The notes beneath the pieces are model-generated. The model ran no database searches, was not told the DNA's origin, and saw only the letters and a list, made by a program, of their open reading frames with translations. Shown here piece by piece: positions 1 to 64,000 of a stretch of 64,000 nucleotides of DNA. The position numbers and the translations under genes are program-made. Positions within the stretch are counted from its first letter, which is position 1. Each line of letters opens with the position of its first letter. This DNA comes from Methylobacterium aquaticum (GTDB lineage: Bacteria; Pseudomonadota; Alphaproteobacteria; Rhizobiales; Beijerinckiaceae): contig NZ_CP043627.1 in NCBI RefSeq assembly GCF_016804325.1, positions 2,493,001 through 2,557,000 on the forward strand. The letters are read 5' to 3'.

Positions 1-83
1 CCGTCGCCCATGGCCGCCCGCCGGCCGACCGAGCCGCCGAGATCCGGCGCCGCCGGCGCCGGCGGATCCGTCCGGCCCGGATC

Positions 84-617
84 GTGCTGGCGGCCGACCG
101 GGTCTGGATGGTCGCCGAGACCAGGCCGCGCTGGGCCGCCCGGGTGGCCGGCGACCTGGAGGCCGCCGGCATCCCCACCTTCGAGCCGCGGGAGGAGATC
201 GAGCTGACCTCTCCCTCGGGCCACCGCCGCACCGCCCGGGTGCCGCTCCTCCACCGCACGCTCTTCGTCGGCCTGCACGACGACGGCGACCTCGCGCGGG
301 TCGAGGGCCATCCGGGGATCGCCCGGGTGCTGTTTCGCGACGGCCGGGCCGTCGTCATCGCGCCGTCCGTGCTCCAGGGCTTCGCCGACGCGATCACCGG
401 CCATGGCGACGAACGGGACGACGGCGACAAGGAGGCGGTGAGGGCGGTCCTGTTCGCGCTGGGCGACGGCGTGCGGGTGACGGCCGGACCGCTCGCGGCC
501 CTGCGCGGCACGGTCGAGGAGGTCGATGGGGAACGCCGGCGCTACCGGGTGGCCCTGTCGCTGTTCGGGCGCGAGACCCCGGTGGTGCTCGACGAGGCGC
601 AGATCGAGCGCGAGTGA
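84..617 (+). CDS. NusG-family antitermination protein, phage-associated paralogue
   Basis: 177 aa with the NusG two-domain layout. The N-terminal NGN domain (about residues 7-110) opens with VWMVAETRPRW, the W-x-V-x-T-x-P-R element of the family. The C-terminal KOW domain (about 128-175) shows GDGVRVTAGPLAALRG and LFGRETPVVLDEAQIE, close to housekeeping NusG. Such proteins bind RNA polymerase and suppress pausing or termination. It sits directly upstream of phage terminase genes, so a specialised role in late-operon readthrough (like RfaH or LoaP) is inferred; it is unlikely to be the housekeeping nusG because no secE or ribosomal genes are next to it. The start is a GTG. The frame stays open to the left window edge through an Arg-rich stretch that does not look like NusG, so a longer start cannot be excluded. 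Confidence 0.85.
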   Translation: MLAADRVWMVAETRPRWAARVAGDLEAAGIPTFEPREEIELTSPSGHRRTARVPLLHRTLFVGLHDDGDLARVEGHPGIARVLFRDGRAVVIAPSVLQGFADAITGHGDERDDGDKEAVRAVLFALGDGVRVTAGPLAALRGTVEEVDGERRRYRVALSLFGRETPVVLDEAQIERE

Positions 618-634
618 CCGACACGAAAAAGTTG

Positions 635-675
635 CGCCCCGCCGAAGAGAACATTTGACGAACATCGGCGGGGCG
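635..675. promoter_or_regulatory. Perfect 11-bp inverted repeat between nusG-like gene and terminase genes
   Basis: Arms CGCCCCGCCGA (635-645) and TCGGCGGGGCG (665-675) flank a 19-nt loop. No T-run follows, so it is not a classical intrinsic terminator. The loop holds the -35 hexamer of the promoter below and the right arm lies in its spacer, which fits an operator. In transcripts coming from the NusG-like gene it would fold as an RNA hairpin. Confidence 0.55.
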
Positions 676-683
676 GGTACAAG
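655..683 (+). promoter_or_regulatory. Candidate promoter for the phage late operon
   Basis: TTGACG (655-660), a 17-bp spacer, then TACAAG (678-683) fit a sigma-70 type promoter. It lies about 195 bp before the terminase small subunit ATG. No other intergenic gap until the lysis genes contains an obvious promoter except possibly 4139-4518, so this may drive the whole morphogenesis run. Consensus match only. Confidence 0.4.
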
Positions 684-877
684 GGTTTCAGGTTATCCGG
701 GTCTGCGGCCTGCCCCTCGGGGGAGGTGGCTGCTCGACTGCCCCGCCACGCGGGGATGTGTCCCCGGACCCGGCCCACGGCATCACCGAGGCGAAGGGCG
801 GCGCGTGTCCGCGGGCCTCCAGCCGCCGGTTGGCCGCCCCGGACCGTGCCGCGCTCCTCATTTCCCGAAGAGGCGAT

Positions 878-1486
878 ATGGCACGACGAGTCATCGACTG
901 GGCCGGCATCGCGGCGGCCTATCGGGCGGAGCCGGGATCCGGTCCCGTGATCGCGCGGCGCTTCGGCGTCAGCCCGGCGACGCTCCGGCGCCGGGCGCGG
1001 GCGGAAGGGTGGGGGCGCGACGCCCCGCCGGAGATCGCGCCCGCGGGCGACATCGCCATCGACGAGGCCCTCAGGGGCGAGCCCCTTCCGGGCGGCGTCC
1101 TGGGCAGCCACCGCATCGTGGTGGCTCAGGGCGCCGCCCTCACCCTGCGGCTCCTCGACGACCTCCAGGCCGCCATCGCGGAGGAATCCGAGCCCGAGGA
1201 CGGCCCGGAGGAGAGCGGGCTCGCCCGTGCGGCGGCCCTGCAGAAGCGCGTCGCGGCATTGCGCGACCTCGCCGCCGCGGCGCGGCTGTGGATCGCGCTC
1301 GAGCGGCAGGCCTGGGACCTCGACGGCAAGGGGGACGGAAAACTCCGTGACGACACCGCGATTCCCGATCCCCAGGCCGCTTTCCGCCTCCTCGACGGCG
1401 AGCAGCGGGCCCAGCTCCGCGCCATCGCCGAGCGCCTGGCTGAAGGACCCGCCGGCCCTACTGCGGGCCCTCGACCGGCTCGATAG
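878..1486 (+). CDS. Putative phage terminase small subunit
   Basis: 202 aa. Start ATG chosen because GAAGAGG lies 6 nt upstream; the frame is open further up but that part is not protein-like. Residues 3-45 look like a helix-turn-helix (WAGIAAAYRAEP, VIARRFGVSPATLRRRARAEGW), as in small terminase subunits that recognise the packaging site. The rest is helical and acidic, with a possible oligomerisation coiled coil around 110-150. It precedes and overlaps the large terminase, the normal order in tailed phages. The call rests on position and the HTH; sequence conservation in small subunits is weak. Confidence 0.65.
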   Translation: MARRVIDWAGIAAAYRAEPGSGPVIARRFGVSPATLRRRARAEGWGRDAPPEIAPAGDIAIDEALRGEPLPGGVLGSHRIVVAQGAALTLRLLDDLQAAIAEESEPEDGPEESGLARAAALQKRVAALRDLAAAARLWIALERQAWDLDGKGDGKLRDDTAIPDPQAAFRLLDGEQRAQLRAIAERLAEGPAGPTAGPRPAR

Positions 1487-2876
1487 CGAAGAGAGCCTGG
1501 CGGGCTTCGTGCGCCGGGCCTGGCCGGTGATCGAGCCGGGCGCCCCTTACGTCCACGGCTGGCACATCGACGCGGTCGGCGCCCATCTCGAGGCCGTCAC
1601 CGCCGGGCAGATCACCCGGCTCCTTATCAACGTGCCGCCCGGCACGATGAAGAGCCTGCTCGCCGGCGTGTTCTGGCCGGCCTGGGAATGGGGGCCGAAG
1701 AACCGGCCCAGCTTACGCACCGTCGCAGTCTCGCATACCGAGCGGCTGGCGCTCCGCGACAACCTACGCACGAGGCGCCTGATCACCTCGCCCTGGTACC
1801 GGAGCTTATGGGGCGAGCGGGTGCGCCTCACCCGCGACCAGAACCGCAAGGGGCGCTTCGAGACCACGGCGTCGGGCTTACGCGAGGCGGTCTCGGCCGG
1901 CTCGATCACCGGCTCGCGCGGCGACCGGGTGATCCTCGACGACCCGATCTCGGTCGAGGGCGCCAATTCCGAGCGGGTGCGCGAGGCGGTGGCGCAGTGG
2001 TTCCTGGAAGCGGTGCCGACCCGCCTCAACGACCCCGTCCGCTCGGCCATCGTGGTCATCATGCAGCGGCTGCACGAGCGCGACCTGTCGGGGGTGATCC
2101 TGGCCAAAAACCTCGGCTACGACCACCTGATGCTGCCGATGGAGTTCGAGCCGGAGCGCGCCTGCGCCACCCGCATCGGATTTTCCGATCCGCGCCGGGA
2201 GGCGGGCGAGCTGCTCTTCCCGGAGCGCTTCCCCCGCTCGGTCGTGGAGCGCGACACGGCCACGATGGGCGAGTACGCGGCGGCGGGCCAGTACCAGCAG
2301 CGGCCCGCCCCGCGGGACGGCGGGCTGTTCAAGCGCGGCTGGTTCACCCTCGTGCGGGCCCTGCCCGCCGGCTGCACCACCGTGCGGGCCTGGGACCTCG
2401 CGGCAAGCGTGCCGCGGGCCGGACGCCAGCCGGACTACACCGCCGGCGTCAAGCTCGCGCGCGCGCCCACCGGGCAACTCTACGTCGTCGACGTGCGCCG
2501 CGACCGGCTCTCGGCCGGCGGGGTCGAGCGGCTGATCCTGGCCACCGCCGCCGAGGACGGCCCGTCCTGCCGGATCTCGCTGCCGCAGGATCCCGGCCAG
2601 GCCGGCAAGGCGCAGGCGCAGTACCTCGTCGGGCGGCTTGCCGGCTACGACGCCCGCGCCTCCCCGGAGAGCGGCGACAAGGCGACCCGCGCCGCCCCGG
2701 TCTCGGCCCAGGCCGAGGCCGGCAACCTGCACCTCGTCGCCGGCCCCTGGAACGAGGCCTTCGTCGACGAGCTCTGCGCGTTCCCCAACGGCGCCTTCCT
2801 CGACCAGGTCGACGCCCTCTCGCGCGCCTTCTCGGCGCTGGCCCGGCCGGGATACGGCCTGCTCGGAGTCCTGTGA
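1347..2876 (+). CDS. Phage terminase large subunit
   Basis: About 509 aa from GTG 1347. The ATPase domain carries a Walker A-like NVPPGTMKSLL (about residues 94-104) and Walker B RVILDDP (about 195). The C-terminal RNase H-fold nuclease shows its acidic residues in RAWDLAAS (about 345), QDPGQAGKAQA (about 413) and DQVDALSRAF (about 486). This is the TIGR01630-like phage terminase type. It translocates DNA into the prohead and cuts concatemers. The start is uncertain: clear similarity begins at about nt 1440 (KDPPALLRALDRLD), where only CTG is available; GTG 1347 has a weak GGA upstream. It overlaps the small subunit in another frame, and its stop overlaps the portal start (TGATG). Confidence 0.85.
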   Translation: MTTPRFPIPRPLSASSTASSGPSSAPSPSAWLKDPPALLRALDRLDSEESLAGFVRRAWPVIEPGAPYVHGWHIDAVGAHLEAVTAGQITRLLINVPPGTMKSLLAGVFWPAWEWGPKNRPSLRTVAVSHTERLALRDNLRTRRLITSPWYRSLWGERVRLTRDQNRKGRFETTASGLREAVSAGSITGSRGDRVILDDPISVEGANSERVREAVAQWFLEAVPTRLNDPVRSAIVVIMQRLHERDLSGVILAKNLGYDHLMLPMEFEPERACATRIGFSDPRREAGELLFPERFPRSVVERDTATMGEYAAAGQYQQRPAPRDGGLFKRGWFTLVRALPAGCTTVRAWDLAASVPRAGRQPDYTAGVKLARAPTGQLYVVDVRRDRLSAGGVERLILATAAEDGPSCRISLPQDPGQAGKAQAQYLVGRLAGYDARASPESGDKATRAAPVSAQAEAGNLHLVAGPWNEAFVDELCAFPNGAFLDQVDALSRAFSALARPGYGLLGVL

Positions 2877-4138
2877 TGTGGCTCGCCGACCGCCTCGCCA
2901 ACCTCGTCTCCGGCCTCGGCGGGCCGCGGGACAAGAGCACCGGCAACCTGCACGTCCACGTGCCGCGCGCCCGCGCCGAGCTCGACGCGGCCTACCGGGA
3001 CAACTGGCTCGCCCGCAAGGTCGTCGACATCGTGCCCTTCGACATGCTGCGCGAGTGGCGCGCCTGGCAGGCCCCGCCGGAGGTCGCGGCGGCCTTGGCC
3101 GCGAGCGAGGAGCGCTTGGGGCTTCAGGACCGCCTGCTGCGGGCCTTGCGCCTCGCCCGCCTGCATGGCGGCGCCGCGCTGCTGATCGGCGACGGCGCGC
3201 CCGATCCGAGCCTGCCGCTCGAGCCCGAGACGGTCGGGCAGGGGGGCCTGCGCTACCTCCACGTCCTGCCCCGCGGCCGGATCCAGGCCGGCGCCATCGA
3301 GCGCGACCCGCTCTCGCCCTGGTTCGGCGAGCCCATCGCCTACACGATCGCGGGCGGGCAGGCGGTGCATCCCTCCCGGGTGGTGCGCCTCCTCGGCGCG
3401 GCCCTGCCGGACGATGCGGTGGGTGATGGCTGGGGCGACAGCGTGCTCCAGGCGCTCCTGGAGGCGATCGACCAGGCGACGGCGGCCGCTGCCCACATCG
3501 CCGCGATGCTGCCCGAGGCCAAGCAAGACGTGATCTCGGTGCCGGGCCTGTCGCAAGCCCTCTCGACCGAGGACGGCACCCGCCTGCTCACCGAGCGCTT
3601 CGCCTACGCGGCACGGATGAAGGGCCTGTTCGGGATGCTGCTGCTCGAGGGCGACGGCCGCTCGCCGGAGGGCGAGCGCTACCAGCAGAAGCAGCTCGAC
3701 TTCTCCGGCCTGCCGGAGGTGGCCCGCCTCTTCCTGCAGGTCGCGGCAGGCGCCGCCGACATCCCGGTGACGCGGCTGCTCGGCCAGTCGCCCGCCGGCC
3801 TCAACGCCACCGGCGAATCCGACATCCGCAACTACCACGACCACGTCGCGGCGCGGCAGACCGTCGAACTGACACCGGCCATCGCCCGCCTCGACCGTCT
3901 CCTGATCCGCGACGCCCTCGGCCGCGACGAGCCCCTGCGCTACGCCTGGCGGCCGCTCGCCCAGGCGAGCGAGCGCGAGAAGGCGGAGATCGGCCGCCTC
4001 AAGGCCGAGACCGCCGCGATGCTCGCCCGCGAGGGCGTGGTGCCTCAAGGCGTCCTGGCTCACGGCGTCGAAGGCTGGCTCTCCGCCGCCGACCTCTTCC
4101 CCGGCATCGCCGCGGCCTTCGCGCGGCCGGCGGGCTGA
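2876..4138 (+). CDS. Phage portal protein, DUF1073 type
   Basis: 420 aa, ATG overlapping the terminase stop by one base. The N-terminus (AYRDNWLARKVVDIVPFDML, then REWRAW) is the signature of the DUF1073/HI1409 portal family, which forms the dodecameric DNA entry vertex of the capsid. Other family traits are the ARLHGGAALLIGD segment near residue 95 and GQSPAGLNATGESDIRNYHD near 310. Length is normal for a portal without extra C-terminal domains; some family members carry an Acb1-like extension and I see none here. The next gene follows only after a 380-bp gap that contains a repeat element. Confidence 0.85.
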   Translation: MWLADRLANLVSGLGGPRDKSTGNLHVHVPRARAELDAAYRDNWLARKVVDIVPFDMLREWRAWQAPPEVAAALAASEERLGLQDRLLRALRLARLHGGAALLIGDGAPDPSLPLEPETVGQGGLRYLHVLPRGRIQAGAIERDPLSPWFGEPIAYTIAGGQAVHPSRVVRLLGAALPDDAVGDGWGDSVLQALLEAIDQATAAAAHIAAMLPEAKQDVISVPGLSQALSTEDGTRLLTERFAYAARMKGLFGMLLLEGDGRSPEGERYQQKQLDFSGLPEVARLFLQVAAGAADIPVTRLLGQSPAGLNATGESDIRNYHDHVAARQTVELTPAIARLDRLLIRDALGRDEPLRYAWRPLAQASEREKAEIGRLKAETAAMLAREGVVPQGVLAHGVEGWLSAADLFPGIAAAFARPAG

Positions 4139-4518
4139 ACTTTCGACTTCATCGCCATTCTTCCGTACGGGCCGACACAGCCACATCGCCGGAAATGGCG
4201 CGGGTCCCCCCTCTCCCGTGTGGGAGAGGGGCTGGGGGTGAGGGTGGCTCGGGCTCCGCAATAGACCTGAGCGGCGGAGCTGCGGAGCTCAACGTTCAGT
4301 GCTTTGTTCTGAACCGTCTCCACCCTGCGCGATCTTCGATCGCCCCTACCCCTCTCCCACACGGGAGAGGGGATCCCGCGCCGGATCTTTACAGCACTTC
4401 GACTGTGCTATCCGCAGCCACCGATGCGACCGGTGGAGGCGGCGCATCCCGGCCTGTGACCTGGCCAAGCCCAATCGGGAGTGAGGCTTCCCTCTTCTCC
4501 CACCACGAGACCCCACCC
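4139..4518. repeat. REPIN-like inverted pair of palindromes in a phage intergenic gap
   Basis: Two identical 24-mers face each other: CCCCTCTCCC-GTGT-GGGAGAGGGG at 4208-4231 and its reverse complement at 4349-4372. Each is a perfect 10-bp hairpin with a 4-nt loop. Partly related flanks (GGGGTGAGGGTGG after the left copy) extend the symmetry. This is the arrangement of REP doublets (REPINs) common between genes in high-GC alphaproteobacteria. It is the only large gap in the head genes, so it was probably inserted there. There is no T-run, so terminator function is unproven. The remainder (4373-4518) holds no convincing gene. Confidence 0.7.
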
Positions 4519-5517
4519 ATGCACATCTTCGACCGACTGAGCCTCGGCCCCGCGGCCGGGATCGCGGGCGCGCGCCCGCTCGGCAACGGCGCCCTGGTGG
4601 TGCAGGCCCGCGCGGCGCGGGCCGGCAACGTCCAGGTCTATCGCGGCGACGAGGTCGCCCGGCCGGACCTCGCGCAGGTCCGGATCTACCGCGACCCGGA
4701 CGAGATCTTCCGGCCCGAATCCTTGCGCAGCTTCGGCCACAAGCCCGTCACCCTCGACCACCCACCCGAGGCGGTGACGCCCCGGACCTGGCGCGGGGTC
4801 GCGCGGGGCCATGTCGGCGACGAGGTGGTGCGCGACGGCGAGTTCGTGCGCATCCCGATGCTGCTGGCCGATTCCGCGGCGATCGCGGCGGTGCAGGGCG
4901 GGCGGCGCGAGATCTCGGTCGGCTATACCTGCGACCTCGACTGGACCCCCGGCACCGCCCCCGACGGCAGCCCCTACGACGCCCGCCAGACCCAGGTGAT
5001 CGTCGACCACGTCGCCATCGTGGCGCAGGGGCGCGCCGGCCCGGATTGCCGCATCGGCGATGCCGACCGGCGCCTCGCCGAGGCCGAGGCGCGGGCACAG
5101 GCCGCCGAGACTGCTCTCGCCCAGCGCGACGGCGAGGTCGCGGCGCTCCGCGCCCGGGTGCCGGACGAGGCCGCCCTCGACGCGCTCGCCGCCGAGCGGG
5201 GCGCCCTGGTGGAGCAGGCCCGCCGGATCCTCGGCGACGCCTTCGATCCCGCCGGCCTGACGCCCGAGGCGATCCGGCGCGCGGCGGTGGCACGCGCGCT
5301 CGGCGAGGCGGAGGCCGCCGACATGAGCCCTGCGGCGATCGAGGGTGCCTTCCGGGTCGTCGCCGCCGGCCCGCACCAGGCCGTCCAATCCCACGCCCCG
5401 GACCCGCTGCGCGACGCCCTGCGCCACCGGTCCGCCGACGCCCTCACCCCCGAGGCGGCCCACGCCGCCATGGTCGAGACCCTCCGCAACGCCTGGAAAC
5501 CCGCAGGAGCCCGCTGA
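4519..5517 (+). CDS. Phage prohead protease, DUF2213 family, with scaffold-like C-terminus
   Basis: 332 aa, start at the ATG in CCCACCCATGCACATC. The N-terminal half (about residues 30-175) matches DUF2213 phage proteins: IYRDPDEIF, FGHKPVTLDHPPE, GRREISVGYTCDLD and VIVDHVAIV, with DHPP and GRREIS-GY as the most conserved pieces. The C-terminal half is a coiled coil (about 180-240, RLAEAEARAQAAETALAQRD) followed by a helical tail, as in proteases fused to a scaffold. The family replaces the classical prohead protease in phages with DUF2184 capsids. Function: head assembly and maturation. It ends with TGATG overlapping the cement protein. Confidence 0.8.
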   Translation: MHIFDRLSLGPAAGIAGARPLGNGALVVQARAARAGNVQVYRGDEVARPDLAQVRIYRDPDEIFRPESLRSFGHKPVTLDHPPEAVTPRTWRGVARGHVGDEVVRDGEFVRIPMLLADSAAIAAVQGGRREISVGYTCDLDWTPGTAPDGSPYDARQTQVIVDHVAIVAQGRAGPDCRIGDADRRLAEAEARAQAAETALAQRDGEVAALRARVPDEAALDALAAERGALVEQARRILGDAFDPAGLTPEAIRRAAVARALGEAEAADMSPAAIEGAFRVVAAGPHQAVQSHAPDPLRDALRHRSADALTPEAAHAAMVETLRNAWKPAGAR

Positions 5518-5960
5518 TGCCCCCCGTCCAGACCAGCTATCCCGGCCGCCCGGCCGCCGCCTACGAGGGCATGGCCGCCGACCAGAATTCCGCGACCATC
5601 CTCAGCCGCACCGTCGAGACCCCGGAGGGGATCGGCTTCGGCCGCGCCGCCTTCCAGGGCAGCCGCGACGACGGCATCGCGGCGTCGGGCGCGGTCTTCC
5701 GCGGCATCGTGCTCGCCGACCGCAACGCCAGGCCGAACCCGACCGGCACCGACCTCTTCGCGAAAGGCGAAACCGCCCCGGTGATGAATTCGGGCGCCGT
5801 CTGGGTGGTCACGGCCTCGGCCGCGAGCGCCGGCAGCCCGGCCTACGTCACGCCTGCCGGCGCGATCACCGCCGCCGCCTCCGGCAACACCGCCATCGCC
5901 AACGCCCTGTTCGACACCTCCGCCCCCGCCGGCGGCCTCGTCCGCCTGCGCCTGAACTGA
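5517..5960 (+). CDS. Phage structural cement protein, gp24-like
   Basis: 147 aa. ATG overlaps the protease stop (TGATG). Features of the gp24/cement family: YPGRPAAAYEGMAAD near the start, a Gly/Ala-rich beta-sheet core, and GETAPVMNSGAVWV around residue 90. Cement proteins sit on the capsid surface and stabilise it after expansion. Order protease-cement-major capsid is typical. Assignment comes from sequence pattern plus position. Confidence 0.75.
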   Translation: MPPVQTSYPGRPAAAYEGMAADQNSATILSRTVETPEGIGFGRAAFQGSRDDGIAASGAVFRGIVLADRNARPNPTGTDLFAKGETAPVMNSGAVWVVTASAASAGSPAYVTPAGAITAAASGNTAIANALFDTSAPAGGLVRLRLN

Positions 5961-5974
5961 AGAGAGGCACGCGC

Positions 5975-6922
5975 ATGACCCGCACCCTCGTCACCGATGC
6001 CCCCCGGGCGCTCGCCTTCCTGGTCAGCCAGCAGGCCTTCATCGAGCCCACCGTCTATCGCGCCCAGTACCCGGCGATCCGCTATCCGCGCCTCGTCCCG
6101 GTCGACACCGCCGCACCCGAATGGGTGCCGACCGTGACCTACTTCTCGGTCGACCGGGTCGGCCAGGCGACCTGGGTCCATGGTGCGGCCACCGACGTGC
6201 CGAAGGTCGAGATCACGCGCCGCCAGCACGAGACCACCGTCGCCATGGCGGGCATCGGCTACGGCTACGACCTCGAGGAGCTCGGCAAGGCCCAGCTGCT
6301 GGGCATGAGTCTCGACGCCGACAAGGCCGACGCGGCCCGGCTCGCCTCGGAGGAGTTCATCGACCAGGTCGCGCTGTTCGGCGATCCCGCAAAGGGATTT
6401 TCGGGCCTCCTCAACCACCCGGGCGTGACCGTCGGCAGCGCCGCGGCCACCGGCACCAACGGCAGCACCGCCTGGGCCCAGAAAAGCCCGGAGCAGATCC
6501 TCGCCGACGTCAACGGCCAGTTGATCGGCATCTTCACCGGCTCGAACACCGTCGAGATGGCCGACACCCTGCTGCTCCCCTACGAGCAGATGCTCGGCAT
6601 CGGGCTTCGCCGCCTCGACGGGATCAGCCCGCTCACCCTGCTCGACTGGATCCGGCGCCACAACGTCTACACCCTGGAGACCGGGCAGGACCTGACGGTC
6701 TACGGCGTGCGGGCGCTCGAGACCGCCGGCACCGGCGGCAGCGCCCGCATGGTCGCCTATCGCCGCGATCCTTCCGTGCTGAAGCTGTGGCTGCCGATGC
6801 CGTTCCGGTTCTTCCCGGCCTGGCAGACCGGCCCGTGGCGCTTCGAGGTGCCGGGCGCCTTCCGGCTCGGCGGCCTCGACATCCGCCGCCCCGCCGCCTG
6901 CCGCTACCTCGACGGCATCTAG
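5975..6922 (+). CDS. Major capsid protein, DUF2184 family
   Basis: 315 aa, ATG after an AGAGAGG ribosome site. Segments typical of DUF2184 capsids: FIEPTVYRAQYPAIRYPRLVPVD shortened here to YPAIRYPRLVPVD, TYFSVDRVGQATWV, EITRRQHETTVAMAGIGYGY, LFGDPAKGFSGLLNHP and LLPYEQMLGI. It forms the icosahedral shell (HK97 fold expected for the family). It is the head-type marker that separates this element from canonical RcGTA, whose capsid belongs to another family, while the tail below is GTA-like. Confidence 0.88.
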   Translation: MTRTLVTDAPRALAFLVSQQAFIEPTVYRAQYPAIRYPRLVPVDTAAPEWVPTVTYFSVDRVGQATWVHGAATDVPKVEITRRQHETTVAMAGIGYGYDLEELGKAQLLGMSLDADKADAARLASEEFIDQVALFGDPAKGFSGLLNHPGVTVGSAAATGTNGSTAWAQKSPEQILADVNGQLIGIFTGSNTVEMADTLLLPYEQMLGIGLRRLDGISPLTLLDWIRRHNVYTLETGQDLTVYGVRALETAGTGGSARMVAYRRDPSVLKLWLPMPFRFFPAWQTGPWRFEVPGAFRLGGLDIRRPAACRYLDGI

Positions 6923-6935
6923 GAGGGCTTTGAGC

Positions 6936-7196
6936 ATGATGCGGGTGACGAACCACGCCGCCGGCCCCCGGCTGATCTGGCCCAAGGGCGCTCGCGCGCC
7001 CCGGCTCCTGGTGCCCGGCGAGAGCGCCGTGCTGACGCTGCCCGAGCGGCCGGACCCGTGCCTTGCCGCCTGGGAGGCGGCGGGCGAGGTGCGGGTCGAG
7101 GCGGAGCCCGATCCGGGGCCGCCGGACCTGCCTCAGGATCCGCGCCCCGAACGCCGCCGCGGCCGCGATCGGCCGCCCTCCGGCGGGGAGGCGTGA
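6936..7196 (+). CDS. Small hypothetical phage protein
   Basis: 86 aa. ATG 6936 is preceded at 8-nt spacing by AGGAGGG; a second ATG follows directly. The N-terminal 45 residues (RLIWPKGARAPRLLVPGESAVLTLPE) look like a small beta fold. The C-terminus is Pro/Arg-rich and probably disordered. It sits between capsid and head-tail connector genes, the usual place for small head-completion proteins. Family not recognised. Confidence 0.55.
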   Translation: MMRVTNHAAGPRLIWPKGARAPRLLVPGESAVLTLPERPDPCLAAWEAAGEVRVEAEPDPGPPDLPQDPRPERRRGRDRPPSGGEA

Positions 7197-7197
7197 G

Positions 7198-7572
7198 ATG
7201 GCGGACGCGATCACGCCGCAGGCCTTCCGGGCCCGCTTCCCGGCCTTCGCGGGCGTCGCCGACGCGGCGATCGCCGGGGCGCTGGCGGAGGCGGCCCCCA
7301 GGGTCGGGGCGGCCTGGCCGGCGGCGGATGCCGCCCTCGGGCGGATGCTGCATGCCGCCCACACCCTCACCCTCGACGGGCAGGGCGGCGCGGAAGCCGA
7401 GCTCGCCCGGGCCGGCGCCCTCGACCTCAAGGCCCTGCGCAGCGGCACGCTCCACCTGGAGCGCCGCGACCCACCTCCGGACGCGGCCCCGGGCACGCTC
7501 GGGCTGACCTCCTACGGGCGGCGCTTCCACGAGGTGATGCGCCGCAACAGCCTCGGCGTGGCGGTGGTGTGA
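7198..7572 (+). CDS. Head-tail connector protein, DUF4054-like
   Basis: 124 aa, ATG two bases after the upstream stop. ITPQAFRARFPAFAGVADAAIAGAL at the start has the F-x-x-R-FP-F pattern of DUF4054/gp6-type adaptor proteins, which form the ring below the portal. The C-terminus (GLTSYGRRFHEVMRRNSLGVAVV) also fits that family. Position between capsid and tail-completion genes supports the call. Its stop overlaps the next start (TGATG). Confidence 0.75.
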   Translation: MADAITPQAFRARFPAFAGVADAAIAGALAEAAPRVGAAWPAADAALGRMLHAAHTLTLDGQGGAEAELARAGALDLKALRSGTLHLERRDPPPDAAPGTLGLTSYGRRFHEVMRRNSLGVAVV

Positions 7573-7883
7573 TGGGCCTCCTCGACGGCATCGGCCGCCA
7601 TCTCGGGGGGGTCCTCGCCCCCCTCTTCGACGAGGCCGTCCTGCACCGGGTCGGCCCGGACGGCACCGCGGACGAGCCCGTCCGGGCTAGGTGCGACGGC
7701 ATCCGGGAGTCCGCCGAGGAACCCGGCCTGCCGGGGCGCCTGATGCGGGCGGTCGTGCTGACGCCGGGCCCAGCCCCGGACATCGACGACGAGATCACCC
7801 TGGCGGGGACCCGCCACCGCATCGTCACGGTGGAGACCGACCCCGCCGGCAGCCACGCCCTCATCCAGGGGAGACCCGTGTGA
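7572..7883 (+). CDS. Putative head-closure protein (hypothetical)
   Basis: 103 aa, coupled through TGATG to the connector gene. It begins with an amphipathic helix (GLLDGIGRHLGGVLAPLF) followed by short strands (RHRIVTVETDPAGSHALIQG). Size, fold character and place between adaptor and gp10-like genes match head-closure proteins, but I see no diagnostic motif. Its stop overlaps the GTG start of the next gene. Confidence 0.55.
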   Translation: MGLLDGIGRHLGGVLAPLFDEAVLHRVGPDGTADEPVRARCDGIRESAEEPGLPGRLMRAVVLTPGPAPDIDDEITLAGTRHRIVTVETDPAGSHALIQGRPV

Positions 7884-8164
7884 CCCAGAGAGTCGAGACC
7901 GGCCCGCTGCGGGCGCGGCTCGCGCGCCTCGCCCGCGCCGGCAGCGCGACGGCGCGGGCCCGCGCGCGGGAGACCGCGACCACGCTCGCGGCCGATATTC
8001 AGCGAGAGCTGCCCTACGGACGCGCCGAGGCGACGGAAACGCGAGCGGGCACCGCCGTCACGGTCGAGGCGCCGGGCCTGGTCGCCCGGGAATTCGGCAC
8101 CGCGACGCGCCATGCCCGGCCGGTGATCGGCCCGGCGATCGCACGCCTGATGGGGAAGGGGTGA
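7880..8164 (+). CDS. Tail completion protein, HK97 gp10-like
   Basis: 94 aa from GTG 7880, which overlaps the preceding TGA. The C-terminal half has the gp10 pattern: VAREFGTATRHARPVIGPAI, meaning an E-x-GT turn and an aromatic/Arg-Pro segment before a last helix. The N-terminus is a basic amphipathic helix. The family attaches to the head-tail interface. Ends with TGATG into the DUF3168 gene. Confidence 0.7.
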   Translation: MTQRVETGPLRARLARLARAGSATARARARETATTLAADIQRELPYGRAEATETRAGTAVTVEAPGLVAREFGTATRHARPVIGPAIARLMGKG

Positions 8165-8583
8165 TGGCCGGCCTCGACCTCTCGCCCCAGCTCCTGCGGG
8201 CTGTCCGCACCCGCCTCCTCGCCGATCCGGCCCTGCGCCCCCTCGTCGGCGACCGGGTGCGCGAGGCGGTGAGCGCCCGGGAGGAATGGCCGTTCCTGCG
8301 CGTCGATCCGCCGGAGGTCGGACCCTACGAGGCGCAGGGTTGGCGCGGCTGCGCCTGCCGCCTGACCGTCCACGCCTTCCTGCGCGGCGCCCGGGGCCTG
8401 GGGCCGGTGCAGGAGCTGCTTGCCGCCGTCAGCGCCGCCCTCGACGAGGCCGACCTGACGCTCGCCCGCGGCGAACTCCTGTGGCTGTCGCACGAGCGCA
8501 GCCTGGTGCTGCCGGAACCCCTCGGGCCCGGCTCCTGGCACGGCGTCGCCCGCTTCGGGGCCGTCGCCGCCGAAGCTTTCTGA
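8164..8583 (+). CDS. Tail terminator, DUF3168 family
   Basis: 139 aa, ATG within TGATG. DUF3168 features: an initial helix (LLRAVRTRLLADPALRPLVGDRV), the strand WPFLRVDPPEV, then RLTVHAFLRG and a helix LGPVQELLAAVSAAL. Tail terminators cap the tube once it reaches full length and join it to the head. Correct place directly before the tail tube gene. Confidence 0.78.
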   Translation: MAGLDLSPQLLRAVRTRLLADPALRPLVGDRVREAVSAREEWPFLRVDPPEVGPYEAQGWRGCACRLTVHAFLRGARGLGPVQELLAAVSAALDEADLTLARGELLWLSHERSLVLPEPLGPGSWHGVARFGAVAAEAF

Positions 8584-8603
8584 CTTCCCACGGAGCAAAC
8601 CTC

Positions 8604-9050
8604 ATGGCCCAGCCCACCACCCTGCCGTTCTCGGCCATCGCCGTGAAGCTCGAGAGCCTGACCAAGGCCGGCACCTTCGAGGCGCCCTGCGGCCTCACCG
8701 AGCGCGCGGCGCAGTTCACCAAGGAGACCAACAGTTCGGTCGTGCCCGACTGCGCCAACGAGGACGCCGCGCCCTTCGTCGACCGCTTCGCGGTGTCGAA
8801 GTCGGCCGCGGTCTCGGGCAAGGGCGTGATGGCGCGCCAGAGCATCGCCCGCTGGCGCGCCGCCTTCGAATCCGATGCGCCGGTGCGCGCCCGGGTCGAG
8901 GTGAGCGGCACCGGAGCGGAGGGCGGCGGCGCCTGGGAGGGGCTGTTTCACCTCACCAGCTTCGAGGTCGGCGCCGTGCGCGGCGAGCGCTGCACCGTGT
9001 CGGTGGCGCTGCAATCGACCGGGGCCGTGGCCTTCACGGCCGCCGCGTGA
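8604..9050 (+). CDS. Major tail tube protein
   Basis: 148 aa, ATG following CACGGAGC. AQPTTLPFSAIAVKLES and FEAPCGLTERAAQFTKETNS resemble GTA gp9/TP901-type tube proteins; RWRAAFESDAPVRARVEVSG and a terminal strand pair follow. The protein would polymerise into the tube of a siphovirus-like tail. Its place between terminator and tail chaperone is diagnostic. Confidence 0.75.
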   Translation: MAQPTTLPFSAIAVKLESLTKAGTFEAPCGLTERAAQFTKETNSSVVPDCANEDAAPFVDRFAVSKSAAVSGKGVMARQSIARWRAAFESDAPVRARVEVSGTGAEGGGAWEGLFHLTSFEVGAVRGERCTVSVALQSTGAVAFTAAA

Positions 9051-9057
9051 GGGTGCC

Positions 9058-9639
9058 ATGAGCCGCGACGGCCATATCGACCTCGCCCTCGAGGAAACGA
9101 CCCACCGCTTCCGCCTCGCCATCGGCGACCTGGAGGCTCTGCAGGAGGCGACGGGGGCGGGGCCCGCCGCCCTGCTGCACCGCTTCCATGCCGGACGGCT
9201 CTACCGGTTCCGGGACGTGCGCGACGTGCTGCGCCTCGGCCTGATCGGCGGCGGCACCCCGGTGCCGCAGGCCCACGCCGTCGCCGAACGCCTCGACGGG
9301 CTGCCCTGCATCCCGCTGATCGCCAAGGCCGCCCTGGTGCTGGCGGCGGCGCTCGAGGGCACCGAAGACGAGCGGGTCGGACGCCCGGCCGGTGCCGCAG
9401 GACCCGAGGGACGGATCGCCTTCGCGGCGTTCTACGGGGCCGCCGCCGCCATGGGCCTGCCGGCTGCCGACCTGCGGGCGATGAGCCTGTGGCAGCTCGC
9501 CGCCTACATCGACGGCTTCAACCGCGCCCGCGACCCGGACGCAGCCAGCGCCCCGACGCCGCAGGAGGAGGACGCGCTCTGGGCCTGGCTCCAGGCCGGC
9601 CTCCATGACGATCTCCCCGACGACGGATCGCCCGCATGA
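9058..9639 (+). CDS. Tail assembly chaperone, GTA-gp10-like, with fused second chaperone domain
   Basis: 193 aa. Residues 5-105 match GTA-gp10 (Phage_TAC_11): FRLAIGDLEALQEATGAGPA, DVRDVLRLGLIGGG and a helix over LIAKAALVLAAALEG. Residues 120-165 (FAAFYGAAAAMGLPAADLRA, MSLWQLAAYIDGFN) look like the separate small chaperone (TAC_6-like) that in RcGTA is its own gene. Tail chaperones coat the tape measure during assembly; many phages make the two parts by ribosomal frameshifting, here a single frame covers both. The stop overlaps the tape measure ATG (ATGA). Confidence 0.72.
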   Translation: MSRDGHIDLALEETTHRFRLAIGDLEALQEATGAGPAALLHRFHAGRLYRFRDVRDVLRLGLIGGGTPVPQAHAVAERLDGLPCIPLIAKAALVLAAALEGTEDERVGRPAGAAGPEGRIAFAAFYGAAAAMGLPAADLRAMSLWQLAAYIDGFNRARDPDAASAPTPQEEDALWAWLQAGLHDDLPDDGSPA

Positions 9640-10991
9640 CGACCGAGATCGAGCGCCTGGTGGTCTCCCTGGAGGCCAATGTCGAGGCCTATGAGCGCGA
9701 GCTCGCCCGGGCCGGGCCGCTCGCCGAAGGGGCGATGGGTCAGGCCGAGCGCGCCGTCGAGGCCGGGGCCGGGCGCATCTCGGCCGCGATGGCGCGGGCC
9801 GGGACCGATGTCCGCGACGAGTTGGCCCGCATGGCCGCGCCGGAGGCCTTGGGGAAACTCCAGCGCGCGCTGGAGCAGGCGAGTGCCGTGCCCACCGGCG
9901 AAGGCGCCTCGCTGCGTCGGGTCGACGACGCCGTCGGCAGCCTGACCTCCCGCCTGGCTGAGGCCGCTTCGGCCTCCCGCGAGGCGGTGGCGGGGTTCGA
10001 GGCGGTGGCGGGGGCGGTCGGGAGCATCGCGGACAAGATCCCGGCCGCCGCCGCCCTCGTCGCCGATCTCGGAAAACGGGTGAAGGCCGCCTCGAGCGAG
10101 GGCGCGGCGATCCGCGCCCGCATCAGTGATGCCTTCGCGATCAGCGACGCGGCGCCCCGCGGCAGCCTCGCCGGGACCGTGACGGCCGCCCCGGGCCCAC
10201 CCACTCCCGAACCCGCGCGGGCGCCCGCCCGGTCGCGGGCGGCGACGAAGGCGGCACAGCCGGAGGACGACGCGTTCCGCGACGAGGTCGCGCGCCTCAC
10301 CCGGCGCACCGGGCTCCTCAAGATCGAAGCCGATGCGGTCGGCCGGGAGGAGGGCGCCGCCGCGAAGGCCGAGGCGGCGTTCCGCCTGCTGGAGGCGGCG
10401 AAGAAAGCCGATCTCGCGGTGACGCCGGCACTCCGTGAGGAGGTCGACCGGGTGGCGGAGGCCTACGGCGCCGCCACCGCCCAGGTCGAGCGGGCCGAAG
10501 CCGCGCAGCGCGCCGCCCAATCCGCCTCGCGGGAACTCGGCTCGGCTTTGGCCGACAGCTTCAAGGGCGCGATCCTGCACGGCGAGCGCCTGACCACGGT
10601 GGTGGCCCGGCTCGCCACCACGCTGGCGAGCCGGGGCCTCGACCGGGCCTTCGACGGGCTGTTCGGCCGCGGCAGCCCCGGCGCCGACCTGATCGGCGAC
10701 GCCCTCGGCTCGCTCGGCCTGACCCAGAACCCGACCGGCCGCGCCGCCGGCGGCCCCGTCACCCCGGGCGTCGCCTACACGGTGGGCGAGAGCGGCCGCG
10801 AGACCTTCGTGCCGCTCCAGCCCGGGCGCATCCTGCCGGCCACGCACAGCGTCGCGGCGCCGGCGCCCGCACCGACCGTCCAGGTCTCGGTCTCGATCGC
10901 CACTGCGGATGCCCCGAGCTTCCATCGCTCGGAGGCACAGGTCAGCGCCGCCCTGGCCCGGGCGGTGCAGCGCGGCCTGCGGGGTCTGTGA
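9636..10991 (+). CDS. Short tail tape measure protein
   Basis: 451 aa, overlapping the chaperone by 4 nt. Mostly helical and Ala-rich with long coiled coils (residues 1-110 and 225-320). The C-terminal part shows the typical tape measure end, AAGGPVTPGVAYTVGESGRE followed by TFVPLQPGRILP, found in lambda-like and GTA tapes. Tape length sets tail length; at the usual ~1.5 angstrom per residue this predicts a tail under 70 nm, short as in GTAs. A Pro/Ala-rich linker (about 185-210) separates the two helical blocks. Confidence 0.78.
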   Translation: MTTEIERLVVSLEANVEAYERELARAGPLAEGAMGQAERAVEAGAGRISAAMARAGTDVRDELARMAAPEALGKLQRALEQASAVPTGEGASLRRVDDAVGSLTSRLAEAASASREAVAGFEAVAGAVGSIADKIPAAAALVADLGKRVKAASSEGAAIRARISDAFAISDAAPRGSLAGTVTAAPGPPTPEPARAPARSRAATKAAQPEDDAFRDEVARLTRRTGLLKIEADAVGREEGAAAKAEAAFRLLEAAKKADLAVTPALREEVDRVAEAYGAATAQVERAEAAQRAAQSASRELGSALADSFKGAILHGERLTTVVARLATTLASRGLDRAFDGLFGRGSPGADLIGDALGSLGLTQNPTGRAAGGPVTPGVAYTVGESGRETFVPLQPGRILPATHSVAAPAPAPTVQVSVSIATADAPSFHRSEAQVSAALARAVQRGLRGL

Positions 10992-11013
10992 GCTTCAGGA
11001 GCCGGAGAGAACC

Positions 11014-11647
11014 ATGCCGAGCCCCTTCCACGAGGTGCGCTTCCCCCTCGCCCTGTCCTACGGTTCCCGCGGCGGACCGGAGCGGCGCACCGAGATCGTC
11101 ACGCTGGGCTCCGGCGACGAGGAGAGGAACAGCCTCTGGCGCCATTCCCGCCGCCGCTACGATGCCGGTCCGGCCCTGCGCCGGGCCGAGGACGTGGCGC
11201 TGCTGATCGCCTTCTTCGAGGAACGACGCGGGCCCCTCTACGGCTTTCGCTGGCGCGACACCTTCGATCACGCCTCCGCGCCCCCCGCCGGGAGCCGGGG
11301 CCACCGATCAGGTTCTCGGTACCGGCGACGGGACCACGCGGGTGTTCCAGCTCGCCAAGACCTATGGCGGCGCCTTCGCGCCTTACGCCCGCCCGATCAC
11401 CAAGCCGGTCGCCGGCTCGGTCGCGGTCGCGGTCGGCGGGGTGGCGCTCGCAGGCCCCGCCTTCACGCTCGATGCCACCACCGGCCGCGTCACGCTCGCG
11501 GCCGCGCCCGGCCTCGGGGCCGTGGTGACGGCGGGCTTCACCTTCGACGTGCCGGTGCGCTTCGCCACCGACCGCATCGAGATCGACCATCAGGCCCTGC
11601 GCGCGGGCGTGGTCGCCGACATCCCGATCATCGAGATCCGCAGATGA
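11014..11647 (+). pseudogene. GTA gp12-like tail protein (DUF2460), frameshifted as sequenced
   Basis: The first part (PFHEVRFPLALSYGSRGGPE, then LIAFFEERRGPLYGFRWRD) and the second part (LGTGDGTTRVFQLAKTYGG, then PITKPVAGSVAV) are the two halves of TIGR02217/DUF2460, the RcGTA gp12 family. They lie in different frames. Removing one C from the run CCCCCC at 11281-11286 restores one protein of 210 aa, the normal family length. As written, the first frame has no stop and reads through into the next gene. A base-calling error is the simplest explanation. Role: distal tail/tip protein. ATG 11014 follows GGAGAGA. Confidence 0.8.
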
Positions 11648-12531
11648 AGACCCTGCCGCCCGGCCTCGCCGCCAGCCTCGCGAGCGGGATCACCTCCCTG
11701 TGCCAGTGCTGGATCGTCACCCGCACCGACGGCCTGCGCCTCGGCTTCACCGATCACGACGAGGACCTGACCGTCGACGGCGTGACCTGCTCGGCCGAGA
11801 GCGGCGCCACCGGCACCGCCCTCGAACAGGGCACGGGGCTCAGCCCCGACAGCCTCGAGATCGTCGGCGCCCTCACCAGCGGGCGCCTCGCCGAATCCGA
11901 ACTCGCCCGCGGCCTGTTCGACGGCGCGACGGTCGCGGTCTGGCGGGTCGATTGGGCAAGCCCGGCCGACCAGGTGCTGGTCCTCTCCGGCACGATCGGC
12001 GAGGTCTCGCGCGGGCCCACCGCCTTCACGGCGGAGGTGCGCGGCCTCGCGGAGAGCCTGAACCAGCCCCGCGGCCGGGTCTACCAGCGCACCTGCGACG
12101 CGCTCCTCGGCGATGCCCGCTGCCGGATCGACGCCGCCGCCCCGGCGATGCGCGGCAGCGGCACGGTCGCGACGGTGCGGAGCGCCCGCAGCCTGATCGC
12201 CTCCGGGCTTTCCGCCCATGCGAGCGGCTGGTTCGAGGCCGGCCGCCTGGTCTGGACCTCCGGGGCCAATGCCGGCGCCGCGGTCGAGGTGCGGGCGCAT
12301 GCCCGGATCGGCCCGCTCGCCGCCCTCGACCTGTGGGAGCCGATGCCGGCGCCGATCGTCGCCGGCGACGCCTTCCAGGTCGTCGCCGGCTGCGACAAGT
12401 CCCTGGCGAGTTGCCGGGACAAGTTCGCCAACGTCGTCAACTTCCGCGGCTTCCCGGACTTGCCGGGCAACGATTACGCCGTGGCCTATGCAGTACAGGG
12501 GGCAGACAATGACGGAGGCCGCCTCGGCTGA
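11644..12531 (+). CDS. GTA gp13-like tail tip protein (DUF2163)
   Basis: 295 aa. ATG overlaps the restored stop of the previous gene (ATGA). Matches TIGR02218/DUF2163: WIVTRTDGLRLGFTDHDEDL at residue 20, SAESGATGTALEQGTGLS, and the C-terminal Cys cluster CDALLGDARCRID and CDKSLASCRDKFANVVNFRG, then FPDLPGND. In RcGTA this protein joins hub and baseplate. The four conserved Cys may form disulfides or bind metal (inference). Overlaps the hydrolase gene by 23 nt. Confidence 0.85.
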   Translation: MKTLPPGLAASLASGITSLCQCWIVTRTDGLRLGFTDHDEDLTVDGVTCSAESGATGTALEQGTGLSPDSLEIVGALTSGRLAESELARGLFDGATVAVWRVDWASPADQVLVLSGTIGEVSRGPTAFTAEVRGLAESLNQPRGRVYQRTCDALLGDARCRIDAAAPAMRGSGTVATVRSARSLIASGLSAHASGWFEAGRLVWTSGANAGAAVEVRAHARIGPLAALDLWEPMPAPIVAGDAFQVVAGCDKSLASCRDKFANVVNFRGFPDLPGNDYAVAYAVQGADNDGGRLG

Positions 12532-12985
12532 CACCCGCGCGCGCATCGTCGTGCTGGCGCGGACCTGGCTCGGCACGCCCTACCACCACCAGGCCAGCGT
12601 CCGGGGCGCCGGCGCCGATTGCCTCGGCCTGCTGCGCGGCGTCTATGCCGAGCTGTACGGTACCGAGCCGGAGGCGCCGCCGCCCTACACGCCGAGCTGG
12701 GCCGAGGACCGGGGGCAGGAGACGTTGCGGGACGCCGCAGCCCGCCACCTGGTGCCGCTCGAACCGGGCGCGGCCGAGCCCGGCGACGTGCTGCTGTTCC
12801 GCTGGCGCGACCGCCTCCCGGCCAAGCATTGCGGGATCCTCTCGGGGACCTCGCACATGATCCATGCCTATGACGGCCACGCCGTGGTGGAGACCTGGAT
12901 CCCGCCGGCCTGGTCCCGGCGCATCGCCTACGCCTTCCGCTTCCCCGAACCCTCGCCCGAACCCTCGCCGGAGTTCCCGACGTGA
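12509..12985 (+). CDS. Tail-associated NlpC/P60 peptidase (GTA gp14-like)
   Basis: 158 aa. The NlpC/P60 fold is clear: WLGTPYHHQASVRGAGADCL carries the catalytic Cys (about residue 34, GADCLGLLRG), and KHCGIL around residue 110 supplies the catalytic His. The family cleaves peptidoglycan stem peptides; tail-borne forms (TIGR02219, RcGTA gp14) open the cell wall during DNA entry. Start ATG lies inside the end of gp13-like gene. Ends with PEPSPEPSPEFPT, a short repeat. Followed by a GTGA-coupled gp15-like gene. Confidence 0.85.
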   Translation: MTEAASADTRARIVVLARTWLGTPYHHQASVRGAGADCLGLLRGVYAELYGTEPEAPPPYTPSWAEDRGQETLRDAAARHLVPLEPGAAEPGDVLLFRWRDRLPAKHCGILSGTSHMIHAYDGHAVVETWIPPAWSRRIAYAFRFPEPSPEPSPEFPT

Positions 12986-15900
12986 GCACGCTCGTCCTGT
13001 CCACTGTCGGCCAGGCGGTCGGCACGGCCCTCGGCGGCCCGATCGGCGGCGCGATCGGCCAGATGGTCGGCGCCGCCGGCGGCAGCGCCCTCGACCGCGC
13101 CCTATTCGGCTCGAAGCCGAAAACACAGGTCAATCTCGGCCCGCGCCTGTCGGACCTCCACGTCACCGCCTCGACCGAAGGCGCCGCCATCGCGCGCGTC
13201 TTCGGCCGCGTCCGCATCGGCGGCCAGATCATCTGGGCGACCAAGCTCAAGGAGGTGCAGAAGGTCGAGAAAGTCAAATCCTCCGGCGGCAAGGGCGGCG
13301 GTGGACAGAAGGCCTTCAACGTCACCTATTCCTACAGCGTCAGCGTGGCGATTGCCCTGTGCGAAGGCCCGATCGTCGCCGTGGGGCAGGTCTACGCGGA
13401 CGGCAAGCCGATCAACCTCTCGGCCTACGGCGCCCGGGTCTATCTCGGCGACGAGGCGCAGGGGCCGGACCCGAAGATTGCCGCGGTCGAGGGCGCCGAC
13501 AGCGCCCCGGCCTATCGCGGCCTGGCCTACATCGTGTTCGAGGATTTGCCGCTCGCGGCTTTTGGCAACCGGGTTCCGGTCATCACGGCGGAAGTGATCC
13601 GGCGCCCGCCCAACGCCTCCGGCCGGCCGCGCCTCGAGGAGCTGGTGACCGCGGTCACGATGATCCCGAGCATGGGCGAATTCACCTATGCCACCGTGCC
13701 GGTCAACGCCTCGACCTTCGGCGGGATCGCGGGGCAGAACACAGTGTCGGGCGGGGTCGATGCGCTGAAAGCCCTCGACCAGCTCGCCGTCGAGGCGCCG
13801 CGCTGCCGCCACGTCTCGCTCGTGGTCGCCTGGCACGGCACCGACCTGCGGCTTGGCGCCTGCCGCATCGTCCCGAAGGCCGAGACGGCGGGTAAGACCA
13901 CCAAGCCGGAATGGCTCGCCGGCGGGATCGACCGGGCGGCGGCGTCCATCGTCAGCGGCGGCGCCTCCGGCACGCCGTTGCTTGGCGGCGCGCCGTCCGA
14001 CCTGTCGGTGGTGCAGCTCATCGGGGCGCTCAAGGAGCGCGGCTACATCGTCACGCTCTACCCGTTCGTGATGATGGATATCCCGGCCGGCAACGGCCTG
14101 CCCGATCCCTATGGGGCGGCGGAGCAAGCCGCCTTCCCCTGGCGCGGGCGCGTGACCTGCCACCCGGCCCCCGGCCGGCCTGGCAGCCCGGACAAGACCG
14201 CGGCGGCAGCCGACCAGGTCGCGGCGTTCTTCGGCACCGTGGCGCCGGGGGACCTCGCGTGGAACGGCAGGACGGTCACCAGCGCCAAGGCGGAATTCTC
14301 CTTCCGCCGGTTCATCCTGCATTGCGCGCGCCTGGCCGAGGCCGCCGGCGGGGTCGATACCTTCCTGATCGGCTCGGAGATGATTGGGCTCACCACCGTG
14401 CGCTCTAGCGCCTCGACGTATCCGGCGGTGGCGCAGCTCGTCAGCCTCGCGGCCGACGCGCGGTCGATCCTGGGGAGCGCCACGAAGCTCGGCTACTCGG
14501 CCGACTGGACGGAATACGCCAATCATCGTCCGGCCGACGGCTCGAACGATGTCTATTTCCACCTGGACCCGCTGTGGTCGAACCAAAATATCGACTTTAT
14601 CGGGATCGACAATTACATGCCGCTCGCCGATTGGCGCGACGGGTTCGACCATCTCGACGCCAAGGGCAACACGTTCACGTCCGGCGCGCCGTCGCCCTAC
14701 GATCCGGGTTATCTCGCCGGCAACGTCGCGGCCGGCGAGCTGTTCGACTGGTACTATCCGACCTCTGCCGATCGCGACGCACAGAACCGGGTGCCGATCG
14801 CCGACACCGCTTACGGTGAGCACTGGGTTTTCCGCATCAAGGATTTGCGCGCCTGGTGGGGAAACCCGCATCGCCACCGCCCGGGCGGGGTGCGCCAGGC
14901 CGCCGCAACGGGGTGGGTGCCGGAAGCCAAGCCCGTCCGCTTCATCGAACTCGGCTGCGCCGCGATCGACAAGGGCATGAACCAGCCGAACGTCTTCGTG
15001 GACCCGAAGTCGTCGGAAAGCTTCCTGCCCTACTCTTCCAACGGGCGGCGCGATCCGGCGGCGCAGCGGGCCTACCTGGAAGCCACCTTGGCGTACTGGC
15101 AGGGCACCACCGGCAACCCGGTCTCGGCCGTCTATGGCGGCCGGATGGTCGATCCCGAGCGGCTGTTCGTCTGGACGTGGGATGCCCGGCCCTATCCGGA
15201 CTTCCCGCGCCAGGCGGCCGTCTGGAGCGACGGACCCAACTACCGCCTCGGCCACTGGATCAACGGGCGGCTCGGCCTGGCGCCGATCGCCGATGTGGTG
15301 GCCGAGCTGTGCGGGGGGCTCGGCGTGCCGATCGATGTCGGCCAGCTCTACGGCCTGGTGGAGGGCTACGCGGTCACGGAGGTGCAGACGCCGCGGGCTT
15401 CGCTCGAACCACTGCGGACGTGCTTCTTCTTCGACGCGGCGGAGTCGGCCGGGCGCCTGGTCTTCGCGCCGTTGGCGCGAGCGCCGGCGCTCCAGCTCAC
15501 CGCCGACGACCTGGTGGCGCGGGAGGGCAGCGCCGGCGATTACCGGCGCACGCGGGGCGAGGAGACGGCGCTGCCGGGGGTGGTGGCGCTCACCTACATC
15601 GATCCGCAGCGCGGCTACCAATCGGCTTCCGTGGAGGCGCGCCGCACCAACGGCCGGGCCAACGCGGTGCAGCGGGTGGCGGTGCCGCTCTGCCTGGACG
15701 AGGGCGCGGCGCGGGGCATCGCACAGGCCTTGCTCTATCAGGGCGTGGTGGAGCGCGAGCAGGTCGGGGCCACCCTGCCGCCGTCCTGCCTGGCGCTCGA
15801 TGCCGGCGATGTCGTCACCCTCTCCCTCGCCGGGAGCGGGGCCGATTACCGGCTGACCCGCCTCGGCCTGGAAGGGGGCCGGCCGGCGAGCGGCATCCGC

Positions 15901-16911
15901 ACGGACCTGGCGGTGTTCGCCTACCGGGACGGCACCGCGACGCCGCGGCCGGCCGAGCCGCCGGCGACGGTCGGGGTTGCGCTGTTCCACTTCCTCGACC
16001 TGCCGCTCCTGCGCTCGGATGCGGTGCCGCACGCGCCCTACCTCGCCGCCTACACGGCGCCGTGGTCGCCGGTGGCGGTCCTGCGCTCGACCGCCGGCGG
16101 GGCCTTCGCGGACGACGCGACGGTCGGCGCCCGGTCGATCATCGGGCGGCTGACGGCCGAGCTCTACCCGGGCCCGTGCGCGCGGTGGGACCGGGTGAGC
16201 AGCGTCTACGTGGAGGTGCCGCGCGGGGTGGAGCTGGTCTCGGCCCCCGAACTCGACGTGCTCAACGGGGCCAACGTCGCGGCCCTGCTGACCCCGTCCG
16301 GGGAATGGGAGGTGCTGCAATGGGCGCAAGCCAGCTTGCTCGCGCCCGGGCGCTATCGGCTGTCCACGCTCCTGCGCGGCCAGCTCGGGACCGACTTCGC
16401 CTTAGGAGCCCCGACCCCGGCCGGCAGCCCGTTCGTGGTGCTCACCGATGCGCTGGTGCAATCCGGGATGCCGCTGTCCCTGCGCACCCTGCCGCTCGCC
16501 TGGCGCTGGGGGCCGCTCGGCCGGCCGTCCGACGATCCGAGTTTCACCGGCGCCACCCTGGCGTTTCGGGGCGTGGGCCTGCGCCCCTACGCCCCGGCGC
16601 AGGCCCGGATGGTGCGGGCGGCGTCGGGCGACCTGGTCCTGTCGTGGGTGCGGCGTACCCGGATCGACGGCGACCCCTGGGAACAGGTCGAGGTGCCGTT
16701 GGCCGAGGAAACCGAGGCCTACGCCCTCGACGTGCTGGCAGGCTCCACCGTCCTCCGCTCGTTCGACTTGTCGGCGCCCGCCGTCACCTACACGACCGCC
16801 CACCAGGCGGCTGATTTCGGCGGGCCGGTCACCAGCCTGTCCGTCGCCATCCACCAAGTCTCGGCAACCTACGGCCGCGGCGCGGCCCTGAGGGCGACCC
16901 TGTATGCCTGA
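12982..16911 (+). CDS. GTA gp15-like baseplate/host-recognition protein (megatron)
   Basis: 1309 aa, GTG start overlapping the NlpC stop. The N-terminus has a Gly-rich membrane-like stretch (GQAVGTALGGPIGGAIGQMV), frequent in this family. Residues ~430-760 contain the GTA TIM-barrel-like domain (FLIGSEMIGLTTVR, YSADWTEYANHRP, IGIDNYMPLADW, YGEHWVF). Residues ~850-1050 fit the phage-tail protein domain that follows it. It corresponds to the large RcGTA gp15 that forms the hub and carries receptor-binding parts. Glycoside hydrolase activity is suggested by the TIM barrel but not proven. Confidence 0.87.
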   Translation: MSTLVLSTVGQAVGTALGGPIGGAIGQMVGAAGGSALDRALFGSKPKTQVNLGPRLSDLHVTASTEGAAIARVFGRVRIGGQIIWATKLKEVQKVEKVKSSGGKGGGGQKAFNVTYSYSVSVAIALCEGPIVAVGQVYADGKPINLSAYGARVYLGDEAQGPDPKIAAVEGADSAPAYRGLAYIVFEDLPLAAFGNRVPVITAEVIRRPPNASGRPRLEELVTAVTMIPSMGEFTYATVPVNASTFGGIAGQNTVSGGVDALKALDQLAVEAPRCRHVSLVVAWHGTDLRLGACRIVPKAETAGKTTKPEWLAGGIDRAAASIVSGGASGTPLLGGAPSDLSVVQLIGALKERGYIVTLYPFVMMDIPAGNGLPDPYGAAEQAAFPWRGRVTCHPAPGRPGSPDKTAAAADQVAAFFGTVAPGDLAWNGRTVTSAKAEFSFRRFILHCARLAEAAGGVDTFLIGSEMIGLTTVRSSASTYPAVAQLVSLAADARSILGSATKLGYSADWTEYANHRPADGSNDVYFHLDPLWSNQNIDFIGIDNYMPLADWRDGFDHLDAKGNTFTSGAPSPYDPGYLAGNVAAGELFDWYYPTSADRDAQNRVPIADTAYGEHWVFRIKDLRAWWGNPHRHRPGGVRQAAATGWVPEAKPVRFIELGCAAIDKGMNQPNVFVDPKSSESFLPYSSNGRRDPAAQRAYLEATLAYWQGTTGNPVSAVYGGRMVDPERLFVWTWDARPYPDFPRQAAVWSDGPNYRLGHWINGRLGLAPIADVVAELCGGLGVPIDVGQLYGLVEGYAVTEVQTPRASLEPLRTCFFFDAAESAGRLVFAPLARAPALQLTADDLVAREGSAGDYRRTRGEETALPGVVALTYIDPQRGYQSASVEARRTNGRANAVQRVAVPLCLDEGAARGIAQALLYQGVVEREQVGATLPPSCLALDAGDVVTLSLAGSGADYRLTRLGLEGGRPASGIRTDLAVFAYRDGTATPRPAEPPATVGVALFHFLDLPLLRSDAVPHAPYLAAYTAPWSPVAVLRSTAGGAFADDATVGARSIIGRLTAELYPGPCARWDRVSSVYVEVPRGVELVSAPELDVLNGANVAALLTPSGEWEVLQWAQASLLAPGRYRLSTLLRGQLGTDFALGAPTPAGSPFVVLTDALVQSGMPLSLRTLPLAWRWGPLGRPSDDPSFTGATLAFRGVGLRPYAPAQARMVRAASGDLVLSWVRRTRIDGDPWEQVEVPLAEETEAYALDVLAGSTVLRSFDLSAPAVTYTTAHQAADFGGPVTSLSVAIHQVSATYGRGAALRATLYA

Positions 16912-18433
16912 CGCAGCAACCGCCAACCTCGCCCTGCCGCTGCTGCAAGCGGCGCAGGCGCAAAAGCACGTCACCCACAACGAGGCGCTCGTCGCCCTCG
17001 ACACGCTGGTCCAGCTCGCGGTTCTCGACAAGGATTTGACCGCGCCGCCCACCAGCCCGGCCGAGGGCGACCGCTACCTGATCGCGGCTGCCTCCCCCAC
17101 CGGAGCGTGGACCGGCTGGGCCGGCCGGGTGGTGCGCTACCAGGACGGGGCGTGGCGCTCCTTCGTGCCGCGCCCCGGCTGGCTCGCCTTCGTGGCGGAC
17201 GAGGCAGACCTCTACACCTATACAGGTGTGGCCTGGGCCTCGTTCCGCTCGACCCTGACGGCGTTGCAGAACCTGACGCGGCTCGGCCTCGGCACCACCG
17301 CCGATGCCGCGAACCCCTTCGCCGCCAAGCTGAACAAGGCGCTCTGGACGGCCCTCACCACCGGCGAGGGTGGGACCGGTGACCTGCGCTACACCCTCAA
17401 CAAGCAGGCCTCCGGCAACACCCTGTCGCTACTGTTCCAATCCGGCTTTTCCGGCCGGGCGGAACTCGGTCTCACCGGCGACGACGACCTTCGGCTCAAG
17501 GTGTCGTCGGACGGCGGCACTTGGCGCGAGGCGCTGCGGGTCGACCGCGCGACCGGCGGCCTCGACCTCACGGCGGTGGAGGCCTCGGTTCCGATTGCCA
17601 GCACGGTCGACCTTGGCGGGCTGGGCTGCCTGCGGGTCGCGCTGACCGGGTCCGGCACGGTCACGAGCTTCGGCACCGGCCCGAACCGGGTGCGCCTGTT
17701 GCGCTTCACCGGGGCGGCGACCCTGACGCACAACGCCGCCAGCCTGGTCCTGCCGGGGGGCGCCAGCCTCGTCATCGCCGCCGGCGACACGGCGCTCGCG
17801 GTCTCGGACGCGTCGGGCAACTGGCGCGTGGTCGATTATGTCCGCGCCTCCGGCAAGCCGGTCACCGGACCGGCGGCGGCCGAAATCCTGGATGCCAGCG
17901 CCTCCGGCCGCGCGGTCCTCACCGGCACGGCAGCCTCGGGCGCCACTGCGCTCGGGCTCGGCACCAGCGACGGCCCGACCTTCGGCGCCCTGACGGTGTC
18001 CTCGTTCTCGACCGCCGCGAACGCCGTGGTGATGCGGATGGCGAGCAATCCAGGAAGCGACGGAACTAGCGCCACTTCAATAAGAATAGAAAAGGCATCG
18101 AATTATGGCGGAGAAATATCCTGCTACTTAACACAAAACGTCGGCGGTGGCCTATGGCTATCAGTGCTAAATGGAAACAGCACGTCGCTTATGGCGCTGC
18201 AACTCGATGGCGCGGGTGTAGCCACATTCACCAGATCGGTAAATGTGAACGGATTGTTGCGATTGGCTGCATATACTGTAGCGACGATGCCGACAGGTGT
18301 TGTTGGATCGATTATTTACGCTTCAAACGCTCGCAAATCATCCGAAGCAGCGGGGGCAGGAACGGGCGTAATTGCATACTATTCAAACGGCAACTGGCGG
18401 CGGCTGTCGGATGACAGCCCGGTCGCGGCGTGA
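16904..18433 (+). CDS. Tail fibre protein, DUF2793 N-terminus, foreign-looking C-terminus
   Basis: 509 aa, overlapping gp15-like gene by 8 nt. Residues 5-110 are DUF2793: LALPLLQAAQAQKHVTHNEA, then PAEGDRYLIAAA and WAGRVVRYQDGAWRSFVPRPG, the usual particle-attachment part. The middle is beta-rich. From about nt 18,050 (residue ~380) base composition drops: nt 18061-18120 has 25 G/C of 60, against a strongly GC-rich background, and codons such as ATA, AGA and TTA appear. The C-terminal tip (ASNYGGEISCYLTQNVGGGL) is therefore probably an exchanged receptor-binding end. Confidence 0.8.
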   Translation: MPDAATANLALPLLQAAQAQKHVTHNEALVALDTLVQLAVLDKDLTAPPTSPAEGDRYLIAAASPTGAWTGWAGRVVRYQDGAWRSFVPRPGWLAFVADEADLYTYTGVAWASFRSTLTALQNLTRLGLGTTADAANPFAAKLNKALWTALTTGEGGTGDLRYTLNKQASGNTLSLLFQSGFSGRAELGLTGDDDLRLKVSSDGGTWREALRVDRATGGLDLTAVEASVPIASTVDLGGLGCLRVALTGSGTVTSFGTGPNRVRLLRFTGAATLTHNAASLVLPGGASLVIAAGDTALAVSDASGNWRVVDYVRASGKPVTGPAAAEILDASASGRAVLTGTAASGATALGLGTSDGPTFGALTVSSFSTAANAVVMRMASNPGSDGTSATSIRIEKASNYGGEISCYLTQNVGGGLWLSVLNGNSTSLMALQLDGAGVATFTRSVNVNGLLRLAAYTVATMPTGVVGSIIYASNARKSSEAAGAGTGVIAYYSNGNWRRLSDDSPVAA

Positions 18434-18440
18434 GGACATG

Positions 18441-19046
18441 ATGAGCGAACCCTATCTCTACGAATTCTTGTATCGTGGCCGTCCTGTCGGGGATGAGCAG
18501 CCTCCCTCTTGGCATGTCATCATCGGTCAATACGTCACGCCACCGGGGGCGCGAGAGGCGCAGTTCGTGGCGAGCGGGGCGCTGACCCCGGCGCAGGCGG
18601 AAGCCGCGGGGTTCCCGCTCTCGACGGTGCTGGCGGGGATCGACGCGGCGGCGCTGGCGGGACGGGATGCGGCGCTGGCCGAGCGCGACGCGGCGGTGGC
18701 GGAGCGGGATGCCCTGGCGGCGCAGCTCGCCGCGCTCCAGTCTGCGCCAGTGACGGCCGGGGCGCTGCCGGCGATCTCCGATCGGCAGTTCTTCCAAGCG
18801 CTCGCGCAAGCCGGCGCGATCACGCACGACGCGGCCTTGGCGGCGGTGATGACCGGCCAGCTTCCGGCGCCGATCGCCGCGGCGGTGGAGGCGCTGCCGG
18901 AGGCCGAGCGGTTCGCGGCCCGGATGCTCTTGTCGGGCGCGACGGCATTCGAGCGCGGACACCCGATGGTGGCGCAGCTCGGCGCCGCCCTCGGCTACGA
19001 CGCGGCGGCCCTGGACGCGCTGTGGCGCCAGGCGGCCACGCTCTGA
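18441..19046 (+). CDS. Hypothetical tail-fibre-associated protein with coiled coil
   Basis: 201 aa from the second of two adjacent ATGs, which is better spaced from GAGG (18432-18435). Residues 1-60 form a compact strand-rich part (YLYEFLYRGRPVGDEQPPSW). Residues 75-105 repeat a seven-residue unit, RDAALAE-RDAAVAE-RDALAAQ, a clear trimer-type coiled coil. The C-terminal 85 residues are helical. Position behind the fibre gene suggests a fibre accessory or chaperone, but no family is recognised. Confidence 0.6.
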   Translation: MSEPYLYEFLYRGRPVGDEQPPSWHVIIGQYVTPPGAREAQFVASGALTPAQAEAAGFPLSTVLAGIDAAALAGRDAALAERDAAVAERDALAAQLAALQSAPVTAGALPAISDRQFFQALAQAGAITHDAALAAVMTGQLPAPIAAAVEALPEAERFAARMLLSGATAFERGHPMVAQLGAALGYDAAALDALWRQAATL

Positions 19047-19117
19047 TCGCGGCCTGACACGCGCCCGGGCCACCCGGCCGGCGCGCCGCGCATACCCTTC
19101 ACACCCTGGAGAGACGC

Positions 19118-19693
19118 ATGACCGCGACGACGTTCGAGCGGGCGCTGATCCTCGTCCTGACACATGAGGGCGGATGGTCGGACGATCCGCAGGACCCCGG
19201 GGGCGCCACGAATTTGGGCGTCACGATCGGTACGCTGAGCCTCGAGCTCGGCCGGCCGGCGACACGGGCCGAGGTGCAGGCGCTGACACCCGCGACCGTC
19301 GCCCCGATCTACCGGCGCCGGTTCTGGGACGCGATCCAGGGCGACGCGCTGCCGGCGGGTCTGGATTACGCGCTGTTCGACTTCGCGGTGAACAGCGGCC
19401 CGCGCCGCGCGGTGATCGGGCTGCAACGGGCGCTTGGGATCGCCGACGACGGGCGGCTCGGCCCGGTGACGCTGGCCGCGCTCCAAGGCCGGAACGTGCC
19501 GGAGCTGGTGAACGCCCTGAGTGACGGACGGCTGACGTTCCTGCGGGCGCTGTCGAACTGGCCGCGCTTCGGCCGCGGTTGGGGCCGCCGGGTCGAGGAC
19601 GTGCGGGCGGCCGCCCTGGCGCTCCACACCGCTCCCGATCGGCCCGCGGCACCGAAGGCCTGCCCCGCCTGCGGCGGGCCCGTCGCGGCCTGA
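19118..19693 (+). CDS. Phage endolysin, glycoside hydrolase family 108 type
   Basis: 191 aa. N-terminal GH108 domain (about 5-90): LILVLTHEGGWSDDPQDPGG, with the family catalytic Glu in HEGG, and TNLGVTIGTL, then IYRRRFWDAIQGDALPAGLD. A C-terminal peptidoglycan-binding segment follows (DYALFDFAVNSGPRRAVIGL, QRALGIADDGRLGPVTLAAL). The tail ends in a CPACGG motif. GH108 enzymes hydrolyse the glycan strands of peptidoglycan and release progeny. No signal peptide is visible, so export depends on a holin, and a holin-like gene follows. Confidence 0.85.
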   Translation: MTATTFERALILVLTHEGGWSDDPQDPGGATNLGVTIGTLSLELGRPATRAEVQALTPATVAPIYRRRFWDAIQGDALPAGLDYALFDFAVNSGPRRAVIGLQRALGIADDGRLGPVTLAALQGRNVPELVNALSDGRLTFLRALSNWPRFGRGWGRRVEDVRAAALALHTAPDRPAAPKACPACGGPVAA

Positions 19694-19741
19694 GGCGGAG
19701 ATTCCGGCTTTCACCAGCCGCCCTTTACCCGAGAGGATCGC

Positions 19742-20011
19742 ATGAACCCGGAACAGCTCACCGCGCTGCTGCGCACCCTGCTGCAGTTCGGCGGCGGGAT
19801 CGCCGTCGGGCGCGGCTGGATCGATGCCGACACCGCCACCACGCTGACCGGCGCGCTGGTCACGCTGATCGTCACCGTCTGGGGCCTCTACGCCCGGCGC
19901 AACACCGGCCTCGTCGCCGCCGCCGCCGCCGTGCCGACCGTCAAGGCGATCCTGGCCGACCCGGCGACGGCACAGGCAATCCCGAGCCCGAAGGTCCGGC
20001 CGCCGCAGTAA
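19742..20011 (+). CDS. Putative holin, Pam3-gp28-like
   Basis: 89 aa, ATG 48 nt after the endolysin. One central membrane span (ATTLTGALVTLIVTVWGLYA) follows a weaker hydrophobic segment (LLRTLLQFGGGIAVGRGWI), with a basic tail and a short helix at the end. The pattern matches the Pam3-gp28 family of putative holins in alphaproteobacterial prophages. Its gene order after the endolysin supports the role. Confidence 0.72.
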   Translation: MNPEQLTALLRTLLQFGGGIAVGRGWIDADTATTLTGALVTLIVTVWGLYARRNTGLVAAAAAVPTVKAILADPATAQAIPSPKVRPPQ

Positions 20012-20140
20012 TACCAATGGCCCAAGATGCTGACGCATCGGGCCATTGAGCCATCTCGAATTTTCTATGCCAAGCCAGAGGCTTGACAAAAATTCGAGAA
20101 CGGAACCAAAGGTCGTTTCCAACGACCGTTAGTATAAGAG
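20012..20140. repeat. Three consecutive hairpins between holin and L,D-transpeptidase genes
   Basis: Hairpin 1: CAATGGCCC (20015-20023) with GGGCCATTG (20040-20048), inner stem GATGC/GCATC. Hairpin 2: TCTCGAATTTT (20054-20064) with AAAATTCGAGA (20089-20099), inner stem CAAGCC/GGCTTG. Hairpin 3: GGTCGTT (20111-20117) with AACGACC (20121-20127). The patch is visibly more AT-rich than its surroundings. It lies between convergent genes, so it may terminate both, or it may be a small mobile repeat at the end of the phage module. Confidence 0.6.
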
Positions 20141-20192
20141 CAGCCCGCCTCGGTCCGGGGCGGCGAGAGCCGTCCCGGGCCATCGGCCGGAC

Positions 20193-21089
20193 TCAGCCCA
20201 GCACCACCACCTGCGCCCCCACCGGGACCCGGACGTAGAGGTCGATCGCATCCTGGTTGATCATCCGGATGCAGCCCGAGGAGACGCTGCGGCCGATGCT
20301 CTCCGGCTCGGTGGTGCCGTGGATGCGGTAGAGCGTGTCCTTGTTGTTCTGCCACAGGTAGAGGGCGCGGGCGCCGAGCGGGTTGCGCGGGCCGCCCGGA
20401 ACGCCGAGGCCGCTCTGGAGCTTCGACACGCTGCGGGCCAGGGCCGGCTGGCGGGCGATCATCTCCTTGGGCGGATACCAGTCCGGCCAGGCCTGCTTGG
20501 AATTGACGGTCGCCACGCCGTTCCAGGCGAAGCCCTGGCGGCCGACGCCGACGCCGTAGCGGCGCGCCCGTCCGCCCTCCTGGACCAGGTAGAGGTGGCG
20601 CGCCCTAGGATCGACCACGATCGTGCCGGGGGCGTAACGGCCGCCATAGGCGACCTCCTGGCGCAGGAAGGACGGGTTGGCCTTGCGCCAGCGGAAGGCC
20701 TGGACCGGGAACGGCTCGGTGTCGAGCGCCGCATAGGCGCGGGCATAGTCGATCGGGCCGTCATCGACCACGACCGTCGGGCTCGGATCGGCCGTACCCG
20801 GCTGCGGCGCCACCTCGCGCCGGCCGCCGCCCCAGAACGAATCCTCCTCCGGCGCCGCGGCGGGAGCGGGCTCGCCCCGGTAATACGGGTCCTGCTGCAC
20901 CTGGCCGCGGGTGTCGTAGAACGTGCCGTCATCGGCCGGGACGGGATCGCGGGAGCGCCGGCGCCGGACGGGGGCGAAATCCTGGTCCGTCCAGGCGAGG
21001 GCGGGGCGGGACCCGGCGCCCGCCAGCAGGGTCGAGGCGAGGCCGGCGGCCGTGCCGGCGACCAGGAAGCGGCGGTTCTTGTCGGTCAT
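20193..21089 (-). CDS. L,D-transpeptidase (YkuD domain), exported
   Basis: 298 aa. The N-terminus KNRRFLVAGTAAGLASTLLA is an export signal with a twin-arginine-like RRFLV. Residues ~30-105 are a Pro/Asp-rich low-complexity linker. The YkuD domain (about 160-298) ends in the catalytic motif: HGTTEPESIG with His, then SVSSGCIRM with the nucleophilic Cys. The enzyme forms 3-3 peptidoglycan cross-links or attaches proteins in the periplasm. It is a chromosomal gene of ordinary composition, convergent with the phage lysis genes, and not obviously part of the phage. Confidence 0.9.
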   Translation of the reverse strand: MTDKNRRFLVAGTAAGLASTLLAGAGSRPALAWTDQDFAPVRRRRSRDPVPADDGTFYDTRGQVQQDPYYRGEPAPAAAPEEDSFWGGGRREVAPQPGTADPSPTVVVDDGPIDYARAYAALDTEPFPVQAFRWRKANPSFLRQEVAYGGRYAPGTIVVDPRARHLYLVQEGGRARRYGVGVGRQGFAWNGVATVNSKQAWPDWYPPKEMIARQPALARSVSKLQSGLGVPGGPRNPLGARALYLWQNNKDTLYRIHGTTEPESIGRSVSSGCIRMINQDAIDLYVRVPVGAQVVVLG

Positions 21090-21417
21090 GGGAGGTCTTG
21101 AGAATCGTGCAGACAGGAACGGGACGCCGGATGGCGCAGTGCAGCAACAGCTAGGGCATTTCCCCCCGAGGGGAAACCGCCATCCATGAAAAAACCGTCA
21201 GGACCAACGGGCTAGCACGATATCCCGACAGGTGTGGCCCCGCCGCCGCCCGGGCCGGCCACCGCCCGCGCGGCGCGGCCTTGTCCGATCAATCGCGTGC
21301 GATACTTTTTCTATTTCGTATCGCGACTGTCGAAAACTGTTATGACGCATCCCTACTGCGGTTGACGCTCGCGATAATACGTGTCCTCTTGAGCCTGTCA
21401 CTTCGATCTGGTGTGCC
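21090..21417. promoter_or_regulatory. Divergent intergenic region with AT-rich inverted repeat upstream of mucR
   Basis: No gene. GCGATAC (21299-21305) and GTATCGC (21318-21324) form a perfect 7-bp inverted repeat around a 12-bp T-rich spacer, about 95 bp before the MucR start. MucR/Ros proteins bind AT-rich DNA and repress their own genes, so this is a candidate operator. A second hairpin, TTTCCCC/GGGGAAA, lies at 21159-21176 nearer the transpeptidase. GATAAT at 21372-21377 could be a -10 element, without a convincing -35. Confidence 0.4.
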
Positions 21418-21903
21418 ATGACCAACGAAGACCCACCCCGATCGCTCGACCTGATCGAGCTCGCCGCCGATGTCGTATCGGCCTATGTGGCGAACAACTC
21501 CGTTCCGGCAGCGGAGGTGCCGGGATTGATCGCGGCCGTGCATACCTCGCTGAGCCAGCTCGGCGCGGCGCCCGCGCCGGAGCCCGAGCGGGCGACGCCG
21601 CCGGTGCCGATCCGCAAGACCGTCACTCCCGACCACATCATCAGCCTCGAGGACGGCAAGCCCTACAAGACGCTCAAGCGCCACCTCGCCGGGCGCGGGC
21701 TCTCGCCCGAGCAGTACCGCCAGAAATGGGGCCTGCCGCCGGACTATCCGATGGTCGCCGCCAACTACGCCGCCCAGCGCTCCGAACTCGCCAAGACGTC
21801 CGGTCTCGGCCAGAGCCGGCGGGGCCGCGGACGCGGCGCGGCCATGCGGGCCGCGGCCGATCCGACGGTCTCCGGGCCGGCCCCGCGGACGCCCGGGCGT
21901 TGA
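21418..21903 (+). CDS. mucR: MucR/Ros family transcriptional regulator lacking zinc ligands (paralogue 1)
   Basis: 161 aa. N-terminus LDLIELAADVVSAYVANNSV is the MucR oligomerisation segment. The DNA-binding part is PDHIISLEDGKPYKTLKRHL, then SPEQYRQKWGLPPDYPMVA. In Ros the zinc is held by two Cys and two His; here both Cys positions (ISLED) and the second His are replaced, leaving only the RHL His, as in the zinc-independent members known from Mesorhizobium loti. These proteins globally control exopolysaccharide, motility and cell-cycle genes. The C-terminus is a Gly/Arg-rich tail. A close paralogue is at 58331-58849. Confidence 0.88.
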   Translation: MTNEDPPRSLDLIELAADVVSAYVANNSVPAAEVPGLIAAVHTSLSQLGAAPAPEPERATPPVPIRKTVTPDHIISLEDGKPYKTLKRHLAGRGLSPEQYRQKWGLPPDYPMVAANYAAQRSELAKTSGLGQSRRGRGRGAAMRAAADPTVSGPAPRTPGR

Positions 21904-22024
21904 CGGGAATCCGCGATGAGCGGGAGCCGACAGGCACGCTCATCGTGCATTCAGGTCGTTAGTCCTTTCCTGGGGGCAGGGCGGTCCTCGCGGCCGCCCC
22001 TCACCCGCAAGGAGAGATCCGACG

Positions 22025-22363
22025 ATGATGCACGTCAAGGGACTCGGCAAGGGACTCGGGATGGCCGCGCTCGTCGCGGGCGGCCTGCTCGGTAGCTTGG
22101 GTCTTGCATCGACCGCGCAGGCGGCCCCGATCGGTCTTAGCGCGGCAGGCACGCTCGCGCCGGAGACGGACGTGACGAGAGTGGCCGGCGGCTGCGGCCC
22201 GGGCTTCGTCCCGAACCGTTTCGGCTATTGCCGCCCGTTCTACGGACCGAGGCCTTTCTACGGGCCGCGGCCGGTCTACGGCCCGCGCTACGGTTATTAC
22301 GGCCCGCGGCCCTACTGGCGGCGGCCGTATGGCGGCCCGCGCCGCTTCTATTACGGCTATTGA
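22025..22363 (+). CDS. Secreted GCG_CRPN-type repeat protein
   Basis: 112 aa; ATG 22025 or the adjacent 22028. A signal peptide (LGMAALVAGGLLGSLGLAST, cleavage after AQA) is followed by the prefix GGCGPGFVPNRFGYCRP and then Tyr/Pro/Gly/Arg repeats (FYGPRPFYGPRPVYGPR). This is the GCG_CRPN prefix-to-repeats family seen in Methylobacterium and relatives: small exported proteins of unknown function with two Cys likely in a disulfide. A strong terminator follows immediately, so it is probably monocistronic. Confidence 0.82.
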   Translation: MMHVKGLGKGLGMAALVAGGLLGSLGLASTAQAAPIGLSAAGTLAPETDVTRVAGGCGPGFVPNRFGYCRPFYGPRPFYGPRPVYGPRYGYYGPRPYWRRPYGGPRRFYYGY

Positions 22364-22384
22364 TCCGGTTCGCATGACGGCATG

Positions 22385-22416
22385 AGGCGCCCGACCCGAC
22401 GGTCGGGCGCCTTTTT
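22385..22416 (+). terminator. Rho-independent terminator of the GCG_CRPN gene
   Basis: Perfect 12-bp stem AGGCGCCCGACC (22385-22396) and GGTCGGGCGCCT (22401-22412) with a 4-nt loop, followed by a T-run. Confidence 0.9.
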
Positions 22417-22484
22417 CGCATTTGGGTCCGGGAGATCCAGGAAAAAAATGATGTCCGGACACGATCCGGAAGGCGAGAGCACTT

Positions 22485-22574
22485 CACGATCGCGCTGCAC
22501 TCGCGAAGCTCTCTAAGTCTTCGAATTTGCCGCATTGTCTGCGACAAACCGGGATCCACTTCGTCGGAGAATGC
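22485..22574. repeat. Dispersed extragenic palindrome, copy A
   Basis: Core 22532-22574: GCATTGTCTGCGACAAA pairs imperfectly with TTCGTCGGAGAATGC. A preceding block CACGATCGCGCTGCA (22485-22499) is shared with copy B at 52415-52506 in the same order. It lies directly beyond the stop codon of the minus-strand LLM oxidoreductase gene. Similar palindromes are widespread between genes in Rhizobiales (knowledge); mobility and function unknown. Confidence 0.7.
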
Positions 22575-22575
22575 T

Positions 22576-23607
22576 CTACCCCGCCCGCGCCGCAGGCTTG
22601 CGCCCGAACGGGTCGAACTCGATCACCGGGGCCTTGCGGCCGTGGAGCACCGGCAACACCCGCTCGCCGAACGCGTCGATGAAGGCGGCCTGGTTGCCGC
22701 CGACCTGATGCAGGTCGATGCTGTCGAAGCCCAGCGCCGCGCACGCCGCGATGCGCTCGGTCAGGGCCGGCAGGTCGTGGGAGATCAGCACCGCCTCGTG
22801 CATGTCCTCGGGCCGCAGGAACCGGGCGGCGGCCTCGAAATCGGCCGGACGCGGCAGCTCCCAGGCGACCGAGGCGGGCAGGGCGTTGAAGCGCCACTCG
22901 GCATGGGCCTGATGCAGGGCCTCGGCCGGATCGGGGGCGTAGCTCAGGTCCATCTTGAGGAAGACCGGCTTGTCGGCGCCGCCATTCTCCCGGAAGGCGT
23001 CGACGATCGGTCCCAGGGTCTCGGGGCTCGTCCCGACGGTGAGGAGCCCGTCGGCCCAGGTGCCGAGCCAGGCCGCCGTCTCGACGCTGGTGGCCGCGCC
23101 CACGAGGCGCGTCGGAGTCTCGGGCAGCGACCACACCTTGGCGTCGACGGCCGTGAGACGCCCGCGCTGGGTCACGGTCTCGCCGGCGAGCAGCGCCCGC
23201 ATGATCTCGGCGCCCTCGCGCAGCCGGGCATTGCGCTCGGCCTTGTCGGGCCAGGGCGCGCCGGTGGCGCGCTCGTTCATCGCCTGGCCGCTGCCGAGCG
23301 CCACCCACGGCACCCGCCCCGGAAACATCTGCCCGAGGGTCGCGACCGCCTGGGCCAGTACCACCGGGTGGTAGCGCCAGCCCCCCGGCACCGAGATGAT
23401 CCCGAAGGTCAGCCGCTCGGTCGCCTGCAGGGCGGCGCCGAGCCAGGCCCAGGCGAAGCCGGACTCACCCTGGCTCGGCGACCAGGGCTGAAGGTGGTCG
23501 GAGGAGAAGGCCCCGTCGAAGCCGGCCTGCTCGGCCCGCTGCGCCAGCGCGAGCAGCGCCCGCGGCGGGCATTGCTCGTGCGAGATGTGGTAGCTGTACA
23601 GGGTCAT
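22576..23607 (-). CDS. LLM-class flavin-dependent oxidoreductase, TIGR03885-like
   Basis: 343 aa TIM-barrel luciferase-like enzyme. Visible family segments: GFDGAFSSDHLQPW near residue 29, GSGQAMNERATGAPWP near 105 and LTVGTSPETLG near 190, plus the C-terminal GFDSIDLHQVGGNQAAFIDA. It resembles the FMN/F420-type LLM subgroup TIGR03885. Substrate unknown. It is the last gene of the minus-strand run after shc, with an 85-bp gap, so it may be co-transcribed with the hopanoid genes; a direct role in hopanoid chemistry is not established. Confidence 0.8.
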   Translation of the reverse strand: MTLYSYHISHEQCPPRALLALAQRAEQAGFDGAFSSDHLQPWSPSQGESGFAWAWLGAALQATERLTFGIISVPGGWRYHPVVLAQAVATLGQMFPGRVPWVALGSGQAMNERATGAPWPDKAERNARLREGAEIMRALLAGETVTQRGRLTAVDAKVWSLPETPTRLVGAATSVETAAWLGTWADGLLTVGTSPETLGPIVDAFRENGGADKPVFLKMDLSYAPDPAEALHQAHAEWRFNALPASVAWELPRPADFEAAARFLRPEDMHEAVLISHDLPALTERIAACAALGFDSIDLHQVGGNQAAFIDAFGERVLPVLHGRKAPVIEFDPFGRKPAARAG

Positions 23608-23692
23608 CGCGGGGCTCCCGGCCCGGGGAATGCCCGAGCCCGGGCGGTCGTTCCGGGCGGGTGCGGTTGCGCCGCGGGCTCCGCCCCTTCGC

Positions 23693-25684
23693 TTACATTC
23701 CGACCGCGACCTTGCGGCTGTTGCCCCGCTGGAGGTTGCGGTAGCGCGCCAGCGCCCAGAGCGGGAAGAACTTCGCGTAGCCGTGATAGCGCAGGTAGAA
23801 CACCCGCGGGAAGCCGGTGCCGGTGTAGAACTCCTCGCCCCACAGCCCGTCGGCCCCTTGCGTCCGGGCGAGGTAGTTGACGCCGCGGGCCACCGCCGGG
23901 TGGTCGGCCTCGCCGGCCGCCATCAGGGCGATCAGCGCCCAGGCGGTCTGCGACGCGGTGCTGCCGGCGCGCTCGTAGCCGCGATATTCGAGCTTGTAGC
24001 TCGCCGCGTCCTCGCCCCAGCCGCCATCCGGGTTCTGGATCCCGACCAGCCACTCCACCGCCTTGCGGATCGGCGCGGAGGCCGGATCGTGGCCGGCGGC
24101 GTTCAGGGCGCAGAGCGCCGACCAGGTGCCGTAGATGTAGTTCATGCCCCAGCGGCCGTACCAGCTGCCGTCCTCCTCCTGGTCGGCGAGCAGGTAGTCG
24201 ACGGCCCGGGCGAGGACGGGGCTGGTATCCTTCGTCTCGCCGAGCTGAGCCAGCATCGAGATGCAGCGGGCGGTGACGTCGGCGGTCGGCGGGTCGAGGA
24301 GCGCCCCGTGGTCGGAGAACGGGATGTAGTTGAGGTAGTGGTAGGTGTTGTCGGCGTCGAAGGCGGCGAAGCCCCCGTCGCGGCTCTGCAGCCCCTCGAT
24401 CCACTCCCGGGCGCGGGCGATCGACTGGGTGTAGTCCGAGCCGCCCTCGCCGGGGCCGAGGCGGGTCTGCGCCCGGTCCATCGCCATCGCCACCACGGCG
24501 GTGTCGTCGAGATCGGGATAATGCGCGTTGTTGTACTGGAACGCCCAGCCGCCCGGACGCACGTCCGGCTTGCGGGCCGCCCAGTCGCCCTTGATGTCGA
24601 GCACCTGGAGGGGCTTCAGCCATTCGAGGGCGGCGCGGGCCTGGCGCTCGTTCTCCTGGCCGCCGGCCTCCATCAGGGCGTGGGCGGCGAGCGCGGTGTC
24701 CCAGACCGGCGACAGGCAGGGCTGGACGTAGGCCTCGTGCTCCTTGACGGTGACGAGCTTCTCCACCGCCGACCGGGCGGTGGCCACCAGGGGATGGTCC
24801 TCGGGGTAGCCGAGCGCCTCGTACATCAGCACCGAATTGGCGATGGCCGGGTAGATGGCGCCCAGGCCGTCTTCGCCGTTGAGCCGCTCGCTGACGAACG
24901 CCACCGCCTTGTCGAGGGCGCGGGCCCGGGGCTTCTTCGGGAAGAACGGCTCGACCACCCGCAGGATGTCGTCGATGGCCGCGAAGACCGGGCGCCAGGG
25001 CGAGGATTCCTGGGCGCCGGAGGGCCAGCGCCGGATCCGCTCCGGATCCTGGGTGAACAGCTCGCGCACGCCGATGCCGCGCGGGTTCTTGGCCCGCGGC
25101 TTCTTCACCTGGAGCACGAAGAGCGGCACCATCACGGTGCGGGCCCAGTACGACACCTTGTCGAGGTGGAACGGGAACCACCGCGGCAGCAGCATCACCT
25201 CGACCGGCATGACCGGAACGGCGCTCCACGGCACCTCGCCGTAGAGGGCGAGCAGGGTGCGGGTGAAGACGTTGGCATGCGCCGCACCGCCGCGCTGCAG
25301 GATCGCCTCGCGGGCGCGGCGCATATGCGGCGCATCGATCGGATCACCGATCATCTTGAGCGCGAAATAGGCCTTGACGGACGCGCTCATGTCGAACGCC
25401 CCCTCGTGGACCAGGGCCCAGCCGTGATGCAGCGGGCTCTGCGTCCGGCGCAGGTAGACGGCGATCTTCTCCTCAAGCTCCCGCGGCGGGATCGACGCGC
25501 GGAAGTGGTGGTAGAGGATGTATTCGGACGGGATGGTGGCATCCGCCTCGAGCTCGAAGCACCAATGCCCGTCGGCATGCGCCAGCTGGGTCAGCGCCCG
25601 GGACGCGGCCGAGACCCGCCGCTCGACCTCGTCGAGGGTGATGTCCTGCGTGCTCTTGCGTTGCAGCGTCTCGACCTTGCCCAC
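23693..25684 (-). CDS. shc: Squalene-hopene cyclase
   Basis: About 663 aa from GTG 25684, chosen because GAGGAAGG lies 11 nt upstream (an in-frame ATG at 25732 would add 16 unlike residues). Catalytic DXDD motif: YPDLDDTAVVAMAMD. Several QW repeats are visible: QSRDGGFAAFD, QEEDGSWYGRWG, QNPDGGWGE and QGADGLWGEEF. The enzyme is a monotopic membrane protein that cyclises squalene to hopene or hopanol in one step. It is the terminal core enzyme of the hpnCDE-shc set just upstream on the same strand. Confidence 0.95.
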   Translation of the reverse strand: MGKVETLQRKSTQDITLDEVERRVSAASRALTQLAHADGHWCFELEADATIPSEYILYHHFRASIPPRELEEKIAVYLRRTQSPLHHGWALVHEGAFDMSASVKAYFALKMIGDPIDAPHMRRAREAILQRGGAAHANVFTRTLLALYGEVPWSAVPVMPVEVMLLPRWFPFHLDKVSYWARTVMVPLFVLQVKKPRAKNPRGIGVRELFTQDPERIRRWPSGAQESSPWRPVFAAIDDILRVVEPFFPKKPRARALDKAVAFVSERLNGEDGLGAIYPAIANSVLMYEALGYPEDHPLVATARSAVEKLVTVKEHEAYVQPCLSPVWDTALAAHALMEAGGQENERQARAALEWLKPLQVLDIKGDWAARKPDVRPGGWAFQYNNAHYPDLDDTAVVAMAMDRAQTRLGPGEGGSDYTQSIARAREWIEGLQSRDGGFAAFDADNTYHYLNYIPFSDHGALLDPPTADVTARCISMLAQLGETKDTSPVLARAVDYLLADQEEDGSWYGRWGMNYIYGTWSALCALNAAGHDPASAPIRKAVEWLVGIQNPDGGWGEDAASYKLEYRGYERAGSTASQTAWALIALMAAGEADHPAVARGVNYLARTQGADGLWGEEFYTGTGFPRVFYLRYHGYAKFFPLWALARYRNLQRGNSRKVAVGM

Positions 25685-25810
25685 GGTGTCTCTGCCTTCC
25701 TCTGGTGAGGGCGGCTCCGCCCCGCCGCCCATGATGCCATCCCGAATCGTTTTTCGCAGCGCACAAAACGCCGCTTACGCCCACGCTGTTCCCGAAACGG
25801 GGCCTCGGCG

Positions 25811-27091
25811 TCAAGCGGCTCCGCGCAACGCTGCGTTGCCAGGGTTACCGGTCAGGACCTGCGCCGCCGTCGCGCCGGAGCGGATCGCACCCTCGATGGT
25901 CGACGGCAGGCCGGTCGCGGTCCAGTCTCCGGCGAGCGCCAGGTTTTCGATGTGCGTGCGCGCACCCGGCCGGCGCGCCGCTTCCGCCGGGGTCGCCGCG
26001 AAGGTGGCGCGCTTCTCCTTGACGATCTGCCAGCGCGGCAGCGGCTCGCCGGCGAAGCCAGAGAGCCGCGAGACCTCGTCCCAGATCGTGCGGGCGAGAT
26101 CCTCGCGCGGCACGTCGAGCAGGCGGTCGGCGCCGCTGATCGTCACCGAGAGCCGGTCGGGATAGGAGAACAGCCACTCGGTCACGCCGCCGACGACGCC
26201 GAGCAGCAGCGGTGCCCCCGGCTTCGGCACAACCGCGAAATGCGCGTTGACGATAGAGCGGTGGCTCTGCGGCACGCTCAGGCCCGGCATCAGGTCGGCG
26301 GCGACCCAGGCCGGCAGGGCCAGCACCGCCGCATCGTCGGGTCCGAGCTCCTCGGCGCCGTCCGAGAAGTCGAGCCGGGCCAGCCGCCCGCCCTCGATCC
26401 CGAGCGCCCGCAGGCGCCGGCCGAAGCGCACCTCGGCGCCGGCCGCGGCGAGGGCCGTCAGCGCCGGATCGACGAAGGCCGCCGACAGCCCCTCGACGGC
26501 GATGAGCGGCCGGCACGCCCGGCCGCCGGCGCCGAGCGTCTCGCGCAGGATCGTGGCGGCGAGGCCCGCATCGCTCTCCTGCGGCTCGGTGTTGAGCGCG
26601 GCGAGCAGCACCGGATGCCAGAGCCGATCCCACAGCAGCCCTTCGCAGGCCATGCTCTCGCCGATCGTGGCCGAGCGCGTCGCGCCGCGGAAGATGCCCA
26701 GGGGGGCGAGGTAGTCGCGGGCGCGGCTGCCCGGCACCCGGCGGCGGGCATCGAGCACCCACCAGGGCAGGCGCCCGGCATTCGGCCGCAGGGTCCAGCG
26801 CTCGCCCGTCGCCAGGTCGGCGAAGGCGAAGGCGGCCTCGTCCGGCCCGGCGAGCACGCCATCGGGGGCGCCGGCCAGCGTCAGGAAGTCGAGGGCGTCG
26901 CGGTTGCCGGAGAGCAGCAGGTGGTTGCCGTTGTCGATCGTCAGCCCGAGGGCCGGATCGAAATAGGAGCGGCAGCGCCCGCCGGCCTGCTTGGCCGCCT
27001 CGTGCACGACGACGCGCCGGCCGGCCTTGGCGAGGCGCAGGGCGGCGGAGAGGCCGGCGAGGCCGGCGCCGAGAACGTGAACCGTGCCCAT
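25811..27091 (-). CDS. hpnE: Hydroxysqualene dehydroxylase HpnE
   Basis: 426 aa FAD-dependent amine oxidase-like protein. The dinucleotide motif VHVLGAGLAGLSAALRLA begins at residue 4; QAGGRCRSY and the C-terminal NLALAGDWTATGLPSTIEGA are typical of the phytoene desaturase/HpnE group. It reduces hydroxysqualene to squalene. Its ATG overlaps the hpnD stop (TGATG), which indicates translational coupling in the hpnC-hpnD-hpnE route. Confidence 0.93.
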   Translation of the reverse strand: MGTVHVLGAGLAGLSAALRLAKAGRRVVVHEAAKQAGGRCRSYFDPALGLTIDNGNHLLLSGNRDALDFLTLAGAPDGVLAGPDEAAFAFADLATGERWTLRPNAGRLPWWVLDARRRVPGSRARDYLAPLGIFRGATRSATIGESMACEGLLWDRLWHPVLLAALNTEPQESDAGLAATILRETLGAGGRACRPLIAVEGLSAAFVDPALTALAAAGAEVRFGRRLRALGIEGGRLARLDFSDGAEELGPDDAAVLALPAWVAADLMPGLSVPQSHRSIVNAHFAVVPKPGAPLLLGVVGGVTEWLFSYPDRLSVTISGADRLLDVPREDLARTIWDEVSRLSGFAGEPLPRWQIVKEKRATFAATPAEAARRPGARTHIENLALAGDWTATGLPSTIEGAIRSGATAAQVLTGNPGNAALRGAA

Positions 27092-27951
27092 CAGACCACC
27101 GCGTGACGCAGGAGGACACCGACGAGCGCGAGCTTGCCGGGCTTCACCCGCGCGCGGGGCGCCGCCCAGCCGCGCTTGCGCAGGCCGACGAGAATCAGGT
27201 GATAGGCCGCGCCCATGATCCGGGGCGCCTTGGTAGCCCGGCGCGACTGCCCGTTCATGATCGCCCAGGACGCATCGTAATGCCCTTGCGCCTCGTCGAG
27301 GAGCCGGGCGCAGACCTCTCCGAGACGCGGATGAGCGAGCGCCGATTCCGGGGTCGGGTGCGACAGGCCGATCGCCGCCAGCGGCTCGGCCGGTAGATAA
27401 AGCCGGCCGCGCTCGGCATCCTCATCGATGTCGCGCAGGATGTTGGTGAGCTGGAGCGCCCGGCCGAGATGGTGGGCGAGCCTGATGCCAGGCTCCTCGG
27501 GCAGGCCGAAGATCCGCACCGACAGGCGGCCGACGGCGCTCGCCACCCGGTCGCAATAGAGGTCGAGAGTCGCGGAATCGGGGGCGACGATGTCGGCCTC
27601 GGCATCCATCGCCATGCCGTCGATCACTGCCTGGAAATCCTCGCGCCTGAGGCCGAACTGGCGCACCGGGCCGACGAGGGCCTGCGTCCGCGGCACCGGC
27701 CGGCCGGCATAGAGGGCGTCGATGTCGGCGCGCCAGCGGTCGAGCTCGGCGGCGCGGACCTCGCGGGCACCGCCATCGTCGGCCACGTCGTCGACGGCGC
27801 GGCAGAAGGCATAGACCGCGTACATCGCGTCGCGCTGCTCGGCCGGCAGCAGACGCATGGCGGTGTAGAACGACGAGCCGGCGGCCGGCAGGGCCGGGGC
27901 CTCGGCGGGCGCCTCGGCTTGGGACGGGGTCTGGGAGGCGAGGGCGGTCAC
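27091..27951 (-). CDS. hpnD: Presqualene diphosphate synthase HpnD
   Basis: 286 aa from GTG 27951, which overlaps the hpnC stop (GTGA). First Asp-rich motif in AVYAFCRAVDDVADD (about residue 60), second in ALQLTNILRDIDEDAERGRL (about 170), then YLP, as in squalene/phytoene synthase-like enzymes. HpnD condenses two farnesyl diphosphates to presqualene diphosphate. The product passes to HpnC and then HpnE. Confidence 0.94.
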   Translation of the reverse strand: MTALASQTPSQAEAPAEAPALPAAGSSFYTAMRLLPAEQRDAMYAVYAFCRAVDDVADDGGAREVRAAELDRWRADIDALYAGRPVPRTQALVGPVRQFGLRREDFQAVIDGMAMDAEADIVAPDSATLDLYCDRVASAVGRLSVRIFGLPEEPGIRLAHHLGRALQLTNILRDIDEDAERGRLYLPAEPLAAIGLSHPTPESALAHPRLGEVCARLLDEAQGHYDASWAIMNGQSRRATKAPRIMGAAYHLILVGLRKRGWAAPRARVKPGKLALVGVLLRHAVV

Positions 27952-28832
27952 GGGCGGGCTCCCCGCAGGGCCGGATGGAGATGGCGGCGGAACGGCCGCC
28001 GGGCGAGCGTCGTGGCGGCAGCGCCGAGGGCGGTCATCGCGAAGGCGGCCTTGCCGTGATGGACCGTCTCGCTCAGCGGATCGCGCACGAGAAGGCCGCG
28101 GGCGAGCAGGACCGCGAGGCGGTGGATCGCGGCGATCTCCATGGCCAAGCGCGTGTCGTCGATGAGATCCGGCAGGGGCCGGCCCTCCTCGAGGAGATCG
28201 AGGCAGCGTTGCGCCAGGTCCTTGATCACGGCACGGAGCGCCGGGGTGGCGCGCTCGGCCCCCAGATCCTCGATCCGGGCGCCGTGCTTCTCGAGCGTCT
28301 CCCGCGGCAGGTAGACCCGGTCGACGTTGCGATAGTCTTTTCCGCAATCCTGGAGGTGGTTGATCACCTGGAGCGCGGTGCAGATCGCGTCCGAGGTCGG
28401 CCAGGTCCGGCCCGGATCCTCGCCATGCACGTCGAGGACGAAGCGGCCGACCGGGACCGCCGAGTAGCGGCAGTAATGCGCCAGCTCGTCCCAGGTCTCG
28501 TAGCGCGACTTGTGCGCGTCCATCCGGAAGGCGTCGAGCAGCTCGAGCGCGTGGCGCGGCGGCAATCCGAGCTCGGCGAGCGAACGGCGCAAGGGGGCGG
28601 CTTCCGGGTCGTCGGGTCCCTTGCCGGTCAGCGCGTCGGCGAGACGATCGAGGAGCGCGATCTTCTGCTCGGGCGACAGAGCGGCATTGTCGGCGACGTC
28701 GTCGCCGGCCCGGACGTAATAGTAGAAGTCCAGGATCGGGCCGCGGTGGCGCGGATGGATCAGGTGCGAGGCGACCGGAAAGTTCTCGTCGCGGTGCCCC
28801 TTGCCGGAGCGCGCCTCGGTGACGGTGGTCAT
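27948..28832 (-). CDS. hpnC: Hydroxysqualene synthase HpnC
   Basis: 294 aa. Trans-isoprenyl synthase motifs: ILDFYYYVRAGDDVADN (first Asp motif, about residue 45) and VINHLQDCGKDYRNVDRVYL (second, about 165). HpnC turns presqualene diphosphate into hydroxysqualene. Its start overlaps the hpnA stop by 4 nt (ATGA) and its stop overlaps hpnD. The order hpnA-hpnC-hpnD-hpnE-shc agrees with hopanoid operons of Methylobacterium. Confidence 0.94.
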   Translation of the reverse strand: MTTVTEARSGKGHRDENFPVASHLIHPRHRGPILDFYYYVRAGDDVADNAALSPEQKIALLDRLADALTGKGPDDPEAAPLRRSLAELGLPPRHALELLDAFRMDAHKSRYETWDELAHYCRYSAVPVGRFVLDVHGEDPGRTWPTSDAICTALQVINHLQDCGKDYRNVDRVYLPRETLEKHGARIEDLGAERATPALRAVIKDLAQRCLDLLEEGRPLPDLIDDTRLAMEIAAIHRLAVLLARGLLVRDPLSETVHHGKAAFAMTALGAAATTLARRPFRRHLHPALRGARP

Positions 28833-29881
28833 CGGATGTATCCCGCCTGACGGAACCAGGCGACGGCGTCGGACAGGCCGTCGCGGTAGGGCCGGGCCGC
28901 GTAGCCGAGCTCGGCCCGCGCCTTGGCGTCGGAGAAGAACATGCGGTAGCGCGACATCCGGATGCCGTCGATCGTGGCGAGCGGCGCCTTGCCGGTGATG
29001 CGCGCAGCCAGCTCGGACACGAAGGCCACCGGATAGACCGCCGCCCGCGGCAGTTTCACGGTCGGGGGCTTTCGTCCGACGAGGCCGGCGATGTCGGCGA
29101 GCATGCGCGACAGGAGAACGTCCTCGCCCCCTAGGATGTAGCGCTCGCCGATGCGGCCCTTGTGCAGGGCCAGGAGATGGCCCTTCGCCACGTCGTCAAC
29201 ATGGACGAGGTTAAGGCCGGTATCGACGAAGGCCGGCATCTTGCCGTTCGCCGCCTCGACGATGATCCGCCCGGTCGGGGTCGGCTTGACGTCGCGCGGG
29301 CCGATCGGAGTCGAGGGGTTGACGATCACCGCCGGCAGGCCGTCGCGGGCCACCATCTCCTCGACCACCCGCTCGGCGACCACCTTGCTGCGCTTGTAGG
29401 CGCCGATGGCGGTCTCGGGCGTCAGCGGCCGGGTCTCGTCGGCGGGCGTGCCGTCGTCGTGCGGCTTGATGGTGGCGACGCTCGACGTATAGACCACCCG
29501 CTCGACGCTGGCATCGAGCGCCGCCCGCATCAGGGCCCGGGTGCCGTCGCGGTTGGTGCGCACGATCTCGTCCGGGTCCGGCGCCCAGAGCCGGTAATCC
29601 GCCGCCGCATGGACGAGGTAGCGCATGCCGCGCATGCCGGCTGCCGCCGCCTCGGGGTCGCGCATGTCGCCCTCGACGATCTCGACGTCGGGCCAGGTCA
29701 GGTTGGTGCGCGGGCTCGTGGCGCGCACCAGCACCCGCACCGGGAAGCCGGCCGCACGAAACACATCGACCAGCGCCGGTCCGAGGAAGCCGCTGGCACC
29801 GGTGATCAGCACCGGGCCGGGCTCGACGCCGGCCGGGGACAGGCTGCTGTGCTGGGCCTCGTTCATGCGTTCTTCTCGCAT
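28829..29881 (-). CDS. hpnA: Hopanoid-associated sugar epimerase HpnA
   Basis: About 350 aa from ATG 29881, which has AAGGA closely upstream; ATG 29866 is a second possibility. Extended SDR: the NAD(P)-binding motif VLITGASGFLGPALVD lies near residue 28, and the catalytic pair is in YKRSKVVAERV. Further family traits are RYLVHAAADYRLWAPDPDEI and GLNLVHVDDVAKGHLLA. HpnA is linked to the synthesis of sugar-type hopanoid side chains. Head of the ATGA-coupled hpnACDE run. Confidence 0.92.
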   Translation of the reverse strand: MREERMNEAQHSSLSPAGVEPGPVLITGASGFLGPALVDVFRAAGFPVRVLVRATSPRTNLTWPDVEIVEGDMRDPEAAAAGMRGMRYLVHAAADYRLWAPDPDEIVRTNRDGTRALMRAALDASVERVVYTSSVATIKPHDDGTPADETRPLTPETAIGAYKRSKVVAERVVEEMVARDGLPAVIVNPSTPIGPRDVKPTPTGRIIVEAANGKMPAFVDTGLNLVHVDDVAKGHLLALHKGRIGERYILGGEDVLLSRMLADIAGLVGRKPPTVKLPRAAVYPVAFVSELAARITGKAPLATIDGIRMSRYRMFFSDAKARAELGYAARPYRDGLSDAVAWFRQAGYIR

Positions 29882-29972
29882 GCGTTCCTTCTCGGCGGCT
29901 CGGGCGGTAGGCCCGCTCGTGCCGGCAGTGACATCAATTCGGGAAGCCGGGCCGCTTCTGCCAGCCCGGCGC

Positions 29973-29989
29973 CATGCCTGCAAGGCATG
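29973..29989. other. Small hairpin in the dxs-hpnA gap
   Basis: CATGCC (29973-29978) and GGCATG (29984-29989) around TGCAA in the 185-bp gap between dxs and hpnA. No T-run on the minus strand, so read-through from dxs into the hpn genes stays possible. Function unknown. Confidence 0.35.
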
Positions 29990-30066
29990 AGGGGCCGATC
30001 GCGGACGAGCGTGCCGCCCGCGCATCGGCGTCTCAGCCCCGAAACGAACCCGTCCGGTGAGACGTC

Positions 30067-32040
30067 TCAGGCGAGACGCAGACGCGCGCCGCGCTCCGCC
30101 GCGGTCTCGCGGACCGGCAACAGCGCTTCCACGACCTTGACGATCGAGGGCGCGTCGAGACCCGCTTCCGCGTACATCCGCTCCGGCGAGTCGTGGTCCT
30201 GGTAGCTGTCCGGCAGCGTCAGCGTCCGCACCCGCACCTTGCCCTCGTCGAGCGCACCGCGCGACGACAGCAGGTGCAGCACCATCGCGCCAAAACCCCC
30301 GACCGACCCCTCTTCCAGGGTCACCAGAACCTCGTGGCTCGCCGCCAGATCCAGGATCAGCGCCTCGTCGAGCGGCTTGGCAAACCGCGCATCCGCCACC
30401 GTCACGCCGATCCCGGCCGCCTCCAGGCGCTCGGCCGCCTTCAGCGCCTCCGCCAGACGCGTGCCGAGGCTGAGCAACGCCACCCGCGCGCCTTCCGGCC
30501 GGCGGATCACCCGGCCCTTGCCGATCTCCAGGACCTCGCCCTTTTCCGGCAGCTCGACCCCGACACCCTCGCCGCGCGGATAGCGGAACGCGATCGGGCC
30601 GCTGTCATGCGCGTGGGCGGTGGCCACCATGTGGACCAGCTCGGCCTCGTCGGCGGCCGCCATCACCGTCATGTTCGGCAGGCAGCACAGATACGCCAGG
30701 TCGAACGCGCCGGCATGGGTCGCGCCGTCGGCGCCCACCAGACCGGCCCGGTCGAGGGCGAAGCGCACGGGCAGGTTCTGCAACGCCACGTCATGCACCA
30801 GCTGGTCGTAGCCGCGCTGCAGGAAGGTCGAGTAGATCGCGCAGAACGGCTTGAACCCTTCCGTCGCCAGCCCGCCCGCGAAGGTCACCGCGTGCTGCTC
30901 GGCGATGCCGACGTCGAAGGTCCGCTCCGGATGCGCCTTGGCGAACAGGTCGAGGCCGGTGCCCGACGGCATCGCCGCGGTGATCGCCACCACCTTGTCG
31001 TCGGCATCCGCCGCCTTGATCAGGCTCTCGCCGAACACCCGCGTATAGGCCGGCGCATTGGGCTTGGCCTTGGTCTGCTTGCCCGACACCACGTCGAACT
31101 TCACCACCGCGTGGCCGCGATCGGCCGCGGCTTCCGCCGGGGCGTAGCCCTTGCCCTTCTGGGTCACGACGTGGACCAGCACCGGGCCGTCGGGCGCGTC
31201 GCGCACGTTCTTGAGCACCGGCAGCAGGTGGTCGAGGTTGTGGCCGTCGATCGGGCCCACGTAGTGGAAGCCGAGTTCCTCGAACATCGTGCCGCCGCCG
31301 GCGAGCATGCCGCGGGCATATTCCTCGGCGCGGGCCGCGGTGTCGTAGAGCGCCTTCGGCAGGAGGCGGCCGAACTGCTTGGCCGTGTCGCGCAAGCTCC
31401 GGTAGGTGTCGCCCGAGACGAGCTTGGCGAGGTAGGACGACATCGCGCCGACCGGCGGGGCGATCGACATGTCGTTGTCGTTGAGGATGACGATGAGGCG
31501 CGACTTCAGCGCGCCGGCATTGTTCATCGCCTCGTAGGCCATGCCGGCCGAGATCGAGCCGTCGCCGATCACCGCCACGACGTTGCGGCGCGGGGGCGTC
31601 TCGCCGCGGGCCTTGGCGGCGGCGTCCGAGAGGTCGCGGCCGATCGCCATGCCGAGACCCGCGGAGATCGAGGTCGAGGAATGGGCCGCGCCGAAGGGAT
31701 CGTAGGGGCTCTCGGAGCGCTTGGTGAAGCCCGAGAGGCCGCCGCCCTGGCGCAGCGTGCGGATGCGGTCGCGCCGGCCGGTGAGGATCTTGTGGGGATA
31801 GGCCTGGTGGCCGACATCCCAGATGATGCGGTCGTCGGGGGTGTTGAAGACGTAGTGGAGGGCGACGGTGAGCTCGATGACGCCGAGGCCCGCGCCGAGA
31901 TGGCCGCCGGTGACCGAGACGGCGTCGATGGTCTCGGCGCGCAGCTCGGCGGCGAGCTGCGTGAGATCGCTCTCGGGCAGCTGGCGCAGGTCCGCAGGGA
32001 TGCGGACGCGGTCGAGGAGGGGAAGGACCAGATCGGACAC
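30067..32040 (-). CDS. dxs: 1-deoxy-D-xylulose-5-phosphate synthase
   Basis: 657 aa from GTG 32040. Thiamine-diphosphate site: [20 protein letters not shown] ending at the NDNDMSIAP segment. Transketolase Pyr-domain signature: [18 protein letters not shown] with the catalytic Glu. N-terminal [20 protein letters not shown] and [15 protein letters not shown] are also standard. It makes DXP from pyruvate and glyceraldehyde 3-phosphate, the entry and main control step of the MEP pathway. Placement directly before the hopanoid genes on the same strand suggests coordinated isoprenoid supply. Confidence 0.95.
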
Positions 32041-32230
32041 GTCGTGACACTCACTCGTTTCAGGGGCGGATCCCGCTCGGCGACACGCCGGGGATCCTCG
32101 CAGATGGCGGCCGTTATACCGCAAGCGGCGGATCGCGCCATCGGCGGTGCGCTGACGTGCCGGTTGCGGCTGTGCGCGACGTAGCAACTCCGAAGAACAT
32201 CCTGAACTCACGGTGAATTCCAGCCGCGAC

Positions 32231-32259
32231 GCGACAGCCGCTCAGGCATGCCCTAGAAT
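32231..32259 (+). promoter_or_regulatory. Candidate promoter for the secreted protein-nuclease pair
   Basis: GCGACA (32231-32236), 17 bp, TAGAAT (32254-32259), about 50 bp before the ATG at 32310. The -10 is good and the -35 moderate. Consensus only. Confidence 0.35.
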
Positions 32260-32309
32260 GCGGGAGAGACGGCGCGATTGCGCCTATACGCATCCCGCAC
32301 GGAGGTCAG

Positions 32310-32561
32310 ATGGGACGGTCGATACCGGCGCGCGGGCTCGTCCTCGGCTTGCTGCTGGCAGCGGCGGGCCTCCTCCCGGCGGGAGAGGCGCGGGCGTTGC
32401 CGCTCTACCCCGCGCTCGATCCCGCCTGGCTGCCGCACCTGCCCCGCTGCACGCGCGCGGACCGCACCTGCGACACCGTCTCGCGGCGGCGGATCCCCGC
32501 CTGTACCTGGCGGGTGCGCCCCACGCCCGAGGGCCCGCGACGGGTCCGGATCTGCGCGTGA
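32310..32561 (+). CDS. Small secreted Cys-containing hypothetical protein
   Basis: 83 aa, ATG with GGAGG 4 nt upstream. Signal peptide GLVLGLLLAAAGLLPAGEAR with probable cleavage near ARA. The mature part of ~55 residues has four Cys (CTRADRTC, then CTW and a terminal RICA) and many Arg/Pro, so it is likely a small disulfide-bonded basic periplasmic protein. Its stop overlaps the GTG of the nuclease gene (GTGA), so the two are translated together. Function unknown; a partner or inhibitor of the nuclease is a guess from coupling. Confidence 0.65.
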   Translation: MGRSIPARGLVLGLLLAAAGLLPAGEARALPLYPALDPAWLPHLPRCTRADRTCDTVSRRRIPACTWRVRPTPEGPRRVRICA

Positions 32562-33466
32562 CCGGCATCGCCACGCTCCGCCCCCGGATGCCGGCGGCCG
32601 GGCGCGTCCTCCTGCTGCTCCTGGTGGTCCCGGCCGCTCCGGCGCTGGCGCGGAACTGTCCCGAGCATTTCGCGGGTGGCACGCCCCCGGCATTGACCAA
32701 TCCGCGGCTCTCCGCCGACACCACGCTCCTGTGCTACCAGGCCTTCGCGGTTCTCCATTCGGGCCTGTCGCGCACGCCGCTCTACGCCGCCGAACACCTC
32801 ACCGCCGCGCGGGTCGAGGCCGCCCGCCGGATCGACCGGGTCGATGCCTTCCACGAGGAAGACAGGCTTCCGGCGGCGGCGCGCTCGGACCTCGCGGATT
32901 ACGCCGGCAGCGGATGGGACCGGGGTCACATGGCACCGTCGGGCGACATGCCGAGCCCGGGCGCGCAAAGCGAATCCTTCAGCCTGGCCAACATCGTGCC
33001 GCAGGCCCCGGACCTCAATCGCAGGCTCTGGGCCGGGATCGAGAGCAGCGTGCGGGCGCTGGCGATCGAGCGCGGCGACCTGTTCGTCGTCACCGGGCCG
33101 CTCTTCGAGGGCGCGAGCGTGCAGTCGCTGCGCGGCCGGGTGCTGATCCCGACACGGCTGTTCAAGGCGGTCTACGACGCCAACCGCGGCGAGGCGGGGG
33201 TCTATCTCGCCCGCAACGCCGCCCCGGGCGAGGCCTGGGAGGCGATCTCCCTTGACCGGCTCGCGGAGATCGGCGGCATCGTCGCCTTCCCGGACCTGCC
33301 GAATTCGGTCCGTCGCCGGATCATGACGCTGCCCGAGCCGCGGCGCGACGAATATGCCGGCGGCCCGCGCAGCCGCCGGGAGCCGGGCGTCCTCGACTGG
33401 CTCGCCGCCGAGTTGCGCCGCGCCGCCCGTCGCGCCTGGCGCGACTTCCTCCGCTCGCTGTTCTGA
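32558..33466 (+). CDS. Secreted DNA/RNA non-specific endonuclease
   Basis: 302 aa from GTG 32558 (an in-frame ATG at 32588 begins right at the signal peptide AAGRVLLLLLVVPAAPALAR). The Serratia-type catalytic motif is present: WDRGHMAPSGDM with the general-base His in DRGH, followed by SFSLANIVPQAPDLNRRLW with the metal-binding Asn. A basic C-terminal tail (RRAARRAWRDFLRSLF) is unusual. It would degrade nucleic acid in the periplasm or outside the cell. Coupled to the small Cys protein in front. Confidence 0.88.
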   Translation: MTGIATLRPRMPAAGRVLLLLLVVPAAPALARNCPEHFAGGTPPALTNPRLSADTTLLCYQAFAVLHSGLSRTPLYAAEHLTAARVEAARRIDRVDAFHEEDRLPAAARSDLADYAGSGWDRGHMAPSGDMPSPGAQSESFSLANIVPQAPDLNRRLWAGIESSVRALAIERGDLFVVTGPLFEGASVQSLRGRVLIPTRLFKAVYDANRGEAGVYLARNAAPGEAWEAISLDRLAEIGGIVAFPDLPNSVRRRIMTLPEPRRDEYAGGPRSRREPGVLDWLAAELRRAARRAWRDFLRSLF

Positions 33467-33479
33467 CGAGACGCTCCAG

Positions 33480-33752
33480 ATGCCCGCGCACGCGACGCCC
33501 GCCTTCACCCCCTTCGCCGACGATGCCGCCGTCCAGACCCTCGGCGGCCTGACACTCGAGAACGGAACGGCGCGGATCGCGCTGCACGGCTCCCTCGACT
33601 TCGCCCGCGACCGGGAGAGCCTGGAACGGGCGAAGGCGCTGGCCAAGACCCTGGCGGCGATCGTGGCGGCCCTGGAGCGCGAGGCCGATCTCCCCGAGCG
33701 GGCCGGCGAGGTCCGGGTCGCGACGACGGAGGTCAGGAACCCGTTCGGGTGA
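33480..33752 (+). CDS. Small conserved-looking hypothetical protein
   Basis: 90 aa, ATG 13 nt after the nuclease stop. Residues 10-40 form strands (VQTLGGLTLENGTARIALHG) and residues 40-70 a long helix (LERAKALAKTLAAIVAALER). No membrane span or signal peptide. Likely in the same operon as the nuclease. Family not recognised. Confidence 0.6.
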   Translation: MPAHATPAFTPFADDAAVQTLGGLTLENGTARIALHGSLDFARDRESLERAKALAKTLAAIVAALEREADLPERAGEVRVATTEVRNPFG

Positions 33753-33945
33753 GGGCGTCCACGGGCCGCCCTGCACCCCGCCTTGCACCCCCCTGGCGGC
33801 CCTGGTAAGCGCGGGAGCACTCCCAATTCCCACGCGCGGCCGCCCGCGCCGGCGCCCGTCGGGCCGGATCATCGTCACGATCATCCGCCCGGCCCGCCCC
33901 GAATCCGGTCGGGACCGCGTGCCAGAACCCTGAAGGATCACCGCC

Positions 33946-35598
<1,653 letters not shown>

Positions 35599-35655
35599 GC
35601 GGCGAATGGGGCGGCGCTCAGCCGCCCCTCTCCCCCCGAACCTTCGGACAATAAA

Positions 35656-35682
35656 AAAACGGGCCCTGCGGGGCCCGTTTCC
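35656..35682. terminator. Bidirectional rho-independent terminator
   Basis: AACGGGCCC (35658-35666), TGCG loop, GGGCCCGTT (35671-35679), with an A-run before and T-rich sequence after. It ends ettA on the plus strand and the polysaccharide export gene on the minus strand. Confidence 0.88.
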
Positions 35683-35702
35683 GTTTCGGGGATGTCCGAA
35701 AT

Positions 35703-36932
35703 CTACTTGGTCACCGCGTAGAGCGAGGCGCCGGACGCGATCGGCGAGGTGACGGTCGAGAACACGCTGAGCACCTTCTGGACCTCGGTGAAGGGGGCGT
35801 TCGAGACGTAGACGAGGTCGCGGTTGCGCATCCGGAACGCCTGGGAGACGAACAGGCTGTTGGGATCGCGCATGTTGATCCGGTAGACCACCGGCACGAA
35901 GTTCGAGGACAGGAGCGGGCTGCTGGGGCGCAGGCGGCGCACCACCGAGGCCGGCTCGAACCGGAACACGAACACGCCGGCCGGATCGGCCTGGAAATCG
36001 CGCAGGCCGCCGGACTTGGCGAGCGCCTGGGCGAGGGTGATGCCCTCGGCCGAGAACGGGATCTCGTAATTCGCCCCCGTGGCGCCGACCGCCAGGAAGG
36101 TCTGGGGGTCGCGCACCAGGGTCAGCGTGTCGCCCGGGCGCAGGAAGATGTTCTCGCGCGGGTTGGAGACGACCGCCGTGAGCGGCACCGTCGCGGTGGC
36201 CGAGCCGCGTGAGAGCCGCACGAAGGTCTCGTTCACAGGCGCCGCGACCCCGCCCGCCGTGGCGATGACGTCGAGCAGCCGGTCGCCCTTCTCCGTCAGC
36301 GGCACGCGGCCGCCGCCGAGGCTGGAGGCCGGGCCGCCGCGGGCCGCGGCCAGGCGGGCACCGCCGCCCGCCGCCGCCGCCTCGCCCAGCACCGTGACGC
36401 TGGTGCTGAGCGGCGAGTTCACCGTGATGAGCACCTGCGGCTGGATCGCCTTGCCGGCGAGATCCTGCTCGATCTGCGCCTGCACGTCGGCCGCGCGCTT
36501 GCCCGCGACCTTGATGCGGCCGGCATAGGGCACCGAGATCGTGCCGTCCCGGGCGACGATCTGCTCGGGAATGCTGGAGGATTTCGAGCCGGTGGACAGG
36601 CCCCCGACCATGGGGGCGGAGAACAGGCCGCCGCTGCCGGCCTCCCAGATCGTCACCGTGACGCCGTCGCCGACGCCGATCACCGGCAGCACCGAGGGGC
36701 GGCGGTCGCCGAAGGAGGCGAGCAGACTGTCGAGGGGTCGGCCGCGCAGGGCCTCGACCACCGCGGCGTCGACGTCGACGATCTCGTAGCGGGCGAGCAG
36801 GCCCTGGTCGGTCGCCACGTCGGCGCCCTCAACGACCGCGCTCGCCGTCGGCCCGGCCGCGGGCAGGAAGCTGCTGCATCCTCCGATGAGGCAAGCAGCC
36901 GCCAGGACCGCTGGCATACCGACGCGCACCAT
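35703..36932 (-). CDS. Polysaccharide export lipoprotein (Wza/KpsD-like)
   Basis: 409 aa, ATG 36932 with GGAGGG 6 nt upstream. Lipoprotein signal VLAAACLIGGCSSF with the lipobox Cys. A polysaccharide export domain (about 75-170: VIGVGDGVTVTIWEAG, then RDGTISVPYAGRIKVAGKRA) is followed by SLBB-like segments (VTVLGEAAAAGGG and FLAVGATGANYEIPF). Such proteins form the outer-membrane channel for capsule or exopolysaccharide. KpsS/KpsC-like genes lie next door, so capsule export is the likely job. Confidence 0.88.
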   Translation of the reverse strand: MVRVGMPAVLAAACLIGGCSSFLPAAGPTASAVVEGADVATDQGLLARYEIVDVDAAVVEALRGRPLDSLLASFGDRRPSVLPVIGVGDGVTVTIWEAGSGGLFSAPMVGGLSTGSKSSSIPEQIVARDGTISVPYAGRIKVAGKRAADVQAQIEQDLAGKAIQPQVLITVNSPLSTSVTVLGEAAAAGGGARLAAARGGPASSLGGGRVPLTEKGDRLLDVIATAGGVAAPVNETFVRLSRGSATATVPLTAVVSNPRENIFLRPGDTLTLVRDPQTFLAVGATGANYEIPFSAEGITLAQALAKSGGLRDFQADPAGVFVFRFEPASVVRRLRPSSPLLSSNFVPVVYRINMRDPNSLFVSQAFRMRNRDLVYVSNAPFTEVQKVLSVFSTVTSPIASGASLYAVTK

Positions 36933-37616
36933 GCACCACCCTCCAAAAACCACCCGGGCCGCCCGCGACGGCCCTGCCGGTCTTCCCGCTCCATCGATGC
37001 CGGCGCACCGGCATCCGTCCCGTTCGATCGTCCGGCGCGATGGGGAGCCGGTCGACCTGCGGCCGAACGCGGCCACGCTTCGCCGCTCTTCCCTAGCATC
37101 CCGCCGGCCCTTCCGGGATGCGGGGAGCGATCAACGCGGCGCTCCGCGCCCATAAGCGGCACCGGTGTTGCACGGGGCCCACGTCTGAAGGACCGGACAC
37201 CGGCACCTCGGCCGCAAATGCGTCGCGAGCGTGGCGGCAGGGGCACCGGCTGTGGCGCGAGGGCAACGTCGCCTGGGGATGGCGTGTGAATCGCGGGAAT
37301 AAGTCCCGCCCCGTCCACGTTCCTGCCCAGATCATCGGCCTAATGGCGGCATCCGCCCACCGGACGATCGCGACGGCCCCCGCCGCGGTCGCACGATGGT
37401 GGCCCTGCGATTTTTCGTGAGTGTTGCAGGCTTGCCATTGTCCGCACCGGTCCGGGCGGTACTGTCCGCGTCGTCAGCGGCTCGCGCGCGAGGATGCGCG
37501 CCCGAATGTCCGTCCGGGCAAGCTGGCAGCAGCGTGCTCGGGCCTTCGCCGTCTTAAGGGCTCCACCGGCAGGCCGCGCCCGGTCGCCGGATCCCGCCCA
37601 GAGCCGAGGTGTGCCC
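36933..37616. other. 684-bp gap without a convincing gene
   Basis: Separates the divergent export lipoprotein and KpsS-like genes. Open frames here are Arg-rich and lack ribosome sites, as expected from high GC. A short palindrome GCGGGAATAAGTCCCGC lies near 37293-37309. Both divergent promoters should be here, but none matches the consensus well. Confidence 0.5.
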
Positions 37617-38978
37617 GTGAGAGCTGATCCCGCGCGAACCGTCGAACCGAGCCATCAGGATACCCGCCATCAGGATGTCCGTCCGGGCCGGCGCCAGGTG
37701 TTCCTGTTCCTGCAGGGCCCGATCACGCCGTTCTTCGCCCGGGTCGCCGACGCGCTGGAGGCGCGGGGTCACCGCTGCCTGCGGGTGAATCTCTGCTTCG
37801 GCGACTGGATGTTCTGGCGCCGCGCCGGCGGGGTGAATTTCCGCGGCACCCGCGAGACCTGGCCGGCCTTCATCGCCGACCTGATCGACCGCGAGGGCGT
37901 GACCGACCTGATGCTGCTCGGCGAGCAGCGCTACTACCACAAGGTCGCGGTCGCCGCCGCCAAGGCCCGCGGCCTGAACGTCACGGTGACGGATTTCGGC
38001 TACCTGCGTCCGGACTGGATCACGCTGGAGCGCGACGGCATGTCGGGCGACAGCTGCTTCCCGAAGGACCCGGAGGCGGTCCTGGCGCTGGCCGCCCAGG
38101 CGCCGGAGCCCGACCTGGTGCCGCGCTACCGCGACAGCTTCTGGCTCCAGGCGGTCTGGGACATGGCCTACCACCTGATGAGCAACTGGCTCTGGTGGCT
38201 CTATCCCGGCTACAAGTCGCACCAAGTGCATCACAACGCGCTGATCTATCTCGGCACCGCCCTGCACATGCTGCGCTCCAAGCGCACCGGCCCGCGGGTC
38301 GACGCGCTGGTGCGCCGCCTGCGCGAGGCCGGCACGACCTATTACGTGCTGCCGCTGCAGATGGAGAACGACTTCCAGCTGCGCGCCTACTCGCCATTCT
38401 TCGACCTGAAGACGCCGATCCACGCGGTGATCCGCTCCTTCGCCGAGCACGCGCCGGGGGAGTCGCGCCTGCTCGTCAAGATCCACCCGCTGGATCCGGG
38501 CATCCGGAACTGGGCGCGCATCGTGCGCCGCTCGGCGGAGAAGTGGGGCGTGTCCGACCGGGTCGACTTCGCCGATGGCGGCGACCTCGGTGCGATGCTG
38601 GACGGCTGCCGCGGCGTCGTCACGGTCAACAGCACCGTCGGCCTGTGGTCGATGCGCGCCAACAAGCCGACCATGACGCTCGGTGCTGCGATCTACGACA
38701 TCCAGGGCCTGACCTACCAGGGCGCGCTGGAGACGTTCTGGACGAAGGCCGAGGCGCCGCGGCGCGACCTCTGGGACGCCTTCATCAAGGCGATCGTCGC
38801 CAACATCCAGATCCGCGGCGTCTACTACAAGAGCGAGGGCATGGCGGCGGCGGTGGAGGCGACGGCCTCGCGCCTCGACCTCACGCAGGGCGCGTGGCTC
38901 GAGGTCCGCTCCCGCGCCCGCACCACGCCTGAGACCGGCGACGACCTGCCGGGCATCGAGGCGCTGCAGAACGCCTGA
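37617..38978 (+). CDS. kpsS: Capsule polysaccharide protein KpsS-like (predicted beta-Kdo transferase)
   Basis: 453 aa from GTG 37617 (GAGG 7 nt upstream; GTG 37611 is too close). Residues 25-60, QVFLFLQGPITPFFARVADA, are the KpsS/LipB opening. Later family pieces are GEQRYYHKVAVAAAKARGL, VTDFGYLRPDWITLERDGMS, the KIHPLDPG motif and GVVTVNSTVGLWSMRANKPT. KpsS adds the first Kdo of the linker to the lipid acceptor of group 2 type capsules (knowledge). A terminator follows, so transcription is independent of kpsC, which is convergent. Confidence 0.88.
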   Translation: MRADPARTVEPSHQDTRHQDVRPGRRQVFLFLQGPITPFFARVADALEARGHRCLRVNLCFGDWMFWRRAGGVNFRGTRETWPAFIADLIDREGVTDLMLLGEQRYYHKVAVAAAKARGLNVTVTDFGYLRPDWITLERDGMSGDSCFPKDPEAVLALAAQAPEPDLVPRYRDSFWLQAVWDMAYHLMSNWLWWLYPGYKSHQVHHNALIYLGTALHMLRSKRTGPRVDALVRRLREAGTTYYVLPLQMENDFQLRAYSPFFDLKTPIHAVIRSFAEHAPGESRLLVKIHPLDPGIRNWARIVRRSAEKWGVSDRVDFADGGDLGAMLDGCRGVVTVNSTVGLWSMRANKPTMTLGAAIYDIQGLTYQGALETFWTKAEAPRRDLWDAFIKAIVANIQIRGVYYKSEGMAAAVEATASRLDLTQGAWLEVRSRARTTPETGDDLPGIEALQNA

Positions 38979-39010
38979 CCGCGACAAGTCACCGAACGAG
39001 AATGAACCCG

Positions 39011-39037
39011 ACGGGGCCGGCAACGGCCCCGTTTTTT
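39011..39037 (+). terminator. Rho-independent terminator after kpsS-like gene
   Basis: ACGGGGCCG (39011-39019), loop GCAA, CGGCCCCGT (39024-39032), followed by six T. Confidence 0.9.
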
Positions 39038-39075
39038 CATGGCGAAGGGCTGCCCACGCGCTCGGGCCGCCGCCA

Positions 39076-41043
39076 TCATCCCCGCCGCAGCACGCGGCGC
39101 CAGATCACCGACCAGACCTGCTTGAGCACGGCCTCGGGCGTGCGGGCACGGCGCGCCAGCTCCGGGTCGCCCTCGGCGAGGCGCTGCACCAGAACCTCGG
39201 GCGGGCAGGGCAGGCCGGTGCGCGGGTCGACGTAGCGCGGGTAGAGGATCAGGGCGCCGGCCACCAGTTCGTCGAGCGTCAGGCGGCGGGTGCGGCGCGG
39301 GCAGCCCGGATCGTCGGTGAGGCCCCAGCCGGCATAGAAGGGCAGGCCGTGGGTGGTCACGGCCTTGCCGCGCATGAGCGCCTCGAATCCGATCAGCGAG
39401 GTCATCACCTCGACCCGGTCCGCCGCCTCGATGGCGTCGATCGCCGAGACGTCGCGCAGGACCACGTCGGCATGGGCGGCGAGCTCGTCCGGCGGCACCC
39501 AGCCGGGACGCAGGCCCGCCTCGACGTCCGGATGAGGCTTGAAGGCGATCACGGCCCCGGGATTGCGCTCGCGGGCCAGCCGCAGGAGCGCGGCGTTGCC
39601 CGAGACGGTCGCACCGCCGAAGCGGATCGAGGCGTCGTTCTCGACCTGGCCGGCGACCAGCACCACCGGGCCCGGCCGCGGCATCGCCGGCATCGCGGCG
39701 CTGCCGACATTGTACTTGCTCACCCGTGCGGCGACGACCGCCTCCCGCAAGGCGGCCGCCCGGGCGAGGAGATCGCCGGAGAACGTCCCGGTCTCGAGCA
39801 GGTGCTCGAGGTCGCTCGGGCCCGTGGCGTCGTAGTAGACGCCGGTGGCGTCGAGGACGTGCGAGGCGCCCGGCCGCAGGGCGACCCCGAGGCCGATCGA
39901 GCGCAGGAAGCCGTCCTCCATCCGCAGGAGCGGCAGGTCGGCGGCACGACAGGCGGCCTCGAGGCCGTCCGGCATCCGGCTGGCCCAGGCCACGACGCGC
40001 CGGACCTGCGACAGCTCCGCCGGCGTCACCGGCGCGTCGCCCCGGCGCACGACCGGGCGGTGGCCCGGCGCCGAGAGAGTCCTGGTGATCCAGTCCCGCT
40101 TCCAGGCCGAGAACCCGACGCAGAGGGTCGGCACCGCATTCTCGCGCCAGCGCGACGCGATGAGGGCAAGCGTCGCGACGGCGTCCTCGAACCGGGCCGG
40201 CGCCCCCGAATAGGGATCGAAATAGCGCGAGCAGACGAGGTAGGCGGCGGCGAAGACCTCGTCCGGCCGGCGATGGCGGGTGCGCCGGGGCAGGTGCAGC
40301 CGATCGTCGGTGAAGCCCCAGCCGGCATAGAAGGGCAGGCCGAAGCAGGTCACCGGCGTACCGGCGAGCGCCGCCTCGAAGCCGGCATGGGCCGAGACGA
40401 CGTAGACGCGGTCGCAATCCTCGGCCACCGACCAGGCGGTGACGGGACCGCTCACCAGGCGTGCGCCGGCCGCCTCCGCCGCCGCCGCGTCGATATGGCC
40501 GCGCCGGCCCACGGGAGCGGCGGGATCCATCACCACCAGGCGCTCGGCCTCCGGCGCGTCGGCGGCGGCGGCCGCCAGCATCGCCGTAAAGGCGCTGGCG
40601 CCGGCGAGGCCGAAGCCGACCGTCGGATCGCCGGCCGCCTGGTCGACGATCACAACCCGCCGGCGGGCTCTATCCGTCCGCGCCGGCAGGTCGCGGCGGC
40701 GCGGGTCGTTGTCGAGGCTCAGCCGCGCCTCGCGCAGGCGCGCGATGCCGTCCCGGGCGCGGGCCATCAGCTCATCCGATTCCCAGCCGCCCTCCTCGAG
40801 CATCACCTCGAGCTCGCTCGGTGCCGTGGCATCGTAATGGATGCCGAGCCCGTCGATGATGTAGCTCATGGACCGGTCGGGCCGGGGATCGCCGAGGCGC
40901 AGGAAGCCCTCGTCCCACCGGTCGCTCAGCCGCACCCGCCGCGAGGTCGGCTCGCTGCCCAGGCGGCGCGAGCGCCGCGGACCGGGCCCCTCCGACTCCG
41001 AGGGCATCCGGGGCCACAACCGCTTCAGCTTGCCGCGATCCAT
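39076..41043 (-). CDS. kpsC: Capsule polysaccharide protein KpsC-like, two-module
   Basis: 655 aa from ATG 41043 (GAGAGG just upstream). Two homologous modules are evident from repeated motifs. DEGFLRLG and IDGLGIHYDATAPSELE in the first match MEDGFLRSIGLG and LDATGVYYDATGPSDLE in the second. GLPFYAGWGFTDD and GLPFYAGWGLTDD each close a module. FKPHPDVE is the HP motif. This is the KpsC/LipA build, a dual Kdo transferase that extends the linker between lipid and capsule. The N-terminal module is shorter and less conserved than the second (it lacks a clear HP motif). Confidence 0.88.
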   Translation of the reverse strand: MDRGKLKRLWPRMPSESEGPGPRRSRRLGSEPTSRRVRLSDRWDEGFLRLGDPRPDRSMSYIIDGLGIHYDATAPSELEVMLEEGGWESDELMARARDGIARLREARLSLDNDPRRRDLPARTDRARRRVVIVDQAAGDPTVGFGLAGASAFTAMLAAAAADAPEAERLVVMDPAAPVGRRGHIDAAAAEAAGARLVSGPVTAWSVAEDCDRVYVVSAHAGFEAALAGTPVTCFGLPFYAGWGFTDDRLHLPRRTRHRRPDEVFAAAYLVCSRYFDPYSGAPARFEDAVATLALIASRWRENAVPTLCVGFSAWKRDWITRTLSAPGHRPVVRRGDAPVTPAELSQVRRVVAWASRMPDGLEAACRAADLPLLRMEDGFLRSIGLGVALRPGASHVLDATGVYYDATGPSDLEHLLETGTFSGDLLARAAALREAVVAARVSKYNVGSAAMPAMPRPGPVVLVAGQVENDASIRFGGATVSGNAALLRLARERNPGAVIAFKPHPDVEAGLRPGWVPPDELAAHADVVLRDVSAIDAIEAADRVEVMTSLIGFEALMRGKAVTTHGLPFYAGWGLTDDPGCPRRTRRLTLDELVAGALILYPRYVDPRTGLPCPPEVLVQRLAEGDPELARRARTPEAVLKQVWSVIWRRVLRRG

Positions 41044-41345
41044 CCGCCTCTCACTCACTGCGGACCGTGCCCGCCCAGCCCTGCCCGCCCAGGCGATGCA
41101 ACCCGGAGCAGGGGCCGTTCCATATCGCTCCGGCCCCGTCAAGCACGCGCCCTGTGCGCACGAGACCGGACCTCGACGGGTCCGATCCTGTCCTGCACCG
41201 GTTTTCGTTAAAGTCGTTCTGATTTTTCCGGTCCCGCCGTTACCGGAATTTTCCGCGCTCGACGAGGGCCGCCGTGCTACACGCGCGGGCCGTGCCGCCG
41301 CGTCCCGATCGATACCGGAGAACCGTCCTTGCCGGAGAACCGCTC
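41044..41345. promoter_or_regulatory. Divergent kpsC/SDR control region with inverted repeat
   Basis: TTCCGGT (41226-41232) and ACCGGAA (41242-41248) form a perfect inverted repeat with 9-bp spacer in an AT-rich patch (about 41205-41252) between the two divergent genes. This is the expected place for an operator. At 41315-41348 a 17-bp unit, CCGGAGAACCGTCCTTG, is directly duplicated with two changes; the second copy supplies the ribosome site and TTG start of the SDR gene. Confidence 0.4.
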
Positions 41346-42119
41346 TTGCCCGTCATCCTGATCACCGGCGCCTCGAGCGGCATCGGCGCGGCCCTGGCGC
41401 AGCATTACGCCGCCCCCGGCGCGACCCTGGTGCTGAACGCCCGCGGGCCCGAGCGCCTGGAGGCGGTGGCCGACCTCTGCCGGCGCAAGGGCGCCGCGGT
41501 CGAGACCCGGCCCCTCGACGTGCGCGACCGGGACGGCGTGCGGGCCTGGATCGGCGACGTCTCCCGGCGGCTCGGCCTCGACCTCGTCATCGCCAATGCG
41601 GGGGTCAATGGCGGCCATCCCGAGGGCGGCCTGGAGACCGAGGAGACCGCCTTCCTGGTCCTCGACGTCAACCTGATGGGCGCCCTCAACGTGGCGCTGC
41701 CGGCGGTCGCCCTCATGGCCGAACGGGGCAAGGGCCAGGTCGCGCTGATCTCCTCGCTCGCGGCCTATGCGCCGCTCCCCGACGCGCCGGCCTATAGCGG
41801 CACCAAGGCGGCGCTGCTCGCCCACGGCCTGGCGCTGCGCGAGAAGCTGGCGCCGAAGGGCGTACGGATGAACGTGGTCTGCCCGGGCTACGTGAAGACC
41901 GCGATGGGCGCCGATTACGAGGGCTGGCGCCCGCTCGAGATGAGCGCCGAGGCGGCGGCGAGGCGCATCGCCAAGGGGCTGGCCCGCGACGAGGCGGTGG
42001 TCGCCTTCCCGGCGGCGCTGGCAGCCGCGGCGCGGGGCGCCGCGCTGATCCCGGAATCCTGGCGCCGCCTCGGCATGCGCGGCTTCAGCTTCCGGATGAG
42101 CGAGCGCCAGCAGCGCTGA
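41346..42119 (+). CDS. Short-chain dehydrogenase/reductase, RkpH-like
   Basis: 257 aa from TTG 41346, with GGAGAA 8 nt upstream; the protein begins PVILITGASSGIGAALAQ, the NAD(P) motif. NAG is in LVIANAGVNGG, the catalytic Ser in VALISSLAAY, and Tyr/Lys in APAYSGTKAALLAHG. The general fold is that of 3-ketosphinganine or 3-oxoacyl reductases. In S. meliloti an SDR (RkpH) lies with an AOS (RkpG) in the capsule locus; here the AOS is 1.1 kb away. Predicted job: reducing the keto group of the AOS product (inference). Confidence 0.8.
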   Translation: MPVILITGASSGIGAALAQHYAAPGATLVLNARGPERLEAVADLCRRKGAAVETRPLDVRDRDGVRAWIGDVSRRLGLDLVIANAGVNGGHPEGGLETEETAFLVLDVNLMGALNVALPAVALMAERGKGQVALISSLAAYAPLPDAPAYSGTKAALLAHGLALREKLAPKGVRMNVVCPGYVKTAMGADYEGWRPLEMSAEAAARRIAKGLARDEAVVAFPAALAAAARGAALIPESWRRLGMRGFSFRMSERQQR

Positions 42120-42148
42120 CCCTGACGGTTATGGAGACGTAAAGTCCG

Positions 42149-42997
42149 GTGCGGATCGCCCTGTTCACCCTCGAAGCCCTGCCCAACGCCCGGGCCGTGC
42201 GCCGCTTCGTCGCCGACAACGCCGCGCGGATCGCCTTCGTCGGCCTGTCCGACCCGGAGCGGCCGAGCACCGGCGGGCTCGCCGGCCAGGTGCGGCGCCA
42301 TCTCGGGCGCTCCGGCCCCGGCTTCCTGCCGTACCTGGCGGTGAATTTCGGCCTGCCCGACCTCGTCCGGGGGCTCGCGCCCGCGACGCAGGCGCTGTCG
42401 GGCAGCCGCGACGTGCCGGAGGCGACGCCCCTGCGCACCTTGTGCCGGCGCCTCGGCCTGCCGCACGCCACCATCACCGACGTGAACGGGCCGGAGACGA
42501 CCGGGCTCTTGCGGGAGCACGGCGCCGAGCTGATCCTGTCATTCCATTTCGACCAGATCTTCGACGCCGCGACCCTGGCGGCGGCCCCGAAGGGCGGGCT
42601 CAACGTCCACCCCTCGCTGCTGCCGCGCCACCGCGGGCCGGTGCCGACCCTGCACGCGCTCCTGGAAGACAAGCCGGATTTCGGCGTCACGGTGCATCGG
42701 CTGGCCCCGGCGATCGATGCCGGCGGGATCCTGGCGCAGGCACCGGTGGCGCTGCCCGAGGGCGTCACCGCCTCGCGGGCGGCGATCCTGCTGCACGAGG
42801 CCGGGCGGCCGCTGCTGGAGGGGGTTCTGGCCGAGGCCGAGCGGGCGGGCGCGCTGCCGGAGGGGCGGAGCGTCCCGGTCCTGCCCTATTGCGGCTTCCC
42901 GACCCCGGCGCAGCTGCGTAACTTGAAACGGCGGGGGAGGCGGCTGGTCGATGCGGGGGATCTGAGGGAGGCGTTGAGCCTGTCGCTCAAGCCATGA
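42149..42997 (+). CDS. Formyltransferase-family protein
   Basis: 282 aa from GTG 42149, 29 bp after the SDR and likely co-transcribed. The formyl transferase core is visible: ELILSFHFDQIFDAATL, then GGLNVHPSLLPRHRGPVPTL with the catalytic Asn and His, and VHRLAPAIDAGGILAQ with the conserved Asp. The N-terminal 90 residues differ from methionyl-tRNA formyltransferase, and no C-terminal tRNA-binding domain is evident. Enzymes of this kind formylate amino groups using formyl-tetrahydrofolate. Next to an AOS route to an amino lipid, the amine could be the target (inference). Confidence 0.8.
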   Translation: MRIALFTLEALPNARAVRRFVADNAARIAFVGLSDPERPSTGGLAGQVRRHLGRSGPGFLPYLAVNFGLPDLVRGLAPATQALSGSRDVPEATPLRTLCRRLGLPHATITDVNGPETTGLLREHGAELILSFHFDQIFDAATLAAAPKGGLNVHPSLLPRHRGPVPTLHALLEDKPDFGVTVHRLAPAIDAGGILAQAPVALPEGVTASRAAILLHEAGRPLLEGVLAEAERAGALPEGRSVPVLPYCGFPTPAQLRNLKRRGRRLVDAGDLREALSLSLKP

Positions 42998-43050
42998 GCG
43001 GGCGGCATCGCGAATGCCGATACACTCCCAACTGGAATTTACCCTCCTCG

Positions 43051-43188
43051 TCATCCCGGGGCCGCGCAGCGGAACCCGGGATCCATAACCGCCGACGATG
43101 CAGGACGAGGCGGAGCGCGTTCCGATCTTTTCTGAGGCGTCAGCGGTTATGGATCCCGGGTTCTCGGCTGCGCCGAGCCCCGGGATGA
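43051..43188. repeat. Long imperfect inverted repeat between convergent genes
   Basis: Left arm 43051-43092 (TCATCCCGGGGC...CCATAACCGC) and right arm 43143-43188 (GCGGTTATGG...CCCCGGGATGA) pair over about 40 nt with a 50-nt middle. Inner near-identical blocks are GGGATCCATAACCGC and GCGGTTATGGATCCC. This resembles the short palindromic intergenic elements of Rhizobiales. It lies between the formyltransferase (plus) and AOS (minus) 3' ends and could end both transcripts. Confidence 0.75.
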
Positions 43189-43239
43189 CATTGAGGGTTT
43201 CAGATCCGCAGGAGGGGCCCAAAAAGCCTCCCCCGGGTC

Positions 43240-44604
<1,365 letters not shown>

Positions 44605-44608
<4 letters not shown>

Positions 44609-47600
44609 TGGGTGATGACCTTGATGTCCTGGCTGTTCTTCTCGACCAGCGCCTGGAGGGATTGCAGCGCCTCGGCATCGGCCGATTCGACCCCGCCATG
44701 GCGCTGCGACAGGCTGACCACCGCCGCCGCGCTCTCGTCGACCGGGGCCGCCACCGACTGGATCAGGGTGTCGGCGAGTTCGGTCACGGTCTGGCCGCTC
44801 GACACGCCCGACGGCGGCGCGTCGAGGCCGAAGCGCTCCTGCAGGCTGGCGCCGAGCTCGACGCCCATGAGCGAGTCGAGGCCGATCTCCGAGAGCTGGC
44901 GCACCCGGCTGATGTCGTCCTTCGGCAGGCGCAGGATGCGGGCGATGTCCTCGACGATGGCGTCCGCCACGGTCTTGCGGACGTCGTCGAGGTCGTGGGC
45001 GCGGAGCAGGCCCGGGATGCTGATCGCGACCTGGCCGCCGGCCTCCGCCTGCTGCTCCGAGCCGAGGCTGGCGTAGCTCGGCGAGCGTAAGGTAGCCAGG
45101 CGCTCGCGCGCCTTGCCCCAATGCATCGCCGCAATCGCGATCACCGCATCGTCGGGCGCCGTGCCCTGCACGCCCAGTGCCTCGGCCATCAGGTCGAGGG
45201 ACTTGCGGGCATCGACCGGGGTGACGCCGACGCGGCCGGCCAGCGTCTCCATCACCGCCTTGTTGCGGGCGAGCACGCCGACATCGCCGATGGCGCCCCA
45301 GGCCACCGCCAGGGCCGGCAGGCCGAGGCGGCGGCGCTGGCGGGCGAGGCCCTCCATGAAGCCGTTGGCGGCGACGTAGGAGCCCTGGCCCGGATTGCCG
45401 ATGAAGGTCGTGGCCGAGGAGAACAGCACGAAGTAGTCGAGCGCCCGATCGCGGGTCAGCGCGTCGAGATGCCCGGCACCGGTCACCTTCGGGGCGATTA
45501 CCGCCTCCAGGGCCGCCGGATCGAGGTTGGCGATCAGGCCGTCCTGCAGCACCATCGCGCCGTGGATGATGCCGGCGAGCTTGACACCCTTGGCTTCCAC
45601 CCGCCCCAGCAGGCGCTGGACCGAAGTCCGGTCGGTGATGTCGCAGGATTCCACCTGCACCGAGACGCCGCGGGCCGTGAGCTCGGCGATGGTCGAGAGC
45701 GCCGGTTCGCCGGTCGGCGCCTTGCGGCCGACGAGCGCGATGTGGCGCGCGCCCCGGTCGGCGAGCCAGCGCGCCGCCTCGATGCCGAAGCCGCCCAAGC
45801 CCCGGTGACGAGGTGGACGCGGTCGGGCGCCACCACGAAGGGCTTCGTCGTCTCGGCCGGGATCGTGCCGGCCTTCGGCGGCGCGATCACGATCTTACCG
45901 ACGTGACCCGATTGCTGCATCAGCCGGAAGGCGTCCGAGACTTCTTCCGCCGCGAAGGGCTGGTAGGGCAGCGCCTTCAGGCTGCCGTCGGTGAACAGAG
46001 CCATCACCTCGCGGAACAGCCGCTTGCCCTCGTCGGGCTGGAACTGGAGCAGCTGGTCGAGGTCGACGCCGAAATACGACAGGTTCCGGCGGAACGGCCG
46101 CAGGCCGATATGGGTGTTGGCGACGTAGTCGCGCTTGCCCAATTCGACGAAGCGCCCGAAGGGCTTCAGCGAATTCAGGCTGCGCTCCATCGCCTCGCCG
46201 AACAGGCTGTTGAGCACCACGTCGACGCCGTCGCCGGTGATGCGGCGGATGTCGTCGACGAAGGCGAGCGAGCGGGAATCGAGCACGTGCTCGGCGCCGA
46301 GCGCCTTGACGAGCGCCCGCTTCTCGTTCGAGCCCGCGGTGGCGATGACCCGGGCGCCGCGCATCCGGGCGATCTGGAGCGCCGCGAGGCCGACGCCGCC
46401 GGCGCCGCCATGGACCAGCACCCACTCGCCGGCCTTGAGGCGGGCGAGCGTGACGAGGCCGTAGAAGGCGGTGAGGAAGGCCACCGGCGTGGTGGCGGCG
46501 GCCTCGGAGGACAGCCCCTGGGGAGCCGCCGCCACGACCATCTCGGGCACCACGATGTGGGTGGCAAAGCCCGACTGGGCGAAGGCCACCACCCGGTCGC
46601 CGGGCTTGAACGCGGTCACGCCTGCACCCACCGCGGCGACGCGGCCGGCGCATTCGAGGCCGAGCCGCGGGCCGGCAAAGCCGTCCTCGAGGATCTCCTC
46701 GGGCAGCATCGACAGGGCCCAGAGCACGTCGCGGAAGTTGAGGCCGGTGGCCTCGACCGCGATCTCGATCTGGCCGGGGCGGGCGCGACGCGCTCGGCCG
46801 GGCCCCAATGCATCTCGTTGAGGCCGCCGGTGGTGCTGCGCTCCAGCCGCGCGGCAGGCGCCGCCGGACCGGACCGCCGGGCGGAGCGGGCGCCCTGCGA
46901 GAAGCGCACCACGCGGGTGGCGTCGTCGTCGACCACGATCTCGGTCTCGGCCGTGCCGGACAGGATCAGGTCGCGCAGGCGCTCCGCGGCGCGCTTCGAG
47001 GAGATCGCCGTCGAGAGGTCGATGCGGCGCACGTCGAGGGAGGCGACCTCGTTGGCGAGGGTCCGGGTGAAGGCCCAGATGCCGGCCTCGACGCCGCAGG
47101 CGAGCCCGCCGCGGTCGCGGGTGGCGCCGGGGCAGACCACCCAGAGCCGGGTCGGGCGGGTGCCGAGATGCTCAACGCAGCGCTTGAGCCCGAGGCAGCG
47201 CTCGCGCAGCCGCTCGGCCGGCTCGCCGCCGCGGTTGAACGCGCCGGCGAGGTAGACGACCGTATCGGGCGTCTCGCGCTCCAATTCGCGCAAGGAGGCC
47301 TCGGAATCGAGGATGATCGAGACGTGGACCCCGCTCGCCACCAGGAGCGTGGCCAGAGACGAGGCGGTCTCGGCCGCGAACTCGTCCTCGGAGCCGATCA
47401 CGAAGGCGAATGTCTGGCCGGCCGCCGCCTTCGGCCGCGGCGGGGCTTCCGCGAGCAGCAGCAGGTCGTTGCCGTTGCGGGTGACGGCGCGGTCTGCCGC
47501 GACCTTGACGAGGCCCACCGCGCTCAACGAGCGCTGCCAGCCCGCCACGTCGTCGAGGCGGCCGACCGGAACGTCGCCGTCGGCGTCGAACCAGCCCGCA

Positions 47601-50600
47601 TCGAGGCCGAACACCATGTCGCGGAACAGCGAGGCGCCGGGCTCGACCGCGGCGAACAGGCCGCCGGCCGCAAGGCTCGAGGCGAGCGGGCTGAAGAGGT
47701 CGCGGGAGGCGCGGTGGAGCACGTCGCTCGCCAGCACCGCGTCGAAGGCGGCGTGGCCGAGAGCCGCCGGATCCTCGACGATCGTGACGCCGGCAGGCAG
47801 GGCGAGGCGGGCGCGCTCGGCGAGGCGCCGGTCGGCCTCGAACACCGTCAGGCGCGCTTCGTGCAGGCCGGCGAAGGTCGCGACCTGGGCCGAGAGCGGC
47901 CCGAAGCCGACCTGGAGCAGGCGGAGCGCCCGGTCGCGCGGCAGCGACGCGGCGCTCTCGGTGAGGAGCCGCATCACCGCATCGGCCGAGGCCCGCACGG
48001 TGGCGCCGCGCAAGGAGAACGCATCGAGCGCCGCCTGGGGCAGGGACGGGGCGTCGGCGAGCGAGCCGGCCAGCACCCGCGACACCACGGCGCCAAGATC
48101 GGCGCAGAGCAGCAGCTCCGCCGACAGCTCCGGGTGATCCGCCGCGATCCAGCGCATGATCTCGTCGGGCTCAGGCAGCGTCACGTCGGCGCGCAGGCGC
48201 CAGCGTCCGTCACCCGCGGCATCGGCGAGACCGCTGACCTCCAATGCCAGGAGCTGGTTGACGAGCCAGGGCCGCAGGGCCGCCGGCAGCCGGCGCGAGG
48301 CCGCGACGTCGACGACGCCGCCGACCGCGAGGCCGCGGGCGAGCCGATCGGCGAGCGAGGTCGCCCAGCCTTCGAGCAGCATGTGGCCGGCGCCCAGAGC
48401 CGCCTCGCCGGTCGCGGTGACCGAACCGGCCTGACGGCGGACCAAGGCCGCGACGGCCGGCTGCGGCTCCAGCGCGATCGCCGTCGGCTCGGTGGCGAGC
48501 TCGGTGAACTGGCGGATCGCAAAGGCGTCGAGGTCGTTGCCGCCCTTCATCCGCAGGGCCTGGAACCGGCCCTCGCGCAAGGTGGCGATCACCTCGCCGG
48601 CCTCGTCCACCAGGGTGAAGTCGGCCAGGATGCTGCGCTCGTTGCAGCGCCGGGTGCGGATCACCGCCCGGGCGATGGCCGCGCCGGGGCGCACGAGCCG
48701 GATCTCGCCGAAGCGGATCGGCACGTAGGCCCGGCTCGCCGCCTCGCCGAGGAGATCGGCGAAGAGCAGGATCAGGCCGTGGAAGCACGAGTCGAGGCGC
48801 GCCGGCGCCACGCCGTAGCGGGCATGGGCCTCGGCGGGCACCAGATCGGAGACGATGGTGACGTCGTCGAGCCGGGCCGAGCGGGCGACCTGGCGGAAGG
48901 ACGGGCCGAAGCCGAGGCCGGAGGCCTTGGCGCGGGCGTAGAGCGCCTCACCCTCGACCGTGGTCTCGGAGGGCAGGGCGGCCATGTCGCGGCCGGTCAG
49001 GCGCGGCGGCAGCGGCGTCTCGCCCTCGACCAGCTTGGCGACGGCGTGGAGCTGCCAGGGCGCCTGGCTCAGGCGCGGCCGGGACAGGATCTGCACCAGG
49101 TTGGCGCCCGGCGAGAACCGGCACAATACCTCGCGCACCGCGTCCTCGGCGAAGACCATCGGCTGCTGGATCTCGAGATCGGCGAGCGTCACGCTCTCCG
49201 AGCGCACGATCTCGCGGCCGACCGCCAGTGCCATCTCGGCAAAGCCCGCGCCGGGTAGGATCGCCTGGCCGTCGATGCGGTGGTCGTCGAGTTCCGGCAC
49301 CGTCGCGACGTCGAGATGGGCCAGCCATTCCAGCCCGTCCGAGCCCTGGCGGGCCCCGATCAGCGGGTGGTAGGGCCGGGCGCTCGCCGGGTTCACCGCC
49401 TCGGTGGTCTCAGGGAGACGGAAGACCTTGCGCTGCCAGGGGTAGTGCGGCAGCGCCACGCTGCCCGCCGGATCGGCGCCGAAGGCGACCACCTCGTCGA
49501 TCGCCGCACCGGCGGCGAGCGCCGCCGCCAGCGCGCGGCGGAAGGGGTCGGCCTCCAGGGTCTTCTTCGGCAGCACGCCGACGGTGGCGCCATCAAAGCC
49601 GAGCGGCTCGAGGCAGTCGCCGATATGCGGCAGCAGGGTCGGGCGCGGGCCGACCTCGACGAAGATCCGGGCGCCGGCTTGCGCCGCGGCCTGGACCGCC
49701 GCGCTGAAGCGCACCGGCTCGCGGATGTTGCGCCACCAGTAGCCGGCGTCGAAGGCGGCGCCGTCGAGCACGTCGCCGGTCACCGTCGAGGCGAGCGGCA
49801 CGGTGCCGGCGGAGGGCGCGAGCCCGGCGAGGTCGCGCCGCAGGGGCGCCTCGATCGGGTTCATCAGCCGGCCGTGGAAGGCGTAGTCGAGGTCGAGCTT
49901 GCGGCCGCGGCGGCGCTTGCGGGCGAGCGCCTTCATGGCGGCGTCGATCGCCGCCACGGGACCCGCCACCGTCACGGCCTTCGGGCTGTTATAGGCGGCG
50001 ATGTCGAGTTCGGGGTAATCGACGAGGAAGGCCTCGACCTCCTCGACCGGGGCGAGCAGCACCGCCATGGTGCCGAGCCCGCGGGTCGCCTCCTGGTGCT
50101 TCGAGCGGTAGAAGATGACCTTCACCGCCTGTTCGAGCGTCAGGATGCCGGCGGCTTCCGCCGCGCCGATCTCGCCGACCGAGTGGCCGACGATCGCGGT
50201 CGGCGTGAGACCCACGGCCTTGAGCGCCGCGGTGGAGGCGGCCTCGATGGCGAAGATCAGCGGCTGCGACACGCTGGTCAGCGCGAGGCGCTTCTCCAGG
50301 TCGTCGGCGAAGAGGGCGTCCTTCAGCGACCAGCCGGCGAGCGGCTTGAACAGCGCGTCGGCCTCGTCGAAGCGGGCGCGGAAGACCGGGTTGAGGGCAT
50401 AGGCGTCCCGGCCCATCCCGGCCCATTGGCTGCCGTTGCCCGAATACACGAAGGCGACGCCGCCGGCGCGCTCGACCGCGGTGGCGACGACCGCCGCCGG
50501 GGTCTCCTCGCCCTCGGCGATGGCCCGCAGGGCCTCGGCCACGTCCCCGGGCTTCAGGTCGGAGAGCGGGATCGCGGCGCGGACCGGCAGGCGCTCGCGG

Positions 50601-52048
50601 CGATGGGCCGCCGCCGCGGCGACGCGGGCGATCTCGGCCGCGTCGGCCCCGTCGAGGCGGGTGGAGTAATCCTGGGCGAGGTCGGCCAGGGCCGCCTTGG
50701 TCTGGGCCGAGACCAGCAGCACTTCCGGGGCCGGCTGCGCCGACGCCGCGGCAGCCGCGACCGGCGCCGGATCGGTCAGGATGACGTGGGCGTTGGTGCC
50801 GCCGAAGCCGAACGAGTTGACGCCGGCGAAGCGCTCCGCACCGGTGCGGGGCAGGGGGCGCAGCTCGCGGTTGACCGCGAGGTTCAGCTCGTCGAACGGG
50901 ATCGCCGGGTTGAGCTCGGCGCTGTGCAGCGAGGGCGGCAGCAGGTCGTGCTCGAGCGCGAGGCTGGCCTTGAGCAGGCCGGCGAGGCCGGAGACCGGCT
51001 CGGTATGGCCGATATTGGTCTTGATCGAGCCGATCGGCAGGGGCGTCGCGCGGCCGCGGCCGAGCTTGCCGCCGATGGCGCCGGCCTCGATCGGGTCGCC
51101 GACGGGCGTGCCGGTGCCGTGCGCCTCCATGAAGGCGATCGAATCGAGGGCGACGCCGGCCTCGCGGTAGATCTCCTCCAGCAGCGCGCCCTGGGCGTAG
51201 CCGGAGGGCAGCGAGATGCCGGTGGTGCGGCCGTCCGAATTGACCTTCGAGGCGGCGATCACGCCGCGCACGGTCGACCCGTTGCGGGCGGCGGCCGCCG
51301 CCGATTGCAGCACCAGGACGACGCCGCCCTCGGCGCGCACGTAGCCGTCGGCGGTCGCCGAGAAGGCCTGGCACAGGCCGGTCCGCGACAGCATCGAGGC
51401 GTTGGAGAACGACACGAAGTTAAACGGGCTGACCAGCAGGTTGACGCCCGCCACCACCGCCGTGTCGATCCGCCCCGAGGCGATCGCCGCCACCGCGGCG
51501 TCCAGCGCGACGAGGGACGACGAGCAGGCGGTGTCGAGGGTGAAGCTCGGCCCCTTCAGGTCGAAGATGTAGGAGATGCGGTTCGACAGGATCGACAGCG
51601 TGTTGCCGGTCGCCGCGTAGGCGTCGCCGGAGGCGGTGTCGAGCACCCGCAGGTTGCCGTAATCGAGCGAGGAGGCGCCCACGAACACGCCGATCGGGCT
51701 GCCGGCCACCGCCGACGGCCGCATCCCCGCGCTCTCGAGCGCTTCCCAGGTCAGTTCCAGCAGCAGGCGCTGCTGCGGGTCCATCTGCTCGGCCTCGCGG
51801 GGCGAGATGCCGAACACGGACGGGTCGAACGACCACGGATCGTCGATGACGCCGGCGGCCCAGGTGTAGCTCTTGCCGCGCTCCTGCGCCCGGGGATGGC
51901 CCATGCGCTCCAGGGACCACCGGTCCTCCGGGATGCGCGAGACGGCGCACCGTCCCTCGATGAGCATCTGCCAGAGGCTGTCGACGCCGGAGGCGCCCGG
52001 AAGCCGGCAGGCCCGACCGATGATCGCGATGTCAGGACGCTGTATCAC
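44605..52048 (-). pseudogene. Highly reducing type I polyketide synthase (RkpA-like), two frameshifts as sequenced
   Basis: GTG 52048. Frames: 52048-46616, 46808-45534, 45798-44605. One base added at the runs 46776-46779 and 45800-45803 gives 2481 aa. Domains: KS (5-425; Cys175 in DTACSSS, His310, His348), AT (530-830; Ser623 in GHSVGE, YAFH suggests malonyl-CoA), DH (890-1190; His923 in HRIDGQAILP), a methyltransferase-like/structural region (1250-1740; nucleotide loop QVGFGPLSAQ looks degenerate), ER (~1750-2060; VLVHGGAGGVGLAALQIA), KR (~2080-2260; FSSATTFIGNPGQGSYVAAN) and ACP (~2393; GLDSLMGVEL). No thioesterase: the coupled AOS probably releases the chain. Same domain order as fungal fumonisin-type PKS. 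Confidence 0.88.
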
Positions 52049-52463
52049 GTTCGATTCGCTACACGCTCATTTACGGAGGACCGGACGCGACGGCGCCGCA
52101 TCCGGGCATTCAACCCAACCCATAGTATGACGCCCGCGCCGCGCCAACCCCGGGACGGCGCGAACCATCCCGAAGACGCAAGACTTGGTCCAAGTGTGGC
52201 ATACCTTCATCAGTCAAAGTCCTGCCGCTCGACCAGGGACAAAGCCCTGACATGCGACACAACACTGTCATCGAGAAGATTTGCCAGACCTCGCACACCG
52301 TCCGATCGAGCTTGACGCGACCCGGGCCGGACCGGGGCGCGCCGGATCCGTTAGACCCGACGAATCGGGTCGCAATGGGGCAGGCCGGGGCGGGAATCAC
52401 CCGTGCTGGAGCAGGCCACGATCGCGCTGCAACCGTGACGTGCTCCAAGTTTTTGTCTTTGCC
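52049..52463. other. Upstream region of the PKS gene with operator-like palindrome
   Basis: About 370 bp before the next repeat with no gene. ACTTGG-T-CCAAGT at 52183-52195 is a perfect 13-bp palindrome. CAGGGA...CCCTG near 52233-52249 is a second short symmetry. The base composition around 52190-52300 is less GC-rich than its surroundings, consistent with a promoter region for the PKS-AOS operon. No clear -35/-10 pair. Confidence 0.4.
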
Positions 52464-52506
52464 GCATTTTCCGCGACGAACCGGCATCCATTCCGTCGGA
52501 AAATGC
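52415..52506. repeat. Dispersed extragenic palindrome, copy B
   Basis: Core 52464-52506: GCATTTTCCGCGACGAA pairs with TTCCGTCGGAAAATGC. CACGATCGCGCTGCAA precedes it, as in copy A at 22485-22574. It lies just beyond the 3' end of the minus-strand RAM-domain gene, the same relative location as copy A. Confidence 0.75.
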
Positions 52507-52519
52507 TCCCGCGGTTGCG

Positions 52520-52756
52520 TCAGAATGCCTTGAAGGTGATGATGGTGCGGGTATCCTGGATATCCGCGATGGTCTGCACGTGCTCGGCCACGAAATGCCC
52601 GATATCCACCCCGTCATCGACGTGGAACTTCGCGAGCACGTCGTAATGACCGGCCGTGGAGTAGATCTCGGAAGCGATCTCGCGATCTGCCAGGGCGCTC
52701 GCCACGGTGTAGGTTTTGCCCAGGCGGCACTTGATTTCGACGAAGAAGGTCTGCAT
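52520..52756 (-). CDS. Stand-alone RAM (Lrp/AsnC ligand-binding) domain protein
   Basis: 78 aa from ATG 52756 with GGGAG upstream. The whole protein is one Lrp/AsnC C-terminal domain: QTFFVEIKCRLGKTYTVASA, HYDVLAKFHVDD and TIADIQDTRTIITFKAF. It has no helix-turn-helix. Such proteins form beta-sandwich oligomers that bind amino acids or small metabolites, and some regulate enzymes or full-length Lrp proteins. It sits 113 bp downstream of ugd on the same strand, so co-expression is possible. Confidence 0.85.
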   Translation of the reverse strand: MQTFFVEIKCRLGKTYTVASALADREIASEIYSTAGHYDVLAKFHVDDGVDIGHFVAEHVQTIADIQDTRTIITFKAF

Positions 52757-52868
52757 CGGCTGGCTCCCGGCAATCGGTGGAACTGGAATCGGAATCATTC
52801 TGGAGTGTGCTGCGCACCGTCTCGCCCCCGCAACGGCAACGCTGCGTCAATCCGGGCTCTCATACCGG

Positions 52869-54173
52869 TCAGGGCCGCCCGACGCTGGCATAGGTGAAGC
52901 CGTGCCGGCGGGCATCCTCGGGCCGGTAGACGTTGCGCAGGTCGACCAGCACCGGCTCGGCCATCGCGCCGTGCAGGCGCTTGAGATCGAGGGCCCGGAA
53001 CGCGTCCCATTCGGTCACGATCACGAGAGCATGCGCGCCGGCGGCGCAGGAATAGGGATCGGCGGCGTATTCGACCTCGGCCAGGAGCGGGCGGGCCTGC
53101 TCGACGCCCTCCGGATCGTAGGCCACGATCCGCGCGCCGGCATCCTGCAGCCCGGTGATGATCGAGAGCGAGGGCGCCTCGCGCATGTCGTCGGTGTTCG
53201 GTTTGAAGGTCAGCCCGAGCACCGCGATCCGCCTGCCCCGCACCGATCCGCCGCAGGCCGCAGCGACCTTGCGGGCCATGGCGCGCTTGCGGCTGTCGTT
53301 GACCGCCACCACCGTCTCGACGAGGCGCACCGGGCTCCCCGCATCCTGCGCGGTCTTGACCAGCGCCAGGGTATCCTTGGGAAAGCACGAGCCGCCATAG
53401 CCGGGGCCGGCATGCAGGAACTTGCGGCCGATGCGGTTGTCGAGCCCGATGCCGCGGGCGACCTCCTGCACGTCGGCGCCGACCTGCTCGCAGAGATCCG
53501 CGATCTCGTTGATGAAGGTGATCTTGGTGGCGAGGAAGGCGTTGGCCGCGTACTTGGTCAGCTCGGCGGTGCGCCGGCTCGTCACCAGGATCGGGGCGTG
53601 GTTGAGGTAGAGCGGGCGGTAGAGCTCGCTCACGATCGCCGCGGCGTCCGGGTCGTCGGCGCCGATGACGACGCGGTCGGGCCGCTTGAAATCGGAGATC
53701 GCCGCGCCCTCGCGCAGGAATTCCGGGTTCGAGGCGACCGCGATGGCGACGTCCGGCCGCGCCTCGCGGACGATGCGCTCGACCTCGTCGCCGGTGCCGA
53801 CCGGCACGGTGGACTTGGTGACGACGACGGTCGGCCCGGTCACGGCGGCCGCGATGTCGCGGGCGGCCTGGTAGACGTAAGTCAGGTCGGCGAAGCCGTC
53901 GCCGCGGCGCGACGGCGTGCCGACGGCGATGAACACCGCGTCGGCGCCGGCCACGGCCTGGGCGAGGTTCGTGGTGAAGGTCAGGCGCTCCTGGCGCACG
54001 TTCTCGGCGACGAGCGCGTCGAGGCCGGGCTCGTAGATCGGGATGCGGCCGTCCTTGAGGGCTGCGATCTTTTCCGGCGCGGTGTCGACGCACACGACCG
54101 TATGGCCGAAATCCGCGAAGCACGCCCCCGAGACCAGGCCGACATAGCCCGCTCCCACCATCGCAACGCGCAT
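52869..54173 (-). CDS. ugd: UDP-glucose 6-dehydrogenase
   Basis: 434 aa. The Rossmann motif MRVAMVGAGYVGLVSGACF is at the start, AVGTPSRRGDGFADLTYV near 95, and the catalytic Cys is in GPGYGGSCFPKDT (about residue 260). The C-terminal domain has GLTFKPNTDDMREAPS. It oxidises UDP-glucose to UDP-glucuronate for acidic surface polysaccharides. In S. meliloti the equivalent gene rkpK is needed for capsule and LPS, consistent with the nearby KpsC/KpsS and PKS-AOS genes. Confidence 0.95.
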   Translation of the reverse strand: MRVAMVGAGYVGLVSGACFADFGHTVVCVDTAPEKIAALKDGRIPIYEPGLDALVAENVRQERLTFTTNLAQAVAGADAVFIAVGTPSRRGDGFADLTYVYQAARDIAAAVTGPTVVVTKSTVPVGTGDEVERIVREARPDVAIAVASNPEFLREGAAISDFKRPDRVVIGADDPDAAAIVSELYRPLYLNHAPILVTSRRTAELTKYAANAFLATKITFINEIADLCEQVGADVQEVARGIGLDNRIGRKFLHAGPGYGGSCFPKDTLALVKTAQDAGSPVRLVETVVAVNDSRKRAMARKVAAACGGSVRGRRIAVLGLTFKPNTDDMREAPSLSIITGLQDAGARIVAYDPEGVEQARPLLAEVEYAADPYSCAAGAHALVIVTEWDAFRALDLKRLHGAMAEPVLVDLRNVYRPEDARRHGFTYASVGRP

Positions 54174-54258
54174 CTCACGTCCTCCCGGCAGCCGCGCGGC
54201 CCGGCGCCCGCGGGCACCGCTGTAGCGTTGCAGTGCAAAACGAGCAACGGCCGGGCGG

Positions 54259-56475
54259 TCACCAGAGCCGGAACAGCGCCTTCGCCCGGGCGAGGTTGGG
54301 GTTATAATAGGGGTCGTTGCGCAGTTCCGGCCCCCAGCGCTCGGTCATGGTGGCGACCTCGGCCTCGAAGCGGGCGCGCTTCTCCGGCGTGTCCTCCTTG
54401 CCGCGGCTCTTCGATTCGTGGTGCGTCAGGGCGGCGTGCGGCGTCCAGATCACGCGGTAGCCGGCCTTGCGCACCCGCAGGCAGAGATCGATGTCGTTGA
54501 AGGCCACCGCGAGGCGCTCGGCATCGAAGCGGCCGACCGCCTCGAACACCTCCCGCCGCATCATCAGGCAGGCGCCGGTCACCGCCGAGACCTCCTGCGA
54601 GATCACCATGCGGCCGAAATAGCCCGGATCGTCCGGCCCGATATCCGGATGGCTGTGGCCGGCGACCCCGCCGACGCCCAGGACCACGCCGCCATGCTGG
54701 AGCGTGCCGTCCGGATAGGACAGCTTGGCGCCGACCGCGCCGACCTCGGGCTCGACCGCGATCGCGGCCATCTCGGTCATCCAGCCCGGCTCCACGACCT
54801 CGATGTCGTTGTTGAGGAACAGGAGGAGCGGCCCGCTCGCGGCGGCCGCGCCGTCGTTCGAGAGGCCCGAGAAGTTGAACGGGCCGGGGCGCGCCAGCAC
54901 CCGCACCCGCGGATCCGTCGCCGACTCCTCCAGCAGCGCCTTGGCCGAGGGCTCGGTGCTGCCGTTGTCGACCACCACGATCTCGATGTCGGGATAGTCG
55001 GTCCTCGTCAGCAGCCCGTCGAGGACGACGCGCAGCAGCTCGGCCCGGTCCTTCGTCGGGATGATCACCGAGACGCGCGGGGCCGGATCGGGGAGCGCCC
55101 GCACCAGCCGGTTAAAGCCGAGCGGGCCGCGCTCGACCCGGTGCGGCCAGCCGCGCCGCGCCACCAGTTCCTCCAGCGCCTTGAGCCGCGCCGCCTCGGC
55201 CCGGGCGAGAAATGCGTCCGAGAAGGTGCCGGAGCCGATCGCGGTGCGCCAATGGTAGAGGATCACCGGCAGGTGGCGCACCCGACCGGGATCGAGCCGG
55301 TCGCTCAGGCGCAGGAGCAGGTCGTGGTCCTGGCTGCCCTCGAAGCCCGGGCGCAAGCGCCCCACCGCCTCGACCAGGCTGCGGCGCACCACCGTCAGGT
55401 GGTTGAGGTAGTTCTGGCCGTAGAGGAGCTCGGGGTTCCAGTCGCCCTTGAAGTGCGGCTCGAAGCGCCGCCCCTCGGCATCGATCTTGTCCTCGTCGCT
55501 GTAGATCAGGTCGAGCTCCGGCTCGCGCCGGATCGCCTTGGCCACCTCGTAGAGCGCGTGGGCCGGCAAGACGTCGTCGTGGTCCATGAAGGCGACGTAG
55601 GCGCCCCGCGCCAGCCCGAGCGCCGTGTTGGTGGCCGCCGCGATGTGGCCGTTCTCGGGCCGTCGCTCGACCCGGATGCGGGGATCCTCCGCCGCCGCCC
55701 GGGCGAGCAGGCGCGGCACCGCCGGATCGGTCGAGGCGTCGTCGGCGATGCACAATTCCCAATGCGGGTAGAGCTGCCCGCGGACCGAGCGCAGGGCCTC
55801 TTCCAGCACCTTGGGGCCCGGGTTGTAGACCGGCATCACCACCGAGATCAGGGGTGCGTCGCGCCACTGCGCCACCTCGGCCGCGATGCGGGCGCGATCG
55901 GCCTCGCTCAACGTGTCGAAATGGCGGACCCAGGTGTCGTAAGCGGTAAGCCCCGACGGCACGAGGGCGCGGGCGAGTCGGTGCTGCGAGCGCACCCTCT
56001 TGCCGACCGCGCGCCAGAACAGCGCCTGGCCGGTGATGACCGGCCGGCGCAGGGCCGCCCGGCCGACGAGCGCGAGGCGGCTCCTCACCGTGACGGTGAA
56101 TTCGGCGATGCTCAAACCCTGCTCGCCGAGCATCGGCGTCAGCGTCAGGGCGGTGGTGCCGGCGGGCAGCCGCCCGAGCCAGGTGAAGCGGCCATGGCCG
56201 AAGGCGCGCTCGGACAGGCCGGTGGCTTCCGGCCCCTCCGGCCCGTCGACGATGGCATTCAGCTCGACCCGGCTGAAGGCGCCGTGATTCTCGTCCTTGA
56301 AGGCGATCGACACCCAGCGCCCGCCGAGTCCGAGATCCGCCACGTCGAGGCGCAGGCCCTCGGTGCCGAAATCGAGCTTCAGCCGGGAAAAGTCCCGCAC
56401 GACCCGGCGCCCGCGCCCGAGGCGGAGAGCGGCGCGCAAGGGGTGAGGGGACACGGAAGGGGTCGGGGCTGTCAC
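54259..56475 (-). CDS. Tandem GT2-domain glycosyltransferase
   Basis: About 738 aa from GTG 56475, preferred because GAGGA precedes it; ATG 56514 has no ribosome site. Residues ~25-150 look like a beta-sandwich. First GT-A domain (~195-420): LISVVMPVYNPGPKVLEEAL, ADDASTD, and the DXD-type MDHDD. Second (~455-700): VSVIIPTKDRAELLRVVLDG, VVDNGSTE, and LFLNNDIEV. Two active-site sets suggest a bifunctional transferase, as in polymerising or O-antigen/rhamnan enzymes. Soluble or peripheral; no membrane span. Adjacent to ugd, so a surface glycan role is likely; sugar specificity unknown. Confidence 0.85.
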   Translation of the reverse strand: MTAPTPSVSPHPLRAALRLGRGRRVVRDFSRLKLDFGTEGLRLDVADLGLGGRWVSIAFKDENHGAFSRVELNAIVDGPEGPEATGLSERAFGHGRFTWLGRLPAGTTALTLTPMLGEQGLSIAEFTVTVRSRLALVGRAALRRPVITGQALFWRAVGKRVRSQHRLARALVPSGLTAYDTWVRHFDTLSEADRARIAAEVAQWRDAPLISVVMPVYNPGPKVLEEALRSVRGQLYPHWELCIADDASTDPAVPRLLARAAAEDPRIRVERRPENGHIAAATNTALGLARGAYVAFMDHDDVLPAHALYEVAKAIRREPELDLIYSDEDKIDAEGRRFEPHFKGDWNPELLYGQNYLNHLTVVRRSLVEAVGRLRPGFEGSQDHDLLLRLSDRLDPGRVRHLPVILYHWRTAIGSGTFSDAFLARAEAARLKALEELVARRGWPHRVERGPLGFNRLVRALPDPAPRVSVIIPTKDRAELLRVVLDGLLTRTDYPDIEIVVVDNGSTEPSAKALLEESATDPRVRVLARPGPFNFSGLSNDGAAAASGPLLLFLNNDIEVVEPGWMTEMAAIAVEPEVGAVGAKLSYPDGTLQHGGVVLGVGGVAGHSHPDIGPDDPGYFGRMVISQEVSAVTGACLMMRREVFEAVGRFDAERLAVAFNDIDLCLRVRKAGYRVIWTPHAALTHHESKSRGKEDTPEKRARFEAEVATMTERWGPELRNDPYYNPNLARAKALFRLW

Positions 56476-56866
56476 CTGTCCTCGCGGCTCCGGCGGCCAC
56501 CCGAACGGCGGCATCACCAATGAAATCAATTGGTTAGATCGATCATCACGGGCGCCCGTGTAGCAGGGAGGCGGCGAGGCTGGCAAGGTCCATCGCGACG
56601 CCTGCGGGAAACGCGGCCCCTGCTCGGCACGCGGATGAACGCGAGGGCGGCGCGGGATCGCGAGCGGGTCATCGGTCTTGGCGAGGGGCGGAGCGGACAC
56701 CCGGTCCCGAGAAGCAGGACTCCCGAACCTGCGGCCCTTAAGGGCCCGGGGCCGCGCCGTCGCGAGCCGGCAATGGAAATCCGCGTCGCCGCAGGAAGCC
56801 GCTTGTCACCCGCCGCAACTGCCTCTATACGCCCTCTCACACCGGGGCCGCGACAAACGGCACCGA
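56476..56866. other. Gap between GT2 gene and tRNA-Val
   Basis: 391 bp. An AT-rich patch at 56516-56545 probably carries the GT2 promoter on the minus strand. Nothing else convincing; short open frames are GC shadows. Confidence 0.45.
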
Positions 56867-56941
<75 letters not shown>

Positions 56942-57088
56942 TCGCCACTCCGGATGTCAGGGTCTTCCCTCGGAGCGGTGCCGGATCGAATGGTCCGGAG
57001 CAGATATAAGGTCAGACGGCTCCTCGGTATCGAGGGTGCCGGAATGGATCCCGAGGCGATCGCACCATGCGTCGCCGAGCCGGTTGAT

Positions 57089-57163
<75 letters not shown>

Positions 57164-57199
57164 TCACCTCTTTCTCCGTCGCAAGCCTCGGACGTCCCC

Positions 57200-57406
57200 A
57201 TGACCGATCAGGATGTGGGCGTGGCCTTCGCCACCCTGGCCACCGCGCTCGCGGTCGCGCTGCACAAGCAGGGCGTCGCCGATGGCGAGGCCCTGCTGGC
57301 CGAGACCGTCGGCACCCTCGAGGCCGTGCTGCAGGACGATTATCCGGACACGGCCCGGGCGATCCTCTCGGCCTGCGCCCGCTCGCTGCGGGCGGCCGAG
57401 GGCTGA
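57200..57406 (+). CDS. Small hypothetical protein
   Basis: 68 aa, ATG 37 nt after the second tRNA-Val. Composition is that of a real acidic helical protein rather than a GC shadow: GVAFATLATALAVALHKQGV, then ADGEALLAETVGTLEAVLQD. No signal or membrane span is certain. The ribosome site is weak. Family not recognised. Confidence 0.5.
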   Translation: MTDQDVGVAFATLATALAVALHKQGVADGEALLAETVGTLEAVLQDDYPDTARAILSACARSLRAAEG

Positions 57407-57743
57407 CCCCGCGGGTTCCGCCGGGCGGGACCTTCGGGCGGCCAGGGAAGAGCCCCGCGCCATCGCGCATCCGTCCGCCTCGGCGGCAAGCCCCCATCTG
57501 GCATCAGCGCCCCTGACGGCAGCGCGACGGTCTCGTCCGCCGCATGGGCGCAGGACGACAACGGGGGTCCATGGACGAACCCCACGCGCAGCGACGCCGG
57601 GCCAAGCTCCGCCGCAGTGCCGTTCCGCATGGCAAAACAGATCAGGTGCCAAGCCGCCGCGTCCGACCAGCATGCGGCGGCGACCGCACGACACCAATCA
57701 GCCGCCATCATCGCAGGGCCGCCGGGGCACAGCGAAGCGGCAA
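57407..57743. other. Gap without recognised gene
   Basis: 337 bp between a small hypothetical and the tRNA-Gln terminator. Open frames in it are Pro/Arg-rich and lack ribosome sites; nothing supportable seen. Confidence 0.5.
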
Positions 57744-57744
57744 G

Positions 57745-57776
57745 AAAAAGCCCGCCAAGTCGAAGACTTGACGGGC
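57745..57776 (-). terminator. Rho-independent terminator of tRNA-Gln
   Basis: On the minus strand: GCCCGTCAAGTC (57776-57765), loop TTC, GACTTGGCGGGC (57761-57750), then T-run (57749-57745). One G-T pair, otherwise perfect 12-bp stem. Confidence 0.9.
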
Positions 57777-57784
57777 GAAACTTT

Positions 57785-57857
57785 TGGCTGGGGGACGTGG
57801 ATTCGAACCACGACTAACGGAGTCAGAGTCCGCTGTTCTACCGTTAAACTATCCCCA
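57785..57857 (-). tRNA. tRNA-Gln (anticodon CTG)
   Basis: Anticodon stem GCGGA/TCCGT encloses CTCTGAC, anticodon CTG; T-arm CGTGG/CCACG; CCA encoded. The 3' acceptor strand TCCCCCA calls for TGGGGGA, but the sequence has only four G (57853-57856 as CCCC), leaving a mispaired acceptor. One missing G would make the stem perfect, so a homopolymer miscall is likely. Confidence 0.92.
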
Positions 57858-58330
57858 ACGAGGTGTTTCGCGCTGTGGACCGGAGGAATTTTCCGCCCGT
57901 CCGGGGTGGCGCGTCACCGCCTCGGTGCGGTGCTGATAGGCTCGTTCGCCGAACCGGTCAAGGCCTTCTTGCGGGACGGGTGCGAAAGGGCGGGAGCAGG
58001 TCCGGATGCCGGCAGCCGACCGGGTCGAACCCGGCCGGGTCCGGTCCCCGAAAGGTTTCGGCGGGCCGGCATCCGGCCGTCCCGGTCTCCTCGACCGAAC
58101 AGGAAGGGTGAGACGGGGCAGGGCGGTGCAACGGACCGACCGTGCGACGCGTGCCGTCCGGTGGAACCGCCGACGCCCGGGCAATGACCGGTCGGGCGCA
58201 ACCACACCCTACCCACGATACACAAGTTTTCCTTGAACAGCGCATGGTTGCACTTGATGAAGGCGCACCGTGCCCGATATGCCTGGACGACTCGGAACGA
58301 ACCGGGTTGCTCAGATCGGGATGGAACCTC
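57858..58330. other. Gap upstream of mucR paralogue 2
   Basis: 473 bp. The last ~130 bp are less GC-rich and should carry the mucR promoter. From ATG 58244 the mucR frame is open, which would add 29 residues including APCPICLDD. No consensus promoter or AT-rich inverted repeat like that of paralogue 1 is obvious. Confidence 0.4.
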
Positions 58331-58849
58331 GTGTCGGACGTCAACTTGGAGCAGCAGTCTGAGTTCGTCGGCCTCGCGGCCGATATCGTCTCGTCCTATG
58401 TCGCGAACAACAATCTTCAGGCAGCGGAATTGCCGGGCTTGATCGCGTCGGTGCATGCTTCGCTGGCCGCGCTCGGCCAGCCGGCGCCGGCGGTGGTCGA
58501 GGAAACCCGGGCGACCCCGGCGCAGATCCGCAAGTCGGTCACGCCCGACCACCTGATCAGCTTCCTGGACGGCAAGCCCTACCGCTCGCTCAAGCGCCAC
58601 CTCACCTCGCAGGGCCTGACGCCCGCCGAGTACCGGCAGAAATTCGGCCTTCCGCCCGATTACCCGATGGTCGCGGCGAGCTACGCCGCCCAGCGCTCGG
58701 CGCTGGCCAAGAGCCTCGGCCTCGGGCAGCGCCGGCGCGAGGCGGCGGCGGCGCGGGACGCGGTCGAGGAGCCGGCTCCGGCAGCCCCGGAGGTCGCGGA
58801 GGAGAAGACCGCCCCGCGCCGTCGCTCGCGCAAAGCCGCGGCCGAGTAG
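58331..58849 (+). CDS. mucR: MucR/Ros family transcriptional regulator lacking zinc ligands (paralogue 2)
   Basis: 172 aa from GTG 58331, where the usual MucR opening starts (SDVNLEQQSEFVGLAADIVS). DNA-binding part: PDHLISFLDGKPYRSLKRHL, then TPAEYRQKFGLPPDYPMVA. As in paralogue 1, both zinc Cys and the second His are missing. The C-terminal tail is longer, Ala/Glu-rich and ends in a basic RRRSRKAAAE. The two proteins share most of the core but differ in tails, so they may form mixed oligomers. The stop contains the ribosome site of the next small gene. Confidence 0.86.
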   Translation: MSDVNLEQQSEFVGLAADIVSSYVANNNLQAAELPGLIASVHASLAALGQPAPAVVEETRATPAQIRKSVTPDHLISFLDGKPYRSLKRHLTSQGLTPAEYRQKFGLPPDYPMVAASYAAQRSALAKSLGLGQRRREAAAARDAVEEPAPAAPEVAEEKTAPRRRSRKAAAE

Positions 58850-58850
58850 G

Positions 58851-58997
58851 ATGGAGCTGGCCAATCCCTGGCGTCAGGGGCGCGAGCGCCGCATGCCGTC
58901 CCGCGAGCAGACGCTGCTCCTCCTGACCGGAGCCGCCATCGGAACGATCGGCATCGCCCTGGCCGGCGGCGACTGGCTGGGGCCGTGGATCGGATGA
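58851..58997 (+). CDS. 48-aa single-span membrane protein
   Basis: ATG 58851 follows GAGTAGG, formed by the end of mucR. A basic N-terminus (NPWRQGRERRMPSREQ) precedes one membrane span (TLLLLTGAAIGTIGIALAGG) and a short WLGPWIG end. The stop overlaps the next ATG (ATGA), so it is sandwiched in a coupled operon of mucR, this gene and the LprI-like gene. Function unknown. Confidence 0.6.
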   Translation: MELANPWRQGRERRMPSREQTLLLLTGAAIGTIGIALAGGDWLGPWIG

Positions 58998-59455
58998 GGC
59001 CCGGTTTGTGCGCGGCGGGCCTCGCGCTCGCCCTCGCGGCCGCCCCCGCCGCCGCCGCTCCGAAGGCCGCCTCTTCGGACAGGCCGGCCTCCCCGGCGGC
59101 GGCCATCCGGGCCTGCACCGGCAAGGACCTGCCGGAATACCGGAAGGGGGCGTGCCTGGACGACGCCGTCAAGACGCTGCGCGAACGGCTCGGCACCCTG
59201 GTCGAGCGCAAGCTCGCCACGATCGCGGCGGTCGCAACGCGGGCGCCGAGCCCCGGCAGCCTCGCCGGCCGCGAGGATGCGGAGAACTGGCGCAAGGCCT
59301 TCCTGGCCGCGCAAGGCGCCTGGGAGGAGTATTTCCGGCGCCACTGCGACAGTCTCTACGACTTCGACTACCATGGCGGCTCGGCGGCGGGGCAGCTCGC
59401 GTCGTCGTGCAAGATCCGGCTCCTCGCGGCGCGGATCGACGAGTTGCACGACTGA
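58994..59455 (+). CDS. Secreted LprI/DUF1311-like protein
   Basis: 153 aa, ATG within ATGA of the preceding small gene. Signal peptide LCAAGLALALAAAPAAAAPK. The mature part resembles the LprI/DUF1311 fold: FLAAQGAWEEYFRRHCDSLY, then GGSAAGQLASSCKIRLLAAR, with paired Cys and the W-x-x-Y-x-x-x-x-C pattern. LprI-type proteins are proposed lysozyme inhibitors, but for most members the role is unknown. Periplasmic. Confidence 0.72.
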   Translation: MRPGLCAAGLALALAAAPAAAAPKAASSDRPASPAAAIRACTGKDLPEYRKGACLDDAVKTLRERLGTLVERKLATIAAVATRAPSPGSLAGREDAENWRKAFLAAQGAWEEYFRRHCDSLYDFDYHGGSAAGQLASSCKIRLLAARIDELHD

Positions 59456-59494
59456 CGCCGCGGGCGAGCGGGAACATCGCCGGGAGAATCGCCG

Positions 59495-59722
59495 ATGAGC
59501 GCACCGCTGACCTTCGAGGACGACATCGAGGCGCGCCTGGGTGCCCTCGAACTGATCGTCACCGCCCTCCTGCGCGAGCGGGTGAATCGCGATCCGTCCG
59601 CGCGGGAGGCGGTGCTGGAAGCATTGCGGCGCGAAGCCCAGGTCCCGGCCCCGCCGACGCCGAAGACCGAGGCTGCCCTGGCCAAGGCGCTCGCGCTCGC
59701 GGAGATCATCCTGGCGCCCTGA
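59495..59722 (+). CDS. Small hypothetical helical protein
   Basis: 75 aa, ATG 39 nt after the LprI-like gene. Two helices, LGALELIVTALLRERVNRDP and TEAALAKALALAEIILAP, joined by a Pro-rich turn. No Cys, signal or membrane span. Probably the last gene of the mucR-led run. Family not recognised. Confidence 0.5.
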   Translation: MSAPLTFEDDIEARLGALELIVTALLRERVNRDPSAREAVLEALRREAQVPAPPTPKTEAALAKALALAEIILAP

Positions 59723-59880
59723 CCAGCCGCGGAACGGACAAGCCGATGCCGCGAGGCGTGGCCGATCCCGGCCCGAACCGCCCTCGGACCAGGGCATTCT
59801 CCCGCTGATCCGGCGCGGGCCCGGGGGCGTCTGCCCGGCCTCCTCACGTCGCGGAGAGACTGCGCCTCGCGTCAGCAGCC

Positions 59881-60171
59881 TCAGCCGTACGAGACGCAGG
59901 CCCCGTAGACCTCGCCGCAAGCGGCGTAGGGGCCGCAGCCGCCGTCGTACCCGACATTGGACAAGCCGTACCGCGCCCGAACGCCGCCGCAGGCGGCGCC
60001 ATGGCACCCGCCGTCACCGCCCCGGCATCCCCCGAGACCGACCCCGCGCCAGCTGGCGCCGAGGCCGCTGCCATGGAGGCCGCCCCAACCGAAGCCGCAG
60101 GCATCGGCCCCGGCGGTGGACAGGGCGAGGGCCCCGGCGGCGAGCGCGGATGCGAGAACGAGATGCCTCAC
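59881..60171 (-). CDS. Small secreted Gly/Cys-rich protein
   Basis: 96 aa from GTG 60171 with AGGAG upstream. Signal peptide LVLASALAAGALALSTAGAD (cleavage near ADA). The mature part is rich in Gly and has about seven Cys (ACGFGWGG, GGCRGGDGGCHGAACGG, GGCGPYAACGEVYGACVSYG), which suggests disulfides or metal binding. It resembles small Gly-rich exported proteins common in Methylobacterium; function unknown. Confidence 0.62.
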   Translation of the reverse strand: MRHLVLASALAAGALALSTAGADACGFGWGGLHGSGLGASWRGVGLGGCRGGDGGCHGAACGGVRARYGLSNVGYDGGCGPYAACGEVYGACVSYG

Positions 60172-60472
60172 GGCACCCTCTCCTGACTGCCGGGGAAGGG
60201 CTTCCTCAGGGCCGGCCACCACCGGAAAACAAGGGCAGTTCGAGCTCCGCATCCGACGTGGCATCCGCGCTCGGATGCACAAGTGGGCGACGTGCCATGC
60301 GCGGCGGCAACCCAGGACGCGGCGCTTCAGGACCCAACCCCGCAGCAGAATATACCTTTCCAAAAAATAGCATTTCAAAACAAAATCCAACGTCGTAGTG
60401 AATTACCGACCGCGCCAGATGATTCGCGGTTGAATATACTTATCGATCGATAATAATATCGTGGAGACGTCG
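60172..60472 (+). promoter_or_regulatory. AT-rich upstream region of the small protein at 60473
   Basis: 301 bp; from about 60345 to 60460 strikingly AT-rich for this genome. TATACT (60435-60440) and TAATAT (60454-60459) are possible -10 elements; TTGAAT (60430-60435) is 18 bp before the latter. ATCGATCGAT at 60442-60451 is a perfect palindrome. Likely promoter, possibly of foreign origin. Confidence 0.45.
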
Positions 60473-60760
60473 ATGTCAGCCTGTGCCATGCTTACCTACA
60501 ACAACGTTACTCCGGCCGCCTGGCAATGCGGTGTCCAGTTCGCAGCGGACCATGGCGTGCAGATCACATCGAATCAGGGCAGCGCGACGGTGTCGGGCTT
60601 CACCATCGCCTGGAACTATAATCCGTCGGGGCAGACCGTCTCGCTGCAATGCACCGACAGCCCCTTCATCGTGCCCTGCTCGCTCATCAACAACTTCATC
60701 GACAGCACGGTGCAAAAATGCCTGAGCCAGAACAACGTGGCTCTGGCGGCAATGATCTGA
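60473..60760 (+). CDS. Small hypothetical Cys-containing protein
   Basis: 95 aa, ATG with GGAGA upstream (60463-60467). Sequence is beta-rich and uncharged: YNNVTPAAWQCGVQFAADHG, ATVSGFTIAWNYNPSGQTVS, then CTDSPFIVPCSLINNFIDST. Five Cys, few Lys/Arg, no signal peptide. Codon use and the leader are less GC-rich than the surroundings. It is followed by the zinc-ribbon gene at 60777 with a 16-bp gap. Family not recognised. Confidence 0.6.
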   Translation: MSACAMLTYNNVTPAAWQCGVQFAADHGVQITSNQGSATVSGFTIAWNYNPSGQTVSLQCTDSPFIVPCSLINNFIDSTVQKCLSQNNVALAAMI

Positions 60761-60776
60761 AGGCGGGGGCCCCGCG

Positions 60777-61322
60777 ATGAACGTCGCGTCCGAAGGAGGG
60801 CAGAACGACGGCGCGGCGGCTCGGGAGGAGGCGCTCGGTGCCTTCTCCCACCGGCTGGCCGAGGCGCTCGGGCTTCCCGCGGGACTGCCCCGCGAGACGG
60901 TCGAGCGCGCGGCGGTCGATCCGCTCTACCTGCACGGGCTGATCACCGGGAGGGACATCCCGGACGCCATGTCCGGGCTGATCGCGCAATCCCGTGGGAC
61001 GAGCCTGCCGAAATGGGCGCCGCGTCCCACGCCGGTGCTGGTGGCCAAGGCCGCGCAAGCCCTGGCGCGCTGGGCGGCGGCGGGCTTCCGCGAAGTGAGC
61101 CCGGCGACCGCCGAGGCACGGCGGCGGGCGTGCCGGTCCTGCCCGGAGCTGCGGGCTCCCAGCGGACATCCGATCCATCGACTCGCCGGCGCGGCCGGCA
61201 GCGGCGTCTGCGGCCTGTGCAGCTGCGCCATCGAGAAGAAGGCGATGCTCCCGACCGAGAGCTGCCCGCTGCAATCCGCGGACGATCCGGCGCTCAACCG
61301 CTGGGGCGAACCGCTCGACTGA
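60777..61322 (+). CDS. Hypothetical protein with C-terminal zinc-ribbon-like Cys cluster
   Basis: 181 aa. The N-terminal 100 residues are helical (FSHRLAEALGLPAGLPRETV, DPLYLHGLITGRDIPDAMSG). The C-terminus has spaced Cys typical of a zinc ribbon: ACRSCPELRAPSG, then GVCGLCSCAIEKKAMLPTES and CP. Similar ribbons occur at the ends of many unrelated phage and enzyme proteins. Just after the small Cys protein at 60473 and probably in one operon; joint function unknown. Confidence 0.65.
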   Translation: MNVASEGGQNDGAAAREEALGAFSHRLAEALGLPAGLPRETVERAAVDPLYLHGLITGRDIPDAMSGLIAQSRGTSLPKWAPRPTPVLVAKAAQALARWAAAGFREVSPATAEARRRACRSCPELRAPSGHPIHRLAGAAGSGVCGLCSCAIEKKAMLPTESCPLQSADDPALNRWGEPLD

Positions 61323-61358
61323 CCGCGACACCCCGCGAACGGCCGAGCGCGCTCGGCC

Positions 61359-62774
61359 TCACCCTCGATGCGTCACCCGCGGCTCCGCCAGCACGGCCCA
61401 CGGATAGGCCGCCTCGTAGGCGCGCGAGGCCGCGAGCACCCGGGCATCGGCCCCCATCGGGCCGACGATCTGCAGGCCGACCGGCAGGCCGGCCTCCGTC
61501 AGGCCGCAGGGCACGGTCGCGGCGGGCTGCCCGGTGAGGTTGAAGGGGTAGGAGAATGGCGTCCAGTTCAGCCAGTCGTCGCCGAAGCGCCCGTCGGGCG
61601 GGGTGAGGTTGCCGGCCGCGAAGGCGGGGGTGGCGAGCGCGGGCGTCAGGAGCAGGTCGTAGGTCCGGTGGAACCGCGCCATGGCGGTGAACAGCGCGCC
61701 GCGGGCGTTGAGGGCGGCGACGAAGTCGGGCGCCGCGATCTGCCGCCCGCGCTCGGCCGCCGCCCGCAGGGCCGGCTCGACGAGGCCGCGCTTCTCCTCG
61801 GGGATCGCCCGCAGCACGCACCAGGCGCCGACGAGCCAGATCCCGTTCAGGGTCTCGACCGGATCGGACAAACCCGGATCGGCTTCCTCGACGATCGCGC
61901 CGAGCTCGGCGAAGCGCCTCGCCGCCGCCTCGGTCAGGCGGGCCACCTCGGGATCGACGGTGGTGGCAAACCCCAGGCGCGGGCTCCAGGCGACGCGCAG
62001 GCCACGCACCCCGTCCTCCAGGCCGGCGCAATAATCCGGCGGCTCGGCAAGCGAGGCCGCCATGTCGCGGGGATCGGGCCGGGCGATGGCCTGCATCATC
62101 AGGGCGGAATCGCGCACGCCCCGGGTCATCGGGCCGAGATGCGCCACCGGCCCGAAGGGCGAGGGCGGGAAGGCCGGCACCCGGCCGAAGCTGGGCTTGA
62201 GCCCGTAGATCCCGCAGAAGGCGGCCGGGATGCGGATCGAGCCCGCCCCGTCGGTGCCGATATGGAGGAGCCCGAGATTGAGCGCCGCCGCCGCCGCGGC
62301 CCCGGCCGAGGAGCCGCCGGTGGTGGTCCGCGTGTCCCAGGGATTGCGGGTCGAGCCGGTATGGCTCGAATCGCCGAGGCCCTTCCAGCCGAATTCCGGC
62401 ATCGTGGTCTTGGCGAGCGGGATCGCGCCGGCTTCCAGCAGCCGGTCGACGATCGGGGCGTTCTCGGTGGCGGGCGTGTCGGCGGTGGTGAGCGAGCCGC
62501 GGCGCATCGGGTAGCCGGCCCAGGCGATGTTGTCCTTGACCGTGAAGGTGAGGCCGTCGAGGGGCCCGCGGGGCTCGCCCTTCGCCCAGCGCGCCTCGGC
62601 AGCCGCGGCCGCTTCCATCGCGCGATCGCGGTCGACCAGCACGAAGGCGTCGAGATCCGGGCCGAACCGGTCGATGCGGGCCAGCGCGTCCGACACCGCC
62701 TCGCGGGGCGAGAGGGTGCGGTCGCGGTAGGCGGCCAGCGTCGCGGCGCCGTCGAGGTCGCGGATCTCGGTCAT
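61359..62774 (-). CDS. Amidase-signature family hydrolase
   Basis: 471 aa. The Ser-cisSer-Lys triad is complete: Lys in TFTVKDNIAWAG (about residue 79), cis-Ser in TRTTTGGSSAGAAAAAA (about 154), nucleophile Ser in GTDGAGSIRIPAAFCGIYG (about 178). Length is normal. The family hydrolyses amides of varied substrates; GatA is unlikely since gatB/gatC are absent and specificity regions differ. Cytoplasmic. It begins 19 bp after the end of the glycosyltransferase gene and may share its transcript. Confidence 0.88.
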   Translation of the reverse strand: MTEIRDLDGAATLAAYRDRTLSPREAVSDALARIDRFGPDLDAFVLVDRDRAMEAAAAAEARWAKGEPRGPLDGLTFTVKDNIAWAGYPMRRGSLTTADTPATENAPIVDRLLEAGAIPLAKTTMPEFGWKGLGDSSHTGSTRNPWDTRTTTGGSSAGAAAAAALNLGLLHIGTDGAGSIRIPAAFCGIYGLKPSFGRVPAFPPSPFGPVAHLGPMTRGVRDSALMMQAIARPDPRDMAASLAEPPDYCAGLEDGVRGLRVAWSPRLGFATTVDPEVARLTEAAARRFAELGAIVEEADPGLSDPVETLNGIWLVGAWCVLRAIPEEKRGLVEPALRAAAERGRQIAAPDFVAALNARGALFTAMARFHRTYDLLLTPALATPAFAAGNLTPPDGRFGDDWLNWTPFSYPFNLTGQPAATVPCGLTEAGLPVGLQIVGPMGADARVLAASRAYEAAYPWAVLAEPRVTHRG

Positions 62775-62792
62775 GCTCTCTCCCTCTCGAAC

Positions 62793-63907
62793 TCACCCGG
62801 CCGGGTAGGTGCGCCCCTTCCAGGTCGCGACCCCCGCCCGACGCGGGCGCAGCAGCGCGTTCCATTGCAAGGCCAGCGCCAACGCCACGGTGAGGGGATG
62901 AAGCGGGATCGTCCAGGGGTCTTCGCGGGTGGAAAGCGTGATCGCCGCGCGCGTGATCAGGGAGAGGGCGAAGGCTGCCCCGGCGACGGGCAGGCTGCCG
63001 GCGCCCAGGAGCGCGGCGACAACGAGGAGCAGGGGCAGGACGTGGCCGCCCCCGAGCAGCAGCGTCCAGACCGGCAGGGCTCGGGGCGTCGCCAGGCCCT
63101 CATGGGCGTTCTTCGAGAAGCCGGCCCAGCATTGGCGGAAATCCGTGTACATCCGGCAGGTGGCGAGGTCGGCGGCCGCCACGAGGTCGGTGGTCAGGCC
63201 CGCCTGGCGGACGATCCGGGGCAGGCGCACGCCGTCATGCAGGCTCGCGCGGATCGCCCCGTGGCCACCGACCCGGCGATAGGCGTCGACCTCCACCAGC
63301 ACCAGCTGGCCGCAGGCCGCGCCGAGGGCAGGATCGCGCAAGCGACGCATCAGCGGGATCGGCAGGTAGCCGAGCAGCAGGAAGTTGATCATCGGCACGG
63401 TGAGGCGCTCGCCCCACGTGTCCGTGACCTGCCGGGGCACGCCGCTGACGAGGGCCGCGCCGGTCGCCTCGGCCGCGCCCGCCAGGGATGCGGCGCCGTG
63501 GGGGGCAACCGCACGTCGGCATCGATGAACAAAAGATGGCGCCCGGTCGCGGCCTGCCCGAGGACGTGGCAGGCGTGGTTCTTGCCGGTCCAGCCCGGCG
63601 GCAGGGGCGGCACCGGGATCAGGCGCAGGCGGGGATCGCGGGCGGCGATCCCGGCGACGATCGCCGCCGTCCCGTCGGTCGAGTGGTCGTCGGCGACGAT
63701 CACCTCGATCGGCACGCCGGTGCTGGCGAGCGCCGCCGCCAGGGTCGGGCCGATATTGCCGGCCTCGTTGCGGGCCGGGATCAGGATCGACACGAGACCA
63801 TCGGGGGCCGGAACCCCGGGCTTCCTGCGCAGGGCGAGCAGGTTGGCGAGGGCGAGCCCGGCCGGCAGCAGCGCCAGGGCGAGCGCGAGGAAGGCCAGCG
63901 CGGTCAC
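62793..63907 (-). pseudogene. Membrane glycosyltransferase family 2 (CruG/CrtQ-like), frameshifted as sequenced
   Basis: From GTG 63907. An N-terminal span (LAFLALALALLPAGLALANL) is followed by a GT2 domain: LVSILIPARNEAGNIGPTLA, VADDHSTDGT, and the DXD-like LFIDADVRLPP. After a frame change come TWGERLTVPMINFLLLGYLP, and C-terminal spans LLLGGGHVLPLLLVVAALLG and GAAFALSLITRAAITL. One extra base in the G-run at 63500-63505 gives 371 aa. The layout fits carotenoid-type glucosyltransferases, but the substrate is uncertain. GTG overlaps the stop of the upstream gene (GTGA). Confidence 0.8.
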
Positions 63908-64000
63908 GGCGCCCGGCCCTCGCGGTGGCCGGCGACGAAGCGGCGCCCGGTCAGCGCCGCGACCAGCCGGTGCCACGCATCGTAGACGCCGCCGATTCCG
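63904..64000 (-). CDS. C-terminus of a gene running off the right edge
   Basis: Only the last ~31 residues are present: GVYDAWHRLVAALTGRRFVA, then GHREGRAP and TGA at 63906-63904. The stop overlaps the glycosyltransferase GTG start (GTGA), so both belong to one operon. Too short to name. Confidence 0.6.
   Translation of the reverse strand, partial: GIGGVYDAWHRLVAALTGRRFVAGHREGRAP

Follow-up and report, generated by a model that had tools for sequence, protein, structure and literature searches.

What does a formyltransferase do among the genes for a capsule lipid? The question is raised by Methylobacterium aquaticum, in which an intact formyltransferase gene (FT) lies between positions 35,703 and 54,173 of the 64,000-nucleotide stretch of contig NZ_CP043627.1 analysed here (the window), surrounded by genes for a polyketide synthase (PKS), an alpha-oxoamine synthase (AOS) and Kdo transferases.

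Gene content of the locus

An earlier note on this DNA had read a capsule locus from PKS, AOS, SDR, FT, KpsC, KpsS, export lipoprotein and UDP-glucose dehydrogenase (Ugd) genes; Pfam recovers all of them, and their coordinates are correct. The locus begins with a minus-strand polysaccharide export lipoprotein of the Wza/KpsD type, with Poly_export and SLBB domains (35703..36932; PF02563 7e-15, PF22461 1e-12), whose orthologue is found near KpsC/KpsS in genus stretches extending that far. A KpsS-like beta-Kdo transferase follows on the plus strand (37494..38978; PF05159 5e-75), matching the NCBIfam KpsS model at 1.5e-63 and 215.5 bits, below the cut-off of 600. The KpsC-like Kdo transferase, with two Capsule_synth stretches, is on the minus strand (39076..41142, start codon uncertain; PF05159 3.5e-61) and has no match among the NCBIfam models. 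The plus strand then carries an RkpH/WcbP-like SDR (adh_short; 41274..42119; PF00106 2e-41), whose true start is probably at about 41346, and the intact capsule-lipid-associated FT (42149..42997; Pfam Formyl_trans_N; Asn152-His154-Asp190).

On the minus strand lie the AOS, of RkpG/WcbT type (43240..44608; PF00155 on both pieces), and an RkpA/WcbR-type reducing PKS (44605..52048), each with two frame breaks. Pfam gives the PKS domains in the order KS-AT-DH-ER-KR-ACP, identical in the intact relative L048, with no match to a thioesterase in the PKS pieces. The PKS stop and AOS start share an ATGA overlap that can be read directly in the sequence, as had been claimed, and the AOS adjoins the PKS in all 13 genus stretches containing both. 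Ugd (RkpK-like; 52869..54173, minus strand; PF03721/00984/03720), which the earlier note had counted into the locus, is present in the window, but outside the window's own clade no stretch showed it beside the locus; it is a neighbour, not a fixed member.

Relation to known capsule-lipid systems

The one-module PKS without a thioesterase, adjoining an AOS, an SDR and KpsC/KpsS, identifies the locus as Rkp/Wcb-type, in keeping with the first reading of this DNA. Its counterparts in Sinorhizobium meliloti, which has rkp-1 (rkpA, rkpG, rkpH, rkpI, rkpJ) and rkpK, are the PKS/FAS-like RkpA, the AOS-like RkpG, the SDR RkpH and the KpsC/S-type RkpJ, and the wcb lipid operon likewise contains a PKS, an AOS and an SDR. 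The rkp-1 genes, listed in a passage of PMC7902896, make a specific lipid carrier for the K-antigen according to a passage of PMC4881576. In Burkholderia and Cobetia, the wcb genes (wcbP, Q, R, T) form a lipid-carrier operon adjoining kpsSC; WcbQ is described as LTA-synthase-like, and the word 'formyl' is absent from the main text of this source (PMC11766843). Gene names only were taken from excerpts of PMC10752968, PMC12522445 and PMC12632250. The one-module KS-AT-DH-ER-KR-ACP architecture recurs in the swfA-type mono-modular PKS of sponge symbionts; that system differs in its SwfB, with reductase and sulfotransferase domains, and its authors set SwfA apart from WcbR/RkpA (passages of PMC3908369).

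FT is the new element in this otherwise known locus type. Formyltransferases go unmentioned in the passages describing S. meliloti rkp-1, a comparison of text and not of DNA, and our literature search found none in any Rkp/Wcb-type pathway, which agrees with the earlier view that this step has no known counterpart. The search also found no paper joining a formyltransferase with rkpI, and none on a Methylobacterium rkp lipid. For the combination of oxoamine synthase, polyketide synthase and capsule it returned one general fungal review. Passages of PMC8561711 report type I PKS clusters in almost all genomes studied and other Methylobacteriaceae without a capsule transport system; the word formyltransferase is absent from the paper.

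Frame breaks in the PKS and AOS

The broken frames hinted at earlier are real in this assembly: the PKS changes frame at about 46,770 and 45,800 and so spans three frames, and the AOS also spans three, with two changes within about 43,776-43,897. In the 22 genus stretches the PKS is a single ORF of about 2490-2590 aa, stop to stop, in 12, broken in one (L054) and not contained in nine; the AOS orthologue is unbroken in 23/23 other genus genomes searched. With four breaks crowded into about 8.8 kb and open frames in six neighbouring genes, the pathway could be dead in this genome, PKS and AOS both being pseudogenes. We hold this unlikely, whichever reading of FT applies. The pieces retain a third-position substitution pattern and are 92-96% identical in DNA to L028, an intact relative, and L054, another assembly, is also broken, as could be expected for errors in very G+C-rich sequence. 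Because the differences from relatives fall mainly at third codon positions, the breaks look, from the sequence, like errors or a very recent event and not like an old pseudogene.

Conservation within Methylobacterium

An FT orthologue is present in 37/37 Methylobacterium genomes and stands beside SDR, KpsS and KpsC in all 36 fetched genus loci, with the SDR directly upstream each time. The SDR-FT pair emphasized by the earlier note is therefore kept throughout these loci, but it does not extend to the Acetobacteraceae PKS-AOS-FT-KpsS stretches described below, within which there is no strong SDR match. The AOS orthologue was found in 24/24 genus genomes searched. Linkage of PKS and AOS to FT holds in the window and in other lineages, but some members of the genus have PKS and AOS far from FT (about 640 kb away in G005).

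With the L078 protein as query, an RkpI-like gene lies within about 6 kb of FT in 31/37 genus genomes and is absent from 6/37; the window's own genome has no match to this LTA-synthase-like RkpI/WcbQ protein. FT as a replacement for RkpI/WcbQ is ruled out by the 31 genomes that have both in one locus. In a Reyranellaceae sample, RkpI occurs in 4/61 genomes and in none of the 15 with FT, a non-overlap that is no general pattern. Whereas S. meliloti rkp-1 has rkpI, the window's clade lacks an RkpI-like gene; this makes a 'complete rkp-1 set' less likely and leaves 'works like rkp-1' unaffected.

Linkage in other lineages

Four lineages, one represented by a single genome, have FT linked to PKS, AOS or KpsS/KpsC, so the co-occurrence with kpsC/kpsS predicted for other bacteria is borne out. 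At least one capsule-lipid gene lies near FT in 68 of 80 named FT loci, counts that include related, hence non-independent, genomes and draw on named and unnamed sets with shared members, compared with 0/20 Fmt-like loci and 0/10 other distant formyltransferase loci. The 12 loci without markers comprise eight from Reyranella, Enterovirga L154, whose FT has no marker gene within 10 kb, and three at contig ends or on 4 kb contigs.

Gene order varies among the lineages. In Acetobacteraceae/Roseomonadaceae, PKS, AOS, FT and KpsS run on one strand in 9/10 loci, the tenth being a 4 kb contig. A GT4 glycosyltransferase lies upstream of the PKS in 6/6 Acetobacteraceae stretches reaching that far (the other three begin inside the PKS), which puts sugar transfer near FT as well. 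Pararobbsia (Burkholderiaceae, one genome) has KpsC-FT facing AOS-PKS. In Reyranellaceae, the PKS is within 3 kb of FT in 8/16 FT loci, and a ninth, on a 3.8 kb contig, has the export gene; the eight Reyranella loci without marker genes pair FT with SDR and GT4 genes. In Reyranella L088, a GT21-type glycosyltransferase, a member of a lipid-glycosylating family, meets FT end to end.

Co-occurrence across genomes points the same way. Both non-genus FT genomes in a class sample of 383 also have AOS (Fisher 9e-4), and in the Reyranellaceae sample AOS occurs in 13/15 FT genomes, a count omitting four core-only matches, against 13/46 without FT (Fisher 1.4e-4); the two FT genomes without an AOS match are drafts, one with PKS pieces. 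In a phylum sample of 398 genomes, 129 have FT matches at E <= 1e-22, with six genus genomes matching over the full length and the remainder covering about positions 64-275 of 285. Class and phylum searches scored at most six candidates per genome, and members may therefore have been missed. Ten partial-match places were fetched, chosen for strength or for the longest reach toward the C-terminus, one of them on a contig of 3.7 kb; they have no PKS, AOS, KpsC, KpsS or export gene nearby, and two have Ugd; the FT family profile covers these distant loci only from about position 80 on.

The link has not been static: the AOS tree requires at least two changes of FT label, which rules out a single origin of the FT-AOS association and implies that FT was gained or lost more than once. 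Other lineages often have an AOS locus whose fetched stretch contains no FT: of 16 such loci (L064-L079), 15 have a PKS, and two come from genomes with FT elsewhere. Together with the solitary Enterovirga FT and the distance between PKS/AOS and FT in part of the genus, such loci would suit an ordinary Rkp/Wcb capsule locus in which FT and SDR are passengers, conserved but serving some other function. We regard this as very improbable, given the recurrence of FT next to PKS, AOS or KpsS/KpsC despite differing gene orders and the empty controls.

Identity of the formyltransferase

FT belongs to PF00551 by family profile, by its Asn-His-Asp residues and by predicted fold. These residues, which we take to be the catalytic ones of PF00551 formyltransferases, are invariant in 45/45 rows of the family alignment. 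Against the Fmt model TIGR00460, FT scores 79.2 bits (cut-off 201.5), and its clade is separate from 20 Fmt-like genes of 304-313 aa, themselves unscanned with that model; clade and score rule out a stray Fmt copy. Sugar N-formyltransferase models give 62.2 bits (cut-off 777, ArnA) and 34.4 bits (cut-off 238, dTDP-amino-sugar type). FT thus has the fold and Asn-His-Asp residues of Fmt and the sugar N-formyltransferases, but differs in its own clade relative to Fmt-like genes, its own N-terminal part and its sub-cut-off model scores. A helix at residues 57-84, modelled partly at pLDDT 64-80, was considered as a lipid-binding insertion and rejected: its hydrophobicity is mild (mean 0.66, rows -0.18 to 1.58), it is shortened in Belnapia and Roseicella, and it would be a weak hint at most.

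The closest PDB profile is ArnA, followed by Fmt and sugar N-formyltransferases, and the predicted fold lies near ArnA, WbkC, VioF and WlaRD, with 10-formyl-THF hydrolase domains having the same fold (VIA-align). That these nearest folds and profiles belong to enzymes acting on Met-tRNA or amino sugars speaks against a lipid role. FT could instead be a sugar N-formyltransferase acting on a capsule amino sugar, its position explained by the role of the entire locus in capsule synthesis, and its GT4 neighbours in Reyranella and upstream of the Acetobacteraceae PKS would fit. We consider this improbable: FT is present in every genus genome, its commonest partners are PKS, AOS, SDR, KpsS and KpsC, and the sugar models score far below cut-off. 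Furthermore, a Pfam scan of a few flanking genes from the window and from L153, L154 and L115, a small sample, showed Ugd as the sole nucleotide-sugar enzyme and no amino-sugar-type aminotransferase.

Proposed pathway

We favour, at a probability of about 0.53, an Rkp/Wcb-type capsule-lipid locus with an added FT, in which PKS and AOS would make a sphingoid-like aminolipid, FT would N-formylate it and KpsS/KpsC would add Kdo. The iterative PKS would build a reduced acyl chain and keep it tethered to its own ACP; release would follow by AOS-catalysed decarboxylative condensation of the chain with an amino acid, to yield a 2-amino-3-ketone. The SDR would reduce the ketone to a sphingoid-like amino alcohol, and FT would then formylate the amine, with 10-formyl-tetrahydrofolate as donor, at the position that carries the N-acyl chain in a sphingolipid. 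Kdo addition by KpsS and KpsC would come next, perhaps with a sugar attached by a GT4 enzyme in some lineages, and the lipid would serve as capsule anchor or export handle.

The bacterial sphingolipid pathway (SPT, AcpR, AasR) uses the same AOS chemistry on an ACP-bound chain (passages of PMC9386255), whereas the window's AOS would take its chain from a PKS that carries an ACP itself. The intact AOS of L048 scores far below the NCBIfam SPT equivalog cut-offs (299/640, 270/500 and 200/670 bits, score/cut-off), and also below those of BioF (363/426) and other AOS.

In the Acetobacteraceae stretches no strong SDR match lies next to FT, so the AOS product itself may be the substrate of FT. FT could act on the lipid in another way, on the amino ketone before reduction, on a hydroxyl or as a formyl-dependent hydrolase, the last in line with the shared fold of the 10-formyl-THF hydrolase domains. 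Since the known PF00551 transferases with Asn-His-Asp residues act on amines, we give such activities a small chance only.

For the product lipid of the rkp/wcb PKS, review wording goes no further than 'a specific lipid carrier'. That four lineages keep a dedicated FT beside capsule-lipid genes hints at the chemistry of that product, implying a primary amine and an N-formyl mass tag. Because the Belnapia PKS-AOS-FT-KpsS run is small enough to express and assay, the question is directly testable. Group 2 and 3 capsules have a phosphatidylglycerol anchor, and a linker has been described for the Vi capsule (passages of PMC13410964 and PMC12220298). Tentatively, the PKS, AOS, SDR and FT family may define a further capsule terminus in Methylobacterium, Reyranella, Roseomonas/Belnapia and relatives, N-formylated, polyketide-derived, sphingoid-like and primed by KpsS/KpsC, besides phosphatidylglycerol-Kdo and the Vi-type acylated hexosamine. 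The presence of FT beside capsule-lipid genes in Methylobacterium and some other bacteria suggests a formyl-capped capsule lipid.

Organization of the window locus

Every gene named in the earlier note is present in the window where that note had placed it, within a genome of 7.28 Mb in 5 contigs. The RkpA/WcbR-type PKS (44605..52048, minus strand) and the RkpG/WcbT-type alpha-oxoamine synthase, AOS (43240..44608, minus strand), are joined by an ATGA overlap of PKS stop and AOS start, read directly in the window sequence. On the opposite strand lie an RkpH/WcbP-like short-chain dehydrogenase, SDR (41274..42119), and, 29 bases further on, the formyltransferase, FT (42149..42997), which has the invariant residues and the predicted fold of a formyltransferase and is 92-94% identical to the FTs of three congeners (G012, G015 and G020).

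The window PKS occupies three reading frames, shifting near 46,770 and 45,800, and the AOS contains two frame changes within about 43,776-43,897. Among 22 genus stretches, the PKS is a single ORF in 12, broken in one (L054) and outside the stretch in nine. The differences between the broken pieces and loci L028, L027, L121 and L128 fall mainly at third codon positions, as they do for the intact neighbours; the KpsS row of this comparison was out of register. The breaks most likely reflect sequence error or a very recent event. An intact relative (L048) has the order KS-AT-DH-ER-KR-ACP with no thioesterase.

Elsewhere in the genome, a KpsE-like protein (G000:C1:396114-397163), scoring below the family cut-off, adjoins an ABC ATPase, which makes an exporter plausible. 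A second KpsE-like protein, also below cut-off, lies behind an aminotransferase-type gene (G000:C1:1866105-1867181). The window also carries three tRNA genes, at 56867-56938 and 57089-57160 on the plus strand and 57788-57858 on the minus strand; the first two, equal in score, may be a duplicate pair.

Linkage of FT to capsule-lipid genes

FT occurs in 37/37 Methylobacterium genomes, and no match beyond its core was found in 24 genomes from other families of the order. In all 36 fetched genus loci, FT is immediately preceded by SDR in the same orientation, and both KpsS and KpsC occur in the FT stretch, bearing out the predicted co-occurrence; in the window clade, the SDR neighbour is KpsC rather than KpsS. 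An AOS orthologue was found in all 24 genus genomes searched and, without FT, in 3 of 14 non-genus genomes of the order. One genome of the window's family (G249) has two separate PKS-AOS loci (L074, L075) and no FT match. We considered FT as a stand-in for the LTA-synthase-like RkpI/WcbQ and rejected this, as 31/37 genus genomes have an RkpI-like gene near FT; the gene is absent in the six of the window clade (G000, G012, G015, G020, G024, G036), and was not seen in 13/53 Methylobacterium-type loci of the named set.

That set consists of the 80 best of 137 FT relatives from a scan of named genomes; it shares many genomes with the genus and Reyranellaceae samples and is not independent of them. 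By our grouping, the best 80 comprise 53 from Methylobacterium, Methylorubrum or near MAGs, 14 of Reyranella type, 10 Acetobacteraceae/Roseomonadaceae, 2 Enterovirga and 1 Pararobbsia. At least one of PKS, AOS, KpsC, KpsS, export lipoprotein and RkpI accompanies FT in 68 of these 80 loci, against 0/20 around Fmt-like genes and 0/10 around more distant formyltransferases. The 12 marker-free loci are eight Reyranella SDR-FT-GT4 loci, a Reyranella contig end (L108), two 4 kb contigs (L151, L173) and Enterovirga aerilata L154. The last is a real exception: within 10 kb of its FT member (10001-10819), PKS, AOS, KpsC, KpsS and export gene are all absent, and among the neighbours scanned are an SMC-like gene and a repair gene of HhH-GPD/NUDIX type.

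In the class sample of 385 genomes, FT was found outside the genus in two, both Reyranellaceae and both among the 12 non-genus AOS genomes. Across 61 Reyranellaceae genomes, 15 have full-length FT, 26 AOS and 13 both. The Fisher values for FT-AOS co-occurrence (9e-4 for the class, resting on two genomes; 1.4e-4 for Reyranellaceae) overstate the association because related genomes are not independent. The AOS tree requires at least two changes of FT label, an indication that gain or loss occurred more than once; the AOS of Reyranella massiliensis L109 is identical to that of L088.

Glycosyltransferase neighbours and the FT substrate

Among 16 Reyranellaceae FT loci, PKS lies within 3 kb in eight and an export gene is present in one, a 3.8 kb contig; in the other seven, FT is accompanied by an RkpH-like SDR and two GT4 genes. 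The Reyranella loci L080-L086 and L100-L107, whose genomes are partly shared, carry this combination of FT, RkpH-like SDR and GT4 genes at a distance from PKS. Of the eight loci with PKS close by, the Enhydrobacter aerosaccus-type locus L087 has a B12-binding radical SAM gene (7567-9270) between PKS and FT.

Such GT4 partners may act on the proposed lipid as well, adding sugar to it, or may point to a sugar substrate. That FT is a sugar N-formyltransferase acting on a capsule amino sugar is suggested by these recurrent neighbours and by its nearest characterised folds, which act on Met-tRNA and amino sugars; we consider this unlikely. Glycosyltransferases of ceramides and hopanoids belong to GT21, and a GT21/HpnI-like gene, below the HpnI model cut-off, overlaps the FT 3' end with its own in L088 (7799-8992), L089 (7834-9027) and L090 (8166-9296). 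This end-to-end arrangement in L088 fits a lipid acceptor.

The strongest single hint to the role of FT is the order PKS-AOS-FT-KpsS, on one strand in 9/10 Acetobacteraceae/Roseomonadaceae loci, because it sets FT between the amine-making enzyme and the enzyme adding the first Kdo. A GT4 gene directly precedes PKS in the 6/6 loci extending that far, within the first 1.4 kb of L125, L145, L153, L156, L168 and L171. In Pararobbsia, KpsC-FT faces AOS-PKS.

A proposed formylated capsule lipid

The best reading, at slightly better than even odds (about 0.53), is a lipid pathway with amine formylation. By family knowledge, PKS would build a reduced chain, AOS would join that chain to an amino acid and so free a 2-amino-3-ketone, SDR would reduce the ketone, FT would formylate the amine, and KpsS and KpsC would prime the product with Kdo. 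Several observations count against it: the Acetobacteraceae stretches contain no strong SDR match near FT, and PKS/AOS are sometimes far from FT, with AOS more than 600 kb away in some genus genomes (G005, G016, G018). The recurrent GT4 genes and the known activities of the nearest folds weigh the same way. The GT4 neighbours lowered our estimate from 0.55 and made the amino-sugar alternative slightly less improbable than before.

No formyltransferase in an rkp/wcb lipid pathway was found in the literature covered, chiefly openly available papers. The PKS-AOS-SDR-KpsC/S set matches the rkp/wcb lipid-carrier system, as described in its sources (PMC4881576, PMC7902896, PMC11766843, PMC3908369). 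Relative to this known type of locus, the formyltransferase would be the new element.
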